Positions 1-64,000 of a stretch of 64,000 nt of DNA are shown here, one piece after another. The stretch spans positions 1 through 64,000 of IMG/VR virus record IMGVR_UViG_3300004276_000003. One strand, 5' to 3'. The notes under the pieces are model-generated. The model did no database searches. It was not told the origin of the DNA and saw only the letters and a program-made list of their open reading frames with translations. The position numbers and the translations under genes were made by a program. The DNA comes from a virus. Positions within the stretch are counted from its first letter, which is position 1. Every line of letters begins with the position of its first letter.

Positions 1-761
1 TCGGACTGCAGCTTGTCGCCGTAGTCCTCATGCGTCCACTGGTCGAAGTCGTCGGAGTCGCTCTCGGTCATCAGCATCAGGACGGGGCGCAGGCGCCCAG
101 CCCGGACGATGTTGCCCGACCCGTCGAGCACCTGGCGCTTGAGCAGCTTCTTGATCTGCACGATGTCCGCACGCTGGATGGCGTAGGTCGTGTAGGTCGT
201 GGCGCCGTCGCCCGACTGCCGGGCCAGGATGCCCTTCACCTTCGAGACACTCGCCTGTCCGCCAGCGACGGAGAAGGCGGTAGCACCGGTACCCTCCTCC
301 TGCATGGCGTCGATGCAGGACTCGACGTGGTTCAGGAACTCGCGGTCCTTCACCTCGACCATGTCCTTGAGGCTGTTCTCCTCGATGATCTTGGTGACGG
401 GCATCTCGTACGCCATCAGCTCCTGCTCCACGATCTCGAACTTGAGGCTCGAGATGGTGAAGAAGCCGATCGCGAACCGCTTGCCGTTCACGTACTCCGC
501 GGTCGGCTGACCACGGAAGTTCACGGCCATCGCGCGGGAACCGGGCTCGATGTCGACGATCTTCACCATCGTGTCGTGCTCGGTGCTCCGCTGCAGGTCG
601 CCGCGAACGACACGCTCGTTCGGAACGATCATGTCGGCGAAGCTGGACTCGCGGAGGCGGTCCTTGATGTAGTTGAGGGAAGCGGCAGCCGTCTTCGTGG
701 CGCCCTCGGTCTCGAGGCGCTCGATGAAGCCCGAGTTCACCATCTCTGCAGAGTAATCCAT
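1..761 (-). CDS. Major capsid protein (partial, 3' end off window)
   Basis: The frame is open from ATG 761 to the window edge (253 codons), so the C-terminus is missing. The start has a GGAGG-type ribosome site (about 768-773) with normal spacing. The segment around residues 95-140 has the capsid-like pattern of a phenylalanine-rich strand, then an E-x-E-L-x-x-Y-x-x-P-V-T-K-I-x-E-E-N-S block and an acidic helix ending in DREF, as in many large-phage coat proteins. It is the last visible gene of the head operon, next to a possible decoration gene. Residues 22-28 read TKTAAAS, an instance of the K-x-A motif found throughout the virion proteins here. Cleavage there would remove about 25 residues, a short N-terminal propeptide. 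The fold (HK97) is inferred from family context. Sure of a coat-like protein; less sure of exact family. Confidence 0.72.
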   Translation of the reverse strand, partial: MDYSAEMVNSGFIERLETEGATKTAAASLNYIKDRLRESSFADMIVPNERVVRGDLQRSTEHDTMVKIVDIEPGSRAMAVNFRGQPTAEYVNGKRFAIGFFTISSLKFEIVEQELMAYEMPVTKIIEENSLKDMVEVKDREFLNHVESCIDAMQEEGTGATAFSVAGGQASVSKVKGILARQSGDGATTYTTYAIQRADIVQIKKLLKRQVLDGSGNIVRAGRLRPVLMLMTESDSDDFDQWTHEDYGDKLQS

Positions 762-787
762 GATGTCCTCCTAAGGACGGTGAGGGA

Positions 788-1393
788 TCAGATCCAGCCG
801 GGCTGGAAGAGGATGGTGGCGTCGCTGGTGCCGTGCGCCTGGGTGATGACGCCGGCGAACCAGTTGCCATCTCCTGCGACGGGCGCGCTGCCACCATTGG
901 CGCTGGTCGCAGCCTCGATGACGCTGGACGAGACGAGGGCCTGGACGAGCCGGCCGGAACTGTCCTCGCAGATCATCACGTAGACCTTCTCGCCATCATC
1001 GTCCGCGGCACAGTCGATCATCTGCGTGCGGAACTCGAAGCCCGTGGGGCCGATGAGGCAATGCGCCTTCTTGGTGAGCTGGGCGTCGTAGCGGCCCCGC
1101 TCCTGGAAGTACATGTGCCCCGGGACGGCGAGCGCGTCGTTCTGAGCGTCGTCCACGAGCGTGACACGGGTTGCCCCAGTGGCCGCCGTGACTGCGCCGG
1201 TGGCACCGGCACCGCGGGTGAACTTGCCCGCGCTCATCGACAGCCACTCACCCTCCTGAAGGGGGTTCGTAGCGTCGGGGTCGAAGACGTTCGCACCAGT
1301 GGCGTCGACGTAGGTGTTGACCAGGAAGGGCAGGTCCCGGGTGTAGAGGGCCGAGTAGCCAGGGTTGAGCAGCTTCACGAAAGAACCAGCCAT
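788..1393 (-). CDS. Putative capsid decoration or minor head protein
   Basis: 201 aa, 26 bp upstream of the capsid gene and transcribed with it. It has no signal peptide or membrane segment. The sequence is beta-rich, with many Gly/Thr/Ala turns, a basic patch around QLTKKAHCLIGPTG and a C-terminal ILFQPGWI. Position immediately before the major capsid gene is typical of decoration (head-stabilising) proteins in several phage groups, which is the only basis for the functional suggestion. It lacks the K-x-A-S motif seen in the neighbouring genes, which would fit a protein added after proteolytic maturation. A small tail or fibre protein is the alternative. Confidence 0.5.
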   Translation of the reverse strand: MAGSFVKLLNPGYSALYTRDLPFLVNTYVDATGANVFDPDATNPLQEGEWLSMSAGKFTRGAGATGAVTAATGATRVTLVDDAQNDALAVPGHMYFQERGRYDAQLTKKAHCLIGPTGFEFRTQMIDCAADDDGEKVYVMICEDSSGRLVQALVSSSVIEAATSANGGSAPVAGDGNWFAGVITQAHGTSDATILFQPGWI

Positions 1394-1408
1394 CGTGATC
1401 TCCTATTG

Positions 1409-1774
1409 TCAGTCGCCGGAAAGGCAGAAGGAAGTGAAGGGGTCCAGGGCAGAAGTCCCAGGATGGTCAGAGACGGCGGCCAGGTGGACGGAGCCTGCGC
1501 TCGCCATCTTGACAGCTTCCTTGACATTCTCGAGATGCGCGTGACCCCGGAGATGCGCGATCTTCTCTTCGAACGTCATGTCCGCGTTCAGGCCCTTCTC
1601 TTCCATCTCGCGGGCGAGATCGGAGATCTCCGCGTCGCGGCCGTTGGAGGCGAGCTTGGTGCGCAACTGAAGGTTCTCACCCTCAAGGCTTGCCACCTTC
1701 TCGGAGAGGGCACGAATGGTGCGGGCACTCTTCGCAGAGACCGCCGCCAGTTCAGCCTGACTGATTTTCAGCAT
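1409..1774 (-). CDS. Coiled-coil head protein, scaffold-like
   Basis: 121 aa. The N-terminal half is a predicted coiled coil (heptad-like A/L spacing with K/E/R, residues about 5-60), followed by an acidic helical part and a short tail. It carries three K-x-A-S motifs (EKVAS, TKLAS, VKMAS), a high density for its length. Small, charged, helical proteins directly upstream of the capsid gene are often scaffolding proteins that are cut up by the prohead protease; the dense motif fits this, but the role is inferred. It is spaced 15 bp from each neighbour in the operon. Confidence 0.5.
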   Translation of the reverse strand: MLKISQAELAAVSAKSARTIRALSEKVASLEGENLQLRTKLASNGRDAEISDLAREMEEKGLNADMTFEEKIAHLRGHAHLENVKEAVKMASAGSVHLAAVSDHPGTSALDPFTSFCLSGD

Positions 1775-1788
1775 TGAAGTCCTCGGTG

Positions 1789-2061
1789 TCAGCGACGAAG
1801 GAGTTGATCGAGACGGGCCTGGCGGGCATCCCGCTCAGTCGCCGCACCCGGCGCAGATGCGATCTTTGTACCAGAGTGTAGCGAGGAATCCAATCCCTTG
1901 CACACACCGGCCATGGCCTCTTTGACGTGAGGACCGAGCTGGCCCTCCTCGATGAGATCGTACAAGACCGAGTACTCGGCCAGGGAAGCGATCTTCGCCC
2001 GCTGACGTGCGAAACCCTGCCGGGTCCTGGTCAGTCCTACGAAATCGGAGAGAGACGTCAT
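1789..2061 (-). CDS. Small hypothetical head-operon protein
   Basis: 90 aa, mostly helical and basic at both ends. The start codon overlaps the stop of the upstream gene by one base (TGATG), indicating translational coupling. It contains AKIAS and TKIAS, so it belongs to the K-x-A-S protein set. No recognisable domain. A small scaffold or internal core protein is possible from position only. Confidence 0.5.
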   Translation of the reverse strand: MTSLSDFVGLTRTRQGFARQRAKIASLAEYSVLYDLIEEGQLGPHVKEAMAGVCKGLDSSLHSGTKIASAPGAATERDARQARLDQLLRR

Positions 2062-2795
2062 CAGACCTGCCCGTCCACAACGCGCTGCAAACGATCCTTG
2101 ACCGCCGCCACCTTCAGACTCCCGCGACTGTGAGCCTGGGGCCAGATCGCACGAGCCGAGGCATCACTGGTGACGTCTCCGACATTGGCGAACGCCTCGC
2201 GGAGACGCTCACGGGTCGGGGCCTTGAGCGCCCGCTTCTTGGCCGCGACGGGCGCGGAGTTCGAGCCCAGGGCACTACGAAGTCGGTCCTTGAGCGGACC
2301 CTTGGACTCGGCGCAGTACTCGGCGGGGCCGCCCGCGGCGGCTTCCTTGTTGTTGGCCATCAGGATGTCGTAGAGCGACTGACCCTCGGCCTCCTTGAAG
2401 GACTCGAGCAGGGCCTTCTGCCCATCCTTGCCCGCGGGGGAAGCCGAAGACTCCGCCGGGGAGTTCCCGCCGACCAGGCCCTTCGGATTCAGCTTCTTCT
2501 TGCCTGCGGCGGGCGCCTGGCCCTGTGTGCCCGACACGGAGGTCGAGCTCTCAGCGGGCCCGCCAGCGGCGGCCTGCTTGTAGTAGTCGCGGACCATCTC
2601 GGAGCGGAAACTGCCCACCGCACCATCGCCAGATGCACTGAGGGAGACGAACTCGAGTGCGTTGGCGAGATCGGACGCCTCCTTGAGGAGGCCGTCATCG
2701 GCGGAAGCGGTCTTCTGGAGATCGGCAGCAGGGGTGCCGACCCGGGTACGAGCAGCCGCGAGGGCCTCGTCGATCATGCTGCGGTACGCACTCAT
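2061..2795 (-). CDS. Head-operon protein with repeated KxAAAGGPAE segments
   Basis: 244 aa, low in hydrophobics and rich in Ala/Gly/Ser/Lys, so largely disordered. Two near-identical ten-residue segments (KQAAAGGPAE at about 73 and KEAAAGGPAE at about 150) punctuate it, and it also has QKTAS, LKEAS and LKVAA. The C-terminal 90 residues are basic and helical (many K/R). The arrangement looks like a polyprotein-style internal core or scaffold cut at several positions during maturation, but no homologous family was recognised. It overlaps the upstream gene by 4 bp. Confidence 0.5.
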   Translation of the reverse strand: MSAYRSMIDEALAAARTRVGTPAADLQKTASADDGLLKEASDLANALEFVSLSASGDGAVGSFRSEMVRDYYKQAAAGGPAESSTSVSGTQGQAPAAGKKKLNPKGLVGGNSPAESSASPAGKDGQKALLESFKEAEGQSLYDILMANNKEAAAGGPAEYCAESKGPLKDRLRSALGSNSAPVAAKKRALKAPTRERLREAFANVGDVTSDASARAIWPQAHSRGSLKVAAVKDRLQRVVDGQV

Positions 2796-3112
2796 TTGGG
2801 GCCTCGTGGGGTAGTCATGGGAGCGGGAAGGGACAGGGAGCCGGTCTGCCCAGAAGTGGAGAGAGACTGCGACGCTACGACTGACTTGGTGCCGCCAGTC
2901 ATGGGAGTCTTTCCGGGCCCAGCGAGTTGAAATTTGGCGAGATTCTGCCCGCCTGCGCGGGTGGGGTTCACCAACCCCTTGGGTATGCCGGAGTTGGCCA
3001 TGCCCGGGACCTTGATCCCGTCTGAGAGGCTATTGGCCGCTTCCTTTAGCAAAAGGCCCTGCTGTAGGAGTTCATCCATGAAGAATCCCCATGCTGGGTC
3101 TTTCAAGCTCAC
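2792..3112 (-). CDS. Small hypothetical virion-operon protein
   Basis: 106 aa; overlaps both neighbours by 4 bp, so it is translationally coupled. The N-terminus is a short amphipathic helix (FFMDELLQQGLLLKEAANSL), also containing a K-x-A-A motif; the rest is Gly/Pro/Ser-rich and likely unstructured. The C-terminal tail (SLSLPAPMTTPRGPK) resembles flexible tails of small head-completion proteins, but there is no firm family match. Confidence 0.45.
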   Translation of the reverse strand: MSLKDPAWGFFMDELLQQGLLLKEAANSLSDGIKVPGMANSGIPKGLVNPTRAGGQNLAKFQLAGPGKTPMTGGTKSVVASQSLSTSGQTGSLSLPAPMTTPRGPK

Positions 3113-3741
3113 GAAAGAGACCTCAACTGATCGTACCAGAAGTAGTAGTCATCCGAAGTGATCTGCTGGCTGGCGAGCTCGTGGAAGAACGCAGCGGTCT
3201 TGATGAACGACGCTTCCTTGACTCCCCCTGCGACCGCACGATCATACGCCTCCTTCAGCTCGGCGAACCGCTTGTTGGCCGCGGACTCCGAGAGCCCCTC
3301 CCTGATGGCGTGATCGGGGTGGTGCTCCCGGGAGAGCTTGCGGTACTGCTTCTTCATGTCCGCAGGAGATCCAGTGAACTTGAAGGCAGCATCGTCAGCA
3401 GCAACCTGCTGGACCTTGGCGGCCTTGGCGGCTGCATCGTTCTTGGCGATGTTGTTCTTTATCCCCTCAACTGCGTCCCCCAGGGACTTGCGACTCTTCG
3501 TACCGAGGGCAGCATCCTCCAGGGTTCCGAGGCCCTTTTGGAACCCGAGATTCTTGGTGAGGCCGCGGTACCGGAGTCCGGTGTGGACTCCGGTACCCAT
3601 GCCTGCTCCTGCCATCCCCCCAAGGATCCCACGACCGACTCGATTGGCTACGGACTGGTTTTTGTCACCAGTGAGGGCGCCGCCAGCTGCTCCAGCAACT
3701 GACCCGATTCCTGCACCGATGAGGGTCCTTGGGAGGGGCAT
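3109..3741 (-). CDS. Glycine-zipper protein with a J-domain
   Basis: 210 aa. Residues 8-55 are two glycine-zipper hydrophobic segments (GxxxG/AxxxG spacing) likely to insert in membranes. Residues about 118-168 match a J-domain: a helix II of the pattern KKQYRKLSREHHPD, with the catalytic H141-P142-D143 tripeptide, followed by a helix III ending in FAELKEAYDRAV. J-domains stimulate the ATPase of Hsp70 (DnaK). The C-terminus has VKEAS and IKTAA motifs and then an aromatic tail. It overlaps both neighbours by 1-4 bp and sits among head genes. It lacks the Gly/Phe, zinc and substrate-binding parts of full DnaJ. I am confident in the J-domain but not in its role (recruiting host DnaK during assembly or entry are options). 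Confidence 0.65.
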   Translation of the reverse strand: MPLPRTLIGAGIGSVAGAAGGALTGDKNQSVANRVGRGILGGMAGAGMGTGVHTGLRYRGLTKNLGFQKGLGTLEDAALGTKSRKSLGDAVEGIKNNIAKNDAAAKAAKVQQVAADDAAFKFTGSPADMKKQYRKLSREHHPDHAIREGLSESAANKRFAELKEAYDRAVAGGVKEASFIKTAAFFHELASQQITSDDYYFWYDQLRSLS

Positions 3742-4844
3742 CAGTCCACCAGCTCGAAGCCGTGCTCGTCGAGGATGTCGAGCGCGCAGTCGTCGATGAA
3801 CGACCCGTCGTAGTCGTCGATGCTGCCCAGCTTGGCGAACTCATCCGCCCGCTCGTACGCCATGTCGAAGAGATCGTCGGCGGACGACTTCTTGTCCATC
3901 AGCGCCTTACCGCCTGCGGCAGCGGCGATCGCTCCGCCCGCGACCAGGCCGCGCTTCCCGTAGCCCTTGAACCGCTCGGCCCGGAAGACGCCCTTCTGCC
4001 GACGGAGCTTCGCAGCAGTGCTACGCGCACCGTCGGAGTACCGAGCTGCCGAACGAGTGCCGCCGCCCCGGTTTCGGCTCGCTCCGATACCTCGGCGCGG
4101 GAGGCTGCCCTCGTCGCCCAGGTTCTTGGCTTCGTCCATGAGCTGCTTGCGCTCACGCGCAGTGACATTGAGGGAGGCATCTCCCTTGATCTTCTCACCG
4201 GCCCGTGACGCTGCTGCCTGGTGCCCCGTCACCAACTCCTTGAGCTTGCCACCGAGGTTGGACGTCATGCTGGAGCCAATCTGCCGGCGTCCCCCGCTGG
4301 CGGGGTCCTGGCCGCGATTCATTGCCCGAACGCGCGGGCCGAGGCCCGTACGGTACTTCTTCTTCTTCTCTCCGGCTTCCTTGTCCATCTCGTCCATGTA
4401 GGCACGCGCCATGTGACGACCGAGGATCTCAGCCTCCGCCAGCTTCTCGTACGCCTCGTCCTCGTACGCCTCGTCCTCGTGGGAGGCCTCCTTCTCGTAC
4501 TCGCCGATCTGCTCGGGGAGGACGTTCTCGACGTAGTGGTTGTAGAGCTCAGCAAGCTCAGCGTCTTCCATCACGTCGAGGTCGATGCCCTCGGCTGCAG
4601 CGGTCTTCTCGAACAGGTCGACGATCTCGTCATTCATGGCGGATGCCTCTTTGGAGTGATCGTCCTCGACGGACGAGTGGTTGTGGATGAAGGAAGCGTA
4701 CAGCTCTTCGACCTGGCTCTCGCCAAGCTCGTCGAGGTTCACGCCTTCAGCGGCGGCGGCCTTCTCGAAGAAGCGGACAGACGCCGCCTTCTCCAGGTCT
4801 TCGGCCGTGACGCCCCGTGCCTCAAGCTCCGTAAGGAGGGACAT
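3741..4844 (-). CDS. Acidic repeat protein with C-terminal membrane-like segment
   Basis: 367 aa. The N-terminal 170 residues are strongly acidic and contain a duplicated unit of about 28 residues: FFEKAAAAEGVNLDEL then ELYASF, and LFEKTAAAEGIDLDVM then ELYNHY. The middle is very basic (about 165-290, RG/RR-rich). Residues about 295-315 are a short Ala/Gly hydrophobic stretch (GGAIAAAAGG), and the C-terminus is acidic again. It has six K-x-A motifs. The ATG lies inside the end of the protease gene (23 bp overlap). Charge blocks plus many putative cleavage sites suggest an internal virion or scaffold protein that may be processed. No known family was recognised. Confidence 0.5.
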   Translation of the reverse strand: MSLLTELEARGVTAEDLEKAASVRFFEKAAAAEGVNLDELGESQVEELYASFIHNHSSVEDDHSKEASAMNDEIVDLFEKTAAAEGIDLDVMEDAELAELYNHYVENVLPEQIGEYEKEASHEDEAYEDEAYEKLAEAEILGRHMARAYMDEMDKEAGEKKKKYRTGLGPRVRAMNRGQDPASGGRRQIGSSMTSNLGGKLKELVTGHQAAASRAGEKIKGDASLNVTARERKQLMDEAKNLGDEGSLPRRGIGASRNRGGGTRSAARYSDGARSTAAKLRRQKGVFRAERFKGYGKRGLVAGGAIAAAAGGKALMDKKSSADDLFDMAYERADEFAKLGSIDDYDGSFIDDCALDILDEHGFELVD

Positions 4845-6759
4845 GGGTACTCTCAGGATCAGGTTCGTGTGATTGAGAGGCGTCTTCGGGAGGACGTCCC
4901 TCGGCCGGCTGACTCAAGCCTAATGCAAGGCCCGGCCAGTAGGCAACATGTAGCAGAATATTTGAGAGTTCGACGGCATCTTCCGCCGTCTTCACATCAC
5001 TGCGAAGATCTCTCGAATACCCACCAGGGACACGAATCGCCTGGAGGTCAGGCTTTTTCGTGATGATTCCCAGCCGGTACGCATTGTACAGCCGAGAGAT
5101 GTGATCCAACCCCGCCCGCTCACGCAGGGGGGAGAAGCTGTCTTCTGTGGGACCTCGGACAAGCCGAATGCGAATCGCCGATGGGGCGAACGACCGTTTC
5201 GGAAGAAAATCCGTCAGAAGAGAGATGATCCGAGACATCGCCTCTTGAGGCACGAAAGACGCGGCGTCGAAGGGAGACGCCTGAGACTTCAGCGCACAGG
5301 GACGGAACACTTCCCGGTTCTGGTAGAGCTCATCCGCCAAGGCGGGGTTCTTTCGTGAGAGAAGGATCCTCTGGAATTCGTGCGGACGTACCACGATCCC
5401 CAATCGCGCCGCGGCGCGTAGGTTGGGGCCCGGAGACTCCGCCATCTGGTCCAGAACCTCTCGTGGGAGCTCCGGGAGACTCTGCTCTTCTTTGCGGAGC
5501 AGGCTCATCTGCGCAGCAGTCGGGGCGGGGATCCGCTTGAGCATCTCCGCCCACTTGGGCATCTCCGCGACCTTCGTTACCCCGGAGAGGTTGACCCTCT
5601 GGTTGAAGACGTCCTTCAGGTGCGAAAGATGGTGCGGCGGGAGTCCGTACTGGCGCGAGAACGTGTTGACCGCGATCTCCTTCCACATCTCGAACTCAGT
5701 CGCAGACATGGTTCCGATCAACAGGCGCTCTTCAGCCAGGCGTTCCTGCATGAAGAAGCGCAGAGCCTCCCGCTCCATCGGGGTCGATGCCGGGATCGAA
5801 CCCAGGGCACGCGTCAGCTTCTCTTCAATGACGAAATCGGGCATAGGTGCCGCTGCCGGCTCCTCTGCTCCTGCGGTCTTCCGCATGCGGGGCGGGATGA
5901 ACGGGTAGATCGTCTGGGAGTACCCGTTTGAGCCGAGCACCTGGTCCGTCACATTCGACATGACCTTCGCAGACCGCTCCGCTCCGACGAACACGTAGGA
6001 GTCATCGAAAAAGCGAGGGTAGTCGTTGTAGACCCCGCAGATGCGGCCGTCTGGCAGAAGGGTCTTCATCCCATACGGAGCTGGGGCGCCTCGCTGGACG
6101 TGCTTGCAGTACTCGAGTGGGGTGCGTGCGTGGTTGTCGCAGATCGAGCAGCGATCGTAGGGCACCTTGGAGCCCATGGATGTGTCAGGAAACTCCCCAT
6201 TCCGGATCCGATCGTAGAGATCGAGAGCGCCCATTTTGGCGCACATGTCCCTCACGAGCTCCGAGACCAGGATGACCCGCTTCATGCGGTCGTCCCAGAA
6301 GGCGCCGAGGATGAAGCCGTACGCCTTATTGGGGTCCTTGTTGACGTGGTGCCGGAAGCGGTGCGCGTTGTAGAACGTGGGGTATCCCCAGGTCAGGGAC
6401 CCCCAGCGAGGGAGGGCCTCAGTCTGGTTCGCCGCACGACGCCGCGCATCGATGTCCCACACGGGAATGTCCTCGAAGCCGGGAGGCGCTCTCCGCAGTC
6501 CAGCTTCGGTGAACCAATCGCCGCGGAGGTTGAACCCCACGTACTCACCGGCCCCCAGGGCGGAGTTCACCAGGTACAGGCGGCCTGGCTGGGCCTCGAT
6601 GGACTCCAGAAGTTCCAGGACTTCAGGAAGGTGCTCTCCAGACGCAGTCTTGCAGAGACCTCCAGTTTCGGAGGCCCCGTGGGCGGAGCCGGGCTCTACT
6701 CGATGGATCAGGGGAGATCCATCACGAGAAGTGCCTCTGAAGAGGGCTTCCTTGTCCAT
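4822..6759 (-). CDS. Putative prohead (capsid maturation) protease
   Basis: 645 aa. The N-terminal 250 residues have the layout of caudoviral prohead serine proteases: a beta-strand start (GRLYLVNSAL, about 60), an N-A-H-R-F motif (H133, putative catalytic His), and about 60 residues later a segment IRNGEFPDTSMGSK with S194, equivalent to the G-x-x-x-x-x-S-x-G element carrying the nucleophile. Immediately after lies C204-x2-C207-x10-C218-x-H220, a likely zinc site, then PRFFDDSYVFVGAERSAKV. The remaining 400 residues are unrecognised and may be a portal- or scaffold-binding extension. K-x-A motifs occur at 37-39 and 294-296, at both sides of the protease domain, as expected for self-processing. 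It sits in the head operon with 1 and 23 bp overlaps. Moderately sure; activity not demonstrated. Confidence 0.6.
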   Translation of the reverse strand: MDKEALFRGTSRDGSPLIHRVEPGSAHGASETGGLCKTASGEHLPEVLELLESIEAQPGRLYLVNSALGAGEYVGFNLRGDWFTEAGLRRAPPGFEDIPVWDIDARRRAANQTEALPRWGSLTWGYPTFYNAHRFRHHVNKDPNKAYGFILGAFWDDRMKRVILVSELVRDMCAKMGALDLYDRIRNGEFPDTSMGSKVPYDRCSICDNHARTPLEYCKHVQRGAPAPYGMKTLLPDGRICGVYNDYPRFFDDSYVFVGAERSAKVMSNVTDQVLGSNGYSQTIYPFIPPRMRKTAGAEEPAAAPMPDFVIEEKLTRALGSIPASTPMEREALRFFMQERLAEERLLIGTMSATEFEMWKEIAVNTFSRQYGLPPHHLSHLKDVFNQRVNLSGVTKVAEMPKWAEMLKRIPAPTAAQMSLLRKEEQSLPELPREVLDQMAESPGPNLRAAARLGIVVRPHEFQRILLSRKNPALADELYQNREVFRPCALKSQASPFDAASFVPQEAMSRIISLLTDFLPKRSFAPSAIRIRLVRGPTEDSFSPLRERAGLDHISRLYNAYRLGIITKKPDLQAIRVPGGYSRDLRSDVKTAEDAVELSNILLHVAYWPGLALGLSQPAEGRPPEDASQSHEPDPESTHVPPYGA

Positions 6760-7313
6760 CAGTCCCCGCCGCCAAATCCGGCCATCATCTGCTGCGGAAC
6801 ACGACTCACCGCCTTGCCTGCCTCAGTGGCCGCAGGGTCCGACCCTCGGTTCTGGAGCTGCTGCAGGAGAGCCGGATCGAAGCGCGGAGCACTCGAGGGG
6901 TCATCCGGGTCCATGCGGTTGGTCATCACCATGTCGAGGATGGTCCCGGCGATGAGCGGATCCTTCGAGTAGCTCGGATTGGTACTCCGGAGGGTCTTGA
7001 AGGCCATCCGAAGGTTCGGGTCGTCCGGGGCACCCAGCTGCGGGTTCACCTTCAGCATCCGGTTGTAGTCCCGGTTGAAGGTCATCGCACTGAGCGTGTT
7101 GTCGAGGGCCTGGGGGATCTTGGATCCCGCCCACACTGCCGTGGGAGCTGCCAGCATCAGACCCCCGAGCTGGGCGGTAGACAGTCCGCCCATGGGGGCC
7201 CCCGCCTCCTTGTTGAGCGCGTCTGCGAACTTCTCGAGCTCGGCCAGCTCGTCCTGGGAGATCTCACCGCGAGCGTAGGCGGCGTAGGCATCGGCGGGCA
7301 CAGAGACAGACAT
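6759..7313 (-). CDS. Hypothetical virion-operon protein
   Basis: 184 aa. The acidic helical N-terminus (DELAELEKFADALNKEAGAP) ends with a K-x-A-G motif. A short Ala/Leu hydrophobic stretch follows (about 45-65) that could be a membrane or core helix, and the C-terminal half is polar with Pro/Asp-rich segments and a Gly-rich end. No family was recognised. It overlaps both neighbours by 1 bp, so it belongs to the head operon. Confidence 0.45.
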   Translation of the reverse strand: MSVSVPADAYAAYARGEISQDELAELEKFADALNKEAGAPMGGLSTAQLGGLMLAAPTAVWAGSKIPQALDNTLSAMTFNRDYNRMLKVNPQLGAPDDPNLRMAFKTLRSTNPSYSKDPLIAGTILDMVMTNRMDPDDPSSAPRFDPALLQQLQNRGSDPAATEAGKAVSRVPQQMMAGFGGGD

Positions 7314-8257
7314 CAGGAACCTCGAGTCTGGAGAGCGGAGATCTGGCGGATACTTGCGGTCTTGTCCCCGAAGAGGGTCTCGGAGATCTCCTCGTTGAGG
7401 TACTTGCGATCCCGCTGGAGGTCACTCAACGCGATCTCCATGTGAGCGCGCTGCGTCGCCAGGGCAGCCATCTTGTTGAAGCGGGATGGCAACGGATGGT
7501 CGGGGTCGATCTCACCCAGGCGCTGCGTCCGGTGGACCTTGAGGCCTGCGGTCTTTTCGACCTTGTCCGCGAAGAACTCCGCGAGCTGGGAAGCGACCTT
7601 GGTGGCCTCAGCATGGTTGACGGAGGAGTCCATGCCGGAGAAGCCTGCGTGCAGAACCTCCTCCAGGGAGTGCCCGTCTTTGTAGGTGTTGTACGCCGTC
7701 TTCACCAGCGCGTCCCACGCCATGGCGGACGCCGTCTTGCACGCCTCGATCTGCCCCTCGAGGGCACTGGAAGCCTCTCGGAGATTCCGATCGAGATCCT
7801 GCACCTGGCGGGCGAGCTTCTTGTTCTCGAACGCCTCATCCTCGCCGCTGGCGGTCTTCATCAGTTCGTCGAAAGCGTTGGCCCGCTGGAACTTGACGCG
7901 AGGCTGGGCAGAGGCGATTTTCTCTGTCATAAGAGATCCCGAGGTGGAAGTAGTTCGCGCCTGCGCGGAAGCCACCTTCGCAGCGTTGAGCATCCCTGCC
8001 GCGACACAGGGGTCGGGCGGGTCGAAGACGATGTAGCGATCTGCGCTGCCCGCCTGCTTGTGCATCCGCTCGTACGCGTCGTGGTACGTCATCTCACACA
8101 CACGCCGGACGTGTTCCGCGGTGAGGGTCGCGTCTACCGCACTCGCCTGCTTCACCACGGCTTCGGTGAGCGGAGTTCCGTGCGTGAGGAAATCGGTAGT
8201 CGCGTTGCGAGCAAGGCCCTGAAGGTAGCTGCGCGTGATTGTGGGCCCGCTGAACAT
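7313..8257 (-). CDS. Hypothetical internal virion protein, densest in K-x-A motifs
   Basis: 314 aa, mostly helical. It carries about eleven copies of the K-x-A-[S/A/G/Y] motif (VKQAS, HKQAG, AKVAS, EKIAS, MKTAS, CKTAS, VKTAY, TKVAS, EKTAG, NKMAA, DKTAS), spaced by roughly 15-40 residues, the highest density in the window. This would cut the protein into many fragments if the motif is a protease site. It is the first gene of the leftward head block; only 18 bp separate its start from the divergent regulator gene at 8276, so any promoter must overlap coding sequence. No known family was recognised; an internal core or scaffold role is inferred. Confidence 0.5.
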   Translation of the reverse strand: MFSGPTITRSYLQGLARNATTDFLTHGTPLTEAVVKQASAVDATLTAEHVRRVCEMTYHDAYERMHKQAGSADRYIVFDPPDPCVAAGMLNAAKVASAQARTTSTSGSLMTEKIASAQPRVKFQRANAFDELMKTASGEDEAFENKKLARQVQDLDRNLREASSALEGQIEACKTASAMAWDALVKTAYNTYKDGHSLEEVLHAGFSGMDSSVNHAEATKVASQLAEFFADKVEKTAGLKVHRTQRLGEIDPDHPLPSRFNKMAALATQRAHMEIALSDLQRDRKYLNEEISETLFGDKTASIRQISALQTRGS

Positions 8258-8275
8258 TCATCATCCGGGGAGAGA

Positions 8276-8956
8276 ATGGGCACTCAGTATACAATGACGA
8301 TCTCAGAAGCTGCGCGCGTTCTGGGTCGCTCCGAGCGTACTATACGCAACTACATCAACTCGGGCCAGCTGTCGAGCCAGCGGTCTGGGCGGCGCCAGCA
8401 CCTGGACCCCGAAGAGGTCCATGAGCTCAAGACAGAGGGGATGCTGGAGCGGCCGAAGTTGGCGGAGATCCGAACGCTGCGCGCGAAAGTGCGGCGATTG
8501 GAATCCCAGATGGCTGTGGTCCAGCAGATCTTGGATCTACGGAACGCCAAGCTGGGGATGACCCCGGACTACGCCAATGCCGTGATGGGACTGCTCCGAG
8601 ATCAGGCTGCGCGTCCCCAAGGGTCGTACACCCTGAGAGACCTGGAGAGCTGGGCCGACATCTTCGGTCGCGCAGATGAGGAAGACCTCGCGGTCTTCGA
8701 GAGGGCGGGGCATCCGACCGCGTGGGTGGAGCTCCTGCGCCTGAGCAGCCGGATGATCTCCGAGGTCGTGGCGAGGGCGGACTACAAGAACTCCCTCGCT
8801 GCGCAGGAAGTCCACAAACTGCTGGCAGACGCGCGCCGCCGGCTGCGAATTTCCTGCTTCGTCTACCGCGAACTCAAGGGGGCGCTGCCTCCGGAGTTTC
8901 GAGAAGGCGCGACTGTGAAGGAGGACCTCTTTCACAGAGTAAAATTCGGGGAATAA
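8276..8956 (+). CDS. MerR/excisionase-type helix-turn-helix DNA-binding protein
   Basis: 226 aa. Residues about 7-50 fit a MerR/excisionase winged-helix head: a helix (TISEAARVLGRSERTIRNYI), a short wing (SGQLSSQRSGRRQHL) and D-P-E-E-V. It is followed by a coiled-coil stretch (about 58-85) for dimerisation and a 130-residue C-terminal helical domain of unknown ligand. The start is ATG 8276 with GGGGAGA just upstream; ATG 8294 is a possible alternative. It is transcribed divergently from the head operon, 18 bp away, a position typical of regulators of the neighbouring promoter. A DNA-packaging (small terminase-like) role cannot be excluded because the terminase lies 0.9 kb downstream. Confidence 0.6.
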   Translation: MGTQYTMTISEAARVLGRSERTIRNYINSGQLSSQRSGRRQHLDPEEVHELKTEGMLERPKLAEIRTLRAKVRRLESQMAVVQQILDLRNAKLGMTPDYANAVMGLLRDQAARPQGSYTLRDLESWADIFGRADEEDLAVFERAGHPTAWVELLRLSSRMISEVVARADYKNSLAAQEVHKLLADARRRLRISCFVYRELKGALPPEFREGATVKEDLFHRVKFGE

Positions 8957-8976
8957 ACGGCCATAACCTCTGTGGC

Positions 8977-8985
8977 AAAGGAGGT
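8977..8985 (+). promoter_or_regulatory. Full-length Shine-Dalgarno site
   Basis: AAAGGAGGT lies 5 nt before ATG 8991, a near-complete match to the 3' end of bacterial 16S rRNA. It fixes the start of the downstream coiled-coil gene and is the strongest ribosome site I saw in the window, suggesting high expression. Confidence 0.8.
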
Positions 8986-8990
8986 ACCTA

Positions 8991-9380
8991 ATGCCCAAAG
9001 TGACCCTGACGGCACGGGTGGAGGCCCTTGAGGGCCTCTTCGAGAAAGAGAAGGAGAAGAGTGCGCTCCTCGAGGCGCGGGTTGCCGTGCTGGAGCGGAA
9101 CGCCCTCCAGATGGCGTCGATGATGGGACCGTTCGAGGTCCTCTTCCTCCCGGGCAAGCCGGCGGGAGACCTCCTGGCGGCCTGCCTGGAGAATCCGGAG
9201 AACACGGAGAAGATCATCACCGCGTGGCTCGACAGCATCGTCGACCACGTCGTGGGGATCATGGAGCAGCACACACACGCCCTGGCAGAAAGCCACGGCA
9301 TCGATCCCCGCCCCCCGAGGACGCTTCACGCGGTCCTCAAGGCGGGATTCATCACCACACAGAAGCAGAAGCGAGGGTAG
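8991..9380 (+). CDS. Small coiled-coil protein
   Basis: 129 aa. Residues 5-45 form a clear coiled coil (alternating L/V with E/K/R), followed by a compact helical region with a His-rich patch (MEQHTHALAESHG). No family match. It lies between the helix-turn-helix gene and a small membrane protein, all plus strand, just before the terminase gene. A structural or packaging accessory role is possible but unsupported beyond position. Confidence 0.5.
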   Translation: MPKVTLTARVEALEGLFEKEKEKSALLEARVAVLERNALQMASMMGPFEVLFLPGKPAGDLLAACLENPENTEKIITAWLDSIVDHVVGIMEQHTHALAESHGIDPRPPRTLHAVLKAGFITTQKQKRG

Positions 9381-9382
9381 AA

Positions 9383-9808
9383 ATGGCCAACAACAAGGCA
9401 ACCACCGAGATGAGTGGGTACGCGAAGTACAACCTGTTCGTCGAAGACGGGCTCGGGGTCGGTCCGAACGGCCGCCGTGCGCTCCACGGAGTCGCCGTCG
9501 CCGGTGGAGTCTGGGCCGCCGGCACGTACGGCGGCATCGAGATCATCCAGGAGAACATGATCCCGGCCATCGGGGCCGGGTTCGTGGGAGGGTTCATCGG
9601 CACCTTCGCGGCGGATGCGATGCTGCTTGATGACGGACAGAAGGCGCTGATGGCGCTCGAGCGCCTCCGGAAGGCGGAGGCCAACAACCCCGCGATGGCG
9701 AAGGCCATCGCGGAGGCGCGGGACATGCGCAGCGCCATGGGCATGGATGATGGGGGCGCCCAGCAGGGGCCCGAGGTGCTCCGGAACCGCGGTGGCGGAC
9801 GGGGCTGA
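9383..9808 (+). CDS. Small two-segment membrane protein
   Basis: 141 aa from ATG 9383. Two hydrophobic, glycine-zipper-like segments (about residues 33-55 and 63-85) are followed by a charged helix with Ala/Lys/Glu and a Gly/Arg-rich tail. The topology (two membrane helices, charged C-terminus) resembles holins or small inner-membrane proteins, but there is no lysin gene beside it, so holin is only a possibility. It is convergent with the terminase gene; the two are separated by 33 bp holding a terminator hairpin. Confidence 0.5.
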   Translation: MANNKATTEMSGYAKYNLFVEDGLGVGPNGRRALHGVAVAGGVWAAGTYGGIEIIQENMIPAIGAGFVGGFIGTFAADAMLLDDGQKALMALERLRKAEANNPAMAKAIAEARDMRSAMGMDDGGAQQGPEVLRNRGGGRG

Positions 9809-9819
9809 GAAGACCTGGC

Positions 9820-9847
9820 GACTGGCGGCCCTTCGGGGCCGTCAGTC
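9820..9847. terminator. Bidirectional terminator hairpin with TTCG loop
   Basis: A 12-bp stem (arms 9820-9831 and 9836-9847, one G-T pair) closes a TTCG tetraloop. It lies between two convergent genes and its right arm includes the TGA stop of the terminase gene. There is no T-run on either side, so it may work as a stable hairpin rather than a classic intrinsic terminator. Confidence 0.6.
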
Positions 9848-11557
9848 ATCCAGTTCCCGATCGATCTTAGCACTCGGTACCAGGATGTCCGGACGCGGGT
9901 TGTCGATCATGGAGACGATGAAACAGAGCAGCAGGGCGTGGAAGGAGTCATCCGTGGTGTTCGGAGACTTCCGGTACTCCGTCATCCGCGTGCGCTCGTT
10001 GTACTCAGAGAAGATCGCCAGCATGTCCGACGCGAAGGGGCTCCGGAACTCCGACCATTTCGGGAATCGGAAGACCGACCGCCGCTTGATGGCGTTGAAG
10101 ACCGCGCTCATCACCTCAGAGCGGTGAATCAGGAAGCGCCCCTTCGAGGAGTCGTACTTCATGATCGTCTTCGGAGTGGAGTACTGGTACCTGACGACGC
10201 GCTGGGATCCGTACGTCCGCAAGAGCTCATCATTCGGCCAGTAGCCTCCACCGTAATCGACCCCCACTCGGTCGATATTGAACGCCTTGAGGAGCTTCTT
10301 GATCTTGGTGATCTGCTCCTTCGGCTCCGCCTCCGCACCGCTGAATCTGTGCGAGAAGATGATGCGGAAGAACCCGTCGATGTACGCACCGATCATCAAG
10401 ATCGTGTACGAGTTGTTGCTGTCCTGCCCCCAGTCGATCCCAGCGTAGACCTTCTTGCCCCGGACCTTGCCCATCGCCTCCTTCAGCTTGTCCGCGGCCA
10501 TGCTGAATTCGGGGTCGCAGTTCGCCTGGACGTCGCTCTGCGTCAGGGGGCGCTGGCCGGAGTCAAAGCTCTGGCCAAGGACCTCATTGTAGAACTTGCC
10601 TCTCGAGTACCCGTTGTACTTCGTTAGAATGTTGCTCCAAGAGATCCAGGGCACCATCAACTGAGGGATGCGGAAGCCCTCGAAGGTGTCGAACTTCGGG
10701 TTCGGGTTGCCGGTCCGGATCCACTGAGCCATCGGGTGGTTCGCGTGGATGGGCTCCCCACACCGATCACAGGAGAGGCCTCGAAGGCCGATGTTCTTCT
10801 CCCCCAGGATGTTCCAGTGCCACGACCCGGGGTTGTTGGGGAGGCCATGCCTATCACAAGGCACCACCCACTCGTTCTTCGTCGAATACGAGTCCCAGTA
10901 GACCTGGATGGGGTTGTCCAGCGACTTGGGGGTGCCGCTGTAGATGAACCACTTGAAGGGGCTGTGGGATGCGGCCTCTTCGATGACCGGGATGTTGTCG
11001 AGCAGGAGATCCTGAAACTCGTCCATCGCGATGAGATCGGCGGACAGCCCACGGCACCGGTCAGCGTTGAGGAAGGCGTACCGCAGGGTGAGCTTGCTAC
11101 GGTTGATCGCCTTCTTCTCGAAGACGTTGTCCGTGAGGTGCGACGGGAACCAGGTCCGTAGATCTGGACACGTATCGATCGACTCCTTCAGCCGCGTCTT
11201 CGAGAACTCCTTCGTCTGCGTGCTCGAGGGCGAGACGTAGAGAACCTTGAAGTGGGGGATGAGACACGAGTAGGCCAGCATCTTGTTGCCGAGCGTCGTG
11301 CTCTTCTCGACCTGTCTGCCGCACATCAGCAACGTGCGGGGTGCCTGGATGTCGTAGATCTCCCGAAGGTACCCCCGCTCTGCGAACGAGAAGTTCGTGA
11401 GGGACCGGGTGTGCGCGTCCGGCATGAGAACCGTGGTCTCGACGAACTCGGAGGGACGCACGGGGATCGGCGCACGGCGTAGATCTGCCGACTTCTGCCT
11501 CTCCCTACGCGGCGCCTGGTACTCCCATGGCCCCGAATGGTCTTTGGAAAAACTCAT
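9842..11557 (-). CDS. Terminase large subunit
   Basis: 571 aa, normal length for the ATPase-nuclease motor that packages DNA into proheads. The ATPase domain has a Walker A-like loop at about 80-87 (GRQVEKST, of the deviant G-R-Q-x-x-K-S/T type) and Walker B with catalytic Glu (LIAMDEFQD, about 175). The C-terminal RNase H-like nuclease shows the acidic residues of YAGIDWGQD (about 370), VGVDYGGG and TTDDSFHALLL. A Cys pair and a further Cys (CDRHG, CDRCG) in the middle suggest a zinc-binding insertion. It stands alone on the minus strand between two plus-strand islands, unlike the usual head operon placement. No small terminase was recognised. Confidence 0.9.
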   Translation of the reverse strand: MSFSKDHSGPWEYQAPRRERQKSADLRRAPIPVRPSEFVETTVLMPDAHTRSLTNFSFAERGYLREIYDIQAPRTLLMCGRQVEKSTTLGNKMLAYSCLIPHFKVLYVSPSSTQTKEFSKTRLKESIDTCPDLRTWFPSHLTDNVFEKKAINRSKLTLRYAFLNADRCRGLSADLIAMDEFQDLLLDNIPVIEEAASHSPFKWFIYSGTPKSLDNPIQVYWDSYSTKNEWVVPCDRHGLPNNPGSWHWNILGEKNIGLRGLSCDRCGEPIHANHPMAQWIRTGNPNPKFDTFEGFRIPQLMVPWISWSNILTKYNGYSRGKFYNEVLGQSFDSGQRPLTQSDVQANCDPEFSMAADKLKEAMGKVRGKKVYAGIDWGQDSNNSYTILMIGAYIDGFFRIIFSHRFSGAEAEPKEQITKIKKLLKAFNIDRVGVDYGGGYWPNDELLRTYGSQRVVRYQYSTPKTIMKYDSSKGRFLIHRSEVMSAVFNAIKRRSVFRFPKWSEFRSPFASDMLAIFSEYNERTRMTEYRKSPNTTDDSFHALLLCFIVSMIDNPRPDILVPSAKIDRELDD

Positions 11558-11608
11558 AGAAATCCGGCATAACGCTTTCGGAAGACACTATACACGGAGG
11601 ATTTTCCC
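11558..11608. promoter_or_regulatory. Divergent intergenic region, candidate promoters
   Basis: The 51 bp between the divergent terminase and 11609 genes are AT-richer than their surroundings. They contain ACTATACAC (about 11587-11595), which offers TATACA on the plus strand and TATAGT on the minus strand, and a GGAGG ribosome site before ATG 11609. No convincing -35 box is visible, so the promoter call is weak. Confidence 0.3.
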
Positions 11609-12253
11609 ATGAATGATGACTTGAGTGTCCTGGTGGTCGGCGCAGAGGTGCGCGCCATCAGGAATACGGGCGAGCACATGCTCGCCCTCGTAGTGGAGGA
11701 CCGCAGCGGAAAGCTGCACACGTGCATCCACAGCACGGGAGAGCTGGGCGCCCTGCAGGGCGCCCTCACCGAGAAGGCGCAGGATCCGACGAAGTTCGGG
11801 TCCTGCATGGTCGCAGAGTACTACCGCCGCAAGGCGCTGCACCGTCACCACCGGCAGACGGCGGGGGATGAGACCACCGGCATCTGTCGCGGGTGGCGGG
11901 TGACCTACCACAAGAAGCACGGGATCCAGCTCTGGGCGGCAGCGGAGATCACCGACAAGTTCGGCTCTTCGGTGGTCCCCGCACTGGTGCAGGAAATCCG
12001 GGAGGAGAACATCGAAGGGGTCCTCCAAGATCTCATCGGAGAGGAGATCCCGGAGGATGGCCGCTGGGGGATCCTGGTCCGGGAGCTCATCGGGAACCTG
12101 AGCGAGGTGCTCCCCCTGGGGAGCGTCTGGCCGCTCAAGGTGGGCTACCATGGGAAGTATGTCGTCAACGACCAGTCCCCCAGTGAGTCTCCCGATGAGC
12201 CTACGCTGGTCGGAGCAGGCGGAAGCCAGCTTCCGGAGATCTCTACTTGGTGA
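11609..12253 (+). CDS. Hypothetical protein
   Basis: 214 aa, with a GGAGG ribosome site 8 nt upstream. The N-terminal 50 residues form a beta-rich segment (DDLSVLVVGAEVRAIRN), and the centre has a His/Arg cluster (YYRRKALHRHHR) and an acidic helical stretch. No recognisable domain. It heads a two-gene plus-strand island between the terminase and the leftward structural block, overlapping the next gene by 104 bp if that gene starts at 12150. Confidence 0.45.
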   Translation: MNDDLSVLVVGAEVRAIRNTGEHMLALVVEDRSGKLHTCIHSTGELGALQGALTEKAQDPTKFGSCMVAEYYRRKALHRHHRQTAGDETTGICRGWRVTYHKKHGIQLWAAAEITDKFGSSVVPALVQEIREENIEGVLQDLIGEEIPEDGRWGILVRELIGNLSEVLPLGSVWPLKVGYHGKYVVNDQSPSESPDEPTLVGAGGSQLPEISTW

Positions 12254-12494
12254 CCTCTACTCGTGGGAACTGAAGCCGCAGGTGGACCCCCTTCGCTGGG
12301 TGGTCCACCTGCGGCTCAAGCGGTGGATCCGCAAAGAAGAAGTACCTTTTCTTAGGTCCCTCCTCTCGGAATGGTGCGAGGCCAACGACGCGGTCTACCG
12401 GAAGTCAACCTGGAAGAAGTGGGACTTCCGGGCGCTGATCTTCATCAAAGGGCTGGGTCCCGTGCAGGACAACAGCCCTTTTGACCTCTTGTAG
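12150..12494 (+). CDS. Hypothetical basic protein
   Basis: 114 aa from ATG 12150 (AAGGTGG about 7 nt upstream); an internal ATG at 12195 would give 99 aa and reduce the overlap with the preceding gene to 59 bp. The body is Trp/Arg-rich (residues about 20-110) with no known family. It is convergent with the glycine-zipper gene at 12502, only 7 bp away. Confidence 0.4.
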   Translation: MGSMSSTTSPPVSLPMSLRWSEQAEASFRRSLLGDLYSWELKPQVDPLRWVVHLRLKRWIRKEEVPFLRSLLSEWCEANDAVYRKSTWKKWDFRALIFIKGLGPVQDNSPFDLL

Positions 12495-12505
12495 CGAGAC
12501 GCTAC
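12491..12505. terminator. Small hairpin spanning two convergent stop codons
   Basis: Arms GTAGCG (12491-12496) and CGCTAC (12500-12505) with an AGA loop contain the TAG stops of both convergent genes. At 6 bp and without a T-run it is a weak terminator candidate. Confidence 0.3.
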
Positions 12506-12831
12506 CGCAGCAGCTTCGCTTCCTTCGTGGCGCCGGGTCCCGCCAGGTAGTGGGCAGCAAGGCCGCCCGCCACGCCGCCAGCAACGGGGGAACCCACCGG
12601 CGAGGCCATCAGAAGTCCGCCAATGCCCCCAGCCATCGCACCGACTCCGGCCCCCCGAAGTCTATTTCCCTCGTGGGTAGTCATGGCGCCTGCAGCTCCT
12701 CCGGCTGCTGCCCCCAGCGCAGTAGCAGCTCCCAGCCCCGCAAGGATCAGCGCACCCATCTCCGTCACGGCAGTCTTCTCCCACAGCGGATGCTCGGCGA
12801 GAATCTTTTCGTACGCGGCAATCTTGTCCAT
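12502..12831 (-). CDS. Glycine-zipper protein with AAYE/HPLWE N-terminal tag
   Basis: 109 aa. It starts with MDKIAAYEKILAEHPLWEK, a tag shared with the gene at 16985, then EKTA, then two long Gly/Ala segments (about 28-50 and 62-95) with GxxxG spacing that would insert into or cross membranes. The C-terminus is TKEAKLLR, another K-x-A. Such small glycine-zipper proteins in virion operons are candidates for internal proteins ejected with the DNA, but the role is inferred. Confidence 0.5.
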   Translation of the reverse strand: MDKIAAYEKILAEHPLWEKTAVTEMGALILAGLGAATALGAAAGGAAGAMTTHEGNRLRGAGVGAMAGGIGGLLMASPVGSPVAGGVAGGLAAHYLAGPGATKEAKLLR

Positions 12832-12832
12832 G

Positions 12833-13192
12833 TCAGGACTCCTGAAGGCATCGATCCACCAGACCCAGGAAGTCTGACGTGTAGTGGTCGTAGCTGAAGA
12901 AGGGAGAATCGGTCACGCCCTTCGCACGCAGTCCGTGTGACTGGACCTCGGGGATGTAGTCCGCACTGAACGCCTCGGTGGAGCCGAAGTGGGACTCGAC
13001 GATCTCTGCGAGGAAGCTGCGGAAGTCCGCGTTCTTGACGTCGAAGAACTGGTAGATCAGGTCCCCGTTCTTGGCCACGATCTCGGCGCGGAAGTGCGTG
13101 CCTCGGTACTCGGCACGCGGCGGAGTATCGAGCTTGACTTCGTGCCCTGGCGCTGAACGGTCAGGGTCTTTCATGAAGTCGGGAGTGTGCAT
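12833..13192 (-). CDS. Hypothetical protein
   Basis: 119 aa from ATG 13192 (MHTPDFMKD); the frame is open further upstream but runs into the pentapeptide gene and has unlikely Arg-rich sequence there. It looks like a small mixed alpha/beta globular domain: a strand region (GTHFRAEIVAKNGDLIYQFFDV) followed by helices and many aromatics. No family recognised. It lies between the pentapeptide-repeat and glycine-zipper genes. Confidence 0.45.
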   Translation of the reverse strand: MHTPDFMKDPDRSAPGHEVKLDTPPRAEYRGTHFRAEIVAKNGDLIYQFFDVKNADFRSFLAEIVESHFGSTEAFSADYIPEVQSHGLRAKGVTDSPFFSYDHYTSDFLGLVDRCLQES

Positions 13193-13241
13193 CAGGCTGT
13201 AACCTTGGTGATGGTGATGGGGAGCTCGACGAACTATCGCC

Positions 13242-13727
13242 CTACCTCGTGACCCTGCCGCCGGGTCTGCCCGTCCGCCCCTTGAGCGCCTCCACGAGGG
13301 CGCGGGTCTGCTCCTCCTCGGGGTCGCCACCTACGGCCTCCAACAGCAGCACGAGGCTCGTGCGGTTGGCGAGGCCCGTGCCCAGGTCGATGTGGGCAAT
13401 ACGAGTGCTTGCGTCGACATGGGCCCCAGCGAGGTTCGCGCCCTCCAACGCGCAGTCCCGTAGATCTGCACCGTGCAGGTCGCACTTACGCAGGTCACAG
13501 TTCCGCAGGTCGGCACCCTTCAGTCCCGCCATGCGGAGGCTGGCCTCATTGAAGTCCAGTCCACGCAGGTCCTCGCCCATGCAGTTGAGCCGGCGCGGCG
13601 CGGCGCGCTCCCACTCACGGTAGGCGATGGACTCAGGAGACGCGGGATTGGAAGGGTCCCCGGTGGGCGGCCGGTCTGTGGGGGCGAGATAGCGCCCGTG
13701 GTCGGCGATGCGGTCGATGATGCTCAC
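13242..13727 (-). CDS. Pentapeptide-repeat protein
   Basis: 161 aa. Residues about 50-105 contain roughly nine consecutive pentapeptide units of the A[D/N]Lxx type (for example AGLKGADLRNCDLRKCDLHG), which fold into a right-handed quadrilateral beta-helix. Flanking N- and C-terminal parts are unrelated and polar. Pentapeptide proteins can mimic DNA (gyrase protection) or serve as structural spacers; here the gene follows the fibre gene, so a tail-associated role is as likely as a gyrase one. Confidence 0.7.
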   Translation of the reverse strand: MSIIDRIADHGRYLAPTDRPPTGDPSNPASPESIAYREWERAAPRRLNCMGEDLRGLDFNEASLRMAGLKGADLRNCDLRKCDLHGADLRDCALEGANLAGAHVDASTRIAHIDLGTGLANRTSLVLLLEAVGGDPEEEQTRALVEALKGRTGRPGGRVTR

Positions 13728-13735
13728 GAGTCACC

Positions 13736-15640
13736 TCACGTCGGTGCGGCTGTGGTGCGCGCGCGGATAGCGTTGATCGTCCCGTTCACCCCGGCCGGCA
13801 GTGTCTCCGCCGTCCAGGTGATGCCGTCGGACGACGTGATCACCGTCTGGGTCGTGCCGACGGCGACGAACTCGCCTGCGGAGGCGTCCCACGCCACGCC
13901 ACGCAGATCCTCGGCCGTGCCACTGGTGCGCAGATCCCACGATAGCAGGGTGGGGTCTGCGGTCGTGGCAACGGCGCCTGAAGCCCCAACAGCAACCCAC
14001 AGGCTGCCATCTGGCTTGCACGCCACGGCATAGAAGTTGGTTCCGGCAATGGCGCCGCCCGTGGCCCAGGTGGTCCCGCTGTCGGCGGAGTAGCCCAGGA
14101 CACCCCAGGTCGATGAGCCTCCAACGACGACAATCAGCGTGCCATCTGTTGCCATCATTCGCGGGAACCCGACTGTCCACGTACCGATGGCGCGTTCGGT
14201 CCATGTCCCGCCGGGGCCGGTATCACTCGTCGAGAGGTGAGGTTGACCGTTGCCGCTGTTCCAGTGCCACCCGCATGCGAGCATGCGCCCGCTGGCGAGG
14301 GTGAGGAAGTCGTCAGCCAGGGAGTAGTTGTTGCCAGTCCAGTGGCCGCCGGAGTTGAACCTCATCTCGACCGAGCTGTTGAAGTTCCCGTCGGCGAGCA
14401 CGTCCGCGATGGACTTGTACCTGCCGCGCCCATTGTTGTGACCGGTCAGCGCGTACCCGTTCACGCTGTCGATATAGACGGTCTGCGTGGCATAGCTGGT
14501 GCCACCAATGTTGGTGTTCCCGCCCCAGGACGGAGTGACGAGGTCCGTGGTCTGGGCGGTGTCCACACCGGTTGTCTGATCGAAGCGGCACAGGAACGAG
14601 AGGAGGTTGCCGTCCTCGCTGGTGTCGATGCCCAGGAGGTTCTGTCCTGACCACGTTTCGTGGACGGTCCACGAGCCACCGCCGTGCCTCCAGAGGGTCT
14701 CGCCGTCTGAGGTGACAGCCGTGAGCAGCGTGGCGGTGTCCGGGTACGTCTGGATCTCGATGTTGCCGGTCGTGTAGCCACCCACCGTCGCCGTGATGAT
14801 GCGCGTCGCCTCGGTGAGGTCTGTGGCGGCCACGATGTCGAAGCTGCCGTCGCCGTTGCCAGACACCGTGAAGGATGAAGCATCCGCACCGCCGAGCGTG
14901 GCCCCGTCCGCGTCCACGGGGCCGCGGAATGCGACAGACCCGACCGTCGTGCCCGAGGGCGAGGCAGAGACATTCAGCTCGAGGATGGATGGCGTGTTTG
15001 CGTCAGGATCGAGGCTGCTCCCGCCGCCCGCGCCCGCGATGCGCTCGGAGTACGCGAACACACTGACACGCCCGTACGCGTCGGTCAGCACATGCGACAG
15101 CTGCACCCCGTCGCCTGTGGCAGTCGACGGGTTGGTCCACGACGGAGACGCCGTCGTGCTGCCCGTCACCGTGAGGGGGGCTCCGTCGGAGCCCTGGGCG
15201 GCCACAGTGCTGTGCGCGGGGCTGTCGGACCCTCCGGAGTCGGAGAGCGTGGCAGAGCGCGCGCCGGCCGCGGAGTTGAACGCTTCGGCATTCGTACGGC
15301 CTGCCACAGCAAGCTGCGGAAGCGGACGAGTGCAGTAGATTCCCAGCGTCTCGATCTCACCGCCGATGTCCGCTTCCAGCTCATAGTAGCCAGGCCCCGG
15401 AAGGGTGATGGTCGTGCTGGACGCAGCGGCATCCGCGATGACGACGGCCCCGGTTGTCGTCCCATTCGGGAATGCAGGATCGTTGGCCGCCGGAACGACG
15501 GTGGCCGTCCATCCGTTGAACGTCCCCAGCGAGCCTGCCGGCGTGGCAATCGCATGGGGCCCGAGGGTGGACACCTGGAGATCCGCCCCCTCTCTGGGGA
15601 CGATCGCAGCTCCGCCGCCCATGATTCCAGTGAAGCCCAC
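13736..15640 (-). CDS. Tail fibre or receptor-binding protein with cadherin-like and propeller parts
   Basis: 634 aa, highly Ser/Thr/Gly-rich, few Lys, as in extracellular beta proteins. Residues about 210-300 have the cadherin-like pattern (SILELNVSA, then VGSVAFRGPVDADGATLGGADASSF and a VSGNGDGSFDIVAATDL strand). The C-terminal 300 residues contain S-x-D-x-G-x-T-W Asp-box (BNR) type repeats (GYSADSGTTW, TSSDGITW, and a related TSDTGPGGTW), suggesting a sialidase-like beta-propeller for glycan binding. There are no catalytic residues to support an enzyme. It starts with ATG 15640 and is preceded by the 127-aa gene 15650-16033. It is separated from the other tail genes by 35 kb. Confidence 0.6.
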   Translation of the reverse strand: MGFTGIMGGGAAIVPREGADLQVSTLGPHAIATPAGSLGTFNGWTATVVPAANDPAFPNGTTTGAVVIADAAASSTTITLPGPGYYELEADIGGEIETLGIYCTRPLPQLAVAGRTNAEAFNSAAGARSATLSDSGGSDSPAHSTVAAQGSDGAPLTVTGSTTASPSWTNPSTATGDGVQLSHVLTDAYGRVSVFAYSERIAGAGGGSSLDPDANTPSILELNVSASPSGTTVGSVAFRGPVDADGATLGGADASSFTVSGNGDGSFDIVAATDLTEATRIITATVGGYTTGNIEIQTYPDTATLLTAVTSDGETLWRHGGGSWTVHETWSGQNLLGIDTSEDGNLLSFLCRFDQTTGVDTAQTTDLVTPSWGGNTNIGGTSYATQTVYIDSVNGYALTGHNNGRGRYKSIADVLADGNFNSSVEMRFNSGGHWTGNNYSLADDFLTLASGRMLACGWHWNSGNGQPHLSTSDTGPGGTWTERAIGTWTVGFPRMMATDGTLIVVVGGSSTWGVLGYSADSGTTWATGGAIAGTNFYAVACKPDGSLWVAVGASGAVATTADPTLLSWDLRTSGTAEDLRGVAWDASAGEFVAVGTTQTVITSSDGITWTAETLPAGVNGTINAIRARTTAAPT

Positions 15641-15649
15641 CGCGCCCTC

Positions 15650-16033
15650 CTACAGAGTCCAGGAGACGAAGTAGTCCATCGACGCGGAGAAGACGATGTC
15701 GATCGCCCCGCCGACCGGAGAGACCAGTCCCGTAGGGGAGTCCTCGAACCCGCCGCTCGTGCGCACCGTGATTGGGTCTCCGCCGTCGATCGTGATCGTG
15801 CCATCTGCGCCGTTGGCGAAGGCCGTGATCTTCTGGACCGTGGCTCCCGCGGGGACAGTCACGGTCGCGCCTCCGGTGCCCGACGCGTGATCGTAGTCGC
15901 CGTCATGGAGCAGGTTGATGTGGCCGGAGGCATTGCGGTCGATGCTCAGGATCGCAGACGACGCGACGTCGTTGTCCGCCATGTAGGTCTTGAGCTCGAA
16001 GATGGTCGCGAACGACCGGGAAGTCTGTCCCAT
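15650..16033 (-). CDS. Small beta-rich fibre-associated protein
   Basis: 127 aa, beta-rich and Gly/Thr/Ser-rich, resembling small carbohydrate-binding or collar-type domains. The sequence includes a repeated GAT/GGAT region and ends with YFVSWTL. It is directly upstream of the fibre gene and likely forms or assists that fibre; the role is inferred from position only. Confidence 0.4.
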   Translation of the reverse strand: MGQTSRSFATIFELKTYMADNDVASSAILSIDRNASGHINLLHDGDYDHASGTGGATVTVPAGATVQKITAFANGADGTITIDGGDPITVRTSGGFEDSPTGLVSPVGGAIDIVFSASMDYFVSWTL

Positions 16034-16116
16034 GTGCGGCTCCTGCTACGCGAAGTTCTGGGAGTGTACCCCGTGGCCGCTACCCAGGCCGGAGAAGCTG
16101 TCATTGGGCCGCAACG

Positions 16117-16980
16117 TCAGCTCCCCTCGGACTGGAGAATCTCGTCCCGGGAGCGATTGCTCACAGAGCCTGTGGGGGCCAAGTCTATCAAACTGGGCAT
16201 CTCTTTCCGACCGTGGAGGACCTTGAACTTCTCGAACTTCTTGAGCGTCTCCTGCAGGGCACTATCACCTGCCTGAACGCGCTCGTCGATTCGCGCCAGG
16301 CCGCGCGCCAGGTTCCCCAGCATCTCCACCTTCTTGGACGAGAGCGGTAGTGACCGGGCCTCGAGGAACGAGTGGTACAGCTCCCGCTGCACCTCGACCA
16401 TGATCTTCTTCCCGTCCAGCTCCCGGTGAACCCCCAGGCGGTAGGCCGCAGCCTCCGGACCTGCGCGCACTGCAAGCTGGTACGCGCTCTGCAGCGGGTA
16501 GGTGCGCTTTGTGGAGTCCGTCTGAAGGTACTCGGCCCAATCCCCCACACCCATGATGTCTGGATTCCAGAAGTAGTGCCGGAACTCCGCAACCGCGAGC
16601 TCCGGGACCGCGCACCCGAGCTCCCCCAGGTTTGCGGCGGCCTCGTGGAACGGGACCCCGCTCATCACCAGAGCCTCTGCCTTCTCCCGCACATGGGGAT
16701 TGCCGAGGATCAGACGCTTCATCGCATGCGTCGCGGCGTCTGGGTGAACCAGGGAGAAGATCTTCTTCTCCCTTAGCCAACGAGTGGAGGCGCGGTGCTT
16801 CGGGTCCCAGGGCCGGAAGTCCTTTGGTCCCCCCGACACCTCCCTCTGGAGCCGGTCGTGGTCTTCCTCGGAATGCGCGGAGAGGCCGTGGATCTCAAGG
16901 TTCAGCACCACCTCTTCATACGACAGCGCCGCCCCGATCACGAGGAGGTACTTGATGAAGAATTCAGCCGGGTGCGCCAT
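16117..16980 (-). CDS. Hypothetical helical protein
   Basis: 287 aa, alpha-rich with a hydrophobic N-terminal helix (FFIKYLLVIGAALSYEEVVL) and many short helices; acidic and basic patches alternate. No K-x-A motif and no family recognised. It sits between the glycine-zipper genes and the fibre block. A packaging (small terminase) function would need a helix-turn-helix, which is not evident. Confidence 0.4.
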   Translation of the reverse strand: MAHPAEFFIKYLLVIGAALSYEEVVLNLEIHGLSAHSEEDHDRLQREVSGGPKDFRPWDPKHRASTRWLREKKIFSLVHPDAATHAMKRLILGNPHVREKAEALVMSGVPFHEAAANLGELGCAVPELAVAEFRHYFWNPDIMGVGDWAEYLQTDSTKRTYPLQSAYQLAVRAGPEAAAYRLGVHRELDGKKIMVEVQRELYHSFLEARSLPLSSKKVEMLGNLARGLARIDERVQAGDSALQETLKKFEKFKVLHGRKEMPSLIDLAPTGSVSNRSRDEILQSEGS

Positions 16981-16984
16981 AGAG

Positions 16985-17428
16985 CTACTCCGTCATAAAC
17001 CGATCGAGGTCATCCAGGGATTTGATCTCCTTCTCCAAGGAATTCATTTTGCCTCGAATTCTATCGACGCGGGCACTCGAGAGGTCCAACTCTCGCAGGG
17101 CAGCCAAGTGATTTCGATTGTCCAGGGCATCCTGCAACAGCCCCCCTGCGTGCGCGCGTTCCAGCGCCGCATTGGCCCGGCGGAAAGAGCTGGTCACATC
17201 TGCCATTCCCCCCGCGGTCATACCTACGGCACCGCCGAGCGCCCCGCCTGCGATAGTTCCGCGAACACGAGACTTCCGGGGCAGCTCTCGGCTCTTGGCG
17301 TAGCCAAGCGCAGCTCCGCCCACCACGCCGGTTAGGGCCCCAACTGGGGCCCAGGCTGCAGACTTTTCGAAATCCTCCCAGAGTGGGTGGCCTTCCAAAA
17401 GAGATTCGTATGCTGCGAGTTTGTCCAC
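16985..17428 (-). CDS. Glycine-zipper protein with AAYE/HPLWE N-terminal tag
   Basis: 147 aa. Its first 19 residues, MDKLAAYESLLEGHPLWED, match those of the gene at 12502, followed by FEKSAAW. A Gly/Ala-rich hydrophobic part with GxxxG spacing spans about 28-80, then a polar coiled-coil C-terminus (about 95-140, ELDLSSARVDRIRGKMNSL). A membrane-inserting head plus coiled-coil tail suggests a virion-internal protein acting in the cell envelope. The role is inferred. Confidence 0.5.
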   Translation of the reverse strand: MDKLAAYESLLEGHPLWEDFEKSAAWAPVGALTGVVGGAALGYAKSRELPRKSRVRGTIAGGALGGAVGMTAGGMADVTSSFRRANAALERAHAGGLLQDALDNRNHLAALRELDLSSARVDRIRGKMNSLEKEIKSLDDLDRFMTE

Positions 17429-17436
17429 GGTGGTCC

Positions 17437-18138
17437 TCAGTAGCGGCTATGCCGATCGATGCGATCCAGGCGATTGCGGAGCTCATGGTGGCGATCTTCC
17501 GCCCGCTGCTCCTTGTAGAACTCGTTCAACTCCCGCTGGTGCTGCTTGGTATCGAGCTGCCGGCGGACGGCCCCCAGGGTGGCCCGGTCGTAGTTGTTGT
17601 TGCGGACGATGCTCTTGGCCGCCCGGATGTGGCTCTCATCTTGGGCAGACAGCCCGGCGCCAACCAGGGCCCCACCGAGGCCACCGAGGACTCCCCCGAT
17701 CACAGCGTTGGGTGCCGCACGCCGTGACGGTCCGCTCAGGGCCGCGCCGAGCGCCCCGATGCCGCCCCCAACAAGGCCGCCCACCAGGGAGGCCTTACCC
17801 ATGGGGGTAGCCTTCTCCTTGGCCTTGGCCTTGGCGTACCGAGAGTACTGACGCTTCCGAACGCCGTACGGGATTGCAGCTTCTGATACATCCGGCTCTT
17901 GGGCGCCGAAAATGCGTGCGAGCTTGTCCATGGGGGCGGCTCCCTGTTTCGCCAAGAAGGACTCCGCGTCCCTGCGGTGGTTCTTGTACTGCCGAGAGCG
18001 CCACCGGTGGCGCAGGGTGCCCGGAGGAGTTTCAGCGAGCTGCTGCTTCTTCTCCATCTCCATCTTCCGGAAGGAGTCGTACGCCTGCCGGACCTCGGCA
18101 GGCGTCATGTTTCCGATCTCGATGAGCTGCGGGGCCAC
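17437..18138 (-). CDS. Basic protein with a glycine-zipper segment
   Basis: 233 aa, highly basic (many Arg/Lys/His). The N-terminal 60 residues are a charged helix; residues 70-75 read PMDKLA, echoing the tag of neighbouring genes. About 115-165 is a Gly/Ala hydrophobic zipper (VGGLVGGGIGALGAAL, then GGVLGGLGGALVGAGL). The last 65 residues are a charged, His-rich helix. It is adjacent to the 16985 gene and may act with it. Confidence 0.5.
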   Translation of the reverse strand: MAPQLIEIGNMTPAEVRQAYDSFRKMEMEKKQQLAETPPGTLRHRWRSRQYKNHRRDAESFLAKQGAAPMDKLARIFGAQEPDVSEAAIPYGVRKRQYSRYAKAKAKEKATPMGKASLVGGLVGGGIGALGAALSGPSRRAAPNAVIGGVLGGLGGALVGAGLSAQDESHIRAAKSIVRNNNYDRATLGAVRRQLDTKQHQRELNEFYKEQRAEDRHHELRNRLDRIDRHSRY

Positions 18139-18147
18139 TGCGGCCTC

Positions 18148-19659
18148 CTACACGGTGTATTTCTTGAGGCTCTTGAGGCCGGTGATGACGTCCTCAAGTG
18201 CGAACAGCGCACGGACCGCTGCGGTCTTGGGGATGGACTGCAGGCCGACCTGCGCCGCGAGGACTACTCCCGCCAGCTTCGTGGACGCATCCTCGAGCTG
18301 GGGCAGGAACTCCACGAAGGTGTCCACGTTCTCGGGGTTCAGGAAGTTGAGCGCGAGGACAGCATCCACGGACGCGGTGTCCACCATGGCGGAGGCCCGC
18401 TTGTCAAAGGAGATGGCGCTGATCTCCTTGATCAGGTTGACCCGCTTGGGGATCTGCACGTCGAGCATGTCCACCGCGGCTTCCTTCGCCGCCTCGACCT
18501 GGTACTCATCCCGACTCGAGAGCGGCTGGAGCCCGAAGAGGCGAACCGCCTCTCCCGATGCTGCGGCCTTCTCGAAGATCGCAGTGGTGAGATTCTGCGG
18601 CATGCCCGCCGCAGCCAACCAGAAGGCCCCGTCCACCCAGTCATGCTCCCCGGAGCCGAGCTTGTCGAAAACCGGACCGTCAAGCCGACAGCCGCCCTGC
18701 CAGGCGCGGATCTCCACCATCGTGGGGTACGCGTTGGCCTGCGCCGCCTTCATGAGCTCGGGCCCCGCGGTGAGCTGCACCGGGTTGTCCAGAGGGAGGA
18801 ACTTGTAGTCGGCAGGGATTGCGATCTCGGTAGGAGATGACGCGACCGGAGACGCCAGGCCCTCCGAGGGGATGATCCGGATGTCCTGTCGGTTCATGTC
18901 CTGCGCTGCGAAGTACCCACGACCCTCCACCGTGACCTTGGTGAGGATCGTGTAGGGCACGGTGGCGACGATCGCCTTCTCGTTGACCTTCACGAAGACG
19001 CCGAAGCCTCGGACTTCAGGCTTCTGGGGCAGCGGCAGGTTGTGGCTCACCCCCACGAGAGATCCCACGATCTCCGGCTGCACCGAATACTGACTCCCGT
19101 TGGTGAAGAGCTTCATCGGAGTCGGCTGACCCGCAACCGGGTCGAACAGCGTGGGGAGCACAAAACCCACCACCTGCTTCCCGGTGGAGGCGTCAGTGAC
19201 CTTGTAGATGCCGAACTGACTCACCGGAACCGCCTGCTCCTGCAGAGGGTCGGGCGCAGCCTGGACGTTGGTGACGGTAGCCGCTCCCTGCTGGTCAGCG
19301 GCCTGCAGCATCTCCGGAGGGAGCGCCTGCTGGGCCTGCTGAGCCGTCACCTTGGTCTCCTGCGGGGCCATGCCCTGTGGGGCAGCAGAGACCTTGATGA
19401 CGTAGCCGTAGCCGTCTGGCCGCACCTGTACGACATCGGTACCCGGACGGAAGGCGGAACGAGCAGCAGAGGCCAGCTTCTCCGAGCTGGTGATGGGGCG
19501 CTCAGTGAGCCGGGCGAGACAGGCCATCACCGAGGCGTTCTTCTCGATGAGCCGGCGAACCTTGGGGTCTGCGAACTCCTGGTTGAACGCGCCGAAGTCG
19601 CTCTCGTTGAGCGTACCTGAGATGGCCTGACAGAGAGACCCTCCAGAATGCGTGGTCAC
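18148..19659 (-). CDS. Large virion-type hypothetical protein
   Basis: 503 aa with EKLAS, EKAAAS and PKTAA motifs of the K-x-A set. The N-terminal 130 residues contain a Gln-rich disordered segment; the central region (about 165-300) is beta-rich with a compact domain, and the C-terminal 200 residues are helical. No recognised family. The many K-x-A sites suggest it is processed, which would make it an internal head protein. It runs between the Cys-rich 19673 gene and the 17437 gene. Confidence 0.45.
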   Translation of the reverse strand: MTTHSGGSLCQAISGTLNESDFGAFNQEFADPKVRRLIEKNASVMACLARLTERPITSSEKLASAARSAFRPGTDVVQVRPDGYGYVIKVSAAPQGMAPQETKVTAQQAQQALPPEMLQAADQQGAATVTNVQAAPDPLQEQAVPVSQFGIYKVTDASTGKQVVGFVLPTLFDPVAGQPTPMKLFTNGSQYSVQPEIVGSLVGVSHNLPLPQKPEVRGFGVFVKVNEKAIVATVPYTILTKVTVEGRGYFAAQDMNRQDIRIIPSEGLASPVASSPTEIAIPADYKFLPLDNPVQLTAGPELMKAAQANAYPTMVEIRAWQGGCRLDGPVFDKLGSGEHDWVDGAFWLAAAGMPQNLTTAIFEKAAASGEAVRLFGLQPLSSRDEYQVEAAKEAAVDMLDVQIPKRVNLIKEISAISFDKRASAMVDTASVDAVLALNFLNPENVDTFVEFLPQLEDASTKLAGVVLAAQVGLQSIPKTAAVRALFALEDVITGLKSLKKYTV

Positions 19660-19672
19660 GGGCTTCTCCTAC

Positions 19673-20077
19673 TCAGGATTTCTTGGGGTATTCCTGATCG
19701 ATCGTATCGACCAGCTTGAGGAACTTGGCAGTCCGAGATGTTTCGGCCGCACGGATCGCCGCAAGTGCAGTGTCTTTCGAGACCTTTCCCCGAGTCAAAT
19801 CTCTGGCCGCCTGGCTGGCATACTGCTTCCGCAGCTTCAATTCACTGAGCGCCGGATCGATGGCCGAACTTGTCTTGACCTGGTCTCGCTCCACCCGGGA
19901 GTAGTCATCGCAGACACCCTCTGGAGTTGCCCCGAAGGAGAACTGTTCGCAGTACCCGCCCCCGGAAGCGATGGCCCGGTAGAAGCGGCAGTCCTCGCAC
20001 TTCTCATCCCTCGACGAGATCGGGGTGTACCCCGGGGCGTCGGATGCCGCAGCCAGCTTGGGGTAGAACGGGAGCAT
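19673..20077 (-). CDS. Small protein with a CxxC...C...C cluster
   Basis: 134 aa. Cysteines are arranged C-E-D-C-R-F-Y, then C-E-Q-F and C-D-D-Y (about residues 27-57), a pattern similar to small iron-sulphur (HiPIP-like) or zinc knuckle proteins of other phages. The rest is a Lys/Ala-rich helical tail. It starts one base before the stop of its upstream gene (1 bp overlap). Metal binding is likely; function unknown. Confidence 0.45.
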   Translation of the reverse strand: MLPFYPKLAAASDAPGYTPISSRDEKCEDCRFYRAIASGGGYCEQFSFGATPEGVCDDYSRVERDQVKTSSAIDPALSELKLRKQYASQAARDLTRGKVSKDTALAAIRAAETSRTAKFLKLVDTIDQEYPKKS

Positions 20078-21276
20078 CAGCGCATGCCGGCGATGGGACT
20101 GGGCTTGAGGTAGCGGTAGCCCTTCTTGGCCTTCTCGAAGACCATGAACAGGCCGGGGGAAGGGAGTCCGCTGCGTGCAGCCCGGATCTCCTCGCGCATC
20201 CCACCGCTGAGCATGCTGCGGAGCTTCTGCTGGTCCGAGACCTTCTCGAGCTTCTTCGCCATGCTCCGAGGTACGGCCATCACGAACTTCGTGCCGGGCA
20301 CCTGGTAGAAGGCGAGGGAAGCCACCGTGGCCCCGCTCTTCAGAGGAAGCCGCTGGCTCCCCACTACTGCAGAAGCCGGGACCATGTTCGAGGAGCTGAA
20401 ACTGAGGGTGACGGAACCTTCCTTCTTGAGAAGGCCCATCTCCCTACGCGCCGCATCTCGCTTCTTCCGCCGCCAGTTCTGGACTCCCTGATTGGCGGCG
20501 GTGATGGCCGCACCCGTTCCAGTACCAACAAGAGCGCCACCGAGGCCGGCTCCAAGCCGCTGCTGGATGCCCTTCTTGTCCCATTTGGCCTTCGATGCTC
20601 CCATCGCCCTGAGCGCCCCGAGACCGGCACCAACCCCGATAGGGATGGTGGACTGACGAACGGCCCCTTCGACCCTCTCCTTCCCGGAGAGCCCGCGCTG
20701 GTATTTGTCGAGCTTCTTCGTCCGCTTGAGCTCCGCCATCTGCTGGAGCTGGTCGGCACTCATGTTCTCGTAGTTCGGCGCCCCCGCAGACTTGTGGAGG
20801 CCAAAGCCCTGACGCTGCTGGTAGGGCGGGTGCAGCTGGTCGATCAGAGACTTCTGCCCAGACGGACGCTTGGCCGGACCGTCGAAGATGGCCGGGCTGG
20901 TGAGCGCAGACTGCACACGCTCCGCGGTCAGGGGGAACGCGTTCCCCGCGACCTCGAATACGTGGAAGGGCTGCAGCTGTCGGTCCGAGATGATGATCGG
21001 AATCCGGAGCATGTTCTCAGGATTCTTCGACTCGGTCGCCGCAGCGGGATCACTCTTCGGCAGCAGCATGGCGTGCCCGAATGCGAATCCGGCCTCCGGC
21101 TCCATGCGCTGGATGTCAATGTTGACTTCGAACTGGCTGAGGAACGGGAGCTGCTGGTGCAGGTTCGACAGCACATGCGCAGGCCACTTCGTCTCGTCGT
21201 CCGGCATCTTGGCGATGGACGCCGCCTTCTCGAAGAAGGAATGCGGGTCGACCTCGGGAAGGAAGAGGGCAGTCAT
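20077..21276 (-). CDS. Hypothetical virion protein with a glycine-zipper segment
   Basis: 399 aa. The first 20 residues contain the FFEKAAS motif shared in style with the 3741 gene, followed by a globular alpha/beta domain (about 30-145). The middle has KSAG and a Gly/Ala-rich zipper (about 215-260: IGVGAGLGALRAMG, GAGLGGALVGTGTGAA) flanked by Lys/Arg runs. The C-terminal part (about 285-399) looks like a second alpha/beta domain. No named family. It is separated by 110 bp from the upstream baseplate gene. Confidence 0.45.
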   Translation of the reverse strand: MTALFLPEVDPHSFFEKAASIAKMPDDETKWPAHVLSNLHQQLPFLSQFEVNIDIQRMEPEAGFAFGHAMLLPKSDPAAATESKNPENMLRIPIIISDRQLQPFHVFEVAGNAFPLTAERVQSALTSPAIFDGPAKRPSGQKSLIDQLHPPYQQRQGFGLHKSAGAPNYENMSADQLQQMAELKRTKKLDKYQRGLSGKERVEGAVRQSTIPIGVGAGLGALRAMGASKAKWDKKGIQQRLGAGLGGALVGTGTGAAITAANQGVQNWRRKKRDAARREMGLLKKEGSVTLSFSSSNMVPASAVVGSQRLPLKSGATVASLAFYQVPGTKFVMAVPRSMAKKLEKVSDQQKLRSMLSGGMREEIRAARSGLPSPGLFMVFEKAKKGYRYLKPSPIAGMR

Positions 21277-21329
21277 CGAGGTGCTCCTACAGGACGGCTG
21301 AACTGGTGCCGGCGCGCGTAGCCAGGTTC

Positions 21330-21371
21330 GCCTGCCTCGTAACCTCCAAACAAGAGGTGATGTTCGCAGGC
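21330..21371. other. Nested stem-loop in a 110-bp intergenic gap
   Basis: Arms GCCTGC (21330-21335) and GCAGGC (21366-21371) enclose a second pair ACCTC (21342-21346) and GAGGT (21354-21358). It lies in the only sizeable gap of the leftward virion block, before the 20077-21276 gene. It may be an attenuator or RNA-processing site; there is no T-run after it. Confidence 0.3.
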
Positions 21372-21386
21372 ACGGGTGAACCCATA

Positions 21387-22484
21387 CTACTCGCTCTCGA
21401 GCGTGGAGGAAAGGAAGGGCTCCCCTGTGATCTCTGATGCGGCGAGCTCGCCCAAGAAGACCGCCGTGTCCGGGGTAGGGACCCCCAGAGCGTTCAGGCC
21501 TGCTTGGATCTCAGCGAGAGACTTGGAGAGGGCGGAGAGGAAGGAACTGCCCCGGAGGACCGGCTCACTATTGCCGGTGTCTACGTCCTTGGCGATCCTG
21601 ATCTTCTCAGCAGTCTCGAGGAGCGCCGCTCCCTGGCGGGAGATCCCGAACGTCAGGCTCTCGGCTGACACCGGGGCCATCTCGTCGTCGTAGACCCGGA
21701 AGTCCACTACTCGCGCTGCGGGGTCCGGTGCGTCGGGCCTCCGCACAGGGATCGTGATGGGCAGAGGCGCGAGGGCACCTGCCGCAAGGAGTGTCACCTT
21801 GGTCGAGACATCCTTCAGAGGAGGCCGGTCTACCGGCTCATCGAGCTCCAGTCGGGTCCCCTCGGTAGCCCCCATCTGCAGGCGGAGCGTAGAGCTGGGG
21901 GAATCCACATACTGGCGTACTTGGTGCTCGTACTGAGCTGTCAGCTCTCCATCTCGATCATCTTCTCTGTGGAGGTTTCGCCAGGAAATCTTCCCGCCGA
22001 ATGTCTCCACCTCCCAGTTCTCCGCCAGGGTGAGTACCTGGTTCTGCTGGGGGTTGAAGATGGTCCGAGCCAGCGGAGTGCTGCGGATCTCTACGATGCC
22101 CCCACGCCGGATCACCACCCCGTTCTGATCTCGAGAGAGCGCGGCGATATCCCCCGGGTTCAAGTAGGGGCGACCGGAATGGAAAGAGCCCGCTTTGCGC
22201 GCATCCTCTGTCGTCGGATCCATGGTGTACGCGTACCCGACGAGGAACTTCTGCGACCCGTCTGACGGTACGGCCACGTACACCCGAGCACCGACCTCAG
22301 GCATGGCATGGATGCCTTCCCCCAACGCGCCCATGAACAGCGATGACACCAGAACAGGAGTGAACTCCTTCGGTGGGTCATCGCCGATCACGCGGCAGAT
22401 CCAGCGGTCGGGGTCCACCTCGACCACTCGGCCGAGGTGGATCTGCGCTGAGACCGCCCGGGTTGGCGTGGCGGGACTCTCCAT
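21387..22484 (-). CDS. Baseplate hub-like protein with OB-fold
   Basis: 365 aa. Residues about 15-90 have the pattern of the gp5/VgrG-type OB-fold found at the tip of contractile tails: GRVVEVDPDRWICRVIGDD, then a PEVGARVYVAVPSDGSQKFLVGYA strand pair. The centre (about 105-190) is beta-rich with Gly turns, and the C-terminus is helical. No lysozyme domain is present, so it would be a puncture/spike or assembly-initiating protein only. It directly follows the small gene 22485 downstream of the polymerase. Confidence 0.45.
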   Translation of the reverse strand: MESPATPTRAVSAQIHLGRVVEVDPDRWICRVIGDDPPKEFTPVLVSSLFMGALGEGIHAMPEVGARVYVAVPSDGSQKFLVGYAYTMDPTTEDARKAGSFHSGRPYLNPGDIAALSRDQNGVVIRRGGIVEIRSTPLARTIFNPQQNQVLTLAENWEVETFGGKISWRNLHREDDRDGELTAQYEHQVRQYVDSPSSTLRLQMGATEGTRLELDEPVDRPPLKDVSTKVTLLAAGALAPLPITIPVRRPDAPDPAARVVDFRVYDDEMAPVSAESLTFGISRQGAALLETAEKIRIAKDVDTGNSEPVLRGSSFLSALSKSLAEIQAGLNALGVPTPDTAVFLGELAASEITGEPFLSSTLESE

Positions 22485-22943
22485 CTACTTCTGGCCACCG
22501 CCGAGGACGCGGTAGCCTCCGTAGCCGGCGGCACCCACTCCAGCAGCGCCCGCGGCACCGAGGGCTGCCTGGCCGCCGCCGGTCTGGAGGGCGCGACCAA
22601 CGTGCATCTGGGCGCGGCTCCCGAGCCACTTGAGCTGATCTCCTGCGCCCATGCCCTTGTTCATCTTCCAGCCGCCACGGACGAACTTACCCCCCTCTCG
22701 GGTGCCCCCCACCCGAGTTCCGACAGTCTTCGCTCCCTTCATGCCAGAGCGGAACAACCCCTTCCCGAACTCCTGCAGGGCCTTGATGCCCGCCTCCTTC
22801 TCCATCTGGTCGAAGGCGAGAAGGTACGGGCCCGGCATGTAGCCCTCAGAAGTGCCGTATGCGTCGATGATCGCCTCGGCGGTCTTCTCTGCGTCGAGGC
22901 GTGCGAGAGCGGCTTCGTAGGCGGCGATCTTGTTCATGGTCAT
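22485..22943 (-). CDS. Glycine-zipper protein with AAYE tag
   Basis: 152 aa. It starts with MTMNKIAAYEAALARL, a variant of the tag in the 12502 and 16985 genes, with KTAE and KEAG motifs. The middle is Gly/Lys-rich; the last 35 residues are an Ala/Gly hydrophobic segment (LGAAGAAGVGAAGYGG). Its start overlaps the end of the RNA polymerase gene by 4 bp (ATGA), so the two are translationally coupled and presumably co-expressed. Confidence 0.5.
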   Translation of the reverse strand: MTMNKIAAYEAALARLDAEKTAEAIIDAYGTSEGYMPGPYLLAFDQMEKEAGIKALQEFGKGLFRSGMKGAKTVGTRVGGTREGGKFVRGGWKMNKGMGAGDQLKWLGSRAQMHVGRALQTGGGQAALGAAGAAGVGAAGYGGYRVLGGGQK

Positions 22944-25900
22944 TTCCCGAAGAATGAGAACCTGGAGGGTGGCGAGGCCGGGGCCTTCTTTTGGGGCGCA
23001 GGCCGCGAGACAGGAAGTGGCTTGGGGGCCGACTTGGGCATTGTAGCGGGGGACGGCGGAGTGAGCCCGAAGGAAGCACCGTGGGCAGCTCCGGGGATGG
23101 GGTGGCCGTGGATGTCAGAGACCCAGTTCTGGGCCCCTCCTTCCACGTACGTCTCCTTCAGCCGCTGGAAGTTGAGCCGCGCCATCCAGTCCTCTGACCC
23201 TGCCAGCGGAGCCTGGTTGAGGGGCTTGAGCGTGGGGCTGTGGGTGATCTCCTTCCTGCCTGCCCGGCGCAGGTCTTTGTTCAGGTTCTCGACCTCACTC
23301 AGAGGGAGCATCTGCCCGCGCAGGATGTTGGGGGCGTCACCGGGGTTGTTCACCTTGGTGAGATCGGTCATCGCCCGGATCACCGTCTCGATGTTGCGCC
23401 TCCGCTCGTTCCCTGTGGTCTCCACGTAGAGGCTGTTCAGGTTCTCCGTCAGGTGGTTCCGAACCGCACCCATGCTCTTTGTGATCTCGAGGATGTGGTT
23501 CGGGTTCTTCCTGCCTGTGGAGAGGGCCTCCGCCTTCTTCACTTCCGCGCCTACCCGAATCTTGGGGAGGAGCTGGTTGGTGTGCGGGACCGTGTGCTGC
23601 TTCCCAGTGATCGTCACGATCTTTCCACCCAGGGCGTCGCTCATGATCTTCTCTACGCGGCCCGACACGGTCGCCAGCGTCGCCTCACCGCGCAGCTTCT
23701 TCGGGACCTTGAGGAGGTCTTCCGCCGCGGTGAAGTAGTCTCCGACATCTCCCGCACCGCCCACACCACCTGTGTGGAACGTCCGCATCTGCATCTGGGT
23801 GATGGGCTCTCCGAGGGCGTGCCCCGCGATGACCCCGACGTTGGTGCCGACCTTGTAGTTCTTCCCGCGCTCGCTCAGCCCGTAGCAGGTGGCGCAGATC
23901 CCCTTCACTTCCTTGCAGGCCAGGGGAGACCGGACCAGCACCTTCTTGGGGCCCGAGTTCTTGAGGCGCGTGCGGAGGGGCTCAGTGATGAGCGTGCCCT
24001 TCTTGAGGGAATCGCCGCCCTTCAGGGGGACATCAGCAGCCAGGTAGCGGCCGCCAACATCTGCATCCGTCACGGGGAGGAGGGTGCCCTTCGTGGTGCC
24101 ACAGTCTTCCGACTTGATCGTCTGGTCGATGACCGTGTTGATAAGCTCCTTGGTGAGCGCGCCAGGCTTCGCCGTCGCGCTCGCGCGGTCGATGGTTCCC
24201 TTCCGCGCTCCATGCAGGGATGCCCAATACTGGGAGATGGGGAGGCCTTCTCCGAACGACTTCACGATCGGGAACGGGACCTCCTTGTTCATCGGATCTT
24301 GGACCAAGATCGGGCCCATCACGAGCTGGCCGAACTGGTTCCAGTTGCCCTTCGCCCCGCTCTGCGCCCAGTCCCACATGCGGTTGCTGTCCGTGCGGTT
24401 GTACCGAGCGGTGCCGACCTCACGGAGCTCTGTCTGCGCCTTGCGGTACAGGTTGACGATCTTCTGGTCCTTCTCCTTCTGGCTGCCGGAGCCCTTGCGG
24501 ATCTCCCGCTCCTTCACCTGGTACTTCTTGAGGCGCTCATCTCGGAGCTTGAAGCCGTCATGGAAGTCGTTGAGGCTGACGCTCGACCCGTTCTTGTAGG
24601 CCAGATTGTGCCCCAGCGTCTTCCACTGATCGATCATCGAGGCGAACTCACCTGGGTGCGCTCGAGCGACCCGCGTAGCGAGACCCTTCATCTTCCCCTT
24701 GGCCATGCGGAAGCTGGGGTCATGCAGGAGCTCGGCATCTCCCTTGAACTCCGCGGGGAGCGTCTTGTTCAGCGCCAGGCGGCCCGGGGTGGTGGGCTTC
24801 GTCATCCCCTTGACTGAGATCACATCGTAGGACTTCAGCTTGCCCTGCTTCATGAGTTTGAGGGCCTCCTCCTGCGTGAAGGATCCGGACTTCTTCTTCC
24901 CCCAGCGGGTCGCCTGGTAGATCCCCAGGACGCCATCTTGGCTCGGGGCGACCATCAGGTTGCCAGAAGTGGGCGAGAAGAGATTCTTCGAGGGGAGCAT
25001 GCCCTTCGCCTCTTCCACCGCCTTGTCTGAGATCGGGACGTACATGGCCATGGTGTCCCCATCGAAGTCAGCGTTGAAGCCTCCGACGACCAGGGGATGG
25101 ATCTTGATGGAGCGGCCCTCTACGATCTTCGGGCGGAAGGCCATCATCGAGAACATGTGAAGGGCGGGGTCCCGCTTCATGATCGCGGGACGGTCCTTCA
25201 CCACGCGGGCCAGCGCCTCGTTGGCGGCGGGGTGGTTCTTCTTGATCATCTCCCGCGCCTCTCGTGGAGTACGCGCGCGCCCCATGCGGCGCCAGAGCTC
25301 CCGGATGACGAACGGCTTGTACATCTCCATGGCCATGGAGCGGGGGACCCCGACCTCATCCAGCGGGAGGTCTGGATCTGGTGTGATCACAGAGCGACCA
25401 GAGAGATCCTGACGCTTGCCGAGTACGCCCGTCTGGAAGAACGAATATTTCGGCTGGCTGCTCGCCCCCGAAAGCTTGTCCATCAGACTCGGGAGCTGCT
25501 TGCCCTCGAGCGTCATCCCGGTTGTGCGCAGCGCCTTGACGGTCGTGTAGATCTCCGCCTGGAGCTTCTGGATGTCCCCCACCGGCAGACGCTCCTTCTC
25601 CGCGTTCTTGAGCTGCCTCACCATAGACCCGGTGATGGCGTACATCTGGTTGACGGGGTCGATGATCTGCGTGCCGTCAAAGCCGATGCTCACCTTCCGG
25701 AGCTGCGGAGGAAGCACCGGGATCACACGGTTGGTGTACGCGTCGATCGGCTTCAGCTTCAGCTTCTTCAGGGCGCGGAGATAGCGAACACGCTTGTACT
25801 CCACGTTGAGCTTGCCCTTCTTCGCATCCGTCAGGGACTTCTCGCTCTTCTTGAGCTCAGTGTCCACGTTCAACGCGCGGAGCTTCTCCTCGATGATCGT

Positions 25901-28900
25901 GAAGCCGGACTTGCGACCCTGCGCACCGGACTCGGACAGGAGCTTCCGGAACTCGGGCTTCTTCATCCGGAGCAGCAGCCGGACAGGCTCTTCGAAGACC
26001 GGGTTGGGCACGCGCATGCCCAGGTCCATGTGACTCCACTTCCGGCCGTCAAGCCCTCCGGTCTTGCCGCGGTCAAAGAGGCCGCCCCGCTCCTCTCGAG
26101 TCAGCGAGCCCTTGGCCGCGAGCGTCTTCTCTGGGAGGGTGAGCTGACCACTGCTCTGGGCAACGGCCTGGGCATCCGTCATGGGCATGAGGCTGTACTT
26201 TCCACCCTTCTCGGATGTACTCACCCCCATCGCACGGAGGTAGTGCTGGAAGTGGACCATGGAGCGGGGGACCTTCGGGGGCGGCGGGCGCTCTCCCCGC
26301 ATGATCCGCAGCCACACATCCTCGGCCTGCTCTCGGTCAGACTTGTAGGTCTGCATCTCCCGAAGGTTGTGTACAGCTCCGTGAGCCAGCATGGAGTACA
26401 GATCCAGGCCACCAATGCGCTGGCCTCCCTGCCCGACGCCAGAGCCCTGAGCTGCCTCCCCAGTGGGACGGTACTTGTACCCGAATCCACCAGCGCGAGC
26501 CGTGACCTTCTTCTCCGCCTGATGGTCCAGCTTCAGCGTGTACTGGAACCCCGTGAAGATCTGACCGAGGCTCTCCCCCGTCTCCGGATCGAAGAGCTCT
26601 TCGGTGTCCGAGAGCTTGTGCTTCTTGAGCTCGTCCTTCACGAACTGGCTGTAGTCCTTGTCCGGGTCGAAGTTCTCAACCAGGAAGGGCTTGCCCGTCT
26701 TCTTCGCGATCTTGCCCGCTGCGGTCTCGAGGACCTGTCCGACGTTCATGCGTGAGGGGATGCCCGCCGGGCTGTGGAGAACCTCGACGTGCTTCCCGCT
26801 CTTGTCCCGCGGCATCTGGTCATCGGGGAGGATCTTGGTGACGATGCCCTTGTTGCCATGTCGACCTGAGAGCTTGTCCCCGATCTCCATCGTCTGCTCA
26901 GTCCGGACGTAGACCGCCAGCTTCTTCCCGGTGTTCACCACGCGAACGACTGTGCCGCCGTACTCGTGATCCCAGATCTCAGCGGCATCGACGTAGTCCC
27001 GGATCGCCTTCTTCAGCGCGGCCTTGACTACCTGGGTCTCCTTGGTGTTGTCCTGCTTGCGCAGCTTCGCGATCAGGACATCTCCGGGCTGAACCCGGGT
27101 CCCCTTCTTGATCACGCCATTCTCATCCAGCTTCCGAAGCGCCTCAGGAGTGGCCTTGATCGCCCCAGCGTACTGCCGCCACAGCTTCCGGTTCACCACC
27201 ACGTTCGGCGTCATCTCGACTTCGACGCTGTGCAGGTGACTGGACACCAGGCTGGACGCGGCACTCTCCGAGATGACGATGCCATCCTCGAAGTTCAGGC
27301 CCTTGTACGGGATGTAGGCCACACGCAGGTTGGTACCCAGGGCCAGGGTGCCCTTGTGGGTGAAGTTGGAGTCCGCGATGACCTGGCCGCGCTTGACCTT
27401 GTCCCCCACCTCTACCAGAGGGGTGGAGTGCATCATGTGCTTCGCGCCGTTCAGCGGGTAGTGATCGTACAGGGGGTACTTCGAGGCCTTGCCGTCCGGG
27501 CCCTTCACCACGATGGCCTTCTTGGAGACAGAGGAGACCGTCCCATCCGTGACCGCTGTGATAGCGGCCATGGCGCCCACCAGGCGCTCGTAGGAGGCCT
27601 TCCCCTTCTGGACTGACTGTACCAGTGGGGCCTCCCGCTTCTGGAGCCCCACGGCCTGCTCCTGGTGCTTGGCGGCCATCATCGCACGGTTGCCGTTGTC
27701 GTTCTGGATGAACGGCACCAGGTTGGCGCTGATCGCGAAGAGGTTCCGAGCCGAGGGGAGCACGTACTGGACCTGATTCCATGGGCGCTTGGAGGTGTTG
27801 CGCTCGTCGTCGTAGACAACGACATTCGAGAACCGAGGCTTCAGGCTGTACGTGCCGTCGGCCTTCTTCGTGACCTTGACCTGGTCTGGGTAAGCGACCA
27901 CCGCGTTCTCGAGCTCGGCGGCGCTCTTCTCTTCGACCCGACGGGTCTTCACGTTGATGACCTGCGCCATCAGCCGGTGGCCCTTCTTCTTGGCGCCGAG
28001 AGGTACATGGAGGACTACGCCAGTGGCGGAGTTCTCAGGGGTCTGAAGCGGATCGAGGAGCCCGAGGTGACTCGGGTTGATCAGCTTGTCCTGCATCATG
28101 TTGACGTTGTCGCCCTTGATGCCGCCGAACTCCGCTCCGAGGATCGTGGTCTTCGTGTGGTTCGAGACGAACTGCAGGGGGTTCGTCTGGGTGGGGAGCT
28201 GTCCCGCCTTGAACTTCGACAGGATGGCCGCGCCGTACCCCACGCCAGGTGCGGGGATGATCTCCGAGATGCGATCGCGGCGATCGACGTTGTTGCGAAT
28301 CTTCCGCTGCAACGAGTAGATGTTGGCGCCCTTCGTCAGATGCTCGTGGATGAAATCCTCGGCCCCGAAGAGGCGCTTGTTCGAGAGGGACTGTCGATCG
28401 TCCTCCTTCACGCGACCCTTGCTGATCCCCACCAGCTTCGCCGCGGAGAGGAGCAGGGCCTCCCCGGAGATCTTCTCGAACTTCTTGCCCAGCGCGGACT
28501 GCATCGTGTCGGCGCTGACTTCGGCTCCCTCAAACACCTGCTTGGCGAACTGGGCAGCCTCTGCTGGGGGCGGGGGCTTGTAGTCCTGAGACTTCTTCCG
28601 GTTCTCGATCGCCTTGTGGAACCGCTGCAGGGTTCCGGGCTTTGCCGCAGCCCTGTTGGCCTCGAAGATCTTCTCTCCGAACTTGGACTTCATCTGCTCA
28701 TCGCTGATGCCCATGGCCTTGAGCACCGGGTAGATCGCGATCTTCACGGTGGACGCATCCCCGCTCTTCACGATCAGGTGCATGCGCCCGACCTTCTTCG
28801 GGTCCTTCCGCTCGATGAAGATCTTGAAGGACCCGATCTTTGACCCAGCAGCGACATTCCACTTCGCGAGGAGGTCGCCGTTGCTGGCCTCTGCGTGGTA

Positions 28901-29266
28901 GGCACCGGGGTTCAGCCGAAACACCCCATCGAACTGCCGCTCGCTGCCTGCTACGATGTAGCTGTACCGAGTGGTGATCTTGGGCAGAGTGCCGATCGTC
29001 CGGGTCTTCTCGTCCAGAACCTTCTTGGTCTCGATGTCCACCAGGCGGAACTTCGCCTTGATGTCCGGTCCCCAGGTCTTCCCCGTCAGTCGCGCGCCCG
29101 CCTGGGACTCGTAGTTGGCCGAACTGAACTTCGGCCCTTCCTCAATGACGAGAGAGAGGAGCTCCAGGCGGTGCTTCCTGCCCTCAATCGGAAAGTGAGA
29201 GGAGATCGCCTCTTTGGTCTTCTGGACCAGGGAGCGGTGGGCTGCTTCAGGGTTCAGATTGGACAC
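22940..29266 (-). CDS. Single-chain DNA-directed RNA polymerase, beta and beta' fused
   Basis: 2108 aa from GTG 29266. The N-terminal ~1050 residues follow bacterial beta: TPEN-type motif (about 395), a KRGQVIADS/LALGTNLRVAYIPYKGLNFEDGI block (about 660-700), SGRHGNKG (800-807) and GGQRIGG with LREMQTYKSD (947 onward). From about 1077 it follows beta': WSHMDLGMRVP, VIPVLPPQLR, VLGKRQDLSGRSVI, catalytic NADFDGD at 1398-1404, a zinc site of C1722, C1784, C1791 and C1794, and trigger loop GEPITQMQMRTFHTGG (MRTFHTGG from 1827). The N-terminal beta' zinc site is not visible, and no alpha, omega or sigma gene was recognised. It is shorter than bacterial beta plus beta' (about 2750). Its ~25-residue C-tail is Pro/Lys-rich. 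Placement inside the virion block suggests packaging or late use. Confidence 0.95.
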   Translation of the reverse strand: MSNLNPEAAHRSLVQKTKEAISSHFPIEGRKHRLELLSLVIEEGPKFSSANYESQAGARLTGKTWGPDIKAKFRLVDIETKKVLDEKTRTIGTLPKITTRYSYIVAGSERQFDGVFRLNPGAYHAEASNGDLLAKWNVAAGSKIGSFKIFIERKDPKKVGRMHLIVKSGDASTVKIAIYPVLKAMGISDEQMKSKFGEKIFEANRAAAKPGTLQRFHKAIENRKKSQDYKPPPPAEAAQFAKQVFEGAEVSADTMQSALGKKFEKISGEALLLSAAKLVGISKGRVKEDDRQSLSNKRLFGAEDFIHEHLTKGANIYSLQRKIRNNVDRRDRISEIIPAPGVGYGAAILSKFKAGQLPTQTNPLQFVSNHTKTTILGAEFGGIKGDNVNMMQDKLINPSHLGLLDPLQTPENSATGVVLHVPLGAKKKGHRLMAQVINVKTRRVEEKSAAELENAVVAYPDQVKVTKKADGTYSLKPRFSNVVVYDDERNTSKRPWNQVQYVLPSARNLFAISANLVPFIQNDNGNRAMMAAKHQEQAVGLQKREAPLVQSVQKGKASYERLVGAMAAITAVTDGTVSSVSKKAIVVKGPDGKASKYPLYDHYPLNGAKHMMHSTPLVEVGDKVKRGQVIADSNFTHKGTLALGTNLRVAYIPYKGLNFEDGIVISESAASSLVSSHLHSVEVEMTPNVVVNRKLWRQYAGAIKATPEALRKLDENGVIKKGTRVQPGDVLIAKLRKQDNTKETQVVKAALKKAIRDYVDAAEIWDHEYGGTVVRVVNTGKKLAVYVRTEQTMEIGDKLSGRHGNKGIVTKILPDDQMPRDKSGKHVEVLHSPAGIPSRMNVGQVLETAAGKIAKKTGKPFLVENFDPDKDYSQFVKDELKKHKLSDTEELFDPETGESLGQIFTGFQYTLKLDHQAEKKVTARAGGFGYKYRPTGEAAQGSGVGQGGQRIGGLDLYSMLAHGAVHNLREMQTYKSDREQAEDVWLRIMRGERPPPPKVPRSMVHFQHYLRAMGVSTSEKGGKYSLMPMTDAQAVAQSSGQLTLPEKTLAAKGSLTREERGGLFDRGKTGGLDGRKWSHMDLGMRVPNPVFEEPVRLLLRMKKPEFRKLLSESGAQGRKSGFTIIEEKLRALNVDTELKKSEKSLTDAKKGKLNVEYKRVRYLRALKKLKLKPIDAYTNRVIPVLPPQLRKVSIGFDGTQIIDPVNQMYAITGSMVRQLKNAEKERLPVGDIQKLQAEIYTTVKALRTTGMTLEGKQLPSLMDKLSGASSQPKYSFFQTGVLGKRQDLSGRSVITPDPDLPLDEVGVPRSMAMEMYKPFVIRELWRRMGRARTPREAREMIKKNHPAANEALARVVKDRPAIMKRDPALHMFSMMAFRPKIVEGRSIKIHPLVVGGFNADFDGDTMAMYVPISDKAVEEAKGMLPSKNLFSPTSGNLMVAPSQDGVLGIYQATRWGKKKSGSFTQEEALKLMKQGKLKSYDVISVKGMTKPTTPGRLALNKTLPAEFKGDAELLHDPSFRMAKGKMKGLATRVARAHPGEFASMIDQWKTLGHNLAYKNGSSVSLNDFHDGFKLRDERLKKYQVKEREIRKGSGSQKEKDQKIVNLYRKAQTELREVGTARYNRTDSNRMWDWAQSGAKGNWNQFGQLVMGPILVQDPMNKEVPFPIVKSFGEGLPISQYWASLHGARKGTIDRASATAKPGALTKELINTVIDQTIKSEDCGTTKGTLLPVTDADVGGRYLAADVPLKGGDSLKKGTLITEPLRTRLKNSGPKKVLVRSPLACKEVKGICATCYGLSERGKNYKVGTNVGVIAGHALGEPITQMQMRTFHTGGVGGAGDVGDYFTAAEDLLKVPKKLRGEATLATVSGRVEKIMSDALGGKIVTITGKQHTVPHTNQLLPKIRVGAEVKKAEALSTGRKNPNHILEITKSMGAVRNHLTENLNSLYVETTGNERRRNIETVIRAMTDLTKVNNPGDAPNILRGQMLPLSEVENLNKDLRRAGRKEITHSPTLKPLNQAPLAGSEDWMARLNFQRLKETYVEGGAQNWVSDIHGHPIPGAAHGASFGLTPPSPATMPKSAPKPLPVSRPAPQKKAPASPPSRFSFFGK

Positions 29267-29274
29267 CTAAATAC

Positions 29275-29325
29275 TCCACAGATCGAGGCCATAAGTATAA
29301 CAGTCGGCAAGTAGCGCCGACGCTG
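29275..29325 (-). promoter_or_regulatory. Candidate promoter/operator before the RNA polymerase gene
   Basis: On the minus strand TATACT (29299-29294) lies 28 nt before GTG 29266, which would place transcription start near 29287 and leave a short leader with GTGGAG as ribosome site. The expected -35 position (about 29317-29322) reads CGTCGG, a poor match, but it falls in a perfect inverted repeat GTCGGC-7 nt-GCCGAC (29303-29321), a possible operator. The plus-strand gene 29335 starts just across it. Confidence 0.35.
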
Positions 29326-29334
29326 GAGCAGCAC

Positions 29335-29418
29335 ATGATCAAGCAGCAGCGTACCAAGACCGATCCCGACCCCCAGCCCATCGAGCCGGAGTGGCCCGAT
29401 GATTGGGGAGGGCTCTGA
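29335..29418 (+). CDS. Very small ORF in the portal/RNAP gap
   Basis: 27 aa, Pro/Asp-rich, ATG 29335 with GGAG about 7 nt upstream; its stop is followed one base later by the ATG of the next small gene. Too short to classify; coding status rests on the ribosome site and on the tight chain of small genes here. Confidence 0.3.
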   Translation: MIKQQRTKTDPDPQPIEPEWPDDWGGL

Positions 29419-29419
29419 G

Positions 29420-29527
29420 ATGCTGACGTGGGCCTTCTGGGCGGCAGTGATTGCTGCCGCCGTGAGAACATCGTCTGACGTCTTCGAGGATCACATCGAG
29501 GACTTGGACGATGCCCAGGATGGGTAG
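29420..29527 (+). CDS. Small single-pass membrane protein
   Basis: 35 aa. A hydrophobic N-terminal segment (LTWAFWAAVIAAAV) is followed by an acidic, soluble tail rich in Asp. ATG 29420 begins one base after the stop of the previous ORF. A small membrane protein is plausible, but short ORFs of this kind can be spurious. Confidence 0.35.
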   Translation: MLTWAFWAAVIAAAVRTSSDVFEDHIEDLDDAQDG

Positions 29528-29840
29528 GAGGCCCCGGGAGAGTGTCCTTCGAGGTCGGCGTGATGCCGGCCTCGAGGGGCTTTCTCTCCGTCCTCCCGAG
29601 ATTTCTATAGCCCCTCGAACCGCAGAAGAGGACATCCTCGCAGCATACTGCCCGATCGTAGAGGGACGCTGTGGGGACATGGACTGCAAGGGCTGCCCAG
29701 AGTTGAAGGAGGAAGTACCCGATGCCCTGTGGTTGTGCTCTGCCTGCGCGGGGGCCCTACCGGCTCTCCCCTTTTGGGGCGCAGGAGAATGTGCTGGCTG
29801 CGGAGACTACTCGAGTTTCCTGCTGGCGGTGATGCCGTGA
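29511..29840 (+). CDS. Small Cys-rich protein
   Basis: 109 aa. The Arg-rich N-terminus is followed by CPIVEGRCGDMDCKGC (about 47-62), a tight set of four Cys that could bind zinc, and further C-x-x-C pairs near the C-terminus. It overlaps the previous small ORF by 17 bp in another frame, so its start is uncertain. Function unknown. Confidence 0.4.
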   Translation: MPRMGRRPRESVLRGRRDAGLEGLSLRPPEISIAPRTAEEDILAAYCPIVEGRCGDMDCKGCPELKEEVPDALWLCSACAGALPALPFWGAGECAGCGDYSSFLLAVMP

Positions 29841-30100
29841 CCCCCAGCTACTACTGTGAGTACTGCGGAGCTCACATTGTGCGGCGGGAGGCCGCCCTCT
29901 GTCTCTCCCGACACCGGATTTTCCGACGGGCCGTGCGGTGGACCGCAGAAGTAGAGACGTTCACTACGGGAGATCACGAAGTCATGTTCCATGAGGCGTG
30001 CTTCGTGGAACATGCCCCCAAGATCTTGGGGGCTCTGCTGGAAGGAATCCAGATCTCAAAGCCTCGCAAGTGGGCGATCAACCCACCGCAGTGGGATTAG
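29837..30100 (+). CDS. Zinc-ribbon-like protein
   Basis: 87 aa from GTG 29837, overlapping the preceding stop by 4 bp. Residues 6-9 read CEYC, followed by GAHIVRREAALCL; a short zinc-finger is likely. The C-terminal half is a helix and a WAINPPQWD tail. It is convergent with the portal gene, overlapping its stop by 4 bp. Function unknown. Confidence 0.45.
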   Translation: MTPSYYCEYCGAHIVRREAALCLSRHRIFRRAVRWTAEVETFTTGDHEVMFHEACFVEHAPKILGALLEGIQISKPRKWAINPPQWD

Positions 30101-32160
30101 CCGACCTGGCGTCCCGCACTGGCCTGCGGAGTTCCATTCGGAGCAGGATTCGACATCGCGTTTGTCGGATCCTGCTTCGACCCCGTCTCATTCATTAGCT
30201 GGACTACCAGCTGGTAGAGCGCGGGGTTGGAGGTCTGCATCTGCGCAAGAGACTGGAACATCGCCTCCTCACCCTGCTCAGCCTTCACGGTGCGCAGGAA
30301 TGCCGCGGCTCGCTGCGCGATGTACCGGAGGTCTACGCCTCCTCCACCGGGCTGTACCTGTGACTGCATTCCCGCCATCGCTGCCGGCATGCCCGTGGCG
30401 TTGGGGTTCTGTGCGTTCTCGTCGTACGCCGTGGCCCCTTCTGGGAGACCTGCAGTCTGCTGGGCCTGATCTCCGCCCTGCTGAGGCTGCTGTGAAGGCT
30501 GCTGTGGAGGCTGCGCGGGCTGCTGTGGGGGAGGCTGCCCCGGAGCTCCGCCCTGCATGGCCGCCTGAGCCTGCATCTGCTCCTGCTGCATCTCCATCTG
30601 TACCTTGGCCTGGGAGCGCATCTGGAGCTCCTGGGCCTTGGTCTGGTAGCGGGATCCACGCAGCTGGGCTTCGCCCTGGATGTCGGCAGAAGCCACCTGC
30701 ATCTTGCGGTTGGCCTGGAGCTGCGTCGCGATCTCGTCTTCCATGCGCTCGGTCTCGAGGTCGAAGTTCTCTCCGACCTCCTCCATGAGCCGGCGGTTGC
30801 TGATCTTCTGTGCCTGGTTGAGCTGCAGGTAGAACATGCTCCTCTGGAGATCGTCGGCCATGCGGAACTTGTCGAACCGCGCAGGGACCTTCGGCCAGTC
30901 CATGAAGGAGAAGATCTTCCCGAGGATGAACTCATTCACGAGCTCATGCCGCTGCATGTTGAAGCCCAGGAACATGTTCTCCAGGGCACGGAGAGAGGTA
31001 CTCGACCCACTCCACTGGAGGCCGCCGAAGATGAACTCTACGGGGATGCCGGCACCGGCCAGCATCTGCTCCGCGAGGAGTCGCATCTCCTGGTAGAGCA
31101 GGAGGGAGCGCCCCTGGCCGCCGATCTGCTGGAAGCCGACGTTCACCGGAAGGACAGGGATGTAGTTGTGGTCCCGCTTCCACATGTTGATCTCTTCATC
31201 AACACGCTTCTTCCAGTTCGTCAGGTTGTACGCGCCGTACGGCCCCTCGTTACCTCCCGTGCTCTGGCCCGGGAAGAGAATGCGGAGGGGGACGATGCTC
31301 TCCTGGAGGACTGCCTCGTTCGCCTTCTTCATCACCTGCAGGTAGTACGCATCCTTCAGCAGCGGGTAGATCAGGGGGGTTCCCCACCCCTGGTCCTTCT
31401 GCGCGATGGTCGGACGCTTCAGGTGGTACAGGTTGTCCTTCGAGAAGAGCAGAGACTTCCGACGCCGCGCCGCCTCGAGGAACTCGATGGGCAGCGTCTC
31501 GATGGTGTCCTTGTCCCCCAGCTTGATGTCATTGAGCACCGCACGGGGGAGCTTGAAGAAGTACTTCGTCTCCCCTGTGATCTCGTTGTGCTTGATCGTG
31601 ATGTTCTCGGGGTTCCAGCGGACCAGTTTGATCTGCCGGAAGCTCCGCATGTAGACGTCGTGCTGCTTGGCGTAGCCGACGTGCCCACACTTGCACTTCT
31701 TGAGGTAGAAACGGGAGTTGCGCCAGGTGTAGCGGAAGCGGTTCGTCTTCGCCCGGTACCGGGCCTTGCAGCTCGAGCAGATGAGGTACTTCTCGAACGG
31801 CAGGAACACCGAGACGAAGGCGTTGCCGTACACGAAGTAGTCCAGGCCCACCTCGACCTGGAACGAGCGCAGCTTGAGCTGCCCCTCGACCTTGCGTCCG
31901 AGCTTCTGGAGCTCCGGGTCCTCTGTCTCGAACACCAGAGGGGTGACCGGGTACTCGGCCATCTTGGAGCAGGCGGCGTTGATGACCGGATTCGTGAGGA
32001 AGTAGTACCGACACCACTTGTGCAGCTGGTGCTGGTTCGTCGGGAGGAACTGCTGCGCGATGTCGAAGAAGGGGGACGGGTATTGGATACCGAATCCACG
32101 GCTCCCGTCCACACTGGCGCGACGCGGATTGAACCGACTGAGCTCGCCTGAGACCGACAT
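30097..32160 (-). CDS. Portal protein
   Basis: 687 aa. The order and spacing of segments fit large-phage portals: an N-terminal region with FFDIAQQFLPTNQHQLHKWCRYYF, an early membrane-free strand area, an internal CSSC and CKCG pair (about 128-159) suggesting a zinc-binding insertion, the stem/crown region with LLAEQMLAGAGIPVEFIFGG and helices, and a long Gln/Pro-rich tail (about 525-600) that is probably flexible. The portal forms the dodecameric DNA entry vertex. It is next to the 32161 gene and, with the terminase 20 kb away, completes the packaging module. Confidence 0.75.
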   Translation of the reverse strand: MSVSGELSRFNPRRASVDGSRGFGIQYPSPFFDIAQQFLPTNQHQLHKWCRYYFLTNPVINAACSKMAEYPVTPLVFETEDPELQKLGRKVEGQLKLRSFQVEVGLDYFVYGNAFVSVFLPFEKYLICSSCKARYRAKTNRFRYTWRNSRFYLKKCKCGHVGYAKQHDVYMRSFRQIKLVRWNPENITIKHNEITGETKYFFKLPRAVLNDIKLGDKDTIETLPIEFLEAARRRKSLLFSKDNLYHLKRPTIAQKDQGWGTPLIYPLLKDAYYLQVMKKANEAVLQESIVPLRILFPGQSTGGNEGPYGAYNLTNWKKRVDEEINMWKRDHNYIPVLPVNVGFQQIGGQGRSLLLYQEMRLLAEQMLAGAGIPVEFIFGGLQWSGSSTSLRALENMFLGFNMQRHELVNEFILGKIFSFMDWPKVPARFDKFRMADDLQRSMFYLQLNQAQKISNRRLMEEVGENFDLETERMEDEIATQLQANRKMQVASADIQGEAQLRGSRYQTKAQELQMRSQAKVQMEMQQEQMQAQAAMQGGAPGQPPPQQPAQPPQQPSQQPQQGGDQAQQTAGLPEGATAYDENAQNPNATGMPAAMAGMQSQVQPGGGGVDLRYIAQRAAAFLRTVKAEQGEEAMFQSLAQMQTSNPALYQLVVQLMNETGSKQDPTNAMSNPAPNGTPQASAGRQVG

Positions 32161-33186
32161 CTACTCCCCCTGCCCGAAGGCCCGATCTACCAACTGCCCG
32201 CCCGCACCTGCAGCATCTGCGGCTACGCCCTCTCCTGCTGCGAGTACGCCGCCAGCGGCCAGCGGCAGCAGCCCCTTCTGGGAGAGCATCGACCTATCCC
32301 CTGTGAGGGGGATCTGGTTACCGCGGAACGTCTTCGGCAGCTTAGCCCGGAGGCTCTTGGGGATGAAGTTCCCGGCGTCCATCCCAGTGCCTCGACCCAT
32401 GAACATGTGTCCCAGCCCAATGGCGGTGCCTGCCCCAGCAGCACCACGGGCCAGGCGCTCTCCTACCCCACGCTTACGCCCCGTCTCGGGATCGTGCGAC
32501 TCGAGGCCTCCTGCCACTCCTCCGACGGTCCCGAGGCCCACGTTAGCAGACCTCTCTCCGGGCATGTACGTCGTCAGGCCCGCCGCCGGCTTGAGCTTCT
32601 GGGCGCTACCAGCCTGGCCGATCTCGTCGTAGAGTGCGCGCAACTGACTCTCCGGAATCCGCTCCCCAGCGTCCAACCTGCCCTGAGTCTCCTTGACCCG
32701 CTGTGCCAGCGCCTTGTTCAGCTTTAGGCCCTCTTTGCTGCGCTCTCCGACGCCGAGGATGTTCTGCCGCCGCAAGAACCCTGGGTCCTTCTGAGTGAGC
32801 ACGTCATGCTGGAGGAGTCGCCCATCTCCGGCACTGCGGAACGTGTCCTTGTACATGCCGACCCGCTTCGACGCAGCGTCCGATGCCCCAGCTCCAGAGG
32901 TGATGTCTGTCCTTCCAGACTTCCACCCGCGCGCGAGACTCTTACCCGGCTTCGTCACCAGCTCTTTGGCGTGCCGAAAGAACTTCCCGGCTGCCTGCGG
33001 GTTCTTCGCAGCCAGCGCCGCGGTCAGGCCTCCCATGGCGAGGGTTCCGACTCCTGCGTGCCGCTTCAGAGAGCTACGTGCGCGACTGACGACCCCACCG
33101 CGATCTTCCTCCTTGGCAGCCGGTGCGGGCATTTCTGAGAGCTTCTGCATCTCGTCTACGAAGGCGGCCAGGGATTCCGGGGTCAT
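32161..33186 (-). CDS. Virion protein with Gly/Ala hydrophobic segments
   Basis: 341 aa, its stop adjacent to the portal start. The N-terminus (about 1-30) has a helix with EMQKLSEM and an acidic patch; a Gly/Ala-rich hydrophobic stretch lies at about 45-70, another at about 225-255 and a third near the C-terminus (LPLAAGGVLAAGEGVAADAAGAGG). Overall it looks membrane-interactive. No family recognised. It lies between the zinc-finger gene at 33183 and the portal, so it may be a head-neck or ejection protein. Confidence 0.45.
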   Translation of the reverse strand: MTPESLAAFVDEMQKLSEMPAPAAKEEDRGGVVSRARSSLKRHAGVGTLAMGGLTAALAAKNPQAAGKFFRHAKELVTKPGKSLARGWKSGRTDITSGAGASDAASKRVGMYKDTFRSAGDGRLLQHDVLTQKDPGFLRRQNILGVGERSKEGLKLNKALAQRVKETQGRLDAGERIPESQLRALYDEIGQAGSAQKLKPAAGLTTYMPGERSANVGLGTVGGVAGGLESHDPETGRKRGVGERLARGAAGAGTAIGLGHMFMGRGTGMDAGNFIPKSLRAKLPKTFRGNQIPLTGDRSMLSQKGLLPLAAGGVLAAGEGVAADAAGAGGQLVDRAFGQGE

Positions 33187-33986
33187 ACGGCCTCCTGTCG
33201 GCTCAGCTGCGCCCGGCGGTGCATCATGTACTCCAATCCGGTCACGATCTTGGCGGTACAGATATCCGCCTGGGTCTCGCGGAGTACCGTAGCAGGCTTT
33301 GTCAGGTAGTCCATGAGCCGCTTCTGGACGGGGAGCGTCTTGAACTTCTCGATGACCCGCACCTTGGATCCGTCGTACTTCTTGCTGAGCTCTTCGTCCG
33401 GTTCGAGCTTGAGCAGAGAGTCCGCGTCGTACCGATCCGTGCAGTAGCTGCAGAGGCCGTCCACCTGCGGCTCCTCCTCATTGTCACACTCACCGCAAAC
33501 CTGGGTGAGTCCAGAGATGAGGGGGTTGACGAAGGTGAGGGGCTCTGGGACGAACCAGATTCCCGCCTCCGAGAGCTGGGCCGCGATGTACCGCCGCACC
33601 TCGTCGCTGAACTCCGGGACCTCCGAGAGCGTCCCCAGCTCTTTCCGGATGCTGGCAGCGATGTCCACCGCCACCATCATCTGTCCGACGCTCTGATCTT
33701 GGATGGCACCTGCCGAGGGGAGGTTGTTGTTCAACGCCTGGGACAAGAAGTGGAAGGTCTCCCACTCCAGCCAGAAGTTGTCGCGGTTCGCGACGGTCAG
33801 GGCCGCCAGGATCTTCACGAAGTTCACGCGAGATACGGTGGCCTCAGTGGCGTCTTCGATCGACCTCTTCACGACCGTGGGCTCCCACTCCAGCACCTCT
33901 GCCCCAAACAGGCGGAGGCAGGCACGGAGTAGGACCAGGGGGTGAGCTTGCTCATCCCGGAAGAGCTGCAGATCAGTTGCCGCCAT
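33183..33986 (-). CDS. Head-region protein with a zinc finger
   Basis: 267 aa from ATG 33986 (the frame continues upstream into the previous gene with improbable Ser/Arg-rich sequence). Residues about 166-186 contain CGEC-x12-CSYC, a four-cysteine zinc ribbon. The N-terminal half is helical with Trp-rich stretches and looks globular. It overlaps the upstream gene by 14 bp and the 32161 gene by 4 bp. No named family; a head-tail joining role is a guess from position. Confidence 0.45.
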   Translation of the reverse strand: MAATDLQLFRDEQAHPLVLLRACLRLFGAEVLEWEPTVVKRSIEDATEATVSRVNFVKILAALTVANRDNFWLEWETFHFLSQALNNNLPSAGAIQDQSVGQMMVAVDIAASIRKELGTLSEVPEFSDEVRRYIAAQLSEAGIWFVPEPLTFVNPLISGLTQVCGECDNEEEPQVDGLCSYCTDRYDADSLLKLEPDEELSKKYDGSKVRVIEKFKTLPVQKRLMDYLTKPATVLRETQADICTAKIVTGLEYMMHRRAQLSRQEAV

Positions 33987-35004
33987 CGTTGCTGTCTCGG
34001 GACTGGGAGGCGAGGCGGGCCATGAGCTTCTGCTGCTCGGGAGGCATGGCCTTGAAGGTGCCGATCGGGTCCTTCTTGAACCGGTCGCAGACCGCGTCCG
34101 TGAAGACCTTGCCACTGGTGGCGTTGAACGCGCTGCTGCCGGAGTAGCTCTTCAGCATGCGCTCGTTGACGTAGTCGCCGCCCTGGATCCAGGAGAACTC
34201 GGCCTCCTTCGTGGCCCCGTAGACCGCGAGAACTGGATCGGGGAGACGCGCGCCGTAGCGGCCAGTCACACCCGCCTGCTCGTCCAGGAGGAACATCGCC
34301 TCAACGACATCCTCGGTGTCCATCGCCGCGGCCATCTTCGAGAGGCGGAGGTACCCCTCTCGCGTGTCCTCACGGGTAGTGAACTCCCGCCGCGCCTGTG
34401 CGACCTTGGAGAAGCGCGGGCTGAGCTCCGTGCCGCTGTACTGGAAGATGTGATCTGGCACCGTGGCCCCCGTGAGGGACGCCATCTTCACCAGGTCCAC
34501 TGCGGCGTCATGCCGATCGTAGGGGTCGAGGTCTGCCCACTCCCGGGTCACCTCCGTCATCACGTCGAAGGCCGATGCCACCTTGCGGATGACGGACGGG
34601 GAGGTCGAGGGGCGAGACGGGGCGACGGAGAGGAAGACCCGGCGCTCATCTGCTCCCTCCAGCGGGGCAGAAGCGGCCTTCTCCAGATCTCCGTCTGTGA
34701 TGACTCCGTAGTGCTGCGCTGCTCGAGTCAGGTTCACCGAGGCGACCTTCATCGCGGTGTCGGGGAGCCCGTGGGTCGCGTTCAGGAGGTACCACTGCGA
34801 GACCAGAGTGGAGCCTGCGTCGTAGCAAGCGAACTTCCGGTGCTCCTTCCCTTCGCCGTCCACCAGGATGAGCGCGAAGTCCCGGTCGAGGAGGTCATCC
34901 CGCTCCACCCAGGAGGCTTCTTTGAGCAGCGAGGTGGCGAGTGCTGCGAGTTCCGACCGCGAGAACCGCTCGCCCAGGTCATCGTACTGGTCGATCACTT
35001 CCAT
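33973..35004 (-). CDS. Hypothetical virion protein, first gene of the leftward block
   Basis: 343 aa from ATG 35004, which has AGAGGTG 6 nt upstream; an in-frame ATG at 35049 would add 15 residues but has no ribosome site and abuts the inverted repeat at 35051. About eight K-x-A motifs occur (LKEAS, MKVAS, EKAAS, RKVAS, VKMAS, SKVAQ, SKMAA, TKEAE). The sequence is helical and acidic with a globular middle. No family recognised. Because it begins the virion block, its promoter should lie in the divergent gap to 35088. Confidence 0.5.
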   Translation of the reverse strand: MEVIDQYDDLGERFSRSELAALATSLLKEASWVERDDLLDRDFALILVDGEGKEHRKFACYDAGSTLVSQWYLLNATHGLPDTAMKVASVNLTRAAQHYGVITDGDLEKAASAPLEGADERRVFLSVAPSRPSTSPSVIRKVASAFDVMTEVTREWADLDPYDRHDAAVDLVKMASLTGATVPDHIFQYSGTELSPRFSKVAQARREFTTREDTREGYLRLSKMAAAMDTEDVVEAMFLLDEQAGVTGRYGARLPDPVLAVYGATKEAEFSWIQGGDYVNERMLKSYSGSSAFNATSGKVFTDAVCDRFKKDPIGTFKAMPPEQQKLMARLASQSRDSNDGGN

Positions 35005-35050
35005 CACTGCACCTCTGCGCCAGATGTAGGGAACATCATACTCTGTCATA

Positions 35051-35074
35051 ACCCTGGTAGCACATCACCAGGGT
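35051..35074. promoter_or_regulatory. Perfect inverted repeat in the divergent virion/replication gap
   Basis: Arms ACCCTGGT (35051-35058) and ACCAGGGT (35067-35074), 8 bp each, are separated by 8 nt. It lies between the leftward virion block and the rightward replication operon, the single switch point between the two. It could be an operator for a dimeric regulator or an RNA hairpin in the leader of either operon. No clear -10/-35 pair is visible nearby. Confidence 0.45.
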
Positions 35075-35087
35075 CTTAGGAGCGTCC

Positions 35088-35462
35088 ATGGGTGACTTCA
35101 CAAGCCGATATTCAACCCATACCGAGGAGAAGCCAGGGTGCTACGGAGAGGAAGACTACTACGACATCACGGATAGCACTTGCCGGGCTTGCCGGTACAA
35201 AGGAACCTGCCGGATCAAGGTCCAGGCAGGGAAATCCGGCCGGAGCAGAGATACCCCGGGGCCAAAGAAGGGGCACCCCACCAACGGGCGGTCAGTTCCG
35301 GTCCCCACAGAGGATCCTGACGAGGGGGACACCTTTGTGTCCGCGCTCACGTACAACTCGAGCCTCAACGCCGCTACCGCCATGAGCGAGACGCTGACGC
35401 AGGCTCTCAGTGGGATCCCCCGAAAGAGGTATCCCTCGTTCCGGAAGAGGAGAAAGGAGTGA
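35088..35462 (+). CDS. Small Cys-cluster protein, first gene of replication operon
   Basis: 124 aa, ATG 35088 with TTAGGAG upstream. The N-terminal 45 residues contain C-x13-C-x2-C-x5-C, a likely metal-binding cluster; the rest is basic, Pro/Ser-rich and ends in KRYPSFRKRRKE. It overlaps the helicase start by 4 bp. Position as leader gene of the replication operon is notable, but function is unknown. Confidence 0.45.
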   Translation: MGDFTSRYSTHTEEKPGCYGEEDYYDITDSTCRACRYKGTCRIKVQAGKSGRSRDTPGPKKGHPTNGRSVPVPTEDPDEGDTFVSALTYNSSLNAATAMSETLTQALSGIPRKRYPSFRKRRKE

Positions 35463-36838
35463 CAAGACTGCCTCACCTCGAGGCGGGCGTCGTATACCGG
35501 GGCAGGCACCTGTTCCTGCCCCGGTCTGCGGTGTCTTCTGGGATCCTCGAAGGTCTTCTGACCTTCGGGGCCGACCCGGAAGAGCAGCGCCGCGCCCTCA
35601 TGCGGACTCACAAGTTCCACTACCAGGTCCCGCTGTACACCCTGACGGACAAGCAGGTTGAGGAGCTTGGCTGCGAGGTGGTAGATCTGCGGCCCACTGA
35701 GTTCGACAGCATCGACCTCACCGCCAAGCCGGCATTCCAACTACGCGACAACCAAGTAGAGGCATGGGAGGACCTGAAGGCAGCGCACTCAGGCGTCCTG
35801 AATCTGGCGTGTGGCCTGGGCAAGACCGTCTTGGCGTGGAACAAGGCCGCCCATGAGAAGGTGTCCACTCTGGTGGTGAGCCCCCAGAGGGCGCACCTGG
35901 ACAACTGGTTGGGAGAGCTCGACGAGTTCTTCGACTACCGAGGGGAGACTGGCTGGATCCAGGGGAAGAAGTTCGACTACGAAGCTGGGATCTGTCTTTC
36001 GACAGTGAACATGCTGGCGCGCAGGGCGCAGACCGGGAGACTCCCTGCGGACTTCTACAGGAAGTTCGGACTGGTGATCTACGATGAGTGCCACATCATG
36101 GGCGCGGATTTCTTCTCCCAGGCGTGCGCCGTGGGGGCTGGGATGCGTCTGGGGCTGAGCGCCACGCCAGTGCGGACTGACCGGTGCGAGGGCATCTTCC
36201 TGACCAACCTGGGGCCCATCTTCCACTCCAACGTGGAGCAGGACCTCGACCCCACGGTCTACGTGCTCGACATGGGAGTGTTTTTCCGGGAGGACGAGCG
36301 AAAGGGGATGCTGGATCGGAATGGGAAGTTCAATGTGGGCCGCGCCCACAAGGTTCTGGCGCAGAACGAAGACCGCAACTCCCTCATCCAACGGCTCTTG
36401 GATGAGCTCAAGAAGCGCGGACGGATCGTCTACGCCCTCTCCCATGGCCCCGACCACCTGGAGCACCTGCACGCCCAGAACCCCGGGAGCACAGTGATCC
36501 ACGGGAAGACGAAGTCGAAGGAGCGCCTGGAACGCCTCAACGGCTCCGACTTGGTCTTCGCCTCTCTCGGGGTGGGGGCCGCGGCGTACAACCGGAAAGA
36601 CCTGGACACCCTGGTCCTGATGACCCCGTTCGCTGCCAGGTCTCACTCTGCCATCGCCTACGAGCAGAGTGTGGGCCGGGTACTGCGTGCCCTCGACGGA
36701 AAGCCGAACCCTCTTGTCTTCCTGCTACTCGATTCCTCGGTGGACACGTTCCGGGGAATGATCCACTCCCTGATCCGCAAATCCCGAGAAAAGGGCTACC
36801 GAGTCATAAGGAAGTGGAGATGGGAAGACCTACCATAA
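35459..36838 (+). CDS. Superfamily 2 DNA/RNA helicase (DECH type)
   Basis: 459 aa. Motif I CGLGKT (K122-T123), motif II DECH (209-212), motif III SAT and motif VI QSVGRVLR are all present. The arrangement resembles the UvsW/XPB-like helicases used for branch migration and replication fork remodelling. The N-terminal 100 residues before the ATPase core are phage-specific. It overlaps the preceding gene by 4 bp and is followed by the glycosylase gene. Confidence 0.85.
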   Translation: MTRLPHLEAGVVYRGRHLFLPRSAVSSGILEGLLTFGADPEEQRRALMRTHKFHYQVPLYTLTDKQVEELGCEVVDLRPTEFDSIDLTAKPAFQLRDNQVEAWEDLKAAHSGVLNLACGLGKTVLAWNKAAHEKVSTLVVSPQRAHLDNWLGELDEFFDYRGETGWIQGKKFDYEAGICLSTVNMLARRAQTGRLPADFYRKFGLVIYDECHIMGADFFSQACAVGAGMRLGLSATPVRTDRCEGIFLTNLGPIFHSNVEQDLDPTVYVLDMGVFFREDERKGMLDRNGKFNVGRAHKVLAQNEDRNSLIQRLLDELKKRGRIVYALSHGPDHLEHLHAQNPGSTVIHGKTKSKERLERLNGSDLVFASLGVGAAAYNRKDLDTLVLMTPFAARSHSAIAYEQSVGRVLRALDGKPNPLVFLLLDSSVDTFRGMIHSLIRKSREKGYRVIRKWRWEDLP

Positions 36839-36850
36839 GGAGAAAATATC

Positions 36851-37564
36851 GTGATAGGTAGTACTGCGTTGAGGGCACTCCTTGAGGAGTATTCTCGATG
36901 TGACGCCTGTGAACTCCTCTGCGAGAGTCGAGTGCAGCCAGTCTTCGGATCTGGCAGCGTCAGTGCTCGAATCCTCTACGTGGGAGAGGCCCCAGGCATC
37001 GAAGATGATGAGGCGGGGTACCCATTCGTGGGACCTGCCGGGAGACTCCTACTTCAGCTCTTCGAGAAGGCGTGGTGGGACAGTCCAGAGCTGGAAGAAG
37101 TACGCATGATCGAGGAGAACGACGCCTTCTTCGAGAATCTGCGGAACTACCTCGAGGGCCACATCTTCTTCACCAACGCGGTGATGTGCCGCCCTGAAGA
37201 CGATCGAACCCCGAGCGCGAAAGAAGTGAAGGCGTGCAGGAATCGCCTGCATCGGACCATCTACGCCATCGACCCCCTGCTCATCATCGCAGGAGGGAAG
37301 GTCGCCGCTACGACCCTCCTTGGGAAGAAGGTGGCCATCATGGACAAGCGCGGGGGACTGATGGACATCTCCATCGACTCCCCGAGCACCGGACGTCCGG
37401 TGCGGTACGCCATGCTGCCTACACTGAGCCCTGGCTTCCTCCTGCGCAAGGGAGATGGACCCCTTGTGAAAGAGGGGCGAGGCCACACCTACGAGACCAT
37501 CCGGGATTTGCGCTTTGCGCTGTCCCTCATCAGCCACCACAAGACCCTGATTGGAGGCCACTGA
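36851..37564 (+). CDS. Family-4-like uracil-DNA glycosylase
   Basis: 237 aa from GTG 36851 with AAGGAG upstream. Four cysteines C17, C20, C113 and C129 are placed as in family 4 enzymes for a [4Fe-4S] cluster. Motif 1 reads GEAPG-x-E-D...G-x-PFVGPAG (45-64), and FFTNAVMCRP (106-115) follows. The C-terminal motif normally T-x-H-P reads LPTLSPGFLLR (189-199), with L192 where the His is expected, so activity may be altered. It could repair deaminated cytosine in GC-rich phage DNA or have another role; the loss of His weakens the assignment as an active glycosylase. Confidence 0.8.
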   Translation: MIGSTALRALLEEYSRCDACELLCESRVQPVFGSGSVSARILYVGEAPGIEDDEAGYPFVGPAGRLLLQLFEKAWWDSPELEEVRMIEENDAFFENLRNYLEGHIFFTNAVMCRPEDDRTPSAKEVKACRNRLHRTIYAIDPLLIIAGGKVAATTLLGKKVAIMDKRGGLMDISIDSPSTGRPVRYAMLPTLSPGFLLRKGDGPLVKEGRGHTYETIRDLRFALSLISHHKTLIGGH

Positions 37565-37989
37565 TGCCTACCGCTGTTGACGCACTGCTCGAGACGAACG
37601 ACGAGATTTCCGCCCTGTGGGAGCGGCTGAAGCTGGCCGACTCGGATGCCGTGGACATGCTCCGCGAGCTGGAGGCGAAGAGGCCCGCCCTCGTGAACGA
37701 GGCGAAGAAGGAGCTCCGCGAAGGCGGGGCCGGAAGCACGAAGATCGGAGCCTACCAGTTCCGGGTGTCGTCGGGCTCCGACAAGAAGGTGTACGATTCC
37801 GAGGACATCGTGGAGGAGGCGGAGGAGCGGGGACACATGGACGAGCTCTTCCGGTACGGGGTGATCGGGTACACCGTCAATCCCACGCAGATGGAGCGGC
37901 TCAACCCCGAGCTCCGCGCCATCTACGGGCAGATGTTCACCTTGAAGAAGGGCACGCTTCGCGTGACCATCCCGAAGGCCCTCCAGTAG
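37564..37989 (+). CDS. Hypothetical protein
   Basis: 141 aa, ATG 37564 overlapping the glycosylase stop by 1 bp, with GGAGG 6 nt upstream. It is helical at the N-terminus, then has a small beta/alpha segment (GAYQFRVSSGSDKKVYDSEDI) and an acidic helix. No recognised family. It lies between the glycosylase and two small genes before the helicase; a DNA-metabolism accessory is likely from position. Confidence 0.45.
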   Translation: MPTAVDALLETNDEISALWERLKLADSDAVDMLRELEAKRPALVNEAKKELREGGAGSTKIGAYQFRVSSGSDKKVYDSEDIVEEAEERGHMDELFRYGVIGYTVNPTQMERLNPELRAIYGQMFTLKKGTLRVTIPKALQ

Positions 37990-38330
37990 TGCGCCGGCCC
38001 GTCGGCGAGCTCTACGGAGAAGTGAGGAACGGCAAGAGCGACAGACGGGACTTCTCGGTCCCAATCACCCAGGAGCATCTCAATATGGAAGACGACCAGC
38101 TCATCTCGCTGCTCGGCGACGAGAAGGCCCAGATCAACTACCGGCAGTCCTACTCGGACAAGGACTTCGGGAACGGCTTTGACGTTTCAGTCGGCCTCAC
38201 CCTGACCTGTGACCAGAGTGAGGACGGCGTGATGGCTGCGGTTGTAATCGCGGCGGAGCTGGTGTCCGAGAGCCTGGCTTCTGCGGTGTCGCAGGCCAAG
38301 GAGCTTGACCGTGACATCCGGACCTCGTAG
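37989..38330 (+). CDS. Hypothetical protein
   Basis: 113 aa from GTG 37989 (1 bp overlap with the preceding stop); an ATG at 38084 is an alternative start. Mixed alpha/beta, with a strand pair (GFDVSVGLTLTCDQ...MAAVVIAAEL). Its last 20 bases overlap the start of the following small gene. Unknown. Confidence 0.4.
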   Translation: MRRPVGELYGEVRNGKSDRRDFSVPITQEHLNMEDDQLISLLGDEKAQINYRQSYSDKDFGNGFDVSVGLTLTCDQSEDGVMAAVVIAAELVSESLASAVSQAKELDRDIRTS

Positions 38331-38589
38331 CACCACCTCCATCGAGCTCGTCTCGGTGGAGGCCTCCGTCCGACAGTCCACAGTCCGCGCAGCCTACGTC
38401 GTCAACCTCACCACACCCACCTTCGAGGGAACCATCGGGGGAGGGGAGACGACGCTGGACGAGAAGCATGCAGAGCTCGTGGCGCGGCTGTTTGCGGTGG
38501 TGCGCGACATCCAGTCAGTCATCAACGAAGACCTCGGGCTGGTGGATGCGCCCCCTGAGACCCCACAGCACAACGAGGAAGAACTGTAG
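38311..38589 (+). CDS. Hypothetical protein
   Basis: 92 aa from GTG 38311, whose AAGGAG is 7 nt upstream; a TTG at 38305 is less well spaced. Beta-rich N-terminus with a Thr-rich strand set, then a helix and an acidic tail. Its stop lies directly before the DnaB-like helicase ATG. Unknown. Confidence 0.4.
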   Translation: MTSGPRSTTSIELVSVEASVRQSTVRAAYVVNLTTPTFEGTIGGGETTLDEKHAELVARLFAVVRDIQSVINEDLGLVDAPPETPQHNEEEL

Positions 38590-40002
38590 ATGTCGCACCC
38601 AGAGCTTGAGCTGATCAGCAACATCCTGGAGACCGGGGACTTTCAGACTCCAAAGAAGAAAGGGGTCACCCCTGAGATGTTCGCGCTGGAGGCCGCGCAC
38701 GAGGGCTTCGCCTGGCTCTGGTCTGAGTACCACGACCCCCAACAGCGCGGAGAGGTGCCGTCGGTAGAGCGGTTCCTGAGGAAGTTCCCCGACTTCGACT
38801 TCAGCCCCTCTCGGAACTCTCTCCCGGCGTTGATCCGTGAGGTGCGTACCCAGAAGTCGCAGGTCGACCTGCAGGTCCTCCTGAATGACCTACAGGATGA
38901 GCTGGCAGACGGACAGGACCCCACGGCCATCCTCGATGGGTTCCTGCCGAAGTTCCGGAGGATGAACGTAGAGGCGCATGAAGACGAGGGCATCCTGCTC
39001 TCGGCCTCGGTCGATCTTCTGCGCCAGGAGTACAACACCCAGGAGGAAGGCGGGGGCCTCATTGGCATCCCCTACCCCTGGACGCTCCTGAACCAGAAGA
39101 CGGGCGGGATGATGGACGAAGAGTTCATCGTCATCTACGGCCGCCCAGGCAACATGAAGACCTGGCTGGCCTGTGCCATCGCCGCGCAGGCGTACCTGGA
39201 CAACTACCGAGTGATGATCTTCTCCAAGGAGATCTCTCGAGTAGCGATGCTGAAGCGTGTGAGCTCAATCCTGGCCGGAGTCTGCTACGACCGGCTCCGG
39301 AGAGGGGCGCTCACCCCGGAAGACAGGGACGAGTTCTTCGACATGCTGGAGATCCTCGCGGAGACGGAGGAAGAAGACGCGAACCCCCGCGGACGTACTC
39401 GCTCACTGCTGTTTCTGAGCGACAAGGGCAAGCGGAAGGCCAGTACGGTCGAGAACCTCATCGCTGCTGCTGAGCGGTTCCAGCCGGATCTCATCGTAGT
39501 GGACGGGTTCTACCTGATGCGGGATGGACGTTCTGGGCAGCGCAGCGCGGACTGGAAGCAGATCGGGCACATCTCACAGGACCTCAAGGGCATGGCTCAG
39601 TTCTGTGAGTGCCCGGTCGTAGGCACCACCCAGGCCAACCGCGCCAACGCCAAGGAGCCGTCTGGAGACCTCGACGACCTGTCCTTCGCAGATGGAATCG
39701 GACAGGACGCAGACATCGCTGTGCGGGCCTTCCGAGGTCCCAACCCCACGGGCAGAGGGGCCTCGATCATGCTGGTTTTCTCGAAGTCTCGAGAGACCGT
39801 CATCCCGCCCTTCGTCATCAACGCCAACCCAGGATCCGACTTCAGCGTTCAACAGTCCACGGTGAGCATCAAGCAGTTCCTTGCGGAGAAGGCAAAGATG
39901 GAAGAATCCGAAGCCGCGGCGCGTGGCGCCGGAGGGCCCCCGAAGGCAGACCCCGCAAAGAAGAAGCCCGCGAAGAAGCGTGCAGACCCCTTCCGAACCT
40001 GA
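38590..40002 (+). CDS. DnaB-like replicative helicase
   Basis: 470 aa. RecA-fold ATPase with Walker A G-R-P-G-N-M-K-T (184-191), Walker B LIVVDGFYL, and the DnaB C-terminal layout (IFSKEISRVAMLKRV after the P-loop, then GTTQANRAN). The N-terminal 150 residues are helical and may bind the primase. The C-terminus is Lys/Ala/Pro-rich. It overlaps the primase gene by 23 bp, as expected for a helicase-primase pair. Likely unwinds DNA at the fork. Confidence 0.85.
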   Translation: MSHPELELISNILETGDFQTPKKKGVTPEMFALEAAHEGFAWLWSEYHDPQQRGEVPSVERFLRKFPDFDFSPSRNSLPALIREVRTQKSQVDLQVLLNDLQDELADGQDPTAILDGFLPKFRRMNVEAHEDEGILLSASVDLLRQEYNTQEEGGGLIGIPYPWTLLNQKTGGMMDEEFIVIYGRPGNMKTWLACAIAAQAYLDNYRVMIFSKEISRVAMLKRVSSILAGVCYDRLRRGALTPEDRDEFFDMLEILAETEEEDANPRGRTRSLLFLSDKGKRKASTVENLIAAAERFQPDLIVVDGFYLMRDGRSGQRSADWKQIGHISQDLKGMAQFCECPVVGTTQANRANAKEPSGDLDDLSFADGIGQDADIAVRAFRGPNPTGRGASIMLVFSKSRETVIPPFVINANPGSDFSVQQSTVSIKQFLAEKAKMEESEAAARGAGGPPKADPAKKKPAKKRADPFRT

Positions 40003-40942
40003 CTTCCTGGAGGTCTACGGCAAGTATGTCGAAAACCTCCGGAGAAGCTCGGAATCCAACTACAAGGGGTTCTGCCCCTTCCACGGAGGAAACTCCCCGA
40101 GCTTCTCCGTCAACGTCGAGAACGGGCTGTGGAACTGCTTTGGTGGGTGTGGGGGCGGAAACCTCCGGAAGTTCCTCGAGATGGCTGGCGAGGAGCGGAC
40201 AACTGTTGTCCGTTTGTCGAAGAAATTCCAGCAGAAAGACACGTCACGGACTAAGAAGAAGGCACGCTCTCCTGGCCCCGTGTTCCTCCCCGAGAAGCTC
40301 TTGGGGATGTTTGACTGGTGCCCGGAAGACCTCTTGAGAGAGGGGTTCGACGAGCGGGTGCTCTTTGAAAACGACGTGGGATACGACAGAGAGCTCAGCC
40401 GGGTGACCTACCCGGTTAGAGACAAGAAGGGGCGGCTGGTTGGCATTGTCGGCCGCCGCCATGATTCAGAGTTCGGCGGAAAGTACAAGGTGTACACGAC
40501 AGAGCTGCACCGGTACGGAATCGAGGTACCTCACCTGAACAAAGGGGAGTACCTCTGGAGAGCAGACAAGGTGGTTGCGGAGCTTCGCCACGAGCGGAAG
40601 CCCGTGTACGTGGTCGAGGGCTTCAAGGCCGCCTTGTGGTTCTGTCAGGCTGGGCTGACGACGGTGGTTGCCCTGATGGGCAGCAGCATGTCTGATGCGC
40701 AGTGTAGATCGATAGAAGCGATGAGCTCCCGAGTGGTGCTCTGCCTGGACAACGACCCGGCAGGCCGTCGAGGGATGCTCAAAGCGAGCCATAAACTTCA
40801 GGCAGTGCGCGTGTACGTGGCGGCGCTTCCCGACGGCATCCATCAACCGGATGATCTTCTGGAAGAAGAACTTGTGCACGTGTGCGGCAACCCAATCAAT
40901 ATCAGTCAAGCGAGGCAAGTATGGGACGCAACATCCCCCTGA
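39980..40942 (+). CDS. DnaG-like primase
   Basis: 320 aa from GTG 39980, inside the helicase end. An N-terminal zinc finger CPFH (C32-H35) and CFGGC (C53-C57) matches the DnaG type. The Toprim core has the catalytic EGFK (E213) and DNDPAG (D257-D259) elements. It overlaps the next gene by 22 bp. Together with the DnaB-like helicase and the family A polymerase it forms the phage fork. Confidence 0.85.
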   Translation: MQTPSEPDFLEVYGKYVENLRRSSESNYKGFCPFHGGNSPSFSVNVENGLWNCFGGCGGGNLRKFLEMAGEERTTVVRLSKKFQQKDTSRTKKKARSPGPVFLPEKLLGMFDWCPEDLLREGFDERVLFENDVGYDRELSRVTYPVRDKKGRLVGIVGRRHDSEFGGKYKVYTTELHRYGIEVPHLNKGEYLWRADKVVAELRHERKPVYVVEGFKAALWFCQAGLTTVVALMGSSMSDAQCRSIEAMSSRVVLCLDNDPAGRRGMLKASHKLQAVRVYVAALPDGIHQPDDLLEEELVHVCGNPINISQARQVWDATSP

Positions 40943-42045
40943 GTGCAAATCGAGGTCGCCGTGGCGGCCGTGGCGGTGGACGCCGGAACGGATGGGGCTG
41001 CAAGTGGTCCGATCAGCTCAAGATGAAGGATGGTGAGAGCACCTGGCTTCAGCTCACCCCCGGCAGCTACCCGGTCCATGACCGCCCCGGAGTCACGGCA
41101 CCCTACCTGGGTCTGCCGATGTTCAAGCTGCAGTACACCAACGAGCGGGGGAACACCTCCTGGGGCTACTTCCGCGAAGCGGAGGACGGGAGCACTCTGC
41201 GGGCTCGGGCGGACGCGGAAGACCCCAACGTGAGCGAGCCGAAGTACGACGAGGTCAACCGCTACTACGTCGGAGTCATCCACTACGCGCTCTACCAGCG
41301 CACTCCGGTGATGAAGAACGGGTCCCCCCTGCTCTACTCCCGGGGCAAGCTCAAGGGCAAGCAGGTCTTCAGCTGGGATCCCGTGTCGAGCATCCGGGAG
41401 CGCAAGCAGATCCTCAAGGACGGGAACATGGAAGAGGTCGGCTTCTTCCGGAAGAAGTTCCTGGAGATGGCGTCCTCGCACTTCAAGGTGGTGCAGGAGA
41501 TCAACCGTCGCGCGCGTGAGATGTGCCGCTGTGCTGGCACCCTCTTCCCGTCGGTGTTCATCTGCCCCAACTGCGAGGAGGTGCTGCTCGAGACCGAGGA
41601 CACGGACATGTCCGACGGAGAGGTCTCTGCCTACGGAGACCAGGAGATCCGCTGCCGCCACTGTGGCGAGGTGGAGTTCCCGCGAGCCGAGTACGACTGC
41701 GACTCCTGTGACGACCCCCGGCCGCACGAGTACCACCAGGTCGCGTCTCAGGTGAAGCGCGTGAAGGGCGATGATGGGTTCCCCGTCTACAGCCTGGAGA
41801 AGGTGGTCAGCCTGCTGGACTTCACCCTGGCTGACAAGCAGACGTGCCCCGTCGTGGACGTGTCGGACTCGGGGGAGCTCACGTACGACGAGGGACTGGA
41901 CAAGCTGATCAAGAACCAGTTCGACTTCGAGGGCTACACCGCTCCGAAGACGGACGCCGAGTACAGCCAGATGCTGGGGCTTCGGCAGGGCGAGATCGGC
42001 TACGCGTCGAGTGCCAAGTCCTACGACCGCAACTTCCGGCGCTGA
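40921..42045 (+). CDS. Probable single-strand DNA-binding protein with zinc clusters
   Basis: 374 aa from ATG 40921. The N-terminus is Gly/Arg-rich (about 9-25); two C-x-x-C pairs (CPNC and CRHC, about 220-250) and CDSC form a zinc-binding region. The alpha/beta parts and the acidic C-terminus (flexible, about 330-374) recall gp32-like single-strand-binding proteins. Position between primase and polymerase supports this, but no signature is conclusive. Confidence 0.45.
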   Translation: MGRNIPLSANRGRRGGRGGGRRNGWGCKWSDQLKMKDGESTWLQLTPGSYPVHDRPGVTAPYLGLPMFKLQYTNERGNTSWGYFREAEDGSTLRARADAEDPNVSEPKYDEVNRYYVGVIHYALYQRTPVMKNGSPLLYSRGKLKGKQVFSWDPVSSIRERKQILKDGNMEEVGFFRKKFLEMASSHFKVVQEINRRAREMCRCAGTLFPSVFICPNCEEVLLETEDTDMSDGEVSAYGDQEIRCRHCGEVEFPRAEYDCDSCDDPRPHEYHQVASQVKRVKGDDGFPVYSLEKVVSLLDFTLADKQTCPVVDVSDSGELTYDEGLDKLIKNQFDFEGYTAPKTDAEYSQMLGLRQGEIGYASSAKSYDRNFRR

Positions 42046-42054
42046 TTTCAACAC

Positions 42055-42082
42055 GGGGCGGGTCCATCTTCGGGCCCGCCCC
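42055..42082 (+). terminator. GC-rich hairpin before the polymerase gene
   Basis: Arms GGGGCGGGTCC (42055-42065) and GGGCCCGCCCC (42072-42082) with a 6-nt loop form an 11-bp stem with one G-T pair, followed by only a weak T-run. It separates the SSB and polymerase genes and may partly terminate or stabilise the transcript. Confidence 0.45.
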
Positions 42083-42100
42083 TCATGCGTTTAGGCATCT

Positions 42101-44506
42101 ATGCGTTTTTCCTTCGTAAAGACCCCCGACCCCGTCTACCTCTTCACCGAGACAGATGCGCAGCAGTACGCGGCGCTCTACGCAAAGGCTCCCCGCGTGG
42201 GGTTCGACACGGAGACCACCGGACTGAGCAAATTCGGTGCGCGAGTCAAGTTCTTCTCCTTCGCGACGGAGGACACGCGCATCTGTGCCCCCGTTCGACT
42301 CCTGGAGGTGTTCCGCGGGGTTCTGGAGGACCCGAACATCGAGAAGTGCCTCACGAACGCCAAGTTCGACATGCACATGGTGGCGAATGAGGGAATCGAG
42401 CTGAAGGGGCACCTCCTCGACACGGTCCCCATGGACTGGCTCCTGGATGAGAACCGCATCGGGCGTCACGGGCTCAAGCAGTGCTCTGCTGACTACCTCG
42501 GCCTTCGGATGGCTCCTTTTCGGGAGGTGTTCGGGTCTGTCGGCAAGATCGACAACGAGGTCAAGACCTTGTGCGACATGCACGATGCGATGGAGGCGCA
42601 GGATGCGGGGCGTGCGGTGGAGCTCCTGGCCATCGTGGGCCAGTTGGAAGGAACGGAGGCCCTCCTCACATCGCTGAAGAAGGTCTCCCAGAAGGCGTCT
42701 GCGGGTCGTGCGGACCTCGGGAGGCTCCTCACGGCCTCCCAGCTCCTGAGCATCGCCAGGAAGACGGGACTGTGTCCGACTACGAGGACCCGCCTCGGGT
42801 ACGTGTCCGACTTCTTCGAGATTCTTGGGGCGCCGCCCGTCCCGAAGGAAGACCGGGATGGCGAGCGTCACCTGCTCACAGATCCCGAAGTGCTCCTTGA
42901 GGCGCACGAAGCGGTCCTGGAGGAACTCATCCACACGGCCGCTGCCGATGTGGATCCCCTGGCGCTGCTGGAGCTCCTGGTAGGGGACTACGCCTCTCTG
43001 GACGCCTGGGCATCGATCATGCTGGCGAATCTCCTCGAGAAGCTGCTGGCAGAAGTCGATATGGGGAACGGGAGCAACCTCTGCGACTACTACCATGCAG
43101 AGACCGCGGAGCTCTTGCGGGTCCTGTGGATGATGGAGCGCCGAGGGTTCCAGCTCGACCTGGAGCAGATCGAAGAACTGGACGGCCCCATGCTCCAGAC
43201 GATCCAGAAGCTCGAGCGTGAATTCGTGCGCCTGGCCGGCTGGGATGTGAATCCCAACAGCCCCAAGCAGCTCCGAGAGCTCTTCTTCAAGAAGGTCGGA
43301 GACAAGTGGGAGGACCCGTTCGGGATGCCGCCCACGAAGATGACCACGGGCGGGACGACTGGGATCAAGCTCCCCAGTACGGACAAGGCCACGATCGAGA
43401 AGTGGGCGGACAAGGGGAACCCGTTGGCTGAGTGCCTTCGAGATCACCGCGTTCTGAAGAAGCTGCACGGCACCTACGTGACTGGGCTGCCGACCAAGGT
43501 GGACAACCGAGATCGCATCCACACCGATCTGAAGATCGCAGGGACGGTGACTGGGCGCCTCGCATCTGGGGACCCGAATCTCCAGAACATTCCCTCACGC
43601 GGGGAGTGGGGCCGGAAGATGCGGAAGTGGTTCGTGGCGGGCACCTGGGGTGCCTGCGACCACTGGTGTCTCCCTTCGGTGGAGCATGTCCCCCTGCCGG
43701 ATTTGCCGCGGGACTTCCCGATGCGACTCATCGTGGCGGACTACCAGCAGCTCGAGATGCGGATCATGGCGCACCTGAGTGGTGACCCCGTGATGTGCCA
43801 GACGATTCATGCGGGGAAAGACCTTCACTCCATGACCGCGTCTCTGGCGGTCGGTGCCAACTACGACGACATCGTCGCAGCCAAGAAGGCGGACAACCCC
43901 ACGAAGGAGCAGTTGGAGCTCATCGAGCTCCGAGCCGCGATGAAGGCGGTGGGCTTCGGTCTTCTGTACGGGATTGGCCCCAAGAAGCTGGGGATGCAGC
44001 TGGGCCTTCCGCTGGAGCTGCGGATCTCTCGGGCGGGCCGCGCCTACGAGACCTGCCCCGAGGCAGAAGCCCTCATCGACAAGTACTTCAACATCTACCC
44101 GGAGGTTCTGGAGTTCATCGAGCAGACCCACTGGGAATGCAAGAATGACCTGCTTGTCCAGACACTCGCAGGGAGATTCCGCCGGCTTCCAGACATCCTG
44201 TCTCGTGAGCGCGGCCTGGCCATGCAGGCGCAGCGCCAGTCTGTCAACTCCAAGGTCCAGGGGTCAGCTGCAGACATCGTCAACAAGGCCATGCGGCGGT
44301 GTGAGAACGACCCGGAGATGCGCGCGTTCGGTGCCCGGATGCTGATGCAGATCCACGATGAGCTCGTCTTCGAGGTTCCGGACGACGAAGACTTCATCCG
44401 AGCTGTCCGCGATCGGGTGCGAATCAACATGGAGAACCCCTTCCCCATGGCCGTACCCATTCTCATCGACATGGACGACGCGTTGTCCTGGGGAGATGCC
44501 AAATGA
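42101..44506 (+). CDS. Family A DNA polymerase with 3'-5' exonuclease
   Basis: 801 aa. Exonuclease motifs: DTE (D36, E38), TNAKFDMHM, and YASLDAWAS (D301), with an unusual ~130-residue insertion between the second and third. Polymerase motifs: A DYQQLEMR (D547), B K615 and F619 (MKAVGFGLLYG), C HDE (752-754). F619 in place of Tyr suggests normal discrimination against dideoxynucleotides. A Cys-rich loop CDHWC lies just before motif A. No 5'-3' exonuclease domain. It is the phage replicative polymerase; its end overlaps the next gene by 4 bp. Confidence 0.9.
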   Translation: MRFSFVKTPDPVYLFTETDAQQYAALYAKAPRVGFDTETTGLSKFGARVKFFSFATEDTRICAPVRLLEVFRGVLEDPNIEKCLTNAKFDMHMVANEGIELKGHLLDTVPMDWLLDENRIGRHGLKQCSADYLGLRMAPFREVFGSVGKIDNEVKTLCDMHDAMEAQDAGRAVELLAIVGQLEGTEALLTSLKKVSQKASAGRADLGRLLTASQLLSIARKTGLCPTTRTRLGYVSDFFEILGAPPVPKEDRDGERHLLTDPEVLLEAHEAVLEELIHTAAADVDPLALLELLVGDYASLDAWASIMLANLLEKLLAEVDMGNGSNLCDYYHAETAELLRVLWMMERRGFQLDLEQIEELDGPMLQTIQKLEREFVRLAGWDVNPNSPKQLRELFFKKVGDKWEDPFGMPPTKMTTGGTTGIKLPSTDKATIEKWADKGNPLAECLRDHRVLKKLHGTYVTGLPTKVDNRDRIHTDLKIAGTVTGRLASGDPNLQNIPSRGEWGRKMRKWFVAGTWGACDHWCLPSVEHVPLPDLPRDFPMRLIVADYQQLEMRIMAHLSGDPVMCQTIHAGKDLHSMTASLAVGANYDDIVAAKKADNPTKEQLELIELRAAMKAVGFGLLYGIGPKKLGMQLGLPLELRISRAGRAYETCPEAEALIDKYFNIYPEVLEFIEQTHWECKNDLLVQTLAGRFRRLPDILSRERGLAMQAQRQSVNSKVQGSAADIVNKAMRRCENDPEMRAFGARMLMQIHDELVFEVPDDEDFIRAVRDRVRINMENPFPMAVPILIDMDDALSWGDAK

Positions 44507-44691
44507 TCGACAAAGATTCTGAAGAGCGCAGACAAGAGTTCCTGGACAGTCTCTCGGTGGAAGATCGCAAGAAAGTCGAAGACGCTGAGAAGTTCGGGCA
44601 CTTCTCGGACCTCATCCGGACACATCTGTCCCCCGGCTTCGTTCCCAAGTGCTTGCCGATCAAGCCACCTCGCACGGAGACCAAAAAGTGA
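44503..44691 (+). CDS. Small hypothetical protein
   Basis: 62 aa, acidic and basic helical N-terminus (EERRQEFLDSLSVEDRKKVE), ATG overlapping the polymerase stop by 4 bp. No family recognised. Overlaps the next gene by 4 bp. Confidence 0.4.
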   Translation: MIDKDSEERRQEFLDSLSVEDRKKVEDAEKFGHFSDLIRTHLSPGFVPKCLPIKPPRTETKK

Positions 44692-44984
44692 GCAAGCACG
44701 AGAAGCCCTGTCGAAACTTCTGCCTCGATATCGGGGGGCCGCCCGACTCTCCCTGCATCCTCTGCGGCCACTCGCGAGGTGCCCACTACGGGATCAAGTT
44801 CCGCAAAGATCGGCCAGGGGAGGGCGTGTACGAGGTCACGCAGCAGACCATCGAGCCCTACCCCGCGATCGAGACCATCTTCACGCAACTTCAGCACGAC
44901 GATGTGCCCTTTGATGTGGTGGCCGGAGGGGAGCTCGTCGGGAGGTTTTCTTCCGTGCGCGAGCTCGATGAGGGTGAGGAATGA
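44688..44984 (+). CDS. Small Cys-rich protein
   Basis: 98 aa from GTG 44688 with GGAG upstream. The N-terminal 30 residues contain C-x3-C-x10-C-x2-C, a probable zinc site. The rest is a compact alpha/beta with an acidic tail. Unknown function. Confidence 0.4.
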   Translation: MSKHEKPCRNFCLDIGGPPDSPCILCGHSRGAHYGIKFRKDRPGEGVYEVTQQTIEPYPAIETIFTQLQHDDVPFDVVAGGELVGRFSSVRELDEGEE

Positions 44985-45060
44985 GTCGCATCTACGCCAG
45001 GCGGGAAGACACCGGCGAAGACATCCTCGTCGAGATCAAGTGCGACTGGTGCTCCGCGAC
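44981..45060 (+). repeat. Direct repeat copy 1 (80 nt, within small gene)
   Basis: This segment is about 85% identical (12 mismatches by eye over 80 nt) to 45510-45589, including a 37-nt identical core (45024-45060 = 45553-45589). It encodes the N-terminal 27 residues of two small paralogous proteins. Confidence 0.7.
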
Positions 45061-45136
45061 CGAGGATGAGGCTACCCACTGGGCCATTGAGAAGCGCGCT
45101 GCGCTCTTCACACACAACGACACAGGTGAGCGATGA
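44981..45136 (+). CDS. Small CDWC-motif protein, paralogue A
   Basis: 51 aa, ATG 44981 overlapping the previous stop. Residues 1-27 are nearly identical to those of the gene at 45510 (MSRxYARREDTGE, then LVEIKCDWCSAT), after which the two diverge completely. The C-D-W-C pair suggests a half zinc site. A truncated or swapped-tail duplicate. Overlaps the next gene by 4 bp. Confidence 0.5.
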   Translation: MSRIYARREDTGEDILVEIKCDWCSATEDEATHWAIEKRAALFTHNDTGER

Positions 45137-45513
45137 GTACCGAGAAAGAAGCCTTCATGGCAGGAGCGCGCGCCTCCATGGACCCCCGCTCTTCGGTGCG
45201 GGAGCACCAAGAGGCCGCACTGCCGGCCGCCTATGCATCCTGGGCCCTCCCCGGCAACGTCATCGAGGGCCGATGCAGCCGTTGTCAGGGCGCCGGCAGG
45301 GACCCGAAGAAGCGGACGCGCTCGTGCCCTGTGTGCGGGGGGCGGGGGAGCCAGGAGTACTGCGGCGTCTGCGGGGAAACCATGCGCTGCGGGGGCCGCG
45401 ATCCTGACGGCATGGACGGCTTCATGGGCGATCCTCCTCGCTGCCAGCGAGAGGGCCGGTCAGACCGACGCACATTCGAAGAGATCAACGCAGCGGCCCC
45501 GGAAGAAGGGTGA
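45133..45513 (+). CDS. Zinc-finger protein with DnaJ-type CxxCxGxG motifs
   Basis: 126 aa, located between the two paralogous small genes. The middle (about 47-90) contains CSRCQGAG, CPVCGGRG and C-G-V-C plus further Cys, the C-x-x-C-x-G-x-G pattern of the DnaJ zinc domain. It lacks a J-domain and the substrate-binding domain. It could be a free-standing zinc module or RNA/protein-binding protein. A J-domain alone occurs in another gene (3109), so the two may work together, though they are in different operons. Confidence 0.55.
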   Translation: MSTEKEAFMAGARASMDPRSSVREHQEAALPAAYASWALPGNVIEGRCSRCQGAGRDPKKRTRSCPVCGGRGSQEYCGVCGETMRCGGRDPDGMDGFMGDPPRCQREGRSDRRTFEEINAAAPEEG

Positions 45514-45589
45514 GCCGCGTCTACGCCAGGCGAGAGGATACGGGCGAGACGGTCCTCGTCGAGATCAAGTGCGACTGGTGCTCCGCGAC
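45510..45589 (+). repeat. Direct repeat copy 2 (80 nt, within small gene)
   Basis: Second copy of the repeat at 44981-45060, 529 bp downstream in the same orientation and frame. The copies flank the zinc-finger gene. Confidence 0.7.
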
Positions 45590-45713
45590 TCTCAAGCCGG
45601 GGCCGCATGTCATCGGCAGCGGCTGGAGGCGCGGCGGCTTCACGGACTCCCGCACGACGTGGGAAGCGTGCTCGGAGCACGCGCACCTTCTGGAAGATCT
45701 GGTGGCTCCGTGA
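45510..45713 (+). CDS. Small CDWC-motif protein, paralogue B
   Basis: 67 aa from GTG 45510 (4 bp overlap with the preceding stop). Shares its first 27 residues with the gene at 44981, then has its own 40-residue tail (LKPGPHVIGSGWRRGG, then an EACSEHAH stretch with Cys/His). The two look like a recent duplication with different tails. Its stop is overlapped by the next gene (4 bp). Confidence 0.5.
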   Translation: MSRVYARREDTGETVLVEIKCDWCSATLKPGPHVIGSGWRRGGFTDSRTTWEACSEHAHLLEDLVAP

Positions 45714-46027
45714 CCCAGCGAGAAATGGAAGAGGAAATCATGAAGAGGACTGGCATCCCCCTGCCAGCGGTACAGCTGATGATGAACTCCCTCAAGGAGG
45801 TCATGGCCGAGAATCTTGTACGGCAGCAGGAGGTGGTCTTTCGAGGCCTGTTCCGGATCACCTGCTCTGCCCGACAACACAGTTCCTTCACCTCTCCTCC
45901 GGGTGCGGAGAACCGAGAGAGGAAGACGGTGGTTAGGCTGATGCTGGGCATCAAGCCCATCCGTGCCTTCCGCCTGGAGATGAACTCATGGACAAATACG
46001 CTGTCGTCCTGGACAACCACCACATGA
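45710..46027 (+). CDS. HU/IHF-like DNA-binding protein
   Basis: 105 aa from GTG 45710, typical length for HU. Pattern: helical N-terminus TQREMEEEIMKRTGIPLPAV, then LMMNSLKEVMAENL, then a strand-turn VVFRGLFRITCSAR, an arm-like region with KTVVRLMLGIKPIRAFRLEM. The layout matches HU family (dimer, DNA bending). The DNA-binding arm reads SARQHSSFTSPPGAENRERK, more degenerate than host HU. Possibly for phage DNA compaction or recombination. The first gene of an RecA-neighbour group. Confidence 0.55.
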   Translation: MTQREMEEEIMKRTGIPLPAVQLMMNSLKEVMAENLVRQQEVVFRGLFRITCSARQHSSFTSPPGAENRERKTVVRLMLGIKPIRAFRLEMNSWTNTLSSWTTTT

Positions 46028-46182
46028 AGACCGCCACGGATGGGGCTGCGCCCTGCCCTGAGTGCGGTTCTCGAAACGTCAACCACGGGGGGATGACCCC
46101 CCACTGTCCCAACTGTGGGACACGCCCTTGGGAGAAGCATGCCAAGAAAGAAGAAGGCCCCCGCCGCCACCGCAGCCGGTAG
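45988..46182 (+). CDS. Small zinc-ribbon protein
   Basis: 64 aa with CPEC-x13-CPNC (about 23-43), a complete zinc ribbon, and a Lys/Arg-rich tail. It overlaps the HU-like gene by 40 bp and the recombinase gene by 44 bp in other frames; GGAG lies upstream of the ATG. Short; real but uncertain. Confidence 0.4.
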   Translation: MDKYAVVLDNHHMKTATDGAAPCPECGSRNVNHGGMTPHCPNCGTRPWEKHAKKEEGPRRHRSR

Positions 46183-47305
46183 TCGGGCTTCTGCAGTCAT
46201 CAACAAGCTGAAGAGCAAGTACCCCGGCCGGGTCTTCACGGCTGGGGAGTACACGATGCCCTGGAAGGTCAAGCGCCTGCCCACAGGGGTCCTGGATCTG
46301 GACATCGCGCTTGGGGGAGGGCTCCCCGCTGGAGGGATGTCCTTCTTCACGGGCAAGCAGGGAGTGGGGAAGAACTGGCTGGCCAACCAGGTCATCCGAG
46401 AGCACCAGCGGCAGCATGGGGAGAAGACTTCGGTGGCCGTCGTGTCTACCGAGATGGTCTTCGACAAGGAGTTCGCCCACGCCTGCGGCGTGAAGGTCTC
46501 CTTCTCGGACCTCGAGGTCGCTCACTTCATCTCGGAGTACCGTGAAGATCTCCTGGAGGACCCCTCGGATGAGATCGTGGGGGCGCTGACCGAGCAGATC
46601 GGGGAGTTTGCCACCATCCCGCCGTCTACGGCGGAGGAGGCCCTGCAGATCGCGATCGATGTCATCGCCAGTCGTGAGTTCGACATCGTCGTCATCGACT
46701 CTTTCGGGTCTCTTCTGACGGAGCACGACAACGTGGGAGAGCTGGGAGACTCCCCTCGAGTGGGAGGAGCGGCGATGCTGAACACCAGGTTCGCGCGCAA
46801 GCTCAACACGGCCCTGTCTCCGGACAAGGACGGCAATCCCAACCTCACCTGCGTCATCGGGATCAACCAGGTTCGGGACAACACCGACCGGGCCAACAAG
46901 TACAGCCCGAAGACGCTGGAGGCCGGCGGCTGGGCACTGAAGCACGCCCGATGGGTGACGGTGGAGATGGCGCCCCAGGCCAAGATCAAGGACGGCAAGC
47001 TGTTGACCGGCAAGACCATCCGCTGGGAGATCACCAAGCAGAAGGCGGGAGGGCACGAGGGTGCTCGCGGGACCTTCGACTTCATGTACGAGCACTGCGG
47101 CATCGACAGAGAAGCACACTCTGTCGCGGTAGCGGGCGACTACGGGATCGTGACCCGGAAGGGCGCGTGGTACTCCTACGAAGGTGAGCAGATCGGGCAG
47201 GGAGCACGGGCTGCTGCTGAGTTTGTCCGAGAGACGGACGGGCTCCTGGAGCTCCTGGAGAAGAAGACTCTCTCGGCAGCTGGCGTTCGCTGTAGCTACG
47301 GGTGA
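46139..47305 (+). CDS. RecA/UvsX-like recombinase
   Basis: 388 aa from ATG 46139. P-loop G-K-Q-G-V-G-K-N (72-79), Walker B IVVIDSFGSL, and the RecA layout (LPTGVLDLDIALGGGLP, VVSTEMVFDKEFA, INQVRDN, TLEAGGWALKHA). It begins with a basic tail (PRKKKAPAATAAG). Carries out strand exchange with UvsW-like helicase and resolvases in this operon. The P-loop has Asn in place of the usual Thr/Ser, but is otherwise typical. Confidence 0.85.
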   Translation: MPRKKKAPAATAAGSRASAVINKLKSKYPGRVFTAGEYTMPWKVKRLPTGVLDLDIALGGGLPAGGMSFFTGKQGVGKNWLANQVIREHQRQHGEKTSVAVVSTEMVFDKEFAHACGVKVSFSDLEVAHFISEYREDLLEDPSDEIVGALTEQIGEFATIPPSTAEEALQIAIDVIASREFDIVVIDSFGSLLTEHDNVGELGDSPRVGGAAMLNTRFARKLNTALSPDKDGNPNLTCVIGINQVRDNTDRANKYSPKTLEAGGWALKHARWVTVEMAPQAKIKDGKLLTGKTIRWEITKQKAGGHEGARGTFDFMYEHCGIDREAHSVAVAGDYGIVTRKGAWYSYEGEQIGQGARAAAEFVRETDGLLELLEKKTLSAAGVRCSYG

Positions 47306-47763
47306 GCGAGGATCTATGCGCTGTGTGCCGGGGCCTCTTGAGGCCCTGGGCACTGGGCAAGCTGAAGTGCCAGAAGTGCGGGCGCACCTGGAAGGCAAAG
47401 CGAGAGGCGCCCCAGAAGGACAAGCTCCGTTCTGGGGCCCGCAGCTACCGGAAGCAGTCGGACAAGCAGGAGAAGCGCGTCGCCAAGCAAGTGGGCGGGC
47501 GCACTACGATCGCCTCCGGCCAGACCCCCATCGACAAAGGGGACGTGCGGTCAGACGCTGTCCGCGTTGAGTGCAAGTACACGGATAAGAAGTCATTCAC
47601 CTTGAAGGTGGCGGACCTCCTGAAGGTGGCTGAACAGGCCACTGGGGACCAGATTCCCCTGTTCTACATCGAGTACCGGGAGTCGGGGGAGGCGTACTAC
47701 GTCGTCCCCGAGGACTGGTTCCTTCAACTACTGGAGACCTACCAGAATGATCCGAACGATTGA
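47302..47763 (+). CDS. Zinc-ribbon/PD-(D/E)XK nuclease, Hjc-like resolvase
   Basis: 153 aa from GTG 47302 (overlap 4 bp). N-terminal zinc ribbon (CAVC, CQKC). The C-terminal part has D81, E90-C-K92, and a following LKVADLLKVAEQA helix, as in archaeal-type Holliday junction resolvases and other PD-(D/E)XK nucleases. It overlaps the next gene by 17 bp. Resolvase is likely from the UvsX neighbour, but restriction-type or Vsr-type nucleases share this core. Confidence 0.6.
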   Translation: MSEDLCAVCRGLLRPWALGKLKCQKCGRTWKAKREAPQKDKLRSGARSYRKQSDKQEKRVAKQVGGRTTIASGQTPIDKGDVRSDAVRVECKYTDKKSFTLKVADLLKVAEQATGDQIPLFYIEYRESGEAYYVVPEDWFLQLLETYQNDPND

Positions 47764-48556
47764 CGATCTGCTCAAGGCTGACTCACGAGAAGTCGAGGAG
47801 ATTCGAAGCACGATCAACCTCCGCGGGTACTACTACACGGGAGTGAAGCGAAATGGGTCAGAAGAGGGGCTGACTCTCGATGAGTACGAGGCGTGGCAGG
47901 AAGAGGAGCCCGACCTGGAGTGCGGGACCTGTCATGGGGGCGGCAAGGTCAAGAAGTACCACCGGAGCGTGGGGACCATCCACGCGAGCTCGGCCCACGG
48001 CTGCATCCGTCGGCTGTACTACGACGCAGATGGCAGCTTCCGCCCGAAGCAGAAGATCAAGCCCGAGCTGATGATCACCTTCTCCATGGGCCACGCCATC
48101 CACGATGTGGTCCAGAAGGCACTGCATACGGCGCTCCCGGGCCAGTTCCGGGATGAGGTCCGGGTGGATCTCCCAGAGGCGTTCGTGAGCAACAGCCGGA
48201 CGGACGGGGTGGTGGACCTTCCGCAGACTCGGGTTCTGCTGGAGATCAAGAGCATGGGGGCGGAGTTCGATCGCCTGCAGGCTCCGAAGAAGGAGCACCT
48301 GATCCAGGCTGTGGGCATCTACGCGACTGCGCTGGACACTCCCTTCATCTCGTTCCTCTACGTCGCGAAGAAGTGGCCGCACTCCGTCAAGGAGTTCGTG
48401 GTCCCGTATGACCCCAAGATCTACCGACGGTGGTGGAAGAACAAGGGTTCGCGCGTGGAAGCTGCGCTCGAGGAGGGCAAGCCTCCCATCGCGGATGCCA
48501 CGAAGGACCAGTGCAACTTCTGCCCCTACGCCTACTTCTGTGAGCACAAGCTGTGA
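47747..48556 (+). CDS. Cas4/RecB-like nuclease with Fe-S-type cysteines
   Basis: 269 aa. The nuclease core shows a H-x-(~30)-D-(10-15)-E-I-K layout (RTDGVVDLPQTRVLLEIKSM, about 146-168) and an early Cys (HGCIRRLYY) paired with a C-terminal CNFCPYAYFC, the four-cysteine [4Fe-4S] pattern of Cas4/AddB/RecB-type exonucleases. It also has a C-G-T-C-H-G-G-G zinc-like motif near 59-66. Probably processes DNA ends for recombination. It is beside the resolvase and recombinase. Confidence 0.75.
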   Translation: MIRTIDDLLKADSREVEEIRSTINLRGYYYTGVKRNGSEEGLTLDEYEAWQEEEPDLECGTCHGGGKVKKYHRSVGTIHASSAHGCIRRLYYDADGSFRPKQKIKPELMITFSMGHAIHDVVQKALHTALPGQFRDEVRVDLPEAFVSNSRTDGVVDLPQTRVLLEIKSMGAEFDRLQAPKKEHLIQAVGIYATALDTPFISFLYVAKKWPHSVKEFVVPYDPKIYRRWWKNKGSRVEAALEEGKPPIADATKDQCNFCPYAYFCEHKL

Positions 48557-49104
48557 GCCGCACCAAAGGAACAGACTTCACCGTCGGCCTCGAAGAGGGC
48601 GAGGAGATGTACAACACCGCCGCAGAGCGCGCCCTCGCGCGACTGGAGGAGCAGGGGCTGAACACCCCCCAGCGGCCCTACGACAAGAACGGAGACCCCT
48701 TCGACGGGCACCTGCCCTCCAACATCACGGACTTCACCTCCAAGGAGCTGGGGACCATCTTCGCGCTGATGTGCGGCTACGCGGATTTCCTGGAGAACCT
48801 GGCCACAGTGGCGCGGGCGGAGGTCCTCAACGCCGACCGGAAGCTGAAGCTGACCAAGTCCCTGGTTCGGAAGCAGAAGGCGGGGAGCGCCCAGACGAAG
48901 GATGATGAGTGCCTCACGGACATTCGCTACGTCGAAGCGGACGTGAACTACGTCGAGGCGAAGACCTACCTCGAGCTCCTGGAGGGCCTCACCAAGTCCG
49001 CCTCTCGCGACCGGGCGGTCATCTCCCGGCTCATCGAGACGAAGCGCATGGAGGTGGACGGCAAGAAGCGCCGGAGGAACGTAGATGGGTACCGCAGATC
49101 TTGA
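48553..49104 (+). CDS. Hypothetical helical protein
   Basis: 183 aa from GTG 48553 (overlap 4 bp). Mainly helical with a Lys/Arg-rich C-terminus (KKRRRNVDGYRRS). No family recognised. Lies between the exonuclease and RusA-like genes, so may be an accessory of recombination (loader or single-strand-binding mediator); unproven. Confidence 0.4.
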   Translation: MSRTKGTDFTVGLEEGEEMYNTAAERALARLEEQGLNTPQRPYDKNGDPFDGHLPSNITDFTSKELGTIFALMCGYADFLENLATVARAEVLNADRKLKLTKSLVRKQKAGSAQTKDDECLTDIRYVEADVNYVEAKTYLELLEGLTKSASRDRAVISRLIETKRMEVDGKKRRRNVDGYRRS

Positions 49105-49546
49105 GCTGTGGGTGCCGTACCTCCCTCCGTCGGAGAACCGAATCCGGGTTCACCGTCGGCAGGGAGGTCAGGTCTACTCCAAGGAGGCGCGCGACTTCAA
49201 GATCGTGTTCACGCAGTACCTCAGAGAGAACTACTTCACGGAGATCAACCGTTTCGTAGCGAAGCACACTCCGCGGTCCATCTACACGCTCTCGCTCTCA
49301 TTCACCTTCGAAACGGTCATCAACAAGGGGTGGGCTAAAGGAAAGGCAAAAACCCGCTATAAGAAATTCGACGTAGGAAATAGGCGGAAGTTGATCGAGG
49401 ACTGCCTCGTCGAAGCCCTTGGAGGGTCAATCGACGACTGCCTCTTCTTCGAGCTGTACCTGCGGAAAGAGATGGGAGACAAAGTAGGGGTACACCTGCT
49501 CCTGGAGCCCTCTGACCCAGAAGACTTCGGAGTCCCCGATGGGTGA
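49085..49546 (+). CDS. RusA-like Holliday junction resolvase
   Basis: 153 aa. Pattern: N-terminal strand with P-P-S-E-N-R, and the RusA-type K-x-x-D-V-G-N-R-R-K-L-I-E-D motif (D96, N99, D104), then an L-V-E-A-L-G-G-S-I-D-D segment. RusA enzymes cut four-way junctions at fork regressions. It overlaps its neighbour genes by 8-20 bp. A second resolvase type beside the Hjc-like gene. Confidence 0.7.
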   Translation: MGTADLELWVPYLPPSENRIRVHRRQGGQVYSKEARDFKIVFTQYLRENYFTEINRFVAKHTPRSIYTLSLSFTFETVINKGWAKGKAKTRYKKFDVGNRRKLIEDCLVEALGGSIDDCLFFELYLRKEMGDKVGVHLLLEPSDPEDFGVPDG

Positions 49547-49832
49547 CGAGATCAACAAGAGTGAACTCATCGATATCGCGCGCGAAGAAGGCCTTGGGAA
49601 CCTGTCTCGGGGCAGCTCCTCTGCTGCGGTCCTGGATGCGCTCGAGGGTGGCGAAGTCCCGGAGAACTGCCGCCTGGATGAGCACCGAGAAACGATGGAG
49701 CGCCACATCAAGAGAAACTGGCGCAGGATCCGAACCCAGCTCCCCACATGCGACGGTACCTGCGTCACCTTCGGGTGTCCGGACACCATCGTGCTCGGGT
49801 GCTGGGCGAAGTTCCGCAACGAGATCCTGTGA
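49539..49832 (+). CDS. Small Cys-rich protein
   Basis: 97 aa, ATG 49539 overlapping the RusA gene by 8 bp. The C-terminal 30 residues contain C-x3-C-x5-C-x7-C (CDGTCVTFGCPDTIVLGC), a likely metal site. N-terminal helix-rich. No named family. Confidence 0.4.
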   Translation: MGDEINKSELIDIAREEGLGNLSRGSSSAAVLDALEGGEVPENCRLDEHRETMERHIKRNWRRIRTQLPTCDGTCVTFGCPDTIVLGCWAKFRNEIL

Positions 49833-50749
49833 TGTTCGAGCCGTGTGTTAGCTGCGCCCGGCTTGCGAAATGCAAGAAGGTCTTCCCCGTCATGCTCGAA
49901 GACGGGGGAGGTTGCTCCCTGCACGAGGAATCCCATGAGGGGGTGACTCGCGCACGAATTCGAGCCGTCTTCGACTTCGGCGCCTTCGCCGTTTGTACGA
50001 AAAACCCCAAACGAGAGACTCTACCTATGCCTGTTGGACAGAAGCGGTACCTGCGCGGAATCGCCATTCACCTCGGTCTGATCCCGCCCCGCGGCGGCAA
50101 CTCCTTCAAGATCCCCGCCGCTGACCTGGCCGAGATGATCTCCAAGTTCACCACCGATGAGGGCGCGGCGCCCTACGAGAGCATCGGGGACCTGGATGTC
50201 GAGGAGCTCAAGACGCTGCTCGCCGACCTGAAGGAGAACGGAGCCCCCGCGGGTAGCGGTGGTGAGGAGAAGGCCGAGGAGAAGGCCGAGGAAGAGGCGC
50301 CCCCCAAGAAGGCCCCGGCCAAGAAGCCGCGCCGCCCCCGGAAGAAGCCCGCTCCCAAGGAGGAGGTCGAGGAGGAGGTCGAGGAAGAGGCTTCCGAGGA
50401 AGAGGAGGAGGAGGTCGAGAAGAAGGCCCCGGCCAAGAAGGCACCCGTGAAGAAGGCGCCGGCCCGTCGTGCTCCCGCGAAGGCCAAGAAGACGGCCGCC
50501 GCCCCCGCCGCCCCCGCGGCAGCTTCGGCCGATCTCGAGAAGCTCGAGGGCATGGTCACCACCATCGGCACCATGCTCGACAAGCACGTCGATGCGCAGG
50601 CGTCCCGGCTCGAGGGAGTCGAGACCGTCCTCACCCGTGTCCTGGAGCACCTGGAGACCCTGGATGGCTACCTGGCGTACCAGTACAACCAGGACGTGGA
50701 CTCGGGAAACGAGATCACGAGCCTGAGCGACGTGGACTGGCGCAGCTGA
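49832..50749 (+). CDS. Histone H1-like Lys/Ala/Pro-rich protein with N-terminal Cys domain
   Basis: 305 aa from ATG 49832. The N-terminal ~65 residues have CVSCARLAKCKK and further Cys (zinc-like). Residues about 66-130 are globular (MPVGQKRYLRGIAIHLGL). About 145-235 is low complexity with alternating KAPAKK and EEEVEEE blocks, like H1 or the C-terminal tails of bacterial nucleoid proteins; the last 70 residues are a coiled coil. An internal start at ATG 50028 might make a shorter form without the Cys domain. Probably nucleic acid-binding; function unknown. Confidence 0.5.
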   Translation: MFEPCVSCARLAKCKKVFPVMLEDGGGCSLHEESHEGVTRARIRAVFDFGAFAVCTKNPKRETLPMPVGQKRYLRGIAIHLGLIPPRGGNSFKIPAADLAEMISKFTTDEGAAPYESIGDLDVEELKTLLADLKENGAPAGSGGEEKAEEKAEEEAPPKKAPAKKPRRPRKKPAPKEEVEEEVEEEASEEEEEEVEKKAPAKKAPVKKAPARRAPAKAKKTAAAPAAPAAASADLEKLEGMVTTIGTMLDKHVDAQASRLEGVETVLTRVLEHLETLDGYLAYQYNQDVDSGNEITSLSDVDWRS

Positions 50750-50892
50750 ACCGAGTCACCCTGTTCTCTGAGGGAGACCTCGCAGACATGGGGCTTCGGG
50801 AGGTGAAGGCCCTGCTGAACGACGCCGGCTTCCTGTATCGGGGGGATTCCCTCGAACAGGCTGTCGCGCTGGTTCTCAGCCTCACCGTGTAG
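50746..50892 (+). CDS. Possible very small last ORF of the operon
   Basis: The frame from CTG 50746 (overlapping the preceding stop) to TAG 50892 encodes 48 residues (L-N-R-V-T-L-F..., then a helix DLADMGLREVKALLNDAGFL). An ATG at 50788 would leave only 34. No strong ribosome site before either. It could be real but could also be untranslated sequence before the terminator. Confidence 0.25.
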   Translation: MNRVTLFSEGDLADMGLREVKALLNDAGFLYRGDSLEQAVALVLSLTV

Positions 50893-50907
50893 CGTTTCAT
50901 ACTTCTG

Positions 50908-50943
50908 GGCGGCCCTTCCACTGTTGGAGGGCCGCCTTTCTTT
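50908..50943 (+). terminator. Intrinsic terminator of the replication operon
   Basis: Arms GGCGGCCCTTCC (50908-50919) and GGAGGGCCGCC (50926-50936), 11 pairs with one bulged T, 6-nt loop, then TTTCTTT (50937-50943). A complete rho-independent terminator at the end of the rightward operon and just before the convergent tail gene. Its left arm shares 11 nt (GGCGGCCCTTC) with the hairpin at 9822. Confidence 0.85.
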
Positions 50944-50951
50944 AGCTCACA

Positions 50952-53900
50952 CTACCAGCCGCCATCCGAGAGGCGATCAGTCACCCAGGTGAGCCGCGCT
51001 CCGCGGAACTTGACCATGGGGGTAGCGGGATCTGAGTCCACACGGGAGGAGCTCTCGAAGGGGAACTCCACGAGCTCGGTAAACCCCACCGAGGCTATGG
51101 GGGTGTTCGCCTGATCGGTGAAGATCTCGTCGTCCCCGTGTGTGTGCGGCGGCAGAATGTAGAACGGCCCAGGGCTACTGCCCGCCGCTACAAAGGACTG
51201 GGCATCGTACACAGACCGCCTGAGATTGAACCCATTTTTTGGGGACGTGGAGGTGTGCCACTCAACATTACCCCAGGTCCAGGTGCTCTCGTTCTCTGCT
51301 TGGGAGAAGAACGAGTCCCCATAGACGACCGCGGCCGCGGAGTCGCTGTCGCGTCCCCGTCTGCGTACGAGATGGCCCTCCCATGCGACGGCTTTCTGGT
51401 ACCCCTTCCGGAAGGATGACGCAGAATCCCGCCAATCTCCGAAGCCTCCCTGGCTGCTCGGCCAGATGCCCGAGAACGCGGTGGTCCACGTCAGGGGGGA
51501 CGTCCGTTGGGCGTTTTCGAGATCATCGGAGCCCAGGCCGGGGATCTCCAGACCGTCCGGAGCCTCCCGGCGGCACCCCACATAGAACTCTACGGTGGCG
51601 TGATAGCTGTACCGGCGACGGTCTACCACTCGCGCAGTGTTCGCTGCCAGCTCGGCGACCGCCAGCTCGAAATGCTCAGAAACAGCGGTGGCGGTGGTCG
51701 AGCTGAGATCTACCTCCGTCTCCGCCAAGAGCTCTGCGAATCCCGAGGAGGGGCTGCTGACCCCGGATGCTCCTGTGTTGGGGGCCTGCGCCCCGAATTC
51801 TCCGAAGAGGTTGTGGCGCCACAGACGCACAATCACCCCTTCTCGCTCCCGCCAGGCTGTGGGATCAACCCACTCCGACGCGGGGGCATCCTTGTCCGGG
51901 CTGGACCTCCATACCGAGAAGGAGGATGACGCTGAGTACTCTCCGTCGGCATTTCGCGAGCGCCCATCGGCTGCGATGAACGAGAGGTTCACCTCCAGCT
52001 GGCTGAGGAGGGCCCCATGCGGAGGATCCAGAGGAATCACAAACCCTGTGCGCCCCGGCATGTCCCAGAAGTCGGGGTTCACCCGGTAGTCTGCCTCGGC
52101 CACCAGGTCCTTCAGCACCATGGAGCCCAGTTTCCCATCGGGATCTACGTCTGTGAAGAAGTCGGCGTGAAGGCCGTACGTCTCCACCAGGTGCTCCTTC
52201 TCGTCGTCCGACAAGCGGTCTGCCACCCCAGAGGCGCAGTACGCCCAGTAGAAGAAGGGATCGAAGTACGGGTGGTACGCGTCAACCGTTGCACTGCCAG
52301 AGCCCACTTTGAAGAACGACCCAAACTCGAATTTGGGCCGGTAGTACCGAACCACCGTGCCGACATGGTTGGACAGGTGGAGGACGTCTGCGTCCGCAGG
52401 GCCCTTGGTTCCGGGGGACCCGCCGTCTCCCGTAAACATGAGCTGGGGCTGGGCAAAGGCTGCGTAGCCCCACCGTGCCGTGTTGGGGATCTTCAGGGTC
52501 CCGTCCAGGTAGTGACTGCCTACCTCGCCACCGGGGATATCCGTCCGGTCGTAGATTCCCGGGACTCCGACGAACGTGTGCATGACGTACGTGCCGGCCG
52601 TGAACGTGTAATCATGCGAACTTCCTTCGCTATTGAAGACGCCGGCAAGCACCGAGATGTTCTGGGATCCGTAGTCGAGATCCGGTTGTGTGTCCCCCCA
52701 CGCACTGGCCCCCAGCCCCCCGTCGGTGTAGTCCGAGCGTGAGTAGGAGTACGCCAGCTTGCTGTGCGGCTGGGTATCGCGGCCCTGAATCGTCCGGACA
52801 GGACTCGAAAGTTCGAACATGGGCAGGGTGCCGACGTTCGAACCTTCCTGGATGCCTCCCGGGTCACTCAGAGGAGAGTACGTCACCGACGCGAAGGTCG
52901 GCATCGTCGGCGTGTCTCCCGTTGTCCGAGCGTAGCTCGAGGTATCCGCGTCAGACTCCCGGTCTCCGTAGCCTACGTTCTGGAGAAGCTGCACCGAGCT
53001 CGGACCCACGACCTGGTGGCCCAGAATCGGAGTATGCGACCGCAGGCCGGCGGCCCGCAGCACACCCTGCAGCGTCAGGTTCCCCTTGAAGAGCCCCTGC
53101 TCGAGCGGGTGGACGTTGATGCCCCGAAAGTACCAGAGGGGAGGAGCTCCGTTCGAGCTCCCGTCCCCCATGAACGTGTCTCCTGCGGCCTCCACGACCG
53201 CGGGCCCGTGGAGGTACGCCGAGATCCGGAGAAACACATCCTGGTCTGTCCGAGAGAGCTCATCCTCGGGTGTCCACTCGAGGAAGTCGATCACGAACCT
53301 GTCGTAGTTGTTGCCAGTGGGGACCGAGATCGTCTTGGAAGCCAGAACGGTGGACCCCGAGGTGCCCTCCACGATCTCCACGATCATGTTCTTGTCCACC
53401 AGGCTGAACTGGAGGGCATCTACGAGCACCCGGAACGCGAGGTTCCCCTCCACGATGGAGCGTGCGAGCTTCAGGTAGAGGTAGACGTAGCCGGCATCCG
53501 CATCGGCACGGTCACGAGAGACCACGATCTTCGAACCACCTCCGGAGAAGTGTGGGGTTGCCGAGTACGACCAGCCGCCGAAGGTCCGCACCCCATCGTT
53601 AGGGATCACCTCTACGTGGGCGGAGCCGCTGATGGCGGGATCGAGGGCAGCATCCGTGTCCCAGAACATCTCGTACCGGAGGAGATCCCGCGAAGAGGGC
53701 ACCTGTCCCTTGACGAAGGGAGCAGGGCCTCCAATCTCCGCACGCGCAGTGGAGACGTGCCCGTCAATCGCCGAAGTCAGCGCCCCCGCGAGGTTCCGCC
53801 ATGCGTCCTCATCTCGCGCGTCGTTGGACGCGACCGCCGTGGCGTAGTCCGCCAGGTTCTCTCCAGACCGCTGCCCGAAGGAGAAGAGGGAGAGCAGATC

Positions 53901-56900
53901 TCCCAGACCCGCGGAATCCGGGGTCGAGATGTTCAGCTTCCCGTAGTCGAACCCAGCGGAGCCGTCTCCGAAGTCGTAGGTGATCAGCGGGCGCAGACCC
54001 CCGGCCCCGTCCTGCCCCTGATCCACATCCGGCATGACTGCCGGGATCGAGGAGGTGCTGACGGTGTTCGATGTCTGCGAGCTGCCCGGATCCTGGTAGG
54101 GGGCGATGACGCCCGTACCGATCTCCGAGTAGTTCGCGATATCGATGTAGCTGTAGAACCACCGACGGCCGTAGGCCTTCATGTCGTGGGTTCCTGTGGT
54201 GTGGCTGGTGCCCGTCTGGGCACGCACTGCCATCCGGTACACCCCGGAACCGTTGTCCCACACGCCCAGGATGGTCCCGCCGAAGGGAGTGCCACTCAGG
54301 TCCAGTCGGATCCCCATGTGGACGATTTCCGCCGGAGAACGCGCATCCAGATCTGGCGCGTCTGCACGGGTCAGATCGACGACGAAGTCGTGGTCGAAGT
54401 TGAACCGCGAGTAGTCGGGATCGGCGACTGTGACGGACCCCACATCTGCCAGGAGGTATGGACCGCCCAGCCAGGCGGCGCCGTCTCCCCAGAAGGTCGG
54501 GGGATCGACATCCAGATCGGTGTAGCCCGGACGGAGCTCGTTGAAGGTGCCGGAGCCCCCGGTGTAGATGCCCGAGGACTGGTGGCCTGGGAGGTACAGG
54601 TCTCCCACGAGGGTCATGCCCGTGGCAGCGCCCACATGGTCGATCTCGCCCAGCGACGCCACGAACAGGGTGGCCGGGTACAGGAGCGCGACAGACCCGC
54701 TACCGCCGGCCCTGCGGATGAAGGAGCCTGCGGGGTCCAGCCCTTCCTGGACCGCCTGCACGCCAGCGCCACGCAGGCCGTCACTCCACGTGGAGTCCGC
54801 CTGGCTCATGTCGTGGGCGTAGGTCTCGACCACGATCTTGATGCCGTACTCGCCCCGGCCTTGCGCAGACGAGCTCGAGTGGTCTCCGCGGACCTCGACA
54901 TCCGCACCGTAGGCAGGGGCGTACGCGACGAGCTTCAGGGTGGGGCCCACTGCGCCCTTGTCCGTCGCTGTAGCGAGCAGCGCCTCGAACGAGGAGTCAT
55001 TCGCGGTGACCAGAACGCCCGCACCAGGACCGGCCCAGCCCGCGCGAAGGGCGTACGAATCCCCTCCCTTCTGCACCCCGTCCTCGAAGAGGGACAGGGC
55101 CGCCCTCCCAGCGTCATCTGCACCGCCGAAGAGCGGAACCCCGAACCCAGCGCGCAGCGTGTAGAACGAGACGGTCTCGCTCCCGGCCGCGAAGCTGGGG
55201 GAGGTGCCGTCCAGGTTCTGGAGCTTCACGATGGACCCCGACCCGCTGATGCGCGTCGAGTAGACCAGGTACAGCCCCACATCCGTGCCAGAGGTCAGCT
55301 TGGCGAAGCTGACGCCTCCACGGATGTTGTCGTTCCGCCGAGAAGAGGCATGGGCCGAGATCGGGAAGATGCTCGGACAGTCATCCACGTTCACTGTTGC
55401 AAACGTGAGCTCGTCGCCAGACAGCGCCGCAGTCAGGGTGGGGAGACTGACGGCCCCCACGCTCGAGCCAAACGCCTCGAACTCAGTGATGTGCTCGAGG
55501 TGGGCGAAGGAGAGGTCACCACTCGAGGTTCCGTCGTTGACCTTCGTGTGGTGGAATCCTCCGGCTCGGGCGGACTCTGTCACCGAGCTGATGGCTGCCT
55601 GGAAGTCCGGCAGCATCGTATCGAAGATCTCCCAGGCGCTGACGCTGCCCGTGGCCAGGACAGTACCGATCTGATGCGGGGGAGGGACCAGCTCCACGGT
55701 ACGCGCGTCGATCAGTCGAGAGATCCGCCAGTCGTGGTGCTCCGTGCCGGACAGCGTGAACGTGAACGATCGTCCCACATCGGGCAGGGTGAACTCGTCA
55801 CCTGTGCCGATGGTGAACCAGTTTGAGCCGGCCTGGATGGTCCCAGAGGCCCCCGTCCGGACGGAGGACGGAGAGTTCGCCTCGGGGATGGAGTGCATCG
55901 TGAGAGGACGATGCGTGGCGTCCGCATGAAACCCGGAGCCCTTGTCCTGTCCCTGCCCGTCGTAGATGCCCTGCAGGTTGAGCGCACGGAAGAGGTTCTT
56001 CAGGACCCAGCCATCGACCTCGTCAGCTGAGTTGACAGCGGGCACCAGCAGGAAGTCCCGCGGCATGTCTCCGAAGCCGTCCTGCATGCCCAGGATGACC
56101 TTGACTCCGCCAGAGGGGACCCGAGGAAGCGGCGGCTCAAAGCCGAGGTACAGACTGGTTTCGAACTCACCGTTGGGACGGATCTCGATGTTTCCCAGCC
56201 CATCGTCGGTCAGGAGATGCAGAGAGTCCTCGTCCACTGGACGCAAGATCAGTTCGGTCTCAGACACCACCACATCAACGATGTACTCGCCATCGTGGTT
56301 GATGGGGCTGGAGACCCCCGAGCTCGAGATGATCGCGATGTCGCCGGCTTCGACCAGGTCGGTCTCGAAGGTAGCGGTCGCACAGACCACTGTGGCGCCA
56401 TCCACGATCTCCGTGATGACGCTGGTGGCCTTGCCCGGCTGATTCGAGGAGTCCTGGAAGGCGGAGCGGTAGGAGTCGAACGTGGGGTCGTTGGACAGGG
56501 CCGCGCGCGAAGATCCGTCGAGCTCGAAGTCGCTGTCGGCGTAGGAGCCGGGAGGAGACGAGGGGACGTAGGCAACTGTGCCCACTCGGACCACAGTGTC
56601 CTTCACGTCCCCGGGGCCTGGGTCGTCGTGGGAGACCACGGAGATCTCGTTCCAGTCGGGATCCAGGACGGAGTAGAACTTGGAGATCTCGTCGATGGAC
56701 GCATCATGGGCGGGGCCGCCCACGTAGATGCCGGTGGCCAAGACCGAGTCGAGGTCATCCCCGAAGCCGATCGTGAGCTCCACACCGAGGATCTGCCCCG
56801 TGGCCACGTCGGTACGGAAACGCGATGATCCTTCCGGGATCTCAAGGGCTACCGGGACCGCCACATCCCGCACCAGCTTGACCTCGTGGTTGTCGAGGTT

Positions 56901-57476
56901 CATCGCCAGGCGATGCAGGGCGCGGTTGAAGTTCTCCCCGGTGCGGTCTTCCCCTCGGGCGATGAACACCGACCCGGGGCGGTTCCCCTGGGTCATGGCG
57001 CGCACGGAGGATGTCGCCAGATCTCCGGCCCGGACAGTGGCGGTCGGGTGCGGCGAGAGCGCGAACCCTACGAGCGGCCCGAGGTCCGTGACACCGCTAC
57101 CCGAGGTCTGCGGGTGGATGGTCAGGTAGGCAGGGTTTCCTGCCGAGAGGTAGCCAGTCTGCTTGGACGCCAGGCGCAGGACCCCCTCGAAGGCGCTGGC
57201 CTCGACGAAGGGGTAGAGCGGAGATCCAGAGTCGTTGATCGCCGCGACAAGCCCTGCGAGAGACACGTCATCGACCGCGGCGTCCCACTGCTGGGTCTCG
57301 ATGGTCGGACTGGAAGTGGACTCAGTCTCGATGGCCAGCTCGAGCGTCCCGGACGCCGGCATGTCGTCGTAGTCGCCATCCACATTGACGTGGACGACGC
57401 CGAAGATGACCGGCTCGGAGAGGATGACCTTGTCGGTCTGGCTCGCCAGGAACGGGCGGCGTGTGTAGTCGCTCAC
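50952..57476 (-). CDS. Giant tail/baseplate structural protein
   Basis: 2174 aa from GTG 57476 (AGG ribosome site; 4 bp overlap with the upstream gene); the frame upstream is open but runs through that gene. The composition is beta-rich, Ser/Asp/Gly-rich and Lys-poor, with no catalytic motif recognised. It includes small repeated beta modules (AGDIAIISSSGVSS... followed by GEYIVDVV) similar to those in the next tail gene, strand-turn repeats, and a C-terminal SSFRKGYQKAVAW then a PHTHGDDEIFT region. Large adsorption/baseplate proteins of this kind occur in big myophages. Tail location is inferred from the position and its neighbours. K-x-A motif is absent. Confidence 0.6.
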   Translation of the reverse strand: MSDYTRRPFLASQTDKVILSEPVIFGVVHVNVDGDYDDMPASGTLELAIETESTSSPTIETQQWDAAVDDVSLAGLVAAINDSGSPLYPFVEASAFEGVLRLASKQTGYLSAGNPAYLTIHPQTSGSGVTDLGPLVGFALSPHPTATVRAGDLATSSVRAMTQGNRPGSVFIARGEDRTGENFNRALHRLAMNLDNHEVKLVRDVAVPVALEIPEGSSRFRTDVATGQILGVELTIGFGDDLDSVLATGIYVGGPAHDASIDEISKFYSVLDPDWNEISVVSHDDPGPGDVKDTVVRVGTVAYVPSSPPGSYADSDFELDGSSRAALSNDPTFDSYRSAFQDSSNQPGKATSVITEIVDGATVVCATATFETDLVEAGDIAIISSSGVSSPINHDGEYIVDVVVSETELILRPVDEDSLHLLTDDGLGNIEIRPNGEFETSLYLGFEPPLPRVPSGGVKVILGMQDGFGDMPRDFLLVPAVNSADEVDGWVLKNLFRALNLQGIYDGQGQDKGSGFHADATHRPLTMHSIPEANSPSSVRTGASGTIQAGSNWFTIGTGDEFTLPDVGRSFTFTLSGTEHHDWRISRLIDARTVELVPPPHQIGTVLATGSVSAWEIFDTMLPDFQAAISSVTESARAGGFHHTKVNDGTSSGDLSFAHLEHITEFEAFGSSVGAVSLPTLTAALSGDELTFATVNVDDCPSIFPISAHASSRRNDNIRGGVSFAKLTSGTDVGLYLVYSTRISGSGSIVKLQNLDGTSPSFAAGSETVSFYTLRAGFGVPLFGGADDAGRAALSLFEDGVQKGGDSYALRAGWAGPGAGVLVTANDSSFEALLATATDKGAVGPTLKLVAYAPAYGADVEVRGDHSSSSAQGRGEYGIKIVVETYAHDMSQADSTWSDGLRGAGVQAVQEGLDPAGSFIRRAGGSGSVALLYPATLFVASLGEIDHVGAATGMTLVGDLYLPGHQSSGIYTGGSGTFNELRPGYTDLDVDPPTFWGDGAAWLGGPYLLADVGSVTVADPDYSRFNFDHDFVVDLTRADAPDLDARSPAEIVHMGIRLDLSGTPFGGTILGVWDNGSGVYRMAVRAQTGTSHTTGTHDMKAYGRRWFYSYIDIANYSEIGTGVIAPYQDPGSSQTSNTVSTSSIPAVMPDVDQGQDGAGGLRPLITYDFGDGSAGFDYGKLNISTPDSAGLGDLLSLFSFGQRSGENLADYATAVASNDARDEDAWRNLAGALTSAIDGHVSTARAEIGGPAPFVKGQVPSSRDLLRYEMFWDTDAALDPAISGSAHVEVIPNDGVRTFGGWSYSATPHFSGGGSKIVVSRDRADADAGYVYLYLKLARSIVEGNLAFRVLVDALQFSLVDKNMIVEIVEGTSGSTVLASKTISVPTGNNYDRFVIDFLEWTPEDELSRTDQDVFLRISAYLHGPAVVEAAGDTFMGDGSSNGAPPLWYFRGINVHPLEQGLFKGNLTLQGVLRAAGLRSHTPILGHQVVGPSSVQLLQNVGYGDRESDADTSSYARTTGDTPTMPTFASVTYSPLSDPGGIQEGSNVGTLPMFELSSPVRTIQGRDTQPHSKLAYSYSRSDYTDGGLGASAWGDTQPDLDYGSQNISVLAGVFNSEGSSHDYTFTAGTYVMHTFVGVPGIYDRTDIPGGEVGSHYLDGTLKIPNTARWGYAAFAQPQLMFTGDGGSPGTKGPADADVLHLSNHVGTVVRYYRPKFEFGSFFKVGSGSATVDAYHPYFDPFFYWAYCASGVADRLSDDEKEHLVETYGLHADFFTDVDPDGKLGSMVLKDLVAEADYRVNPDFWDMPGRTGFVIPLDPPHGALLSQLEVNLSFIAADGRSRNADGEYSASSSFSVWRSSPDKDAPASEWVDPTAWREREGVIVRLWRHNLFGEFGAQAPNTGASGVSSPSSGFAELLAETEVDLSSTTATAVSEHFELAVAELAANTARVVDRRRYSYHATVEFYVGCRREAPDGLEIPGLGSDDLENAQRTSPLTWTTAFSGIWPSSQGGFGDWRDSASSFRKGYQKAVAWEGHLVRRRGRDSDSAAAVVYGDSFFSQAENESTWTWGNVEWHTSTSPKNGFNLRRSVYDAQSFVAAGSSPGPFYILPPHTHGDDEIFTDQANTPIASVGFTELVEFPFESSSRVDSDPATPMVKFRGARLTWVTDRLSDGGW

Positions 57477-58096
57477 AGGAACCTCACTTCCCAGATCACC
57501 CGGAGGGTGAATGCACTGGTCTTGCTGACCGGCTCGAAGGTCTTGTACGCCATGGGCGCACGATCCGAGCTGGCACTGAATCCTGTGATCGGGGACGAGG
57601 TGTCCCAATCACTGTCGGGGTCGCCATCGGTGAACAGACCGGCTTCCGTCAGGATGGCAGTGGCACCGAGACTGAGCTCTGTCTGTCCGTACTCACGCAC
57701 GAAGCGCACCGCTGTGCGGGCGGACGAGGATGCCGAGGCCGGGAACGTCGCCGGGGTCTTGACTCTCGCCAGGAACTCCGCGGGAGCGTAGGGCAGGGGA
57801 TCCACCAGGCTGCTGATGTTCGCCACCTCCGCCTGAGATCCCCCTCCCATGCCGATGAAGGCGATTCGGTCATTCCGGAAGGTGTCACGCGGCGTGACCA
57901 CACGAAGAGCGATGAGCTCCGAGAGGTACTCACGTCCCGTGAGCGTCCAGATGTTCTTTCCTTCGACGTACTGCCGCCGCTTCCCGCCCTCTCGGGTCTC
58001 GATCTTGACGAATCCCTCGATCGCGGGGGCCGTCTTGTGGTCTTCGAGAGTCTTGGCTCCGAAGAACGGGAGCAGCTTCAGGAAGTTGAGGTTCAT
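57473..58096 (-). CDS. Tail/baseplate protein
   Basis: 207 aa. Beta-rich. It contains FVREYGQTELSLGATAILTEAGLF, similar to a motif in phage tail proteins of the baseplate type, and ends in a VIWEVRFL strand. Overlaps both neighbours by 4 bp. Probably a small baseplate or fibre attachment component. Confidence 0.5.
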   Translation of the reverse strand: MNLNFLKLLPFFGAKTLEDHKTAPAIEGFVKIETREGGKRRQYVEGKNIWTLTGREYLSELIALRVVTPRDTFRNDRIAFIGMGGGSQAEVANISSLVDPLPYAPAEFLARVKTPATFPASASSSARTAVRFVREYGQTELSLGATAILTEAGLFTDGDPDSDWDTSSPITGFSASSDRAPMAYKTFEPVSKTSAFTLRVIWEVRFL

Positions 58097-58275
58097 CGGG
58101 ACAGCCTCCGGCTGATCTCTTCGGCTTCTTCGAGGCTGACACCGAAGTTCTTCGCGATGAGCGCGGGATCGACGGGTCCGCCGGTTTCCGATCTTAGCCC
58201 ACCCCTCTTCTCGCCGCGAGTACCGCCCTGGATGAGGAGGGAGTCTCGGACCTTGGGGACGTCCTTGTGCCTCAC
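58093..58275 (-). CDS. Small protein with UBA-like helical end
   Basis: 60 aa, basic N-terminus, then DPALIAKNFGVSLEEAEEISRRLSR, a three-helix-like end. Overlaps both neighbours by 4 bp. Probably an adaptor in the tail gene set; unproven. Confidence 0.4.
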   Translation of the reverse strand: MRHKDVPKVRDSLLIQGGTRGEKRGGLRSETGGPVDPALIAKNFGVSLEEAEEISRRLSR

Positions 58276-61200
58276 GGAGTTTCCTTCCTGAAGATTCTAC
58301 CAGTGTAGGAGGCCCCGATCGTGAGATCTGTGGTCTCCGCCAGAGTCAGGTACGCCCCACTGACCCCCAAGATCGCCACCGTCCAATCCTCGATCTCGAT
58401 GAAGTCTCCGGGGCGCACGCCCAAGATCTCCACGTCGTCTGCGCAGGCGATCGTGTCTCCGGTCCCGGTGACCTGGAAGGAGGCTGCAGGAGTGTAGGTG
58501 TACCCCGGAACCCCGGACTCGGGGGTGACCCCCACCTCTACCCCGGGGAAGGTCGAGTCAACTGTGATCTCGTTCCCGGAGATGCCGGTGATCCGGTACG
58601 CCCCGTGGGACACGCTTGTGGTGACCTCGTCAGGGTCGGGTGTGAGGTCGGCGTCGGCGTCGGTCCACTCAATCGGGAGGATGAGCACGTCTCCCGCCAC
58701 CGCAGAAGGCGCAGCTCCGGCATCCGCCACGTCCCCGTCGATGGTCAGCGTCATGGAGACGAAGGTATCCACGAGGGTCAGGGGCCAGTAGATGTCCATC
58801 TCAAGCAGGTCGTACCCCATGAGGCGCTCGAGGCGGTAGTCGCTATCATCCCCGTCTCCCTCGAAGACCAGCTTGTTGACCTCGATGTCGCCTGCGATGG
58901 TCGCCTCAAGGGCGCGGTCTACGAAGATCTCATCCCCAACAGTGGCAATCACCCGGTAGACCGCGCCGGAGGCCTGGTCTACGACTCGGTCATCCCGCTC
59001 GACATCGTACAGCGACACATCCGTAGCGGTGATGATGGTTCCCCCGATGGTGCCGGTAGCCGCGGAGGAGAAGACGGGGTTGGCTCCCAGCGCCCACCTC
59101 TCGATCCGGTAGTCCTCCAGATCCCCAGAATCGGGGAGCTCAGTCTCGAGGGTGAGCTTTGTCTCCTGATCTACGAAGATCTCAGGGGTGGGGTCGTACA
59201 CCCCAGCTGCGAAGATCCGGTACACCCCCTGGTTGGCGCCGGACAGCACGATGAGCCGGTCTTCCGAGGTCACCCCATCTGACCGGAACGTCGCGCTGGA
59301 GTCCACGACGGTGTTCGCGTCGATCGCAGTCAGGGTTCCCGTGGACAGAATCGGGCTCGTGTCTCGGACGATGTGGAAGTACGCCTCGGAGTCGTCCTGG
59401 ACTGCGGAGATCTCCAGGCTTCGGGGCACCTCTCCATCTGCTTGGACCACCGTGACCTGCGTGTCAGAGTCTACGGTGGACACTTCGTAGCGGCCCCGGT
59501 TTGGGCCGGAGGTGATGAAGAAGTGGTCTCCCGCACGCACGAAGCCCTCTCCACGAATCTGGACTTCGTCCTCAAAAATGCGGTTGATGTACGGGAGGGT
59601 GACATCGTCGCCCACTGTCCCTGTGAGGAACCCCCCACGGGCAGACGTGAGCACCCCTGAGCCGGCACTCATCACCAGGTCATCTCCCTGGAACAGCGAA
59701 CGGACGCTCTGACTCCCGAAGTCCACTCGACGTAGCGCCAGGCTGCTGCCGCTGTAGTCGTCGAACATGTGGCTCGACTGCCTGCTGAACGCGGGATCGT
59801 CGTAGAGGAACGCGTCGAGGATGAACGAGAGATCGTCCTCTACGGTCACTGTGTCCAAGAGAGACAGGACACCGAGCACTGTGGGCTTGGTGTAGATCGG
59901 GCGAATCTTCCCCAGGAAGTCCGCGATCAGCGGCAGGTCTCTCGAGTCCGTGGCCTGGAGATCTACCTCCACCTGCCAGGAGTGGTACTTCTGGAGCTCT
60001 ACGCTTCCTGCGACATCCGAGAACTCGCGCCACCAGTTTGGGCGCTCGATCCGATCTGTGACCAGGATGCTGTTCGTGAGTGGGGTGAACGGGGCGAGGA
60101 TGTCCCCCTCCGCGAAGGTCAGCCCCGTTTCGGGGTTGAGTGCCAGGCCCCGGAAGGTGGCGAGGCTGTAGAGATCTGAACGGCGGTACCGGTAGCTCTG
60201 GAGAAGGCCTGTCCCGGTCCCCTCATTGTTGAGCTCTTCCACCAGGACGCGCCCGTAGTTCTCTGTGTACTCCGTGTTGATCTCCACGATCTCACAGAGC
60301 TTCTCCGTCACCGGCAGATCTCCCAGGATGTGCGCCCCGATCTCCGCGCTTCTGAGCACTGGCCCGGTCGCCCATGCGTACATGAGGCCCGCGACCGCCG
60401 AGCGGTAGGTGATCTGCGTCGTGCCGAACGCATCCAGATCTGCCCGCTCCGCCCCAACCATGAGGCCGAAGTTGTCCTCGATGTACCGAGTGTTCTCCAG
60501 CAGGACGAGCGGCGCCCACAAGACCTCTGGAGCAGGGCTCGAGGGAGAGAAGCTGCGCACCATCTCAAGGGTAGTGACCGCCTCCGCACGGGAGATGGTG
60601 AACTCAACCGCGGACTCTGTGGCCACGGGGTAGCGGCCATCCACATCCCGAGGGGTGATCAGTAGATCCGATGCCGACAGCACCGCGCGAACCACGAAGG
60701 TGCCCTTGCTAAGCCCCGTCAGGAGCTCCAAGCTATCCCCACCACGGATGCCCGAGGACACAAGGTCTACGTCTGCGATGGAGACTCGGGCGCTACCCGA
60801 TGTCGTACTCAGCGCGGCACCAGAGACCGTGGAACCGACCAGCAGGTAGTCGGAGTTCTCGACCATCTGTACGGGCTCACGGTCCAGCAGGGCAGAGGTC
60901 CGATCCTCGTAGGTGATCTGCCAGCCGTCTGCGGTCTCTGCCACGCTCTCTGCTGTGGGGTACTCGAACAGGGCGGGGACCGAGTAGATCGGATCAACCA
61001 GGTCGAGGAGCGGGATGGCGGAGTTCCGCACGATCTTCTTCGGCCACACGCGAATCGTGAAGAACCCGCCCAGATCCACCGATGTAGTCGGATCCAGCGG
61101 CAGGTTGGACATCTCTCGCCGGAACGTAGACCCGTTCAGCAGGGCGTAGATGTCCAGCGCCGCGTTGGTCAGCAGCGCCTCATCCGTGGACCCGATTGTC

Positions 61201-63035
61201 ACCGTCGGGATGGAGAGATCTCCGGAGATCTGCAGAATCTCCTCGGCAGAGAGCTCACCCCGGTAGTACCTGCCGTCCTCGTCCGTTCCGTACTCGAGCT
61301 CTCCCGTTCCGAGCTCGAACGCCACTACAGACCCGGACACCCCCGTCACCTGTGCGGGGACCAGCGTGGCGGTTTCGAGGTCTACTCGGCTCACCTCAAG
61401 GTAGAGCAGATCTCCCGCACGAACCGCCAAGCCCTGGAAATCCTGCTCGGAGGATCTCAGGATGGGGCTGATTCGCCACGGCAGCGCCTCTACGCCGGCC
61501 GGTGCTGTCGCGGAGGCAAGTCGCACGGCCCAGAGGTCTCCGCGACCTCCGGCGTCCTCTGGCGGCAATCCTCGGATGACTTCGTACGACGCGATCTGGT
61601 GCCCAACGCCATCGAGGGCCAGGATTCGCTCCTGAATCCCCCGTCCCACGACAAAGCCGTACTGGACGGTCTCCGGGAACGTCTCCAGTGGGATGGCGCG
61701 CGAGACGATGTACCCAGAGCCCGCCGAGTTGATCGTAGAGATCGGGAATCTTTGCCCAGAGAGCGACCCCGAGAGGATCACAAGCTCCCGCCCGAGGGCG
61801 GAATCCAGGACGTGCTCTGCCTGAACTGTGATCTCGTACGGCGCCACCACCTCTCCGGCCCCGCGGACATCCTGCGCGTCGTAGACAGTCAGATCTGCCT
61901 CGTCGAACGGGATGTAGACCGTGGAGGTGGCGGCGCCCGCAGGACGCAGGAAGCTGCAGCGCACCGGACGCAGGAACTCGAACGAGATGTTCGACCCTCG
62001 GAACGGCAGAGAGGGGGAGACGGCCAGGGTCGCCCCGGACACCGCAGTCACCTCGTAGTACCCGGCATTACGGCCCGTAGAGATGGAAAGGAAGTCTCCA
62101 ACCTCCACTCCTTCTGCCTCGAAGTCCGTGCTGGGCGCGTAGGGCGCATCCAGGGAAGAGACAGGGGCCACCAGGTCCACACCGGAAAAGACCACATCTT
62201 TCCCGGGAAGCGGAGTCGAGCCCGACACCACGTACCCCTGCTCATCTGCGCTCAGCCGGTTGATCTGGTACTCGCCTGCACTGGAGCCGGCGAAGATCTG
62301 GAGGTCAGTCCCGATGGCCAGAGACGTGGTCCCGCCCAGAAGGCGGAGCTCCCTCCGGGAGACCACAATCCCCTGCCCCACGAAGGTCACGCTGCCAGTG
62401 AACGCTCCAGTCCCGCTCTGCGGGTACCCAAAGATGGCGTCCACCTCGGGTGCGGAGATCTCCACTACAGGACTGAAATCGATCCACCGCGCCTGGAAGA
62501 GCGGCTGAACAGTCGCAATCGACTTCGCTCGATCGATCTGGAATGCCCGCAGGTAGTCTGAGGCCACCGCCTGCGTGTAGGAAGACCAGACGATGGGAAA
62601 GACCTCCCGGTCGTTCACCAAGCGCCAGAAATCCGACAGCACCGAGAACATGAAGTCGCCCGGCACATTGTGACGGCGGACTGCAGGTACCGTGGCGGCC
62701 GAGAAGAAGAGCGCAGCTTCTGCCGCCTCACTGTCCAGGCCATTGGCGGAGACTACGAGGCTGACGATGTAGACCCCGGTGATGTCCCCTTCGAGCTGCG
62801 CCACCTGCTGCTGAGAATCCTCAAAGCGCAGCTCGGCCTCGCTCCCGATGGGGGCGCGGAGGGTCCAGGTGTACGCCATGTCGTCGAAGGGCTGCCCCTC
62901 GAGGGTGGAACCTGCACCACTGATGGGCAGAATGGCGCCGAGGATGCCGGTCGCCTCTTCGGGAGTCACTCGCGCGGTTGGCCGCCGATTCAGGTCGGCC
63001 ACGCCGAGGCGGTGAGTCTCGAGGGTGCTCGGCAT
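58272..63035 (-). CDS. Giant baseplate protein with repeated beta modules
   Basis: 1587 aa. The N-terminal ~200 residues contain VLSDFWRLVNDREVFPIVW, then ASDYLRAFQIDRAKSIATVQPLF and QARWIDFSPVV, which resemble the start of large baseplate proteins in other phages. From about 240 to the end there are about nine or ten imperfect copies of a small beta module (G-D-x-L-x-I-x-S-G-x-x-x-G-x-Y-x-V-x-x-V), near 62310, 62085, 61790, 60735, 59530, 59250, 58985, 58695 and 58410. No enzyme motif and no K-x-A. Starts one base before the upstream stop (TGATG). Tail or baseplate wedge is inferred. Confidence 0.6.
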   Translation of the reverse strand: MPSTLETHRLGVADLNRRPTARVTPEEATGILGAILPISGAGSTLEGQPFDDMAYTWTLRAPIGSEAELRFEDSQQQVAQLEGDITGVYIVSLVVSANGLDSEAAEAALFFSAATVPAVRRHNVPGDFMFSVLSDFWRLVNDREVFPIVWSSYTQAVASDYLRAFQIDRAKSIATVQPLFQARWIDFSPVVEISAPEVDAIFGYPQSGTGAFTGSVTFVGQGIVVSRRELRLLGGTTSLAIGTDLQIFAGSSAGEYQINRLSADEQGYVVSGSTPLPGKDVVFSGVDLVAPVSSLDAPYAPSTDFEAEGVEVGDFLSISTGRNAGYYEVTAVSGATLAVSPSLPFRGSNISFEFLRPVRCSFLRPAGAATSTVYIPFDEADLTVYDAQDVRGAGEVVAPYEITVQAEHVLDSALGRELVILSGSLSGQRFPISTINSAGSGYIVSRAIPLETFPETVQYGFVVGRGIQERILALDGVGHQIASYEVIRGLPPEDAGGRGDLWAVRLASATAPAGVEALPWRISPILRSSEQDFQGLAVRAGDLLYLEVSRVDLETATLVPAQVTGVSGSVVAFELGTGELEYGTDEDGRYYRGELSAEEILQISGDLSIPTVTIGSTDEALLTNAALDIYALLNGSTFRREMSNLPLDPTTSVDLGGFFTIRVWPKKIVRNSAIPLLDLVDPIYSVPALFEYPTAESVAETADGWQITYEDRTSALLDREPVQMVENSDYLLVGSTVSGAALSTTSGSARVSIADVDLVSSGIRGGDSLELLTGLSKGTFVVRAVLSASDLLITPRDVDGRYPVATESAVEFTISRAEAVTTLEMVRSFSPSSPAPEVLWAPLVLLENTRYIEDNFGLMVGAERADLDAFGTTQITYRSAVAGLMYAWATGPVLRSAEIGAHILGDLPVTEKLCEIVEINTEYTENYGRVLVEELNNEGTGTGLLQSYRYRRSDLYSLATFRGLALNPETGLTFAEGDILAPFTPLTNSILVTDRIERPNWWREFSDVAGSVELQKYHSWQVEVDLQATDSRDLPLIADFLGKIRPIYTKPTVLGVLSLLDTVTVEDDLSFILDAFLYDDPAFSRQSSHMFDDYSGSSLALRRVDFGSQSVRSLFQGDDLVMSAGSGVLTSARGGFLTGTVGDDVTLPYINRIFEDEVQIRGEGFVRAGDHFFITSGPNRGRYEVSTVDSDTQVTVVQADGEVPRSLEISAVQDDSEAYFHIVRDTSPILSTGTLTAIDANTVVDSSATFRSDGVTSEDRLIVLSGANQGVYRIFAAGVYDPTPEIFVDQETKLTLETELPDSGDLEDYRIERWALGANPVFSSAATGTIGGTIITATDVSLYDVERDDRVVDQASGAVYRVIATVGDEIFVDRALEATIAGDIEVNKLVFEGDGDDSDYRLERLMGYDLLEMDIYWPLTLVDTFVSMTLTIDGDVADAGAAPSAVAGDVLILPIEWTDADADLTPDPDEVTTSVSHGAYRITGISGNEITVDSTFPGVEVGVTPESGVPGYTYTPAASFQVTGTGDTIACADDVEILGVRPGDFIEIEDWTVAILGVSGAYLTLAETTDLTIGASYTGRIFRKETP

Positions 63036-64000
63036 CAGTCAGTGTCCGTGACATCGATGAAGACGTTGGCCTGCGCCCCGTAGATCTTGTCCTCGAGGTC
63101 CGCCTCTGGCACCGCCAGTGTAACGGCAAAATCATGTCCCGATCCACGGGACGACGCGATCATCCGCACATCCACGTCCATCACGTTTCCTGCGTCAATC
63201 GTCGGGATCGAGCCGATAGACACGGTAGTTCCGGTCAGCACGCTCGCTACGTCCTCCCGCGCAACCACATCCTTCTCGCCCCAGGGGATATCGATGGCAG
63301 GGGCCGGATCCATGTCCAAGAAGACCTGGATGCCCCCACGCGGCCGATACGCGACCAGGATGAAGTGCTCTTCCGACAGGTCGATGGGGGCCGAGATGAG
63401 CTGTCCCAGCGCAGAGCGCGGGTTGAGCACCTCGAGGTAGTCCTGCGCGTCCTGGGAGACGAACACGAACGTGCGGCTCGCAGGGTCTGACGACGGGAGA
63501 TCTGAGACGAACTGGATCTGAAGGAAGCGCCCACTGCCCACATCGATGGCAAGCAGCGCAGGAGAGGGAATGCGCGGCTCGTTGGTCTGCCCATACGCCT
63601 TGCGGTCGCCGACCGTCACGCGCATGAGCACCGCCAGGCCTGTCTCGTTGACGAGGAGGTCTTGCTCTGCGTAGGTCAGAGAACAGAATGTGTGCTCGTC
63701 CTCCGCAGTGGGGCGGATCTGCCAGGTCTTGGAGGTCGCGTCGTAGGAGTGCCCAGCGTCAGAGCTCGTGACCGTCCAATCCCCGGAGGGCACCGCGGCC
63801 GACAAGTACGGGTAGTAGAAGATGCACCGGGGCAGCAGGGTGAACGAGTCTGAGACCAGGAAGCCATCAAAGAGGCCCACCCCTCCGTCGGTGTCCACGA
63901 ACCCCAGGGACACTCGAGGGGTGGTGTCTGCCGCTGCTGGGAGGGCGGTGTACGCCAGGGAGATCTCAGGCTCAACCTCGTCGAGCAGGGAACCGTCGGT
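63035..64000 (-). CDS. Tail-region protein, LamG-like (partial, 5' end off window)
   Basis: The frame is open from the window edge to the stop at 63035 (321 residues), with coding-like residues (SLLDEVEPEISLAYTALPAA) before an internal GTG at 63913, so the gene starts beyond the window. The visible part is beta-rich with repeating strand pairs, for example AVLMRVTVGDRKAY, RFLQIQFVSD and IQVFLDMDPAP, similar to a concanavalin/LamG sandwich. Likely a tail or fibre component. Overlaps the next gene by one base. Confidence 0.5.
   Translation of the reverse strand, partial: TDGSLLDEVEPEISLAYTALPAAADTTPRVSLGFVDTDGGVGLFDGFLVSDSFTLLPRCIFYYPYLSAAVPSGDWTVTSSDAGHSYDATSKTWQIRPTAEDEHTFCSLTYAEQDLLVNETGLAVLMRVTVGDRKAYGQTNEPRIPSPALLAIDVGSGRFLQIQFVSDLPSSDPASRTFVFVSQDAQDYLEVLNPRSALGQLISAPIDLSEEHFILVAYRPRGGIQVFLDMDPAPAIDIPWGEKDVVAREDVASVLTGTTVSIGSIPTIDAGNVMDVDVRMIASSRGSGHDFAVTLAVPEADLEDKIYGAQANVFIDVTDTD

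Follow-up and report, generated by a model that had tools for sequence, protein, structure and literature searches.

A single-chain beta-beta' RNA polymerase of a tailed-phage lineage, its sigma-like partner and its probable delivery in the virion

The DNA analysed here (the window) comprises positions 1 to 64,000 of the IMG/VR virus record IMGVR_UViG_3300004276_000003. At 22940-29266 it carries a single open reading frame of 2108 amino acids with a GTG start and no internal stops. The frame is on the minus strand, which the first-pass annotation had not given. That annotation had described a single-chain beta-beta' RNA polymerase (RNAP), and the frame and all the motifs named in it were found at the residues it gave: the beta motifs SGRHGNKG (residues 800-807; 26846-26869, minus strand) and GGQRIGG (947), the catalytic NADFDGD (1398-1404; 25055-25075, minus strand), the second zinc site C1722/C1784/C1791/C1794 (23885-24103, minus strand), whose cysteines are the only ones in the whole protein, and the trigger loop MRTFHTGG (1827-1834; 23765-23788, minus strand). 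The beta half (residues 1 to about 1016; 26219-29266, minus strand) and the beta' half (about 1017-2108; 22943-26218, minus strand), which ends in a proline-rich tail, match in order the Pfam domains Rpb2_6 (E = 3e-63), Rpb2_7 (under the Pfam cut-off), Rpb1_2 (7e-32), Rpb1_3 and Rpb1_5 (5e-23). These domains cover residues 575-1974 and PHROG matches cover 270-2035. With phmmer against PDB chains the protein matched bacterial beta' (E = 3e-114). When AlphaFold models were searched with Foldseek, the first four PDB matches of the beta' half were bacterial beta' subunits (TM 0.71-0.74) and the first match of the beta half was a bacterial beta subunit (TM 0.72, rmsd about 12 Å). The DxDxD motif is present in all 72 phage rows of the alignment that extend that far and the four cysteines of zinc site 2 in 55 of 58; by eye we also recognised what we take to be the clamp coiled coil, switch 2, bridge helix and trigger loop. 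Judged by its sequence, the ORF encodes a complete two-barrel DNA-dependent RNAP in which bacterial-type beta and beta' are fused.

The RNAP gene was said to lie in a virion block, and its neighbours bear this out. The first long gene upstream in the same orientation, about 830 bases away, codes for a 687-amino-acid portal homolog (30097-32160, minus strand; profile match to gp204, the portal of Salmonella phage Arash, E = 1e-85), and 65 of 68 loci have a portal homolog upstream of the RNAP and on its strand, 12 loci whose upstream DNA was too short having been dropped; in this count, as in the tree and the chain-state count below, near-identical loci are counted apart. The large terminase subunit (9842-11557, minus strand), the counterpart of Arash gp1, matches PHROG 675 (1e-58) and has GpA_ATPase as its best Pfam match, its match to PF03237 (E = 0.032) being under the cut-off. 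Homologs of Arash gp238 (21387-22484; profile 4.5e-8), gp218 (18148-19659; 1.3e-88) and gp222 (4822-6759; 1.4e-31) are also on the minus strand, and all three proteins were detected in Arash virions, according to the available part of that report (PMC10585845). The 152-amino-acid gene downstream (22485-22943, minus strand), which had been called a glycine-zipper gene, does overlap the RNAP stop by 4 bp and its product has a Gly/Ala-rich C terminus; its profile matched in 14 loci of the searched set, in which four loci occur twice. Between the RNAP and the portal homolog lie small cysteine-pair ORFs on the plus strand (29511-29840 and 29729-30100, spanning 29511-30100), with similar ones in 9 of 9 relatives. 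The major capsid family PF07068 was matched in 0 of 20 records and likewise in 0 of 14 control records, so this search was uninformative.

A putative sigma-70-family factor of 270 amino acids is encoded just beyond the window, at positions 76222-77034 of the record, and a sigma-like factor as companion of this RNAP lineage is new in the present analysis. Pfam Sigma70_r2 and Sigma70_r4 gave no matches in the window's record, and the gene surfaced only via relatives and a profile. This profile matched 16 of 20 records of phages with this RNAP (E <= 1.7e-42), the match in G012 containing one TGA; no sigma-like gene was found by it in G010, G022 and G023 (72-86 kb) or in G014 (171 kb). Sigma70_r3 scored 44.3 bits (cut-off 25.3), and region 3 was above the Pfam cut-off in all four members tested. 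Region 4 was under the cut-off in two of these four and was not reported in the window's own factor, and region 2 was seen by eye and weakly in gp10 of Arash while Pfam sees none in the window's own. A tblastn search of 50,697 phage records with two sigma members matched only Arash and the Vibrio phages D69, D181 and D148, whose RNAPs are assigned to the window's lineage (three of the four are in the tree). The gp10-type factor is the only sigma found in the window clade by the models used, whereas Arash and D69 have a second one. No alpha-subunit domain was found in 14 of 14 records, of which 13 gave a match to the control.

Records of the window clade share a bipartite promoter-like element, TAAA-N12-16-GYCATAA, of which the window holds just two. 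The first (TAAA-N16-GCCATAA; 29268-29294, plus strand) adjoins the RNAP start codon, is directed away from the RNAP and is found at the equivalent position in 9 of 11 clade records, while after the second (8940-8966, plus strand) come an SD-like GGAGG and a 129-amino-acid ORF (8991-9380, plus strand). Across the 11 clade records the element matched 32 times and its backward control twice; in the 8 records outside the discovery set the counts were 15 and 1, with 6 of the 15 at the RNAP-adjacent site. A second control pattern gave 0 matches in the 11 clade records and 10 in the other 12. In Arash the promoter-like element is GGTATAAG, which occurs 31 times where 2.6 would be expected; all but one of these sites (30 of 31) are on the minus strand, home of mostly non-structural genes, and the plus strand carries the majority of structural genes. 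In both the window clade and Arash the elements precede mostly non-structural genes. In D69, G[GT]TATAAG occurs 26 times genome-wide against a shuffle mean of 15.9 and maximum of 23, and the signal is intergenic (14 vs 1.04). No element of the window-clade type occurs in G012 and G016, the sister records with a single chain; the intergenic DNA of G016 has GGGATAAG (8 vs 0.24) and that of G012 has ATAAGAA (6 vs 0.32). Against a second-order null, ATAAG ranks 5, 8, 17 and 32 of 1024 in four phages and 99 and 836 of 1024 in G001 and G003, which weakens the idea of a single ATAAG core common to these phages.

The first-pass annotation had suggested that the enzyme could be virion-packaged or late-acting, and evidence on this comes from Arash, whose Gp206 is the RNAP ortholog. 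In the available part of the Arash report (PMC10585845), Gp206 stands at the top of all virion-detected proteins in unique peptides (128; next 79) and in spectra (3516; next 1952), Gp216 was detected in particles with 40 unique peptides and 1210 spectra, and the sigma Gp10 with 24 and 467 and a coverage of 100%, while the second sigma, Gp196, is absent from the virion table as given there. Unique peptides per residue calculated from this table are 0.084 and 0.066 for the RNAP and 0.103 for the sigma, compared with 0.055 for the portal and 0.098 for the capsid, and the ribonucleotide reductase Gp27 (0.014) and primase Gp183 (0.002) are far under RNAP and sigma alike. This per-residue comparison does not settle packaging because the RNA ligase Gp143 (14 unique peptides in 150 amino acids, 0.093) and the minus-strand Gp140 (13 in 136) score as high. 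The table of 116 proteins also includes replication and nucleotide enzymes, and the authors allow carry-over for enzymes, the RNAP among them (PMC10585845). The RNAP could be a non-virion middle or late enzyme, produced during infection for late-gene transcription, that reaches virion preparations only by carry-over, a reading with which the place of its gene within the structural block and the coverage of Gp143 would also agree. We consider it unlikely: Gp206 exceeds every other protein, capsid and portal included, in both unique peptides and spectra, and GGTATAAG lies almost wholly on the strand opposite to most structural genes. A purely late-acting enzyme is also less likely because the promoter-like elements precede mostly non-structural genes. 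Packaging of the window RNAP is the part of the earlier suggestion that is supported, by homology with Arash, and since an isolated relative has both RNAP and sigma in its particles, the window phage probably arrives in the cell with transcription machinery of its own.

The present analysis contributes the fused chain, its conservation and clade, the sigma-like gene, its co-occurrence with the RNAP and the promoter-like elements, and for these our best reading, which we hold with moderate confidence, is a virion-delivered single-chain RNAP that acts with its sigma in early transcription. The RNAP would be made late, off the structural block, and packed into the virion together with the dedicated sigma-70-family factor. 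Both would enter the cell alongside the DNA, where the sigma would contact the RNAP and guide it to the bipartite promoters before early genes, and phage transcription could thus start without host RNAP and without an alpha subunit.

It may be asked instead whether the elements are read by host RNAP, with a host or phage sigma, with the phage RNAP acting on a different set of genes. Redirection of host RNAP by phage sigmas is common, and in Arash a T precedes GGTATAAG in 18 of 31 sites, which is close to an extended -10; TGGTATAAG of Arash resembles a host extended -10. On the other hand, TATAAT is not enriched in Arash (12 observed, 34 expected), YCATAA of the window clade is unlike the sigma-70 -10, and the gp10-type sigma, the sole sigma found in the window clade by the models used, occurred in the tblastn search only in phages with an RNAP of the window's lineage. 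Host RNAP as the reader of these elements is accordingly improbable in our view, and early transcription by the virion-delivered RNAP and its sigma is preferred.

As to the origin of the RNAP, the same single ORF (2108-2126 amino acids) is uninterrupted in 11 of 11 near relatives (L001-L011) on other contigs, with 100% identity to the window RNAP in two and 70-72% in nine, and the frame break or assembly chimera against which the first-pass annotation had cautioned was not encountered. A phylogeny places the 82 phage rows (window plus 81) in one clade with support 1.0, apart from 32 bacterial rpoBC and not nested among them, and an IQ-TREE tree of 33 phage and 16 bacterial rows gave the phage clade a support of 100; both trees are limited to phages and to bacteria other than Helicobacter and Wolbachia. 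In both, the window RNAP is in the same phage clade as Arash and D69. Its mean identity to 16 bacteria is 28%, and a profile of the phage enzymes run against genomes found at least 80 loci with best-segment identities of just 25-33%. The beta' zinc ribbon is absent from all 82 phage rows: at its site, GGLFD..TGG..G.KWSH (26012-26086, minus strand), the window has a block of 18 residues with no cysteine, and the block is 18 residues long in 81 of the 82 rows and 24 in one, whereas all 34 bacterial and other-phage rows have 50 residues there. A separate capture of host rpoB-rpoC, which had been proposed from the closeness of the motifs to bacterial consensus, is thus not supported as a recent event, and the near-consensus motifs would fit less divergence and not a different origin. 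Although those motifs and the fusion of rpoB and rpoC in Helicobacter and Wolbachia could be cited in its favour, a recent capture, or host genes chimerically assembled into a phage contig, is rejected as extremely improbable given the separate clade with 28% identity, the ribbon loss, the low identities of the scanned loci and the single frame in every near relative.

The RNAP of this lineage exists as one, two or three chains; L061, in which two overlapping frames have an intein, was set aside uncalled in this count together with L062, L063, L073, L075 and five first-chain-only loci. Since the first chain extends about 100 residues into beta' in 8 of 8 three-chain forms examined, these forms appear to have arisen by fission of a fused ancestor. 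The phage beta' break was also compared with the cyanobacterial rpoC1/rpoC2 break, and homology of the two was rejected: the phage break precedes the TTPGRL motif, whereas the break follows it in the three split genomes examined, two of them cyanobacterial. More tentatively than the early-transcription reading, we propose a minimal virus-borne holoenzyme of one RNAP chain and one sigma, which would be virion-delivered, use a private promoter and need no host alpha, omega or sigma, and whose ancestor would already have been a beta-beta' fusion that was later broken into two or three chains. If true, this would reverse the usual split-to-fused story, and the order of fusion and fission would become testable, as would the entry of such a large enzyme into the cell. 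To our knowledge, the window RNAP with its sigma would be the simplest sigma-dependent cellular-type RNAP known: near-canonical, in one chain, served by a sigma and promoter of its own, and obtainable by expressing only two proteins. By contrast, the two-barrel virion RNAPs of phages in the cited literature, so far as the available text goes, are single chains of high divergence or assemblies of four or five polypeptides that lack sigma. Usable starting points are Arash, which has been isolated, and Vibrio phages of the D69 type, whose records look complete.

A search of open-licence PMC papers for a fused phage RNAP or a virion sigma listed none. The RNAPs of Arash (gp206/gp216), D69, D181 and D148 are 29-30% identical to that of the window over matched regions, and these phages have the gp10-type sigma as in the window lineage. 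Arash and D69 also have the portal homolog directly before the RNAP, but their RNAP is split near residue 1487 of the window protein and the trigger loop is altered (LGTKHDAK / LSTKHDAK). The first-pass list of comparisons (phiKZ-like phages, YonO, crAss-like gp66 and bacterial fusions) held neither the sigma-like partner nor what appears, by description, to be the nearest described group, the multi-subunit RNAP-encoding Caudovirales (mReC; Weinheimer & Aylward 2020, PMC7481178). Like the window, mReC are tailed phages whose RNAP is alignable to cellular RNAP, has the NADxDGD motif, forms one clade outside cells and is encoded near virion hallmarks (PMC7481178). The window protein has profile-detectable beta/beta' in a protein of at least 800 amino acids with NADxDGD (Pfam being used in place of COG models), groups apart from the bacterial rows and has TerL and the portal homolog beside it. 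Further marks of mReC phages are a major capsid protein of PF07068 and a TerL of PF03237 / VOG01069, for which the outcomes are those given above. However, the available mReC text speaks of beta and beta' subunits, reserves 'fused' for crAss phages and makes no mention of a dedicated sigma, promoter or virion location (PMC7481178). Single-chain phage RNAPs are described in crAss-like phages (gp66) and P23-45 (gp96/gp64), gp96 being a virion enzyme joined to the tape-measure protein, and many such families align only near the DxDxD motif, according to the part of the source available (PMC10770324). The window RNAP matches cellular RNAP profiles over most of its length, which by their descriptions sets it apart from crAss gp66 and YonO, and no tape-measure family is among its Pfam and PHROG matches. 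Nor is it nested in bacteria with the ribbon kept, as a bacterial fused rpoBC would be, for the bacterial set used. The phiKZ/AR9-like RNAPs resemble our reading of the window in being virion-packaged two-barrel enzymes of large phages, but their core consists of at least four or five polypeptides without alpha, sigma or omega homologs, as described in the available parts of these papers (PMC7598289, PMC7824862, PMC13282480), whereas the window lineage has one chain and a sigma-like partner.

The single frame with beta and beta' motifs that the first-pass annotation had described is present as an ORF of 2108 aa on the minus strand (22940-29266), with all of the motifs at the positions it gave. 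The virus record has a total of 79,794 bases, 64 kb of which make up the window. The order of Pfam domains is Rpb2 domains 6-7 and then Rpb1 domains 2, 3, and 5, and the beta' N terminus lies close behind beta, the residues from about 1024 aligning to the N-terminal part of bacterial rpoC. The first scan found a single ORF of 2108-2126 aa in eleven IMG/VR loci. The beta' zinc ribbon is absent: this block is 18 residues (24 in one) without any cysteine in 82 of 82 phage rows, and 50 residues in all 34 bacterial and other-phage rows. The window RNAP has no cysteines other than the four of the second zinc site. AlphaFold models of its beta' and beta halves, built from 26 sequences each, had a mean pLDDT of 75 and 77 and a pTM of 0.44 and 0.70, and the best PDB matches of these predicted structures were bacterial beta' and bacterial beta, respectively; the domain arrangement of the beta' model is unreliable because its pTM is low.

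The profile scan for relatives returned 118, of which 80 were kept. A FastTree phylogeny was built from 116 sequences: 82 phage sequences, 32 bacterial rpoBC, and two sequences from other RNAP phages; two of the bacterial rpoBC came from phage-collection records that look bacterial. All 82 phage rows fall into a single clade with support of 1.0. IQ-TREE (LG+G4, 51 rows, short search) agreed, with support of 100 for the phage stem, 99 for the large clade A that holds the window, and 100 for clade B with Salmonella phage Arash and Vibrio phage D69. The proposed separate capture of host rpoB-rpoC is therefore not upheld, since the window RNAP lies inside the phage clade with no bacterium within it. 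Averaged over 16 bacteria, the window RNAP shares 28.1% identity with them, against 24.6-25.9% for five members of clade B; measured from the base of the phage clade, its path is 1.19 and theirs are 1.28-1.52. On these sequence comparisons we read its consensus-like look as likely to reflect somewhat slower change and not a closer donor. The RNAPs of Cobetia phage Carin-5 and Yersinia phage YerA41 stand apart from the phage clade and retain the zinc ribbon, and their genes are near replication genes. Among annotated phages the best matches were Vibrio phages D69, D181, and D148 and Salmonella phage Arash; the remaining matches, only part of which are in the tree, were to rpoBC of bacterial appearance, to fragments, or to other families of RNAP. 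Several phage-collection records, for example H8-H11, carry ordinary bacterial rpoB-rpoC, adjoining rplJ and rplL in H10, and are probably host contigs.

Chain states were scored at 83 loci. RNAP is one chain at 38 loci, while at 12 beta and the N-terminal part of beta' are in one chain followed by a separate beta'C, and two more of this type are also broken near residue 521. At 21 loci the enzyme is additionally broken near residue 1113, and for six of these the fetched DNA includes the beta'C chain; the other ten loci were truncated, had the first chain alone, or were unclear. Close examination of eight three-chain members showed that the first chain continues through the beta' N-terminal segment and then stops. 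Judged from sequence, the best reading of the three-chain forms is that a fused ancestor was split, because a beta gene with no fusion in its past would not be expected to stop after the beta' N-terminal segment. This argument is independent of the tree root, and the nested position of the three-chain clade in the FastTree phylogeny is concordant with it. Three one-chain loci (L064, L065, and L097) have inserts with homing-endonuclease domains or, below cut-off, intein-splicing domains, and the RNAP of L061 has an Intein_splicing match above cut-off with overlapping frames after its intein. The intein-like inserts of these four loci lie within the best-conserved RNAP motifs or close to them, their sites being after HGNKG and NADFDGD, at the trigger loop, and near residue 411. 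In D181 the RNAP gene is broken near residue 521 by a homing-endonuclease insert, and the D69 protein is uninterrupted there (L012, L021, L103).

The position inside a virion block was borne out: the 687-aa gene before the window RNAP matches the Arash portal gp204, and other genes in the block match Arash gp218, gp222, gp238, and TerL in profile searches. Of 68 loci with sufficient DNA, 65 have a portal homolog upstream of RNAP on the same strand, 45 of them within 1.5 kb and 20 at 2-9 kb. Tandem MS of Arash particles (PMC10585845) ranks the RNAP chain Gp206 top in spectra (3516) and unique peptides (128), with 1210 and 40 for the RNAP chain Gp216, 1148 and 38 for the helicase Gp217, and 467 and 24 for the sigma Gp10; a second sigma, gp196, is missing from its protein table of particles. 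When we normalised these peptide counts per residue, RNAP and sigma grouped with portal and capsid and above RNR and primase. Carry-over into the particles may nevertheless explain them, as equally high per-residue values were reached by the RNA ligase Gp143 and by Gp140, a minus-strand protein. The suggestion of virion packaging draws support from the Arash particles, subject to carry-over, and packing in the window clade would be an extension from this relative. Locus L017 (record G008) encodes, beside beta'C, a homolog (6e-98) of the Arash 'DNA helicase' gp217 that is at least 926 aa long. Arash gp217 was detected in virions (PMC10585845), and this protein is possibly a third component of an injected transcription kit.

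Weak region-4 matches in relatives led to a sigma-like family of about 270-277 aa, the member in the window's record being at record positions 76222-77034 (Sigma70_r3, 44.3 bits against a cut-off of 25.3). By profile the family is in 16 of 20 RNAP-phage records. In tblastn of two members against 50,697 phage records, matches were found in Arash, D69, D181, and D148 only, the four phages that we assign to the window RNAP lineage. No other sigma was detected in the window clade with the models applied, and an alpha-subunit domain was found in none of the 14 records searched.

Promoter-like elements were found in Arash, in D69, and in the window's clade. Arash has 31 sites of GGTATAAG against 2.6 expected, 30 of them on the minus strand and the sole plus-strand site at the end of gp8; most sites among those listed are shortly upstream of an ATG. 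D69 has 14 intergenic sites of GTTATAAG against 1.04 expected. The window-clade element, TAAA-N12-16-GYCATAA, had 32 matches in 11 records against two for the backward pattern, 15 against one in the eight records outside the discovery set (the RNAP-adjacent site accounting for six of these), and three against one in the other 12 records; a scrambled control pattern had none in the 11 and ten in the other 12. Upstream of [GC]YCATAA, 53 of 62 A-tetramer counts fell at 17-21 bases (54 sites, 10-39 bases scanned). The window has elements at 8940-8966 and 29268-29294. By element places and locus coordinates, an element abuts the RNAP start and is directed away from RNAP in nine of 11 records, facing short opposite-strand ORFs that are rich in cysteine. 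The window itself has small cysteine-pair ORFs (29295-30100, plus strand, opposite to RNAP and portal) downstream of such an element, and similar opposite-strand ORFs are in nine of nine relatives. No match to the complete bipartite element turned up in a plus-strand block (35459-48556) whose genes encode a helicase, uracil-DNA glycosylase, DnaB-like helicase, DNA polymerase A, UvsX/RecA, and a Cas4-like exonuclease. In records G012 and G016, TTGACA (16 against 64 and 20 against 82) and TATAAT (0 against 2.7 and 0 against 13) occur less often than predicted by a first-order model, which may come from codon use.

We infer that these elements are promoters read by the window RNAP with its sigma. 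On the likeliest reading, the two proteins would be synthesised late and packed into the virion, and after injection into the cell would act at once on early promoters. From this analysis the proposal draws on gene structure, the clade, co-occurrence, and motif statistics, and from PMC10585845 on RNAP and sigma in particles of one relative, Arash; late synthesis, packing in the window clade, ejection, the partnership of sigma and RNAP, and promoter use are what we propose from these.

Our searches of the open-licence PMC literature turned up no account of a near-canonical phage RNAP in one chain with its own virion sigma and promoter. Phage RNAPs of this lineage and single-chain phage RNAPs are already known. 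The nearest described group is mReC (PMC7481178), the multi-subunit RNAP-encoding Caudovirales lineage, and the window RNAP is probably a member, as judged by the published description of mReC. Its chain, estimated from length at about 235 kDa, would have to pass the tail, the same question that is posed by the phiKZ-type enzymes (PMC7598289).
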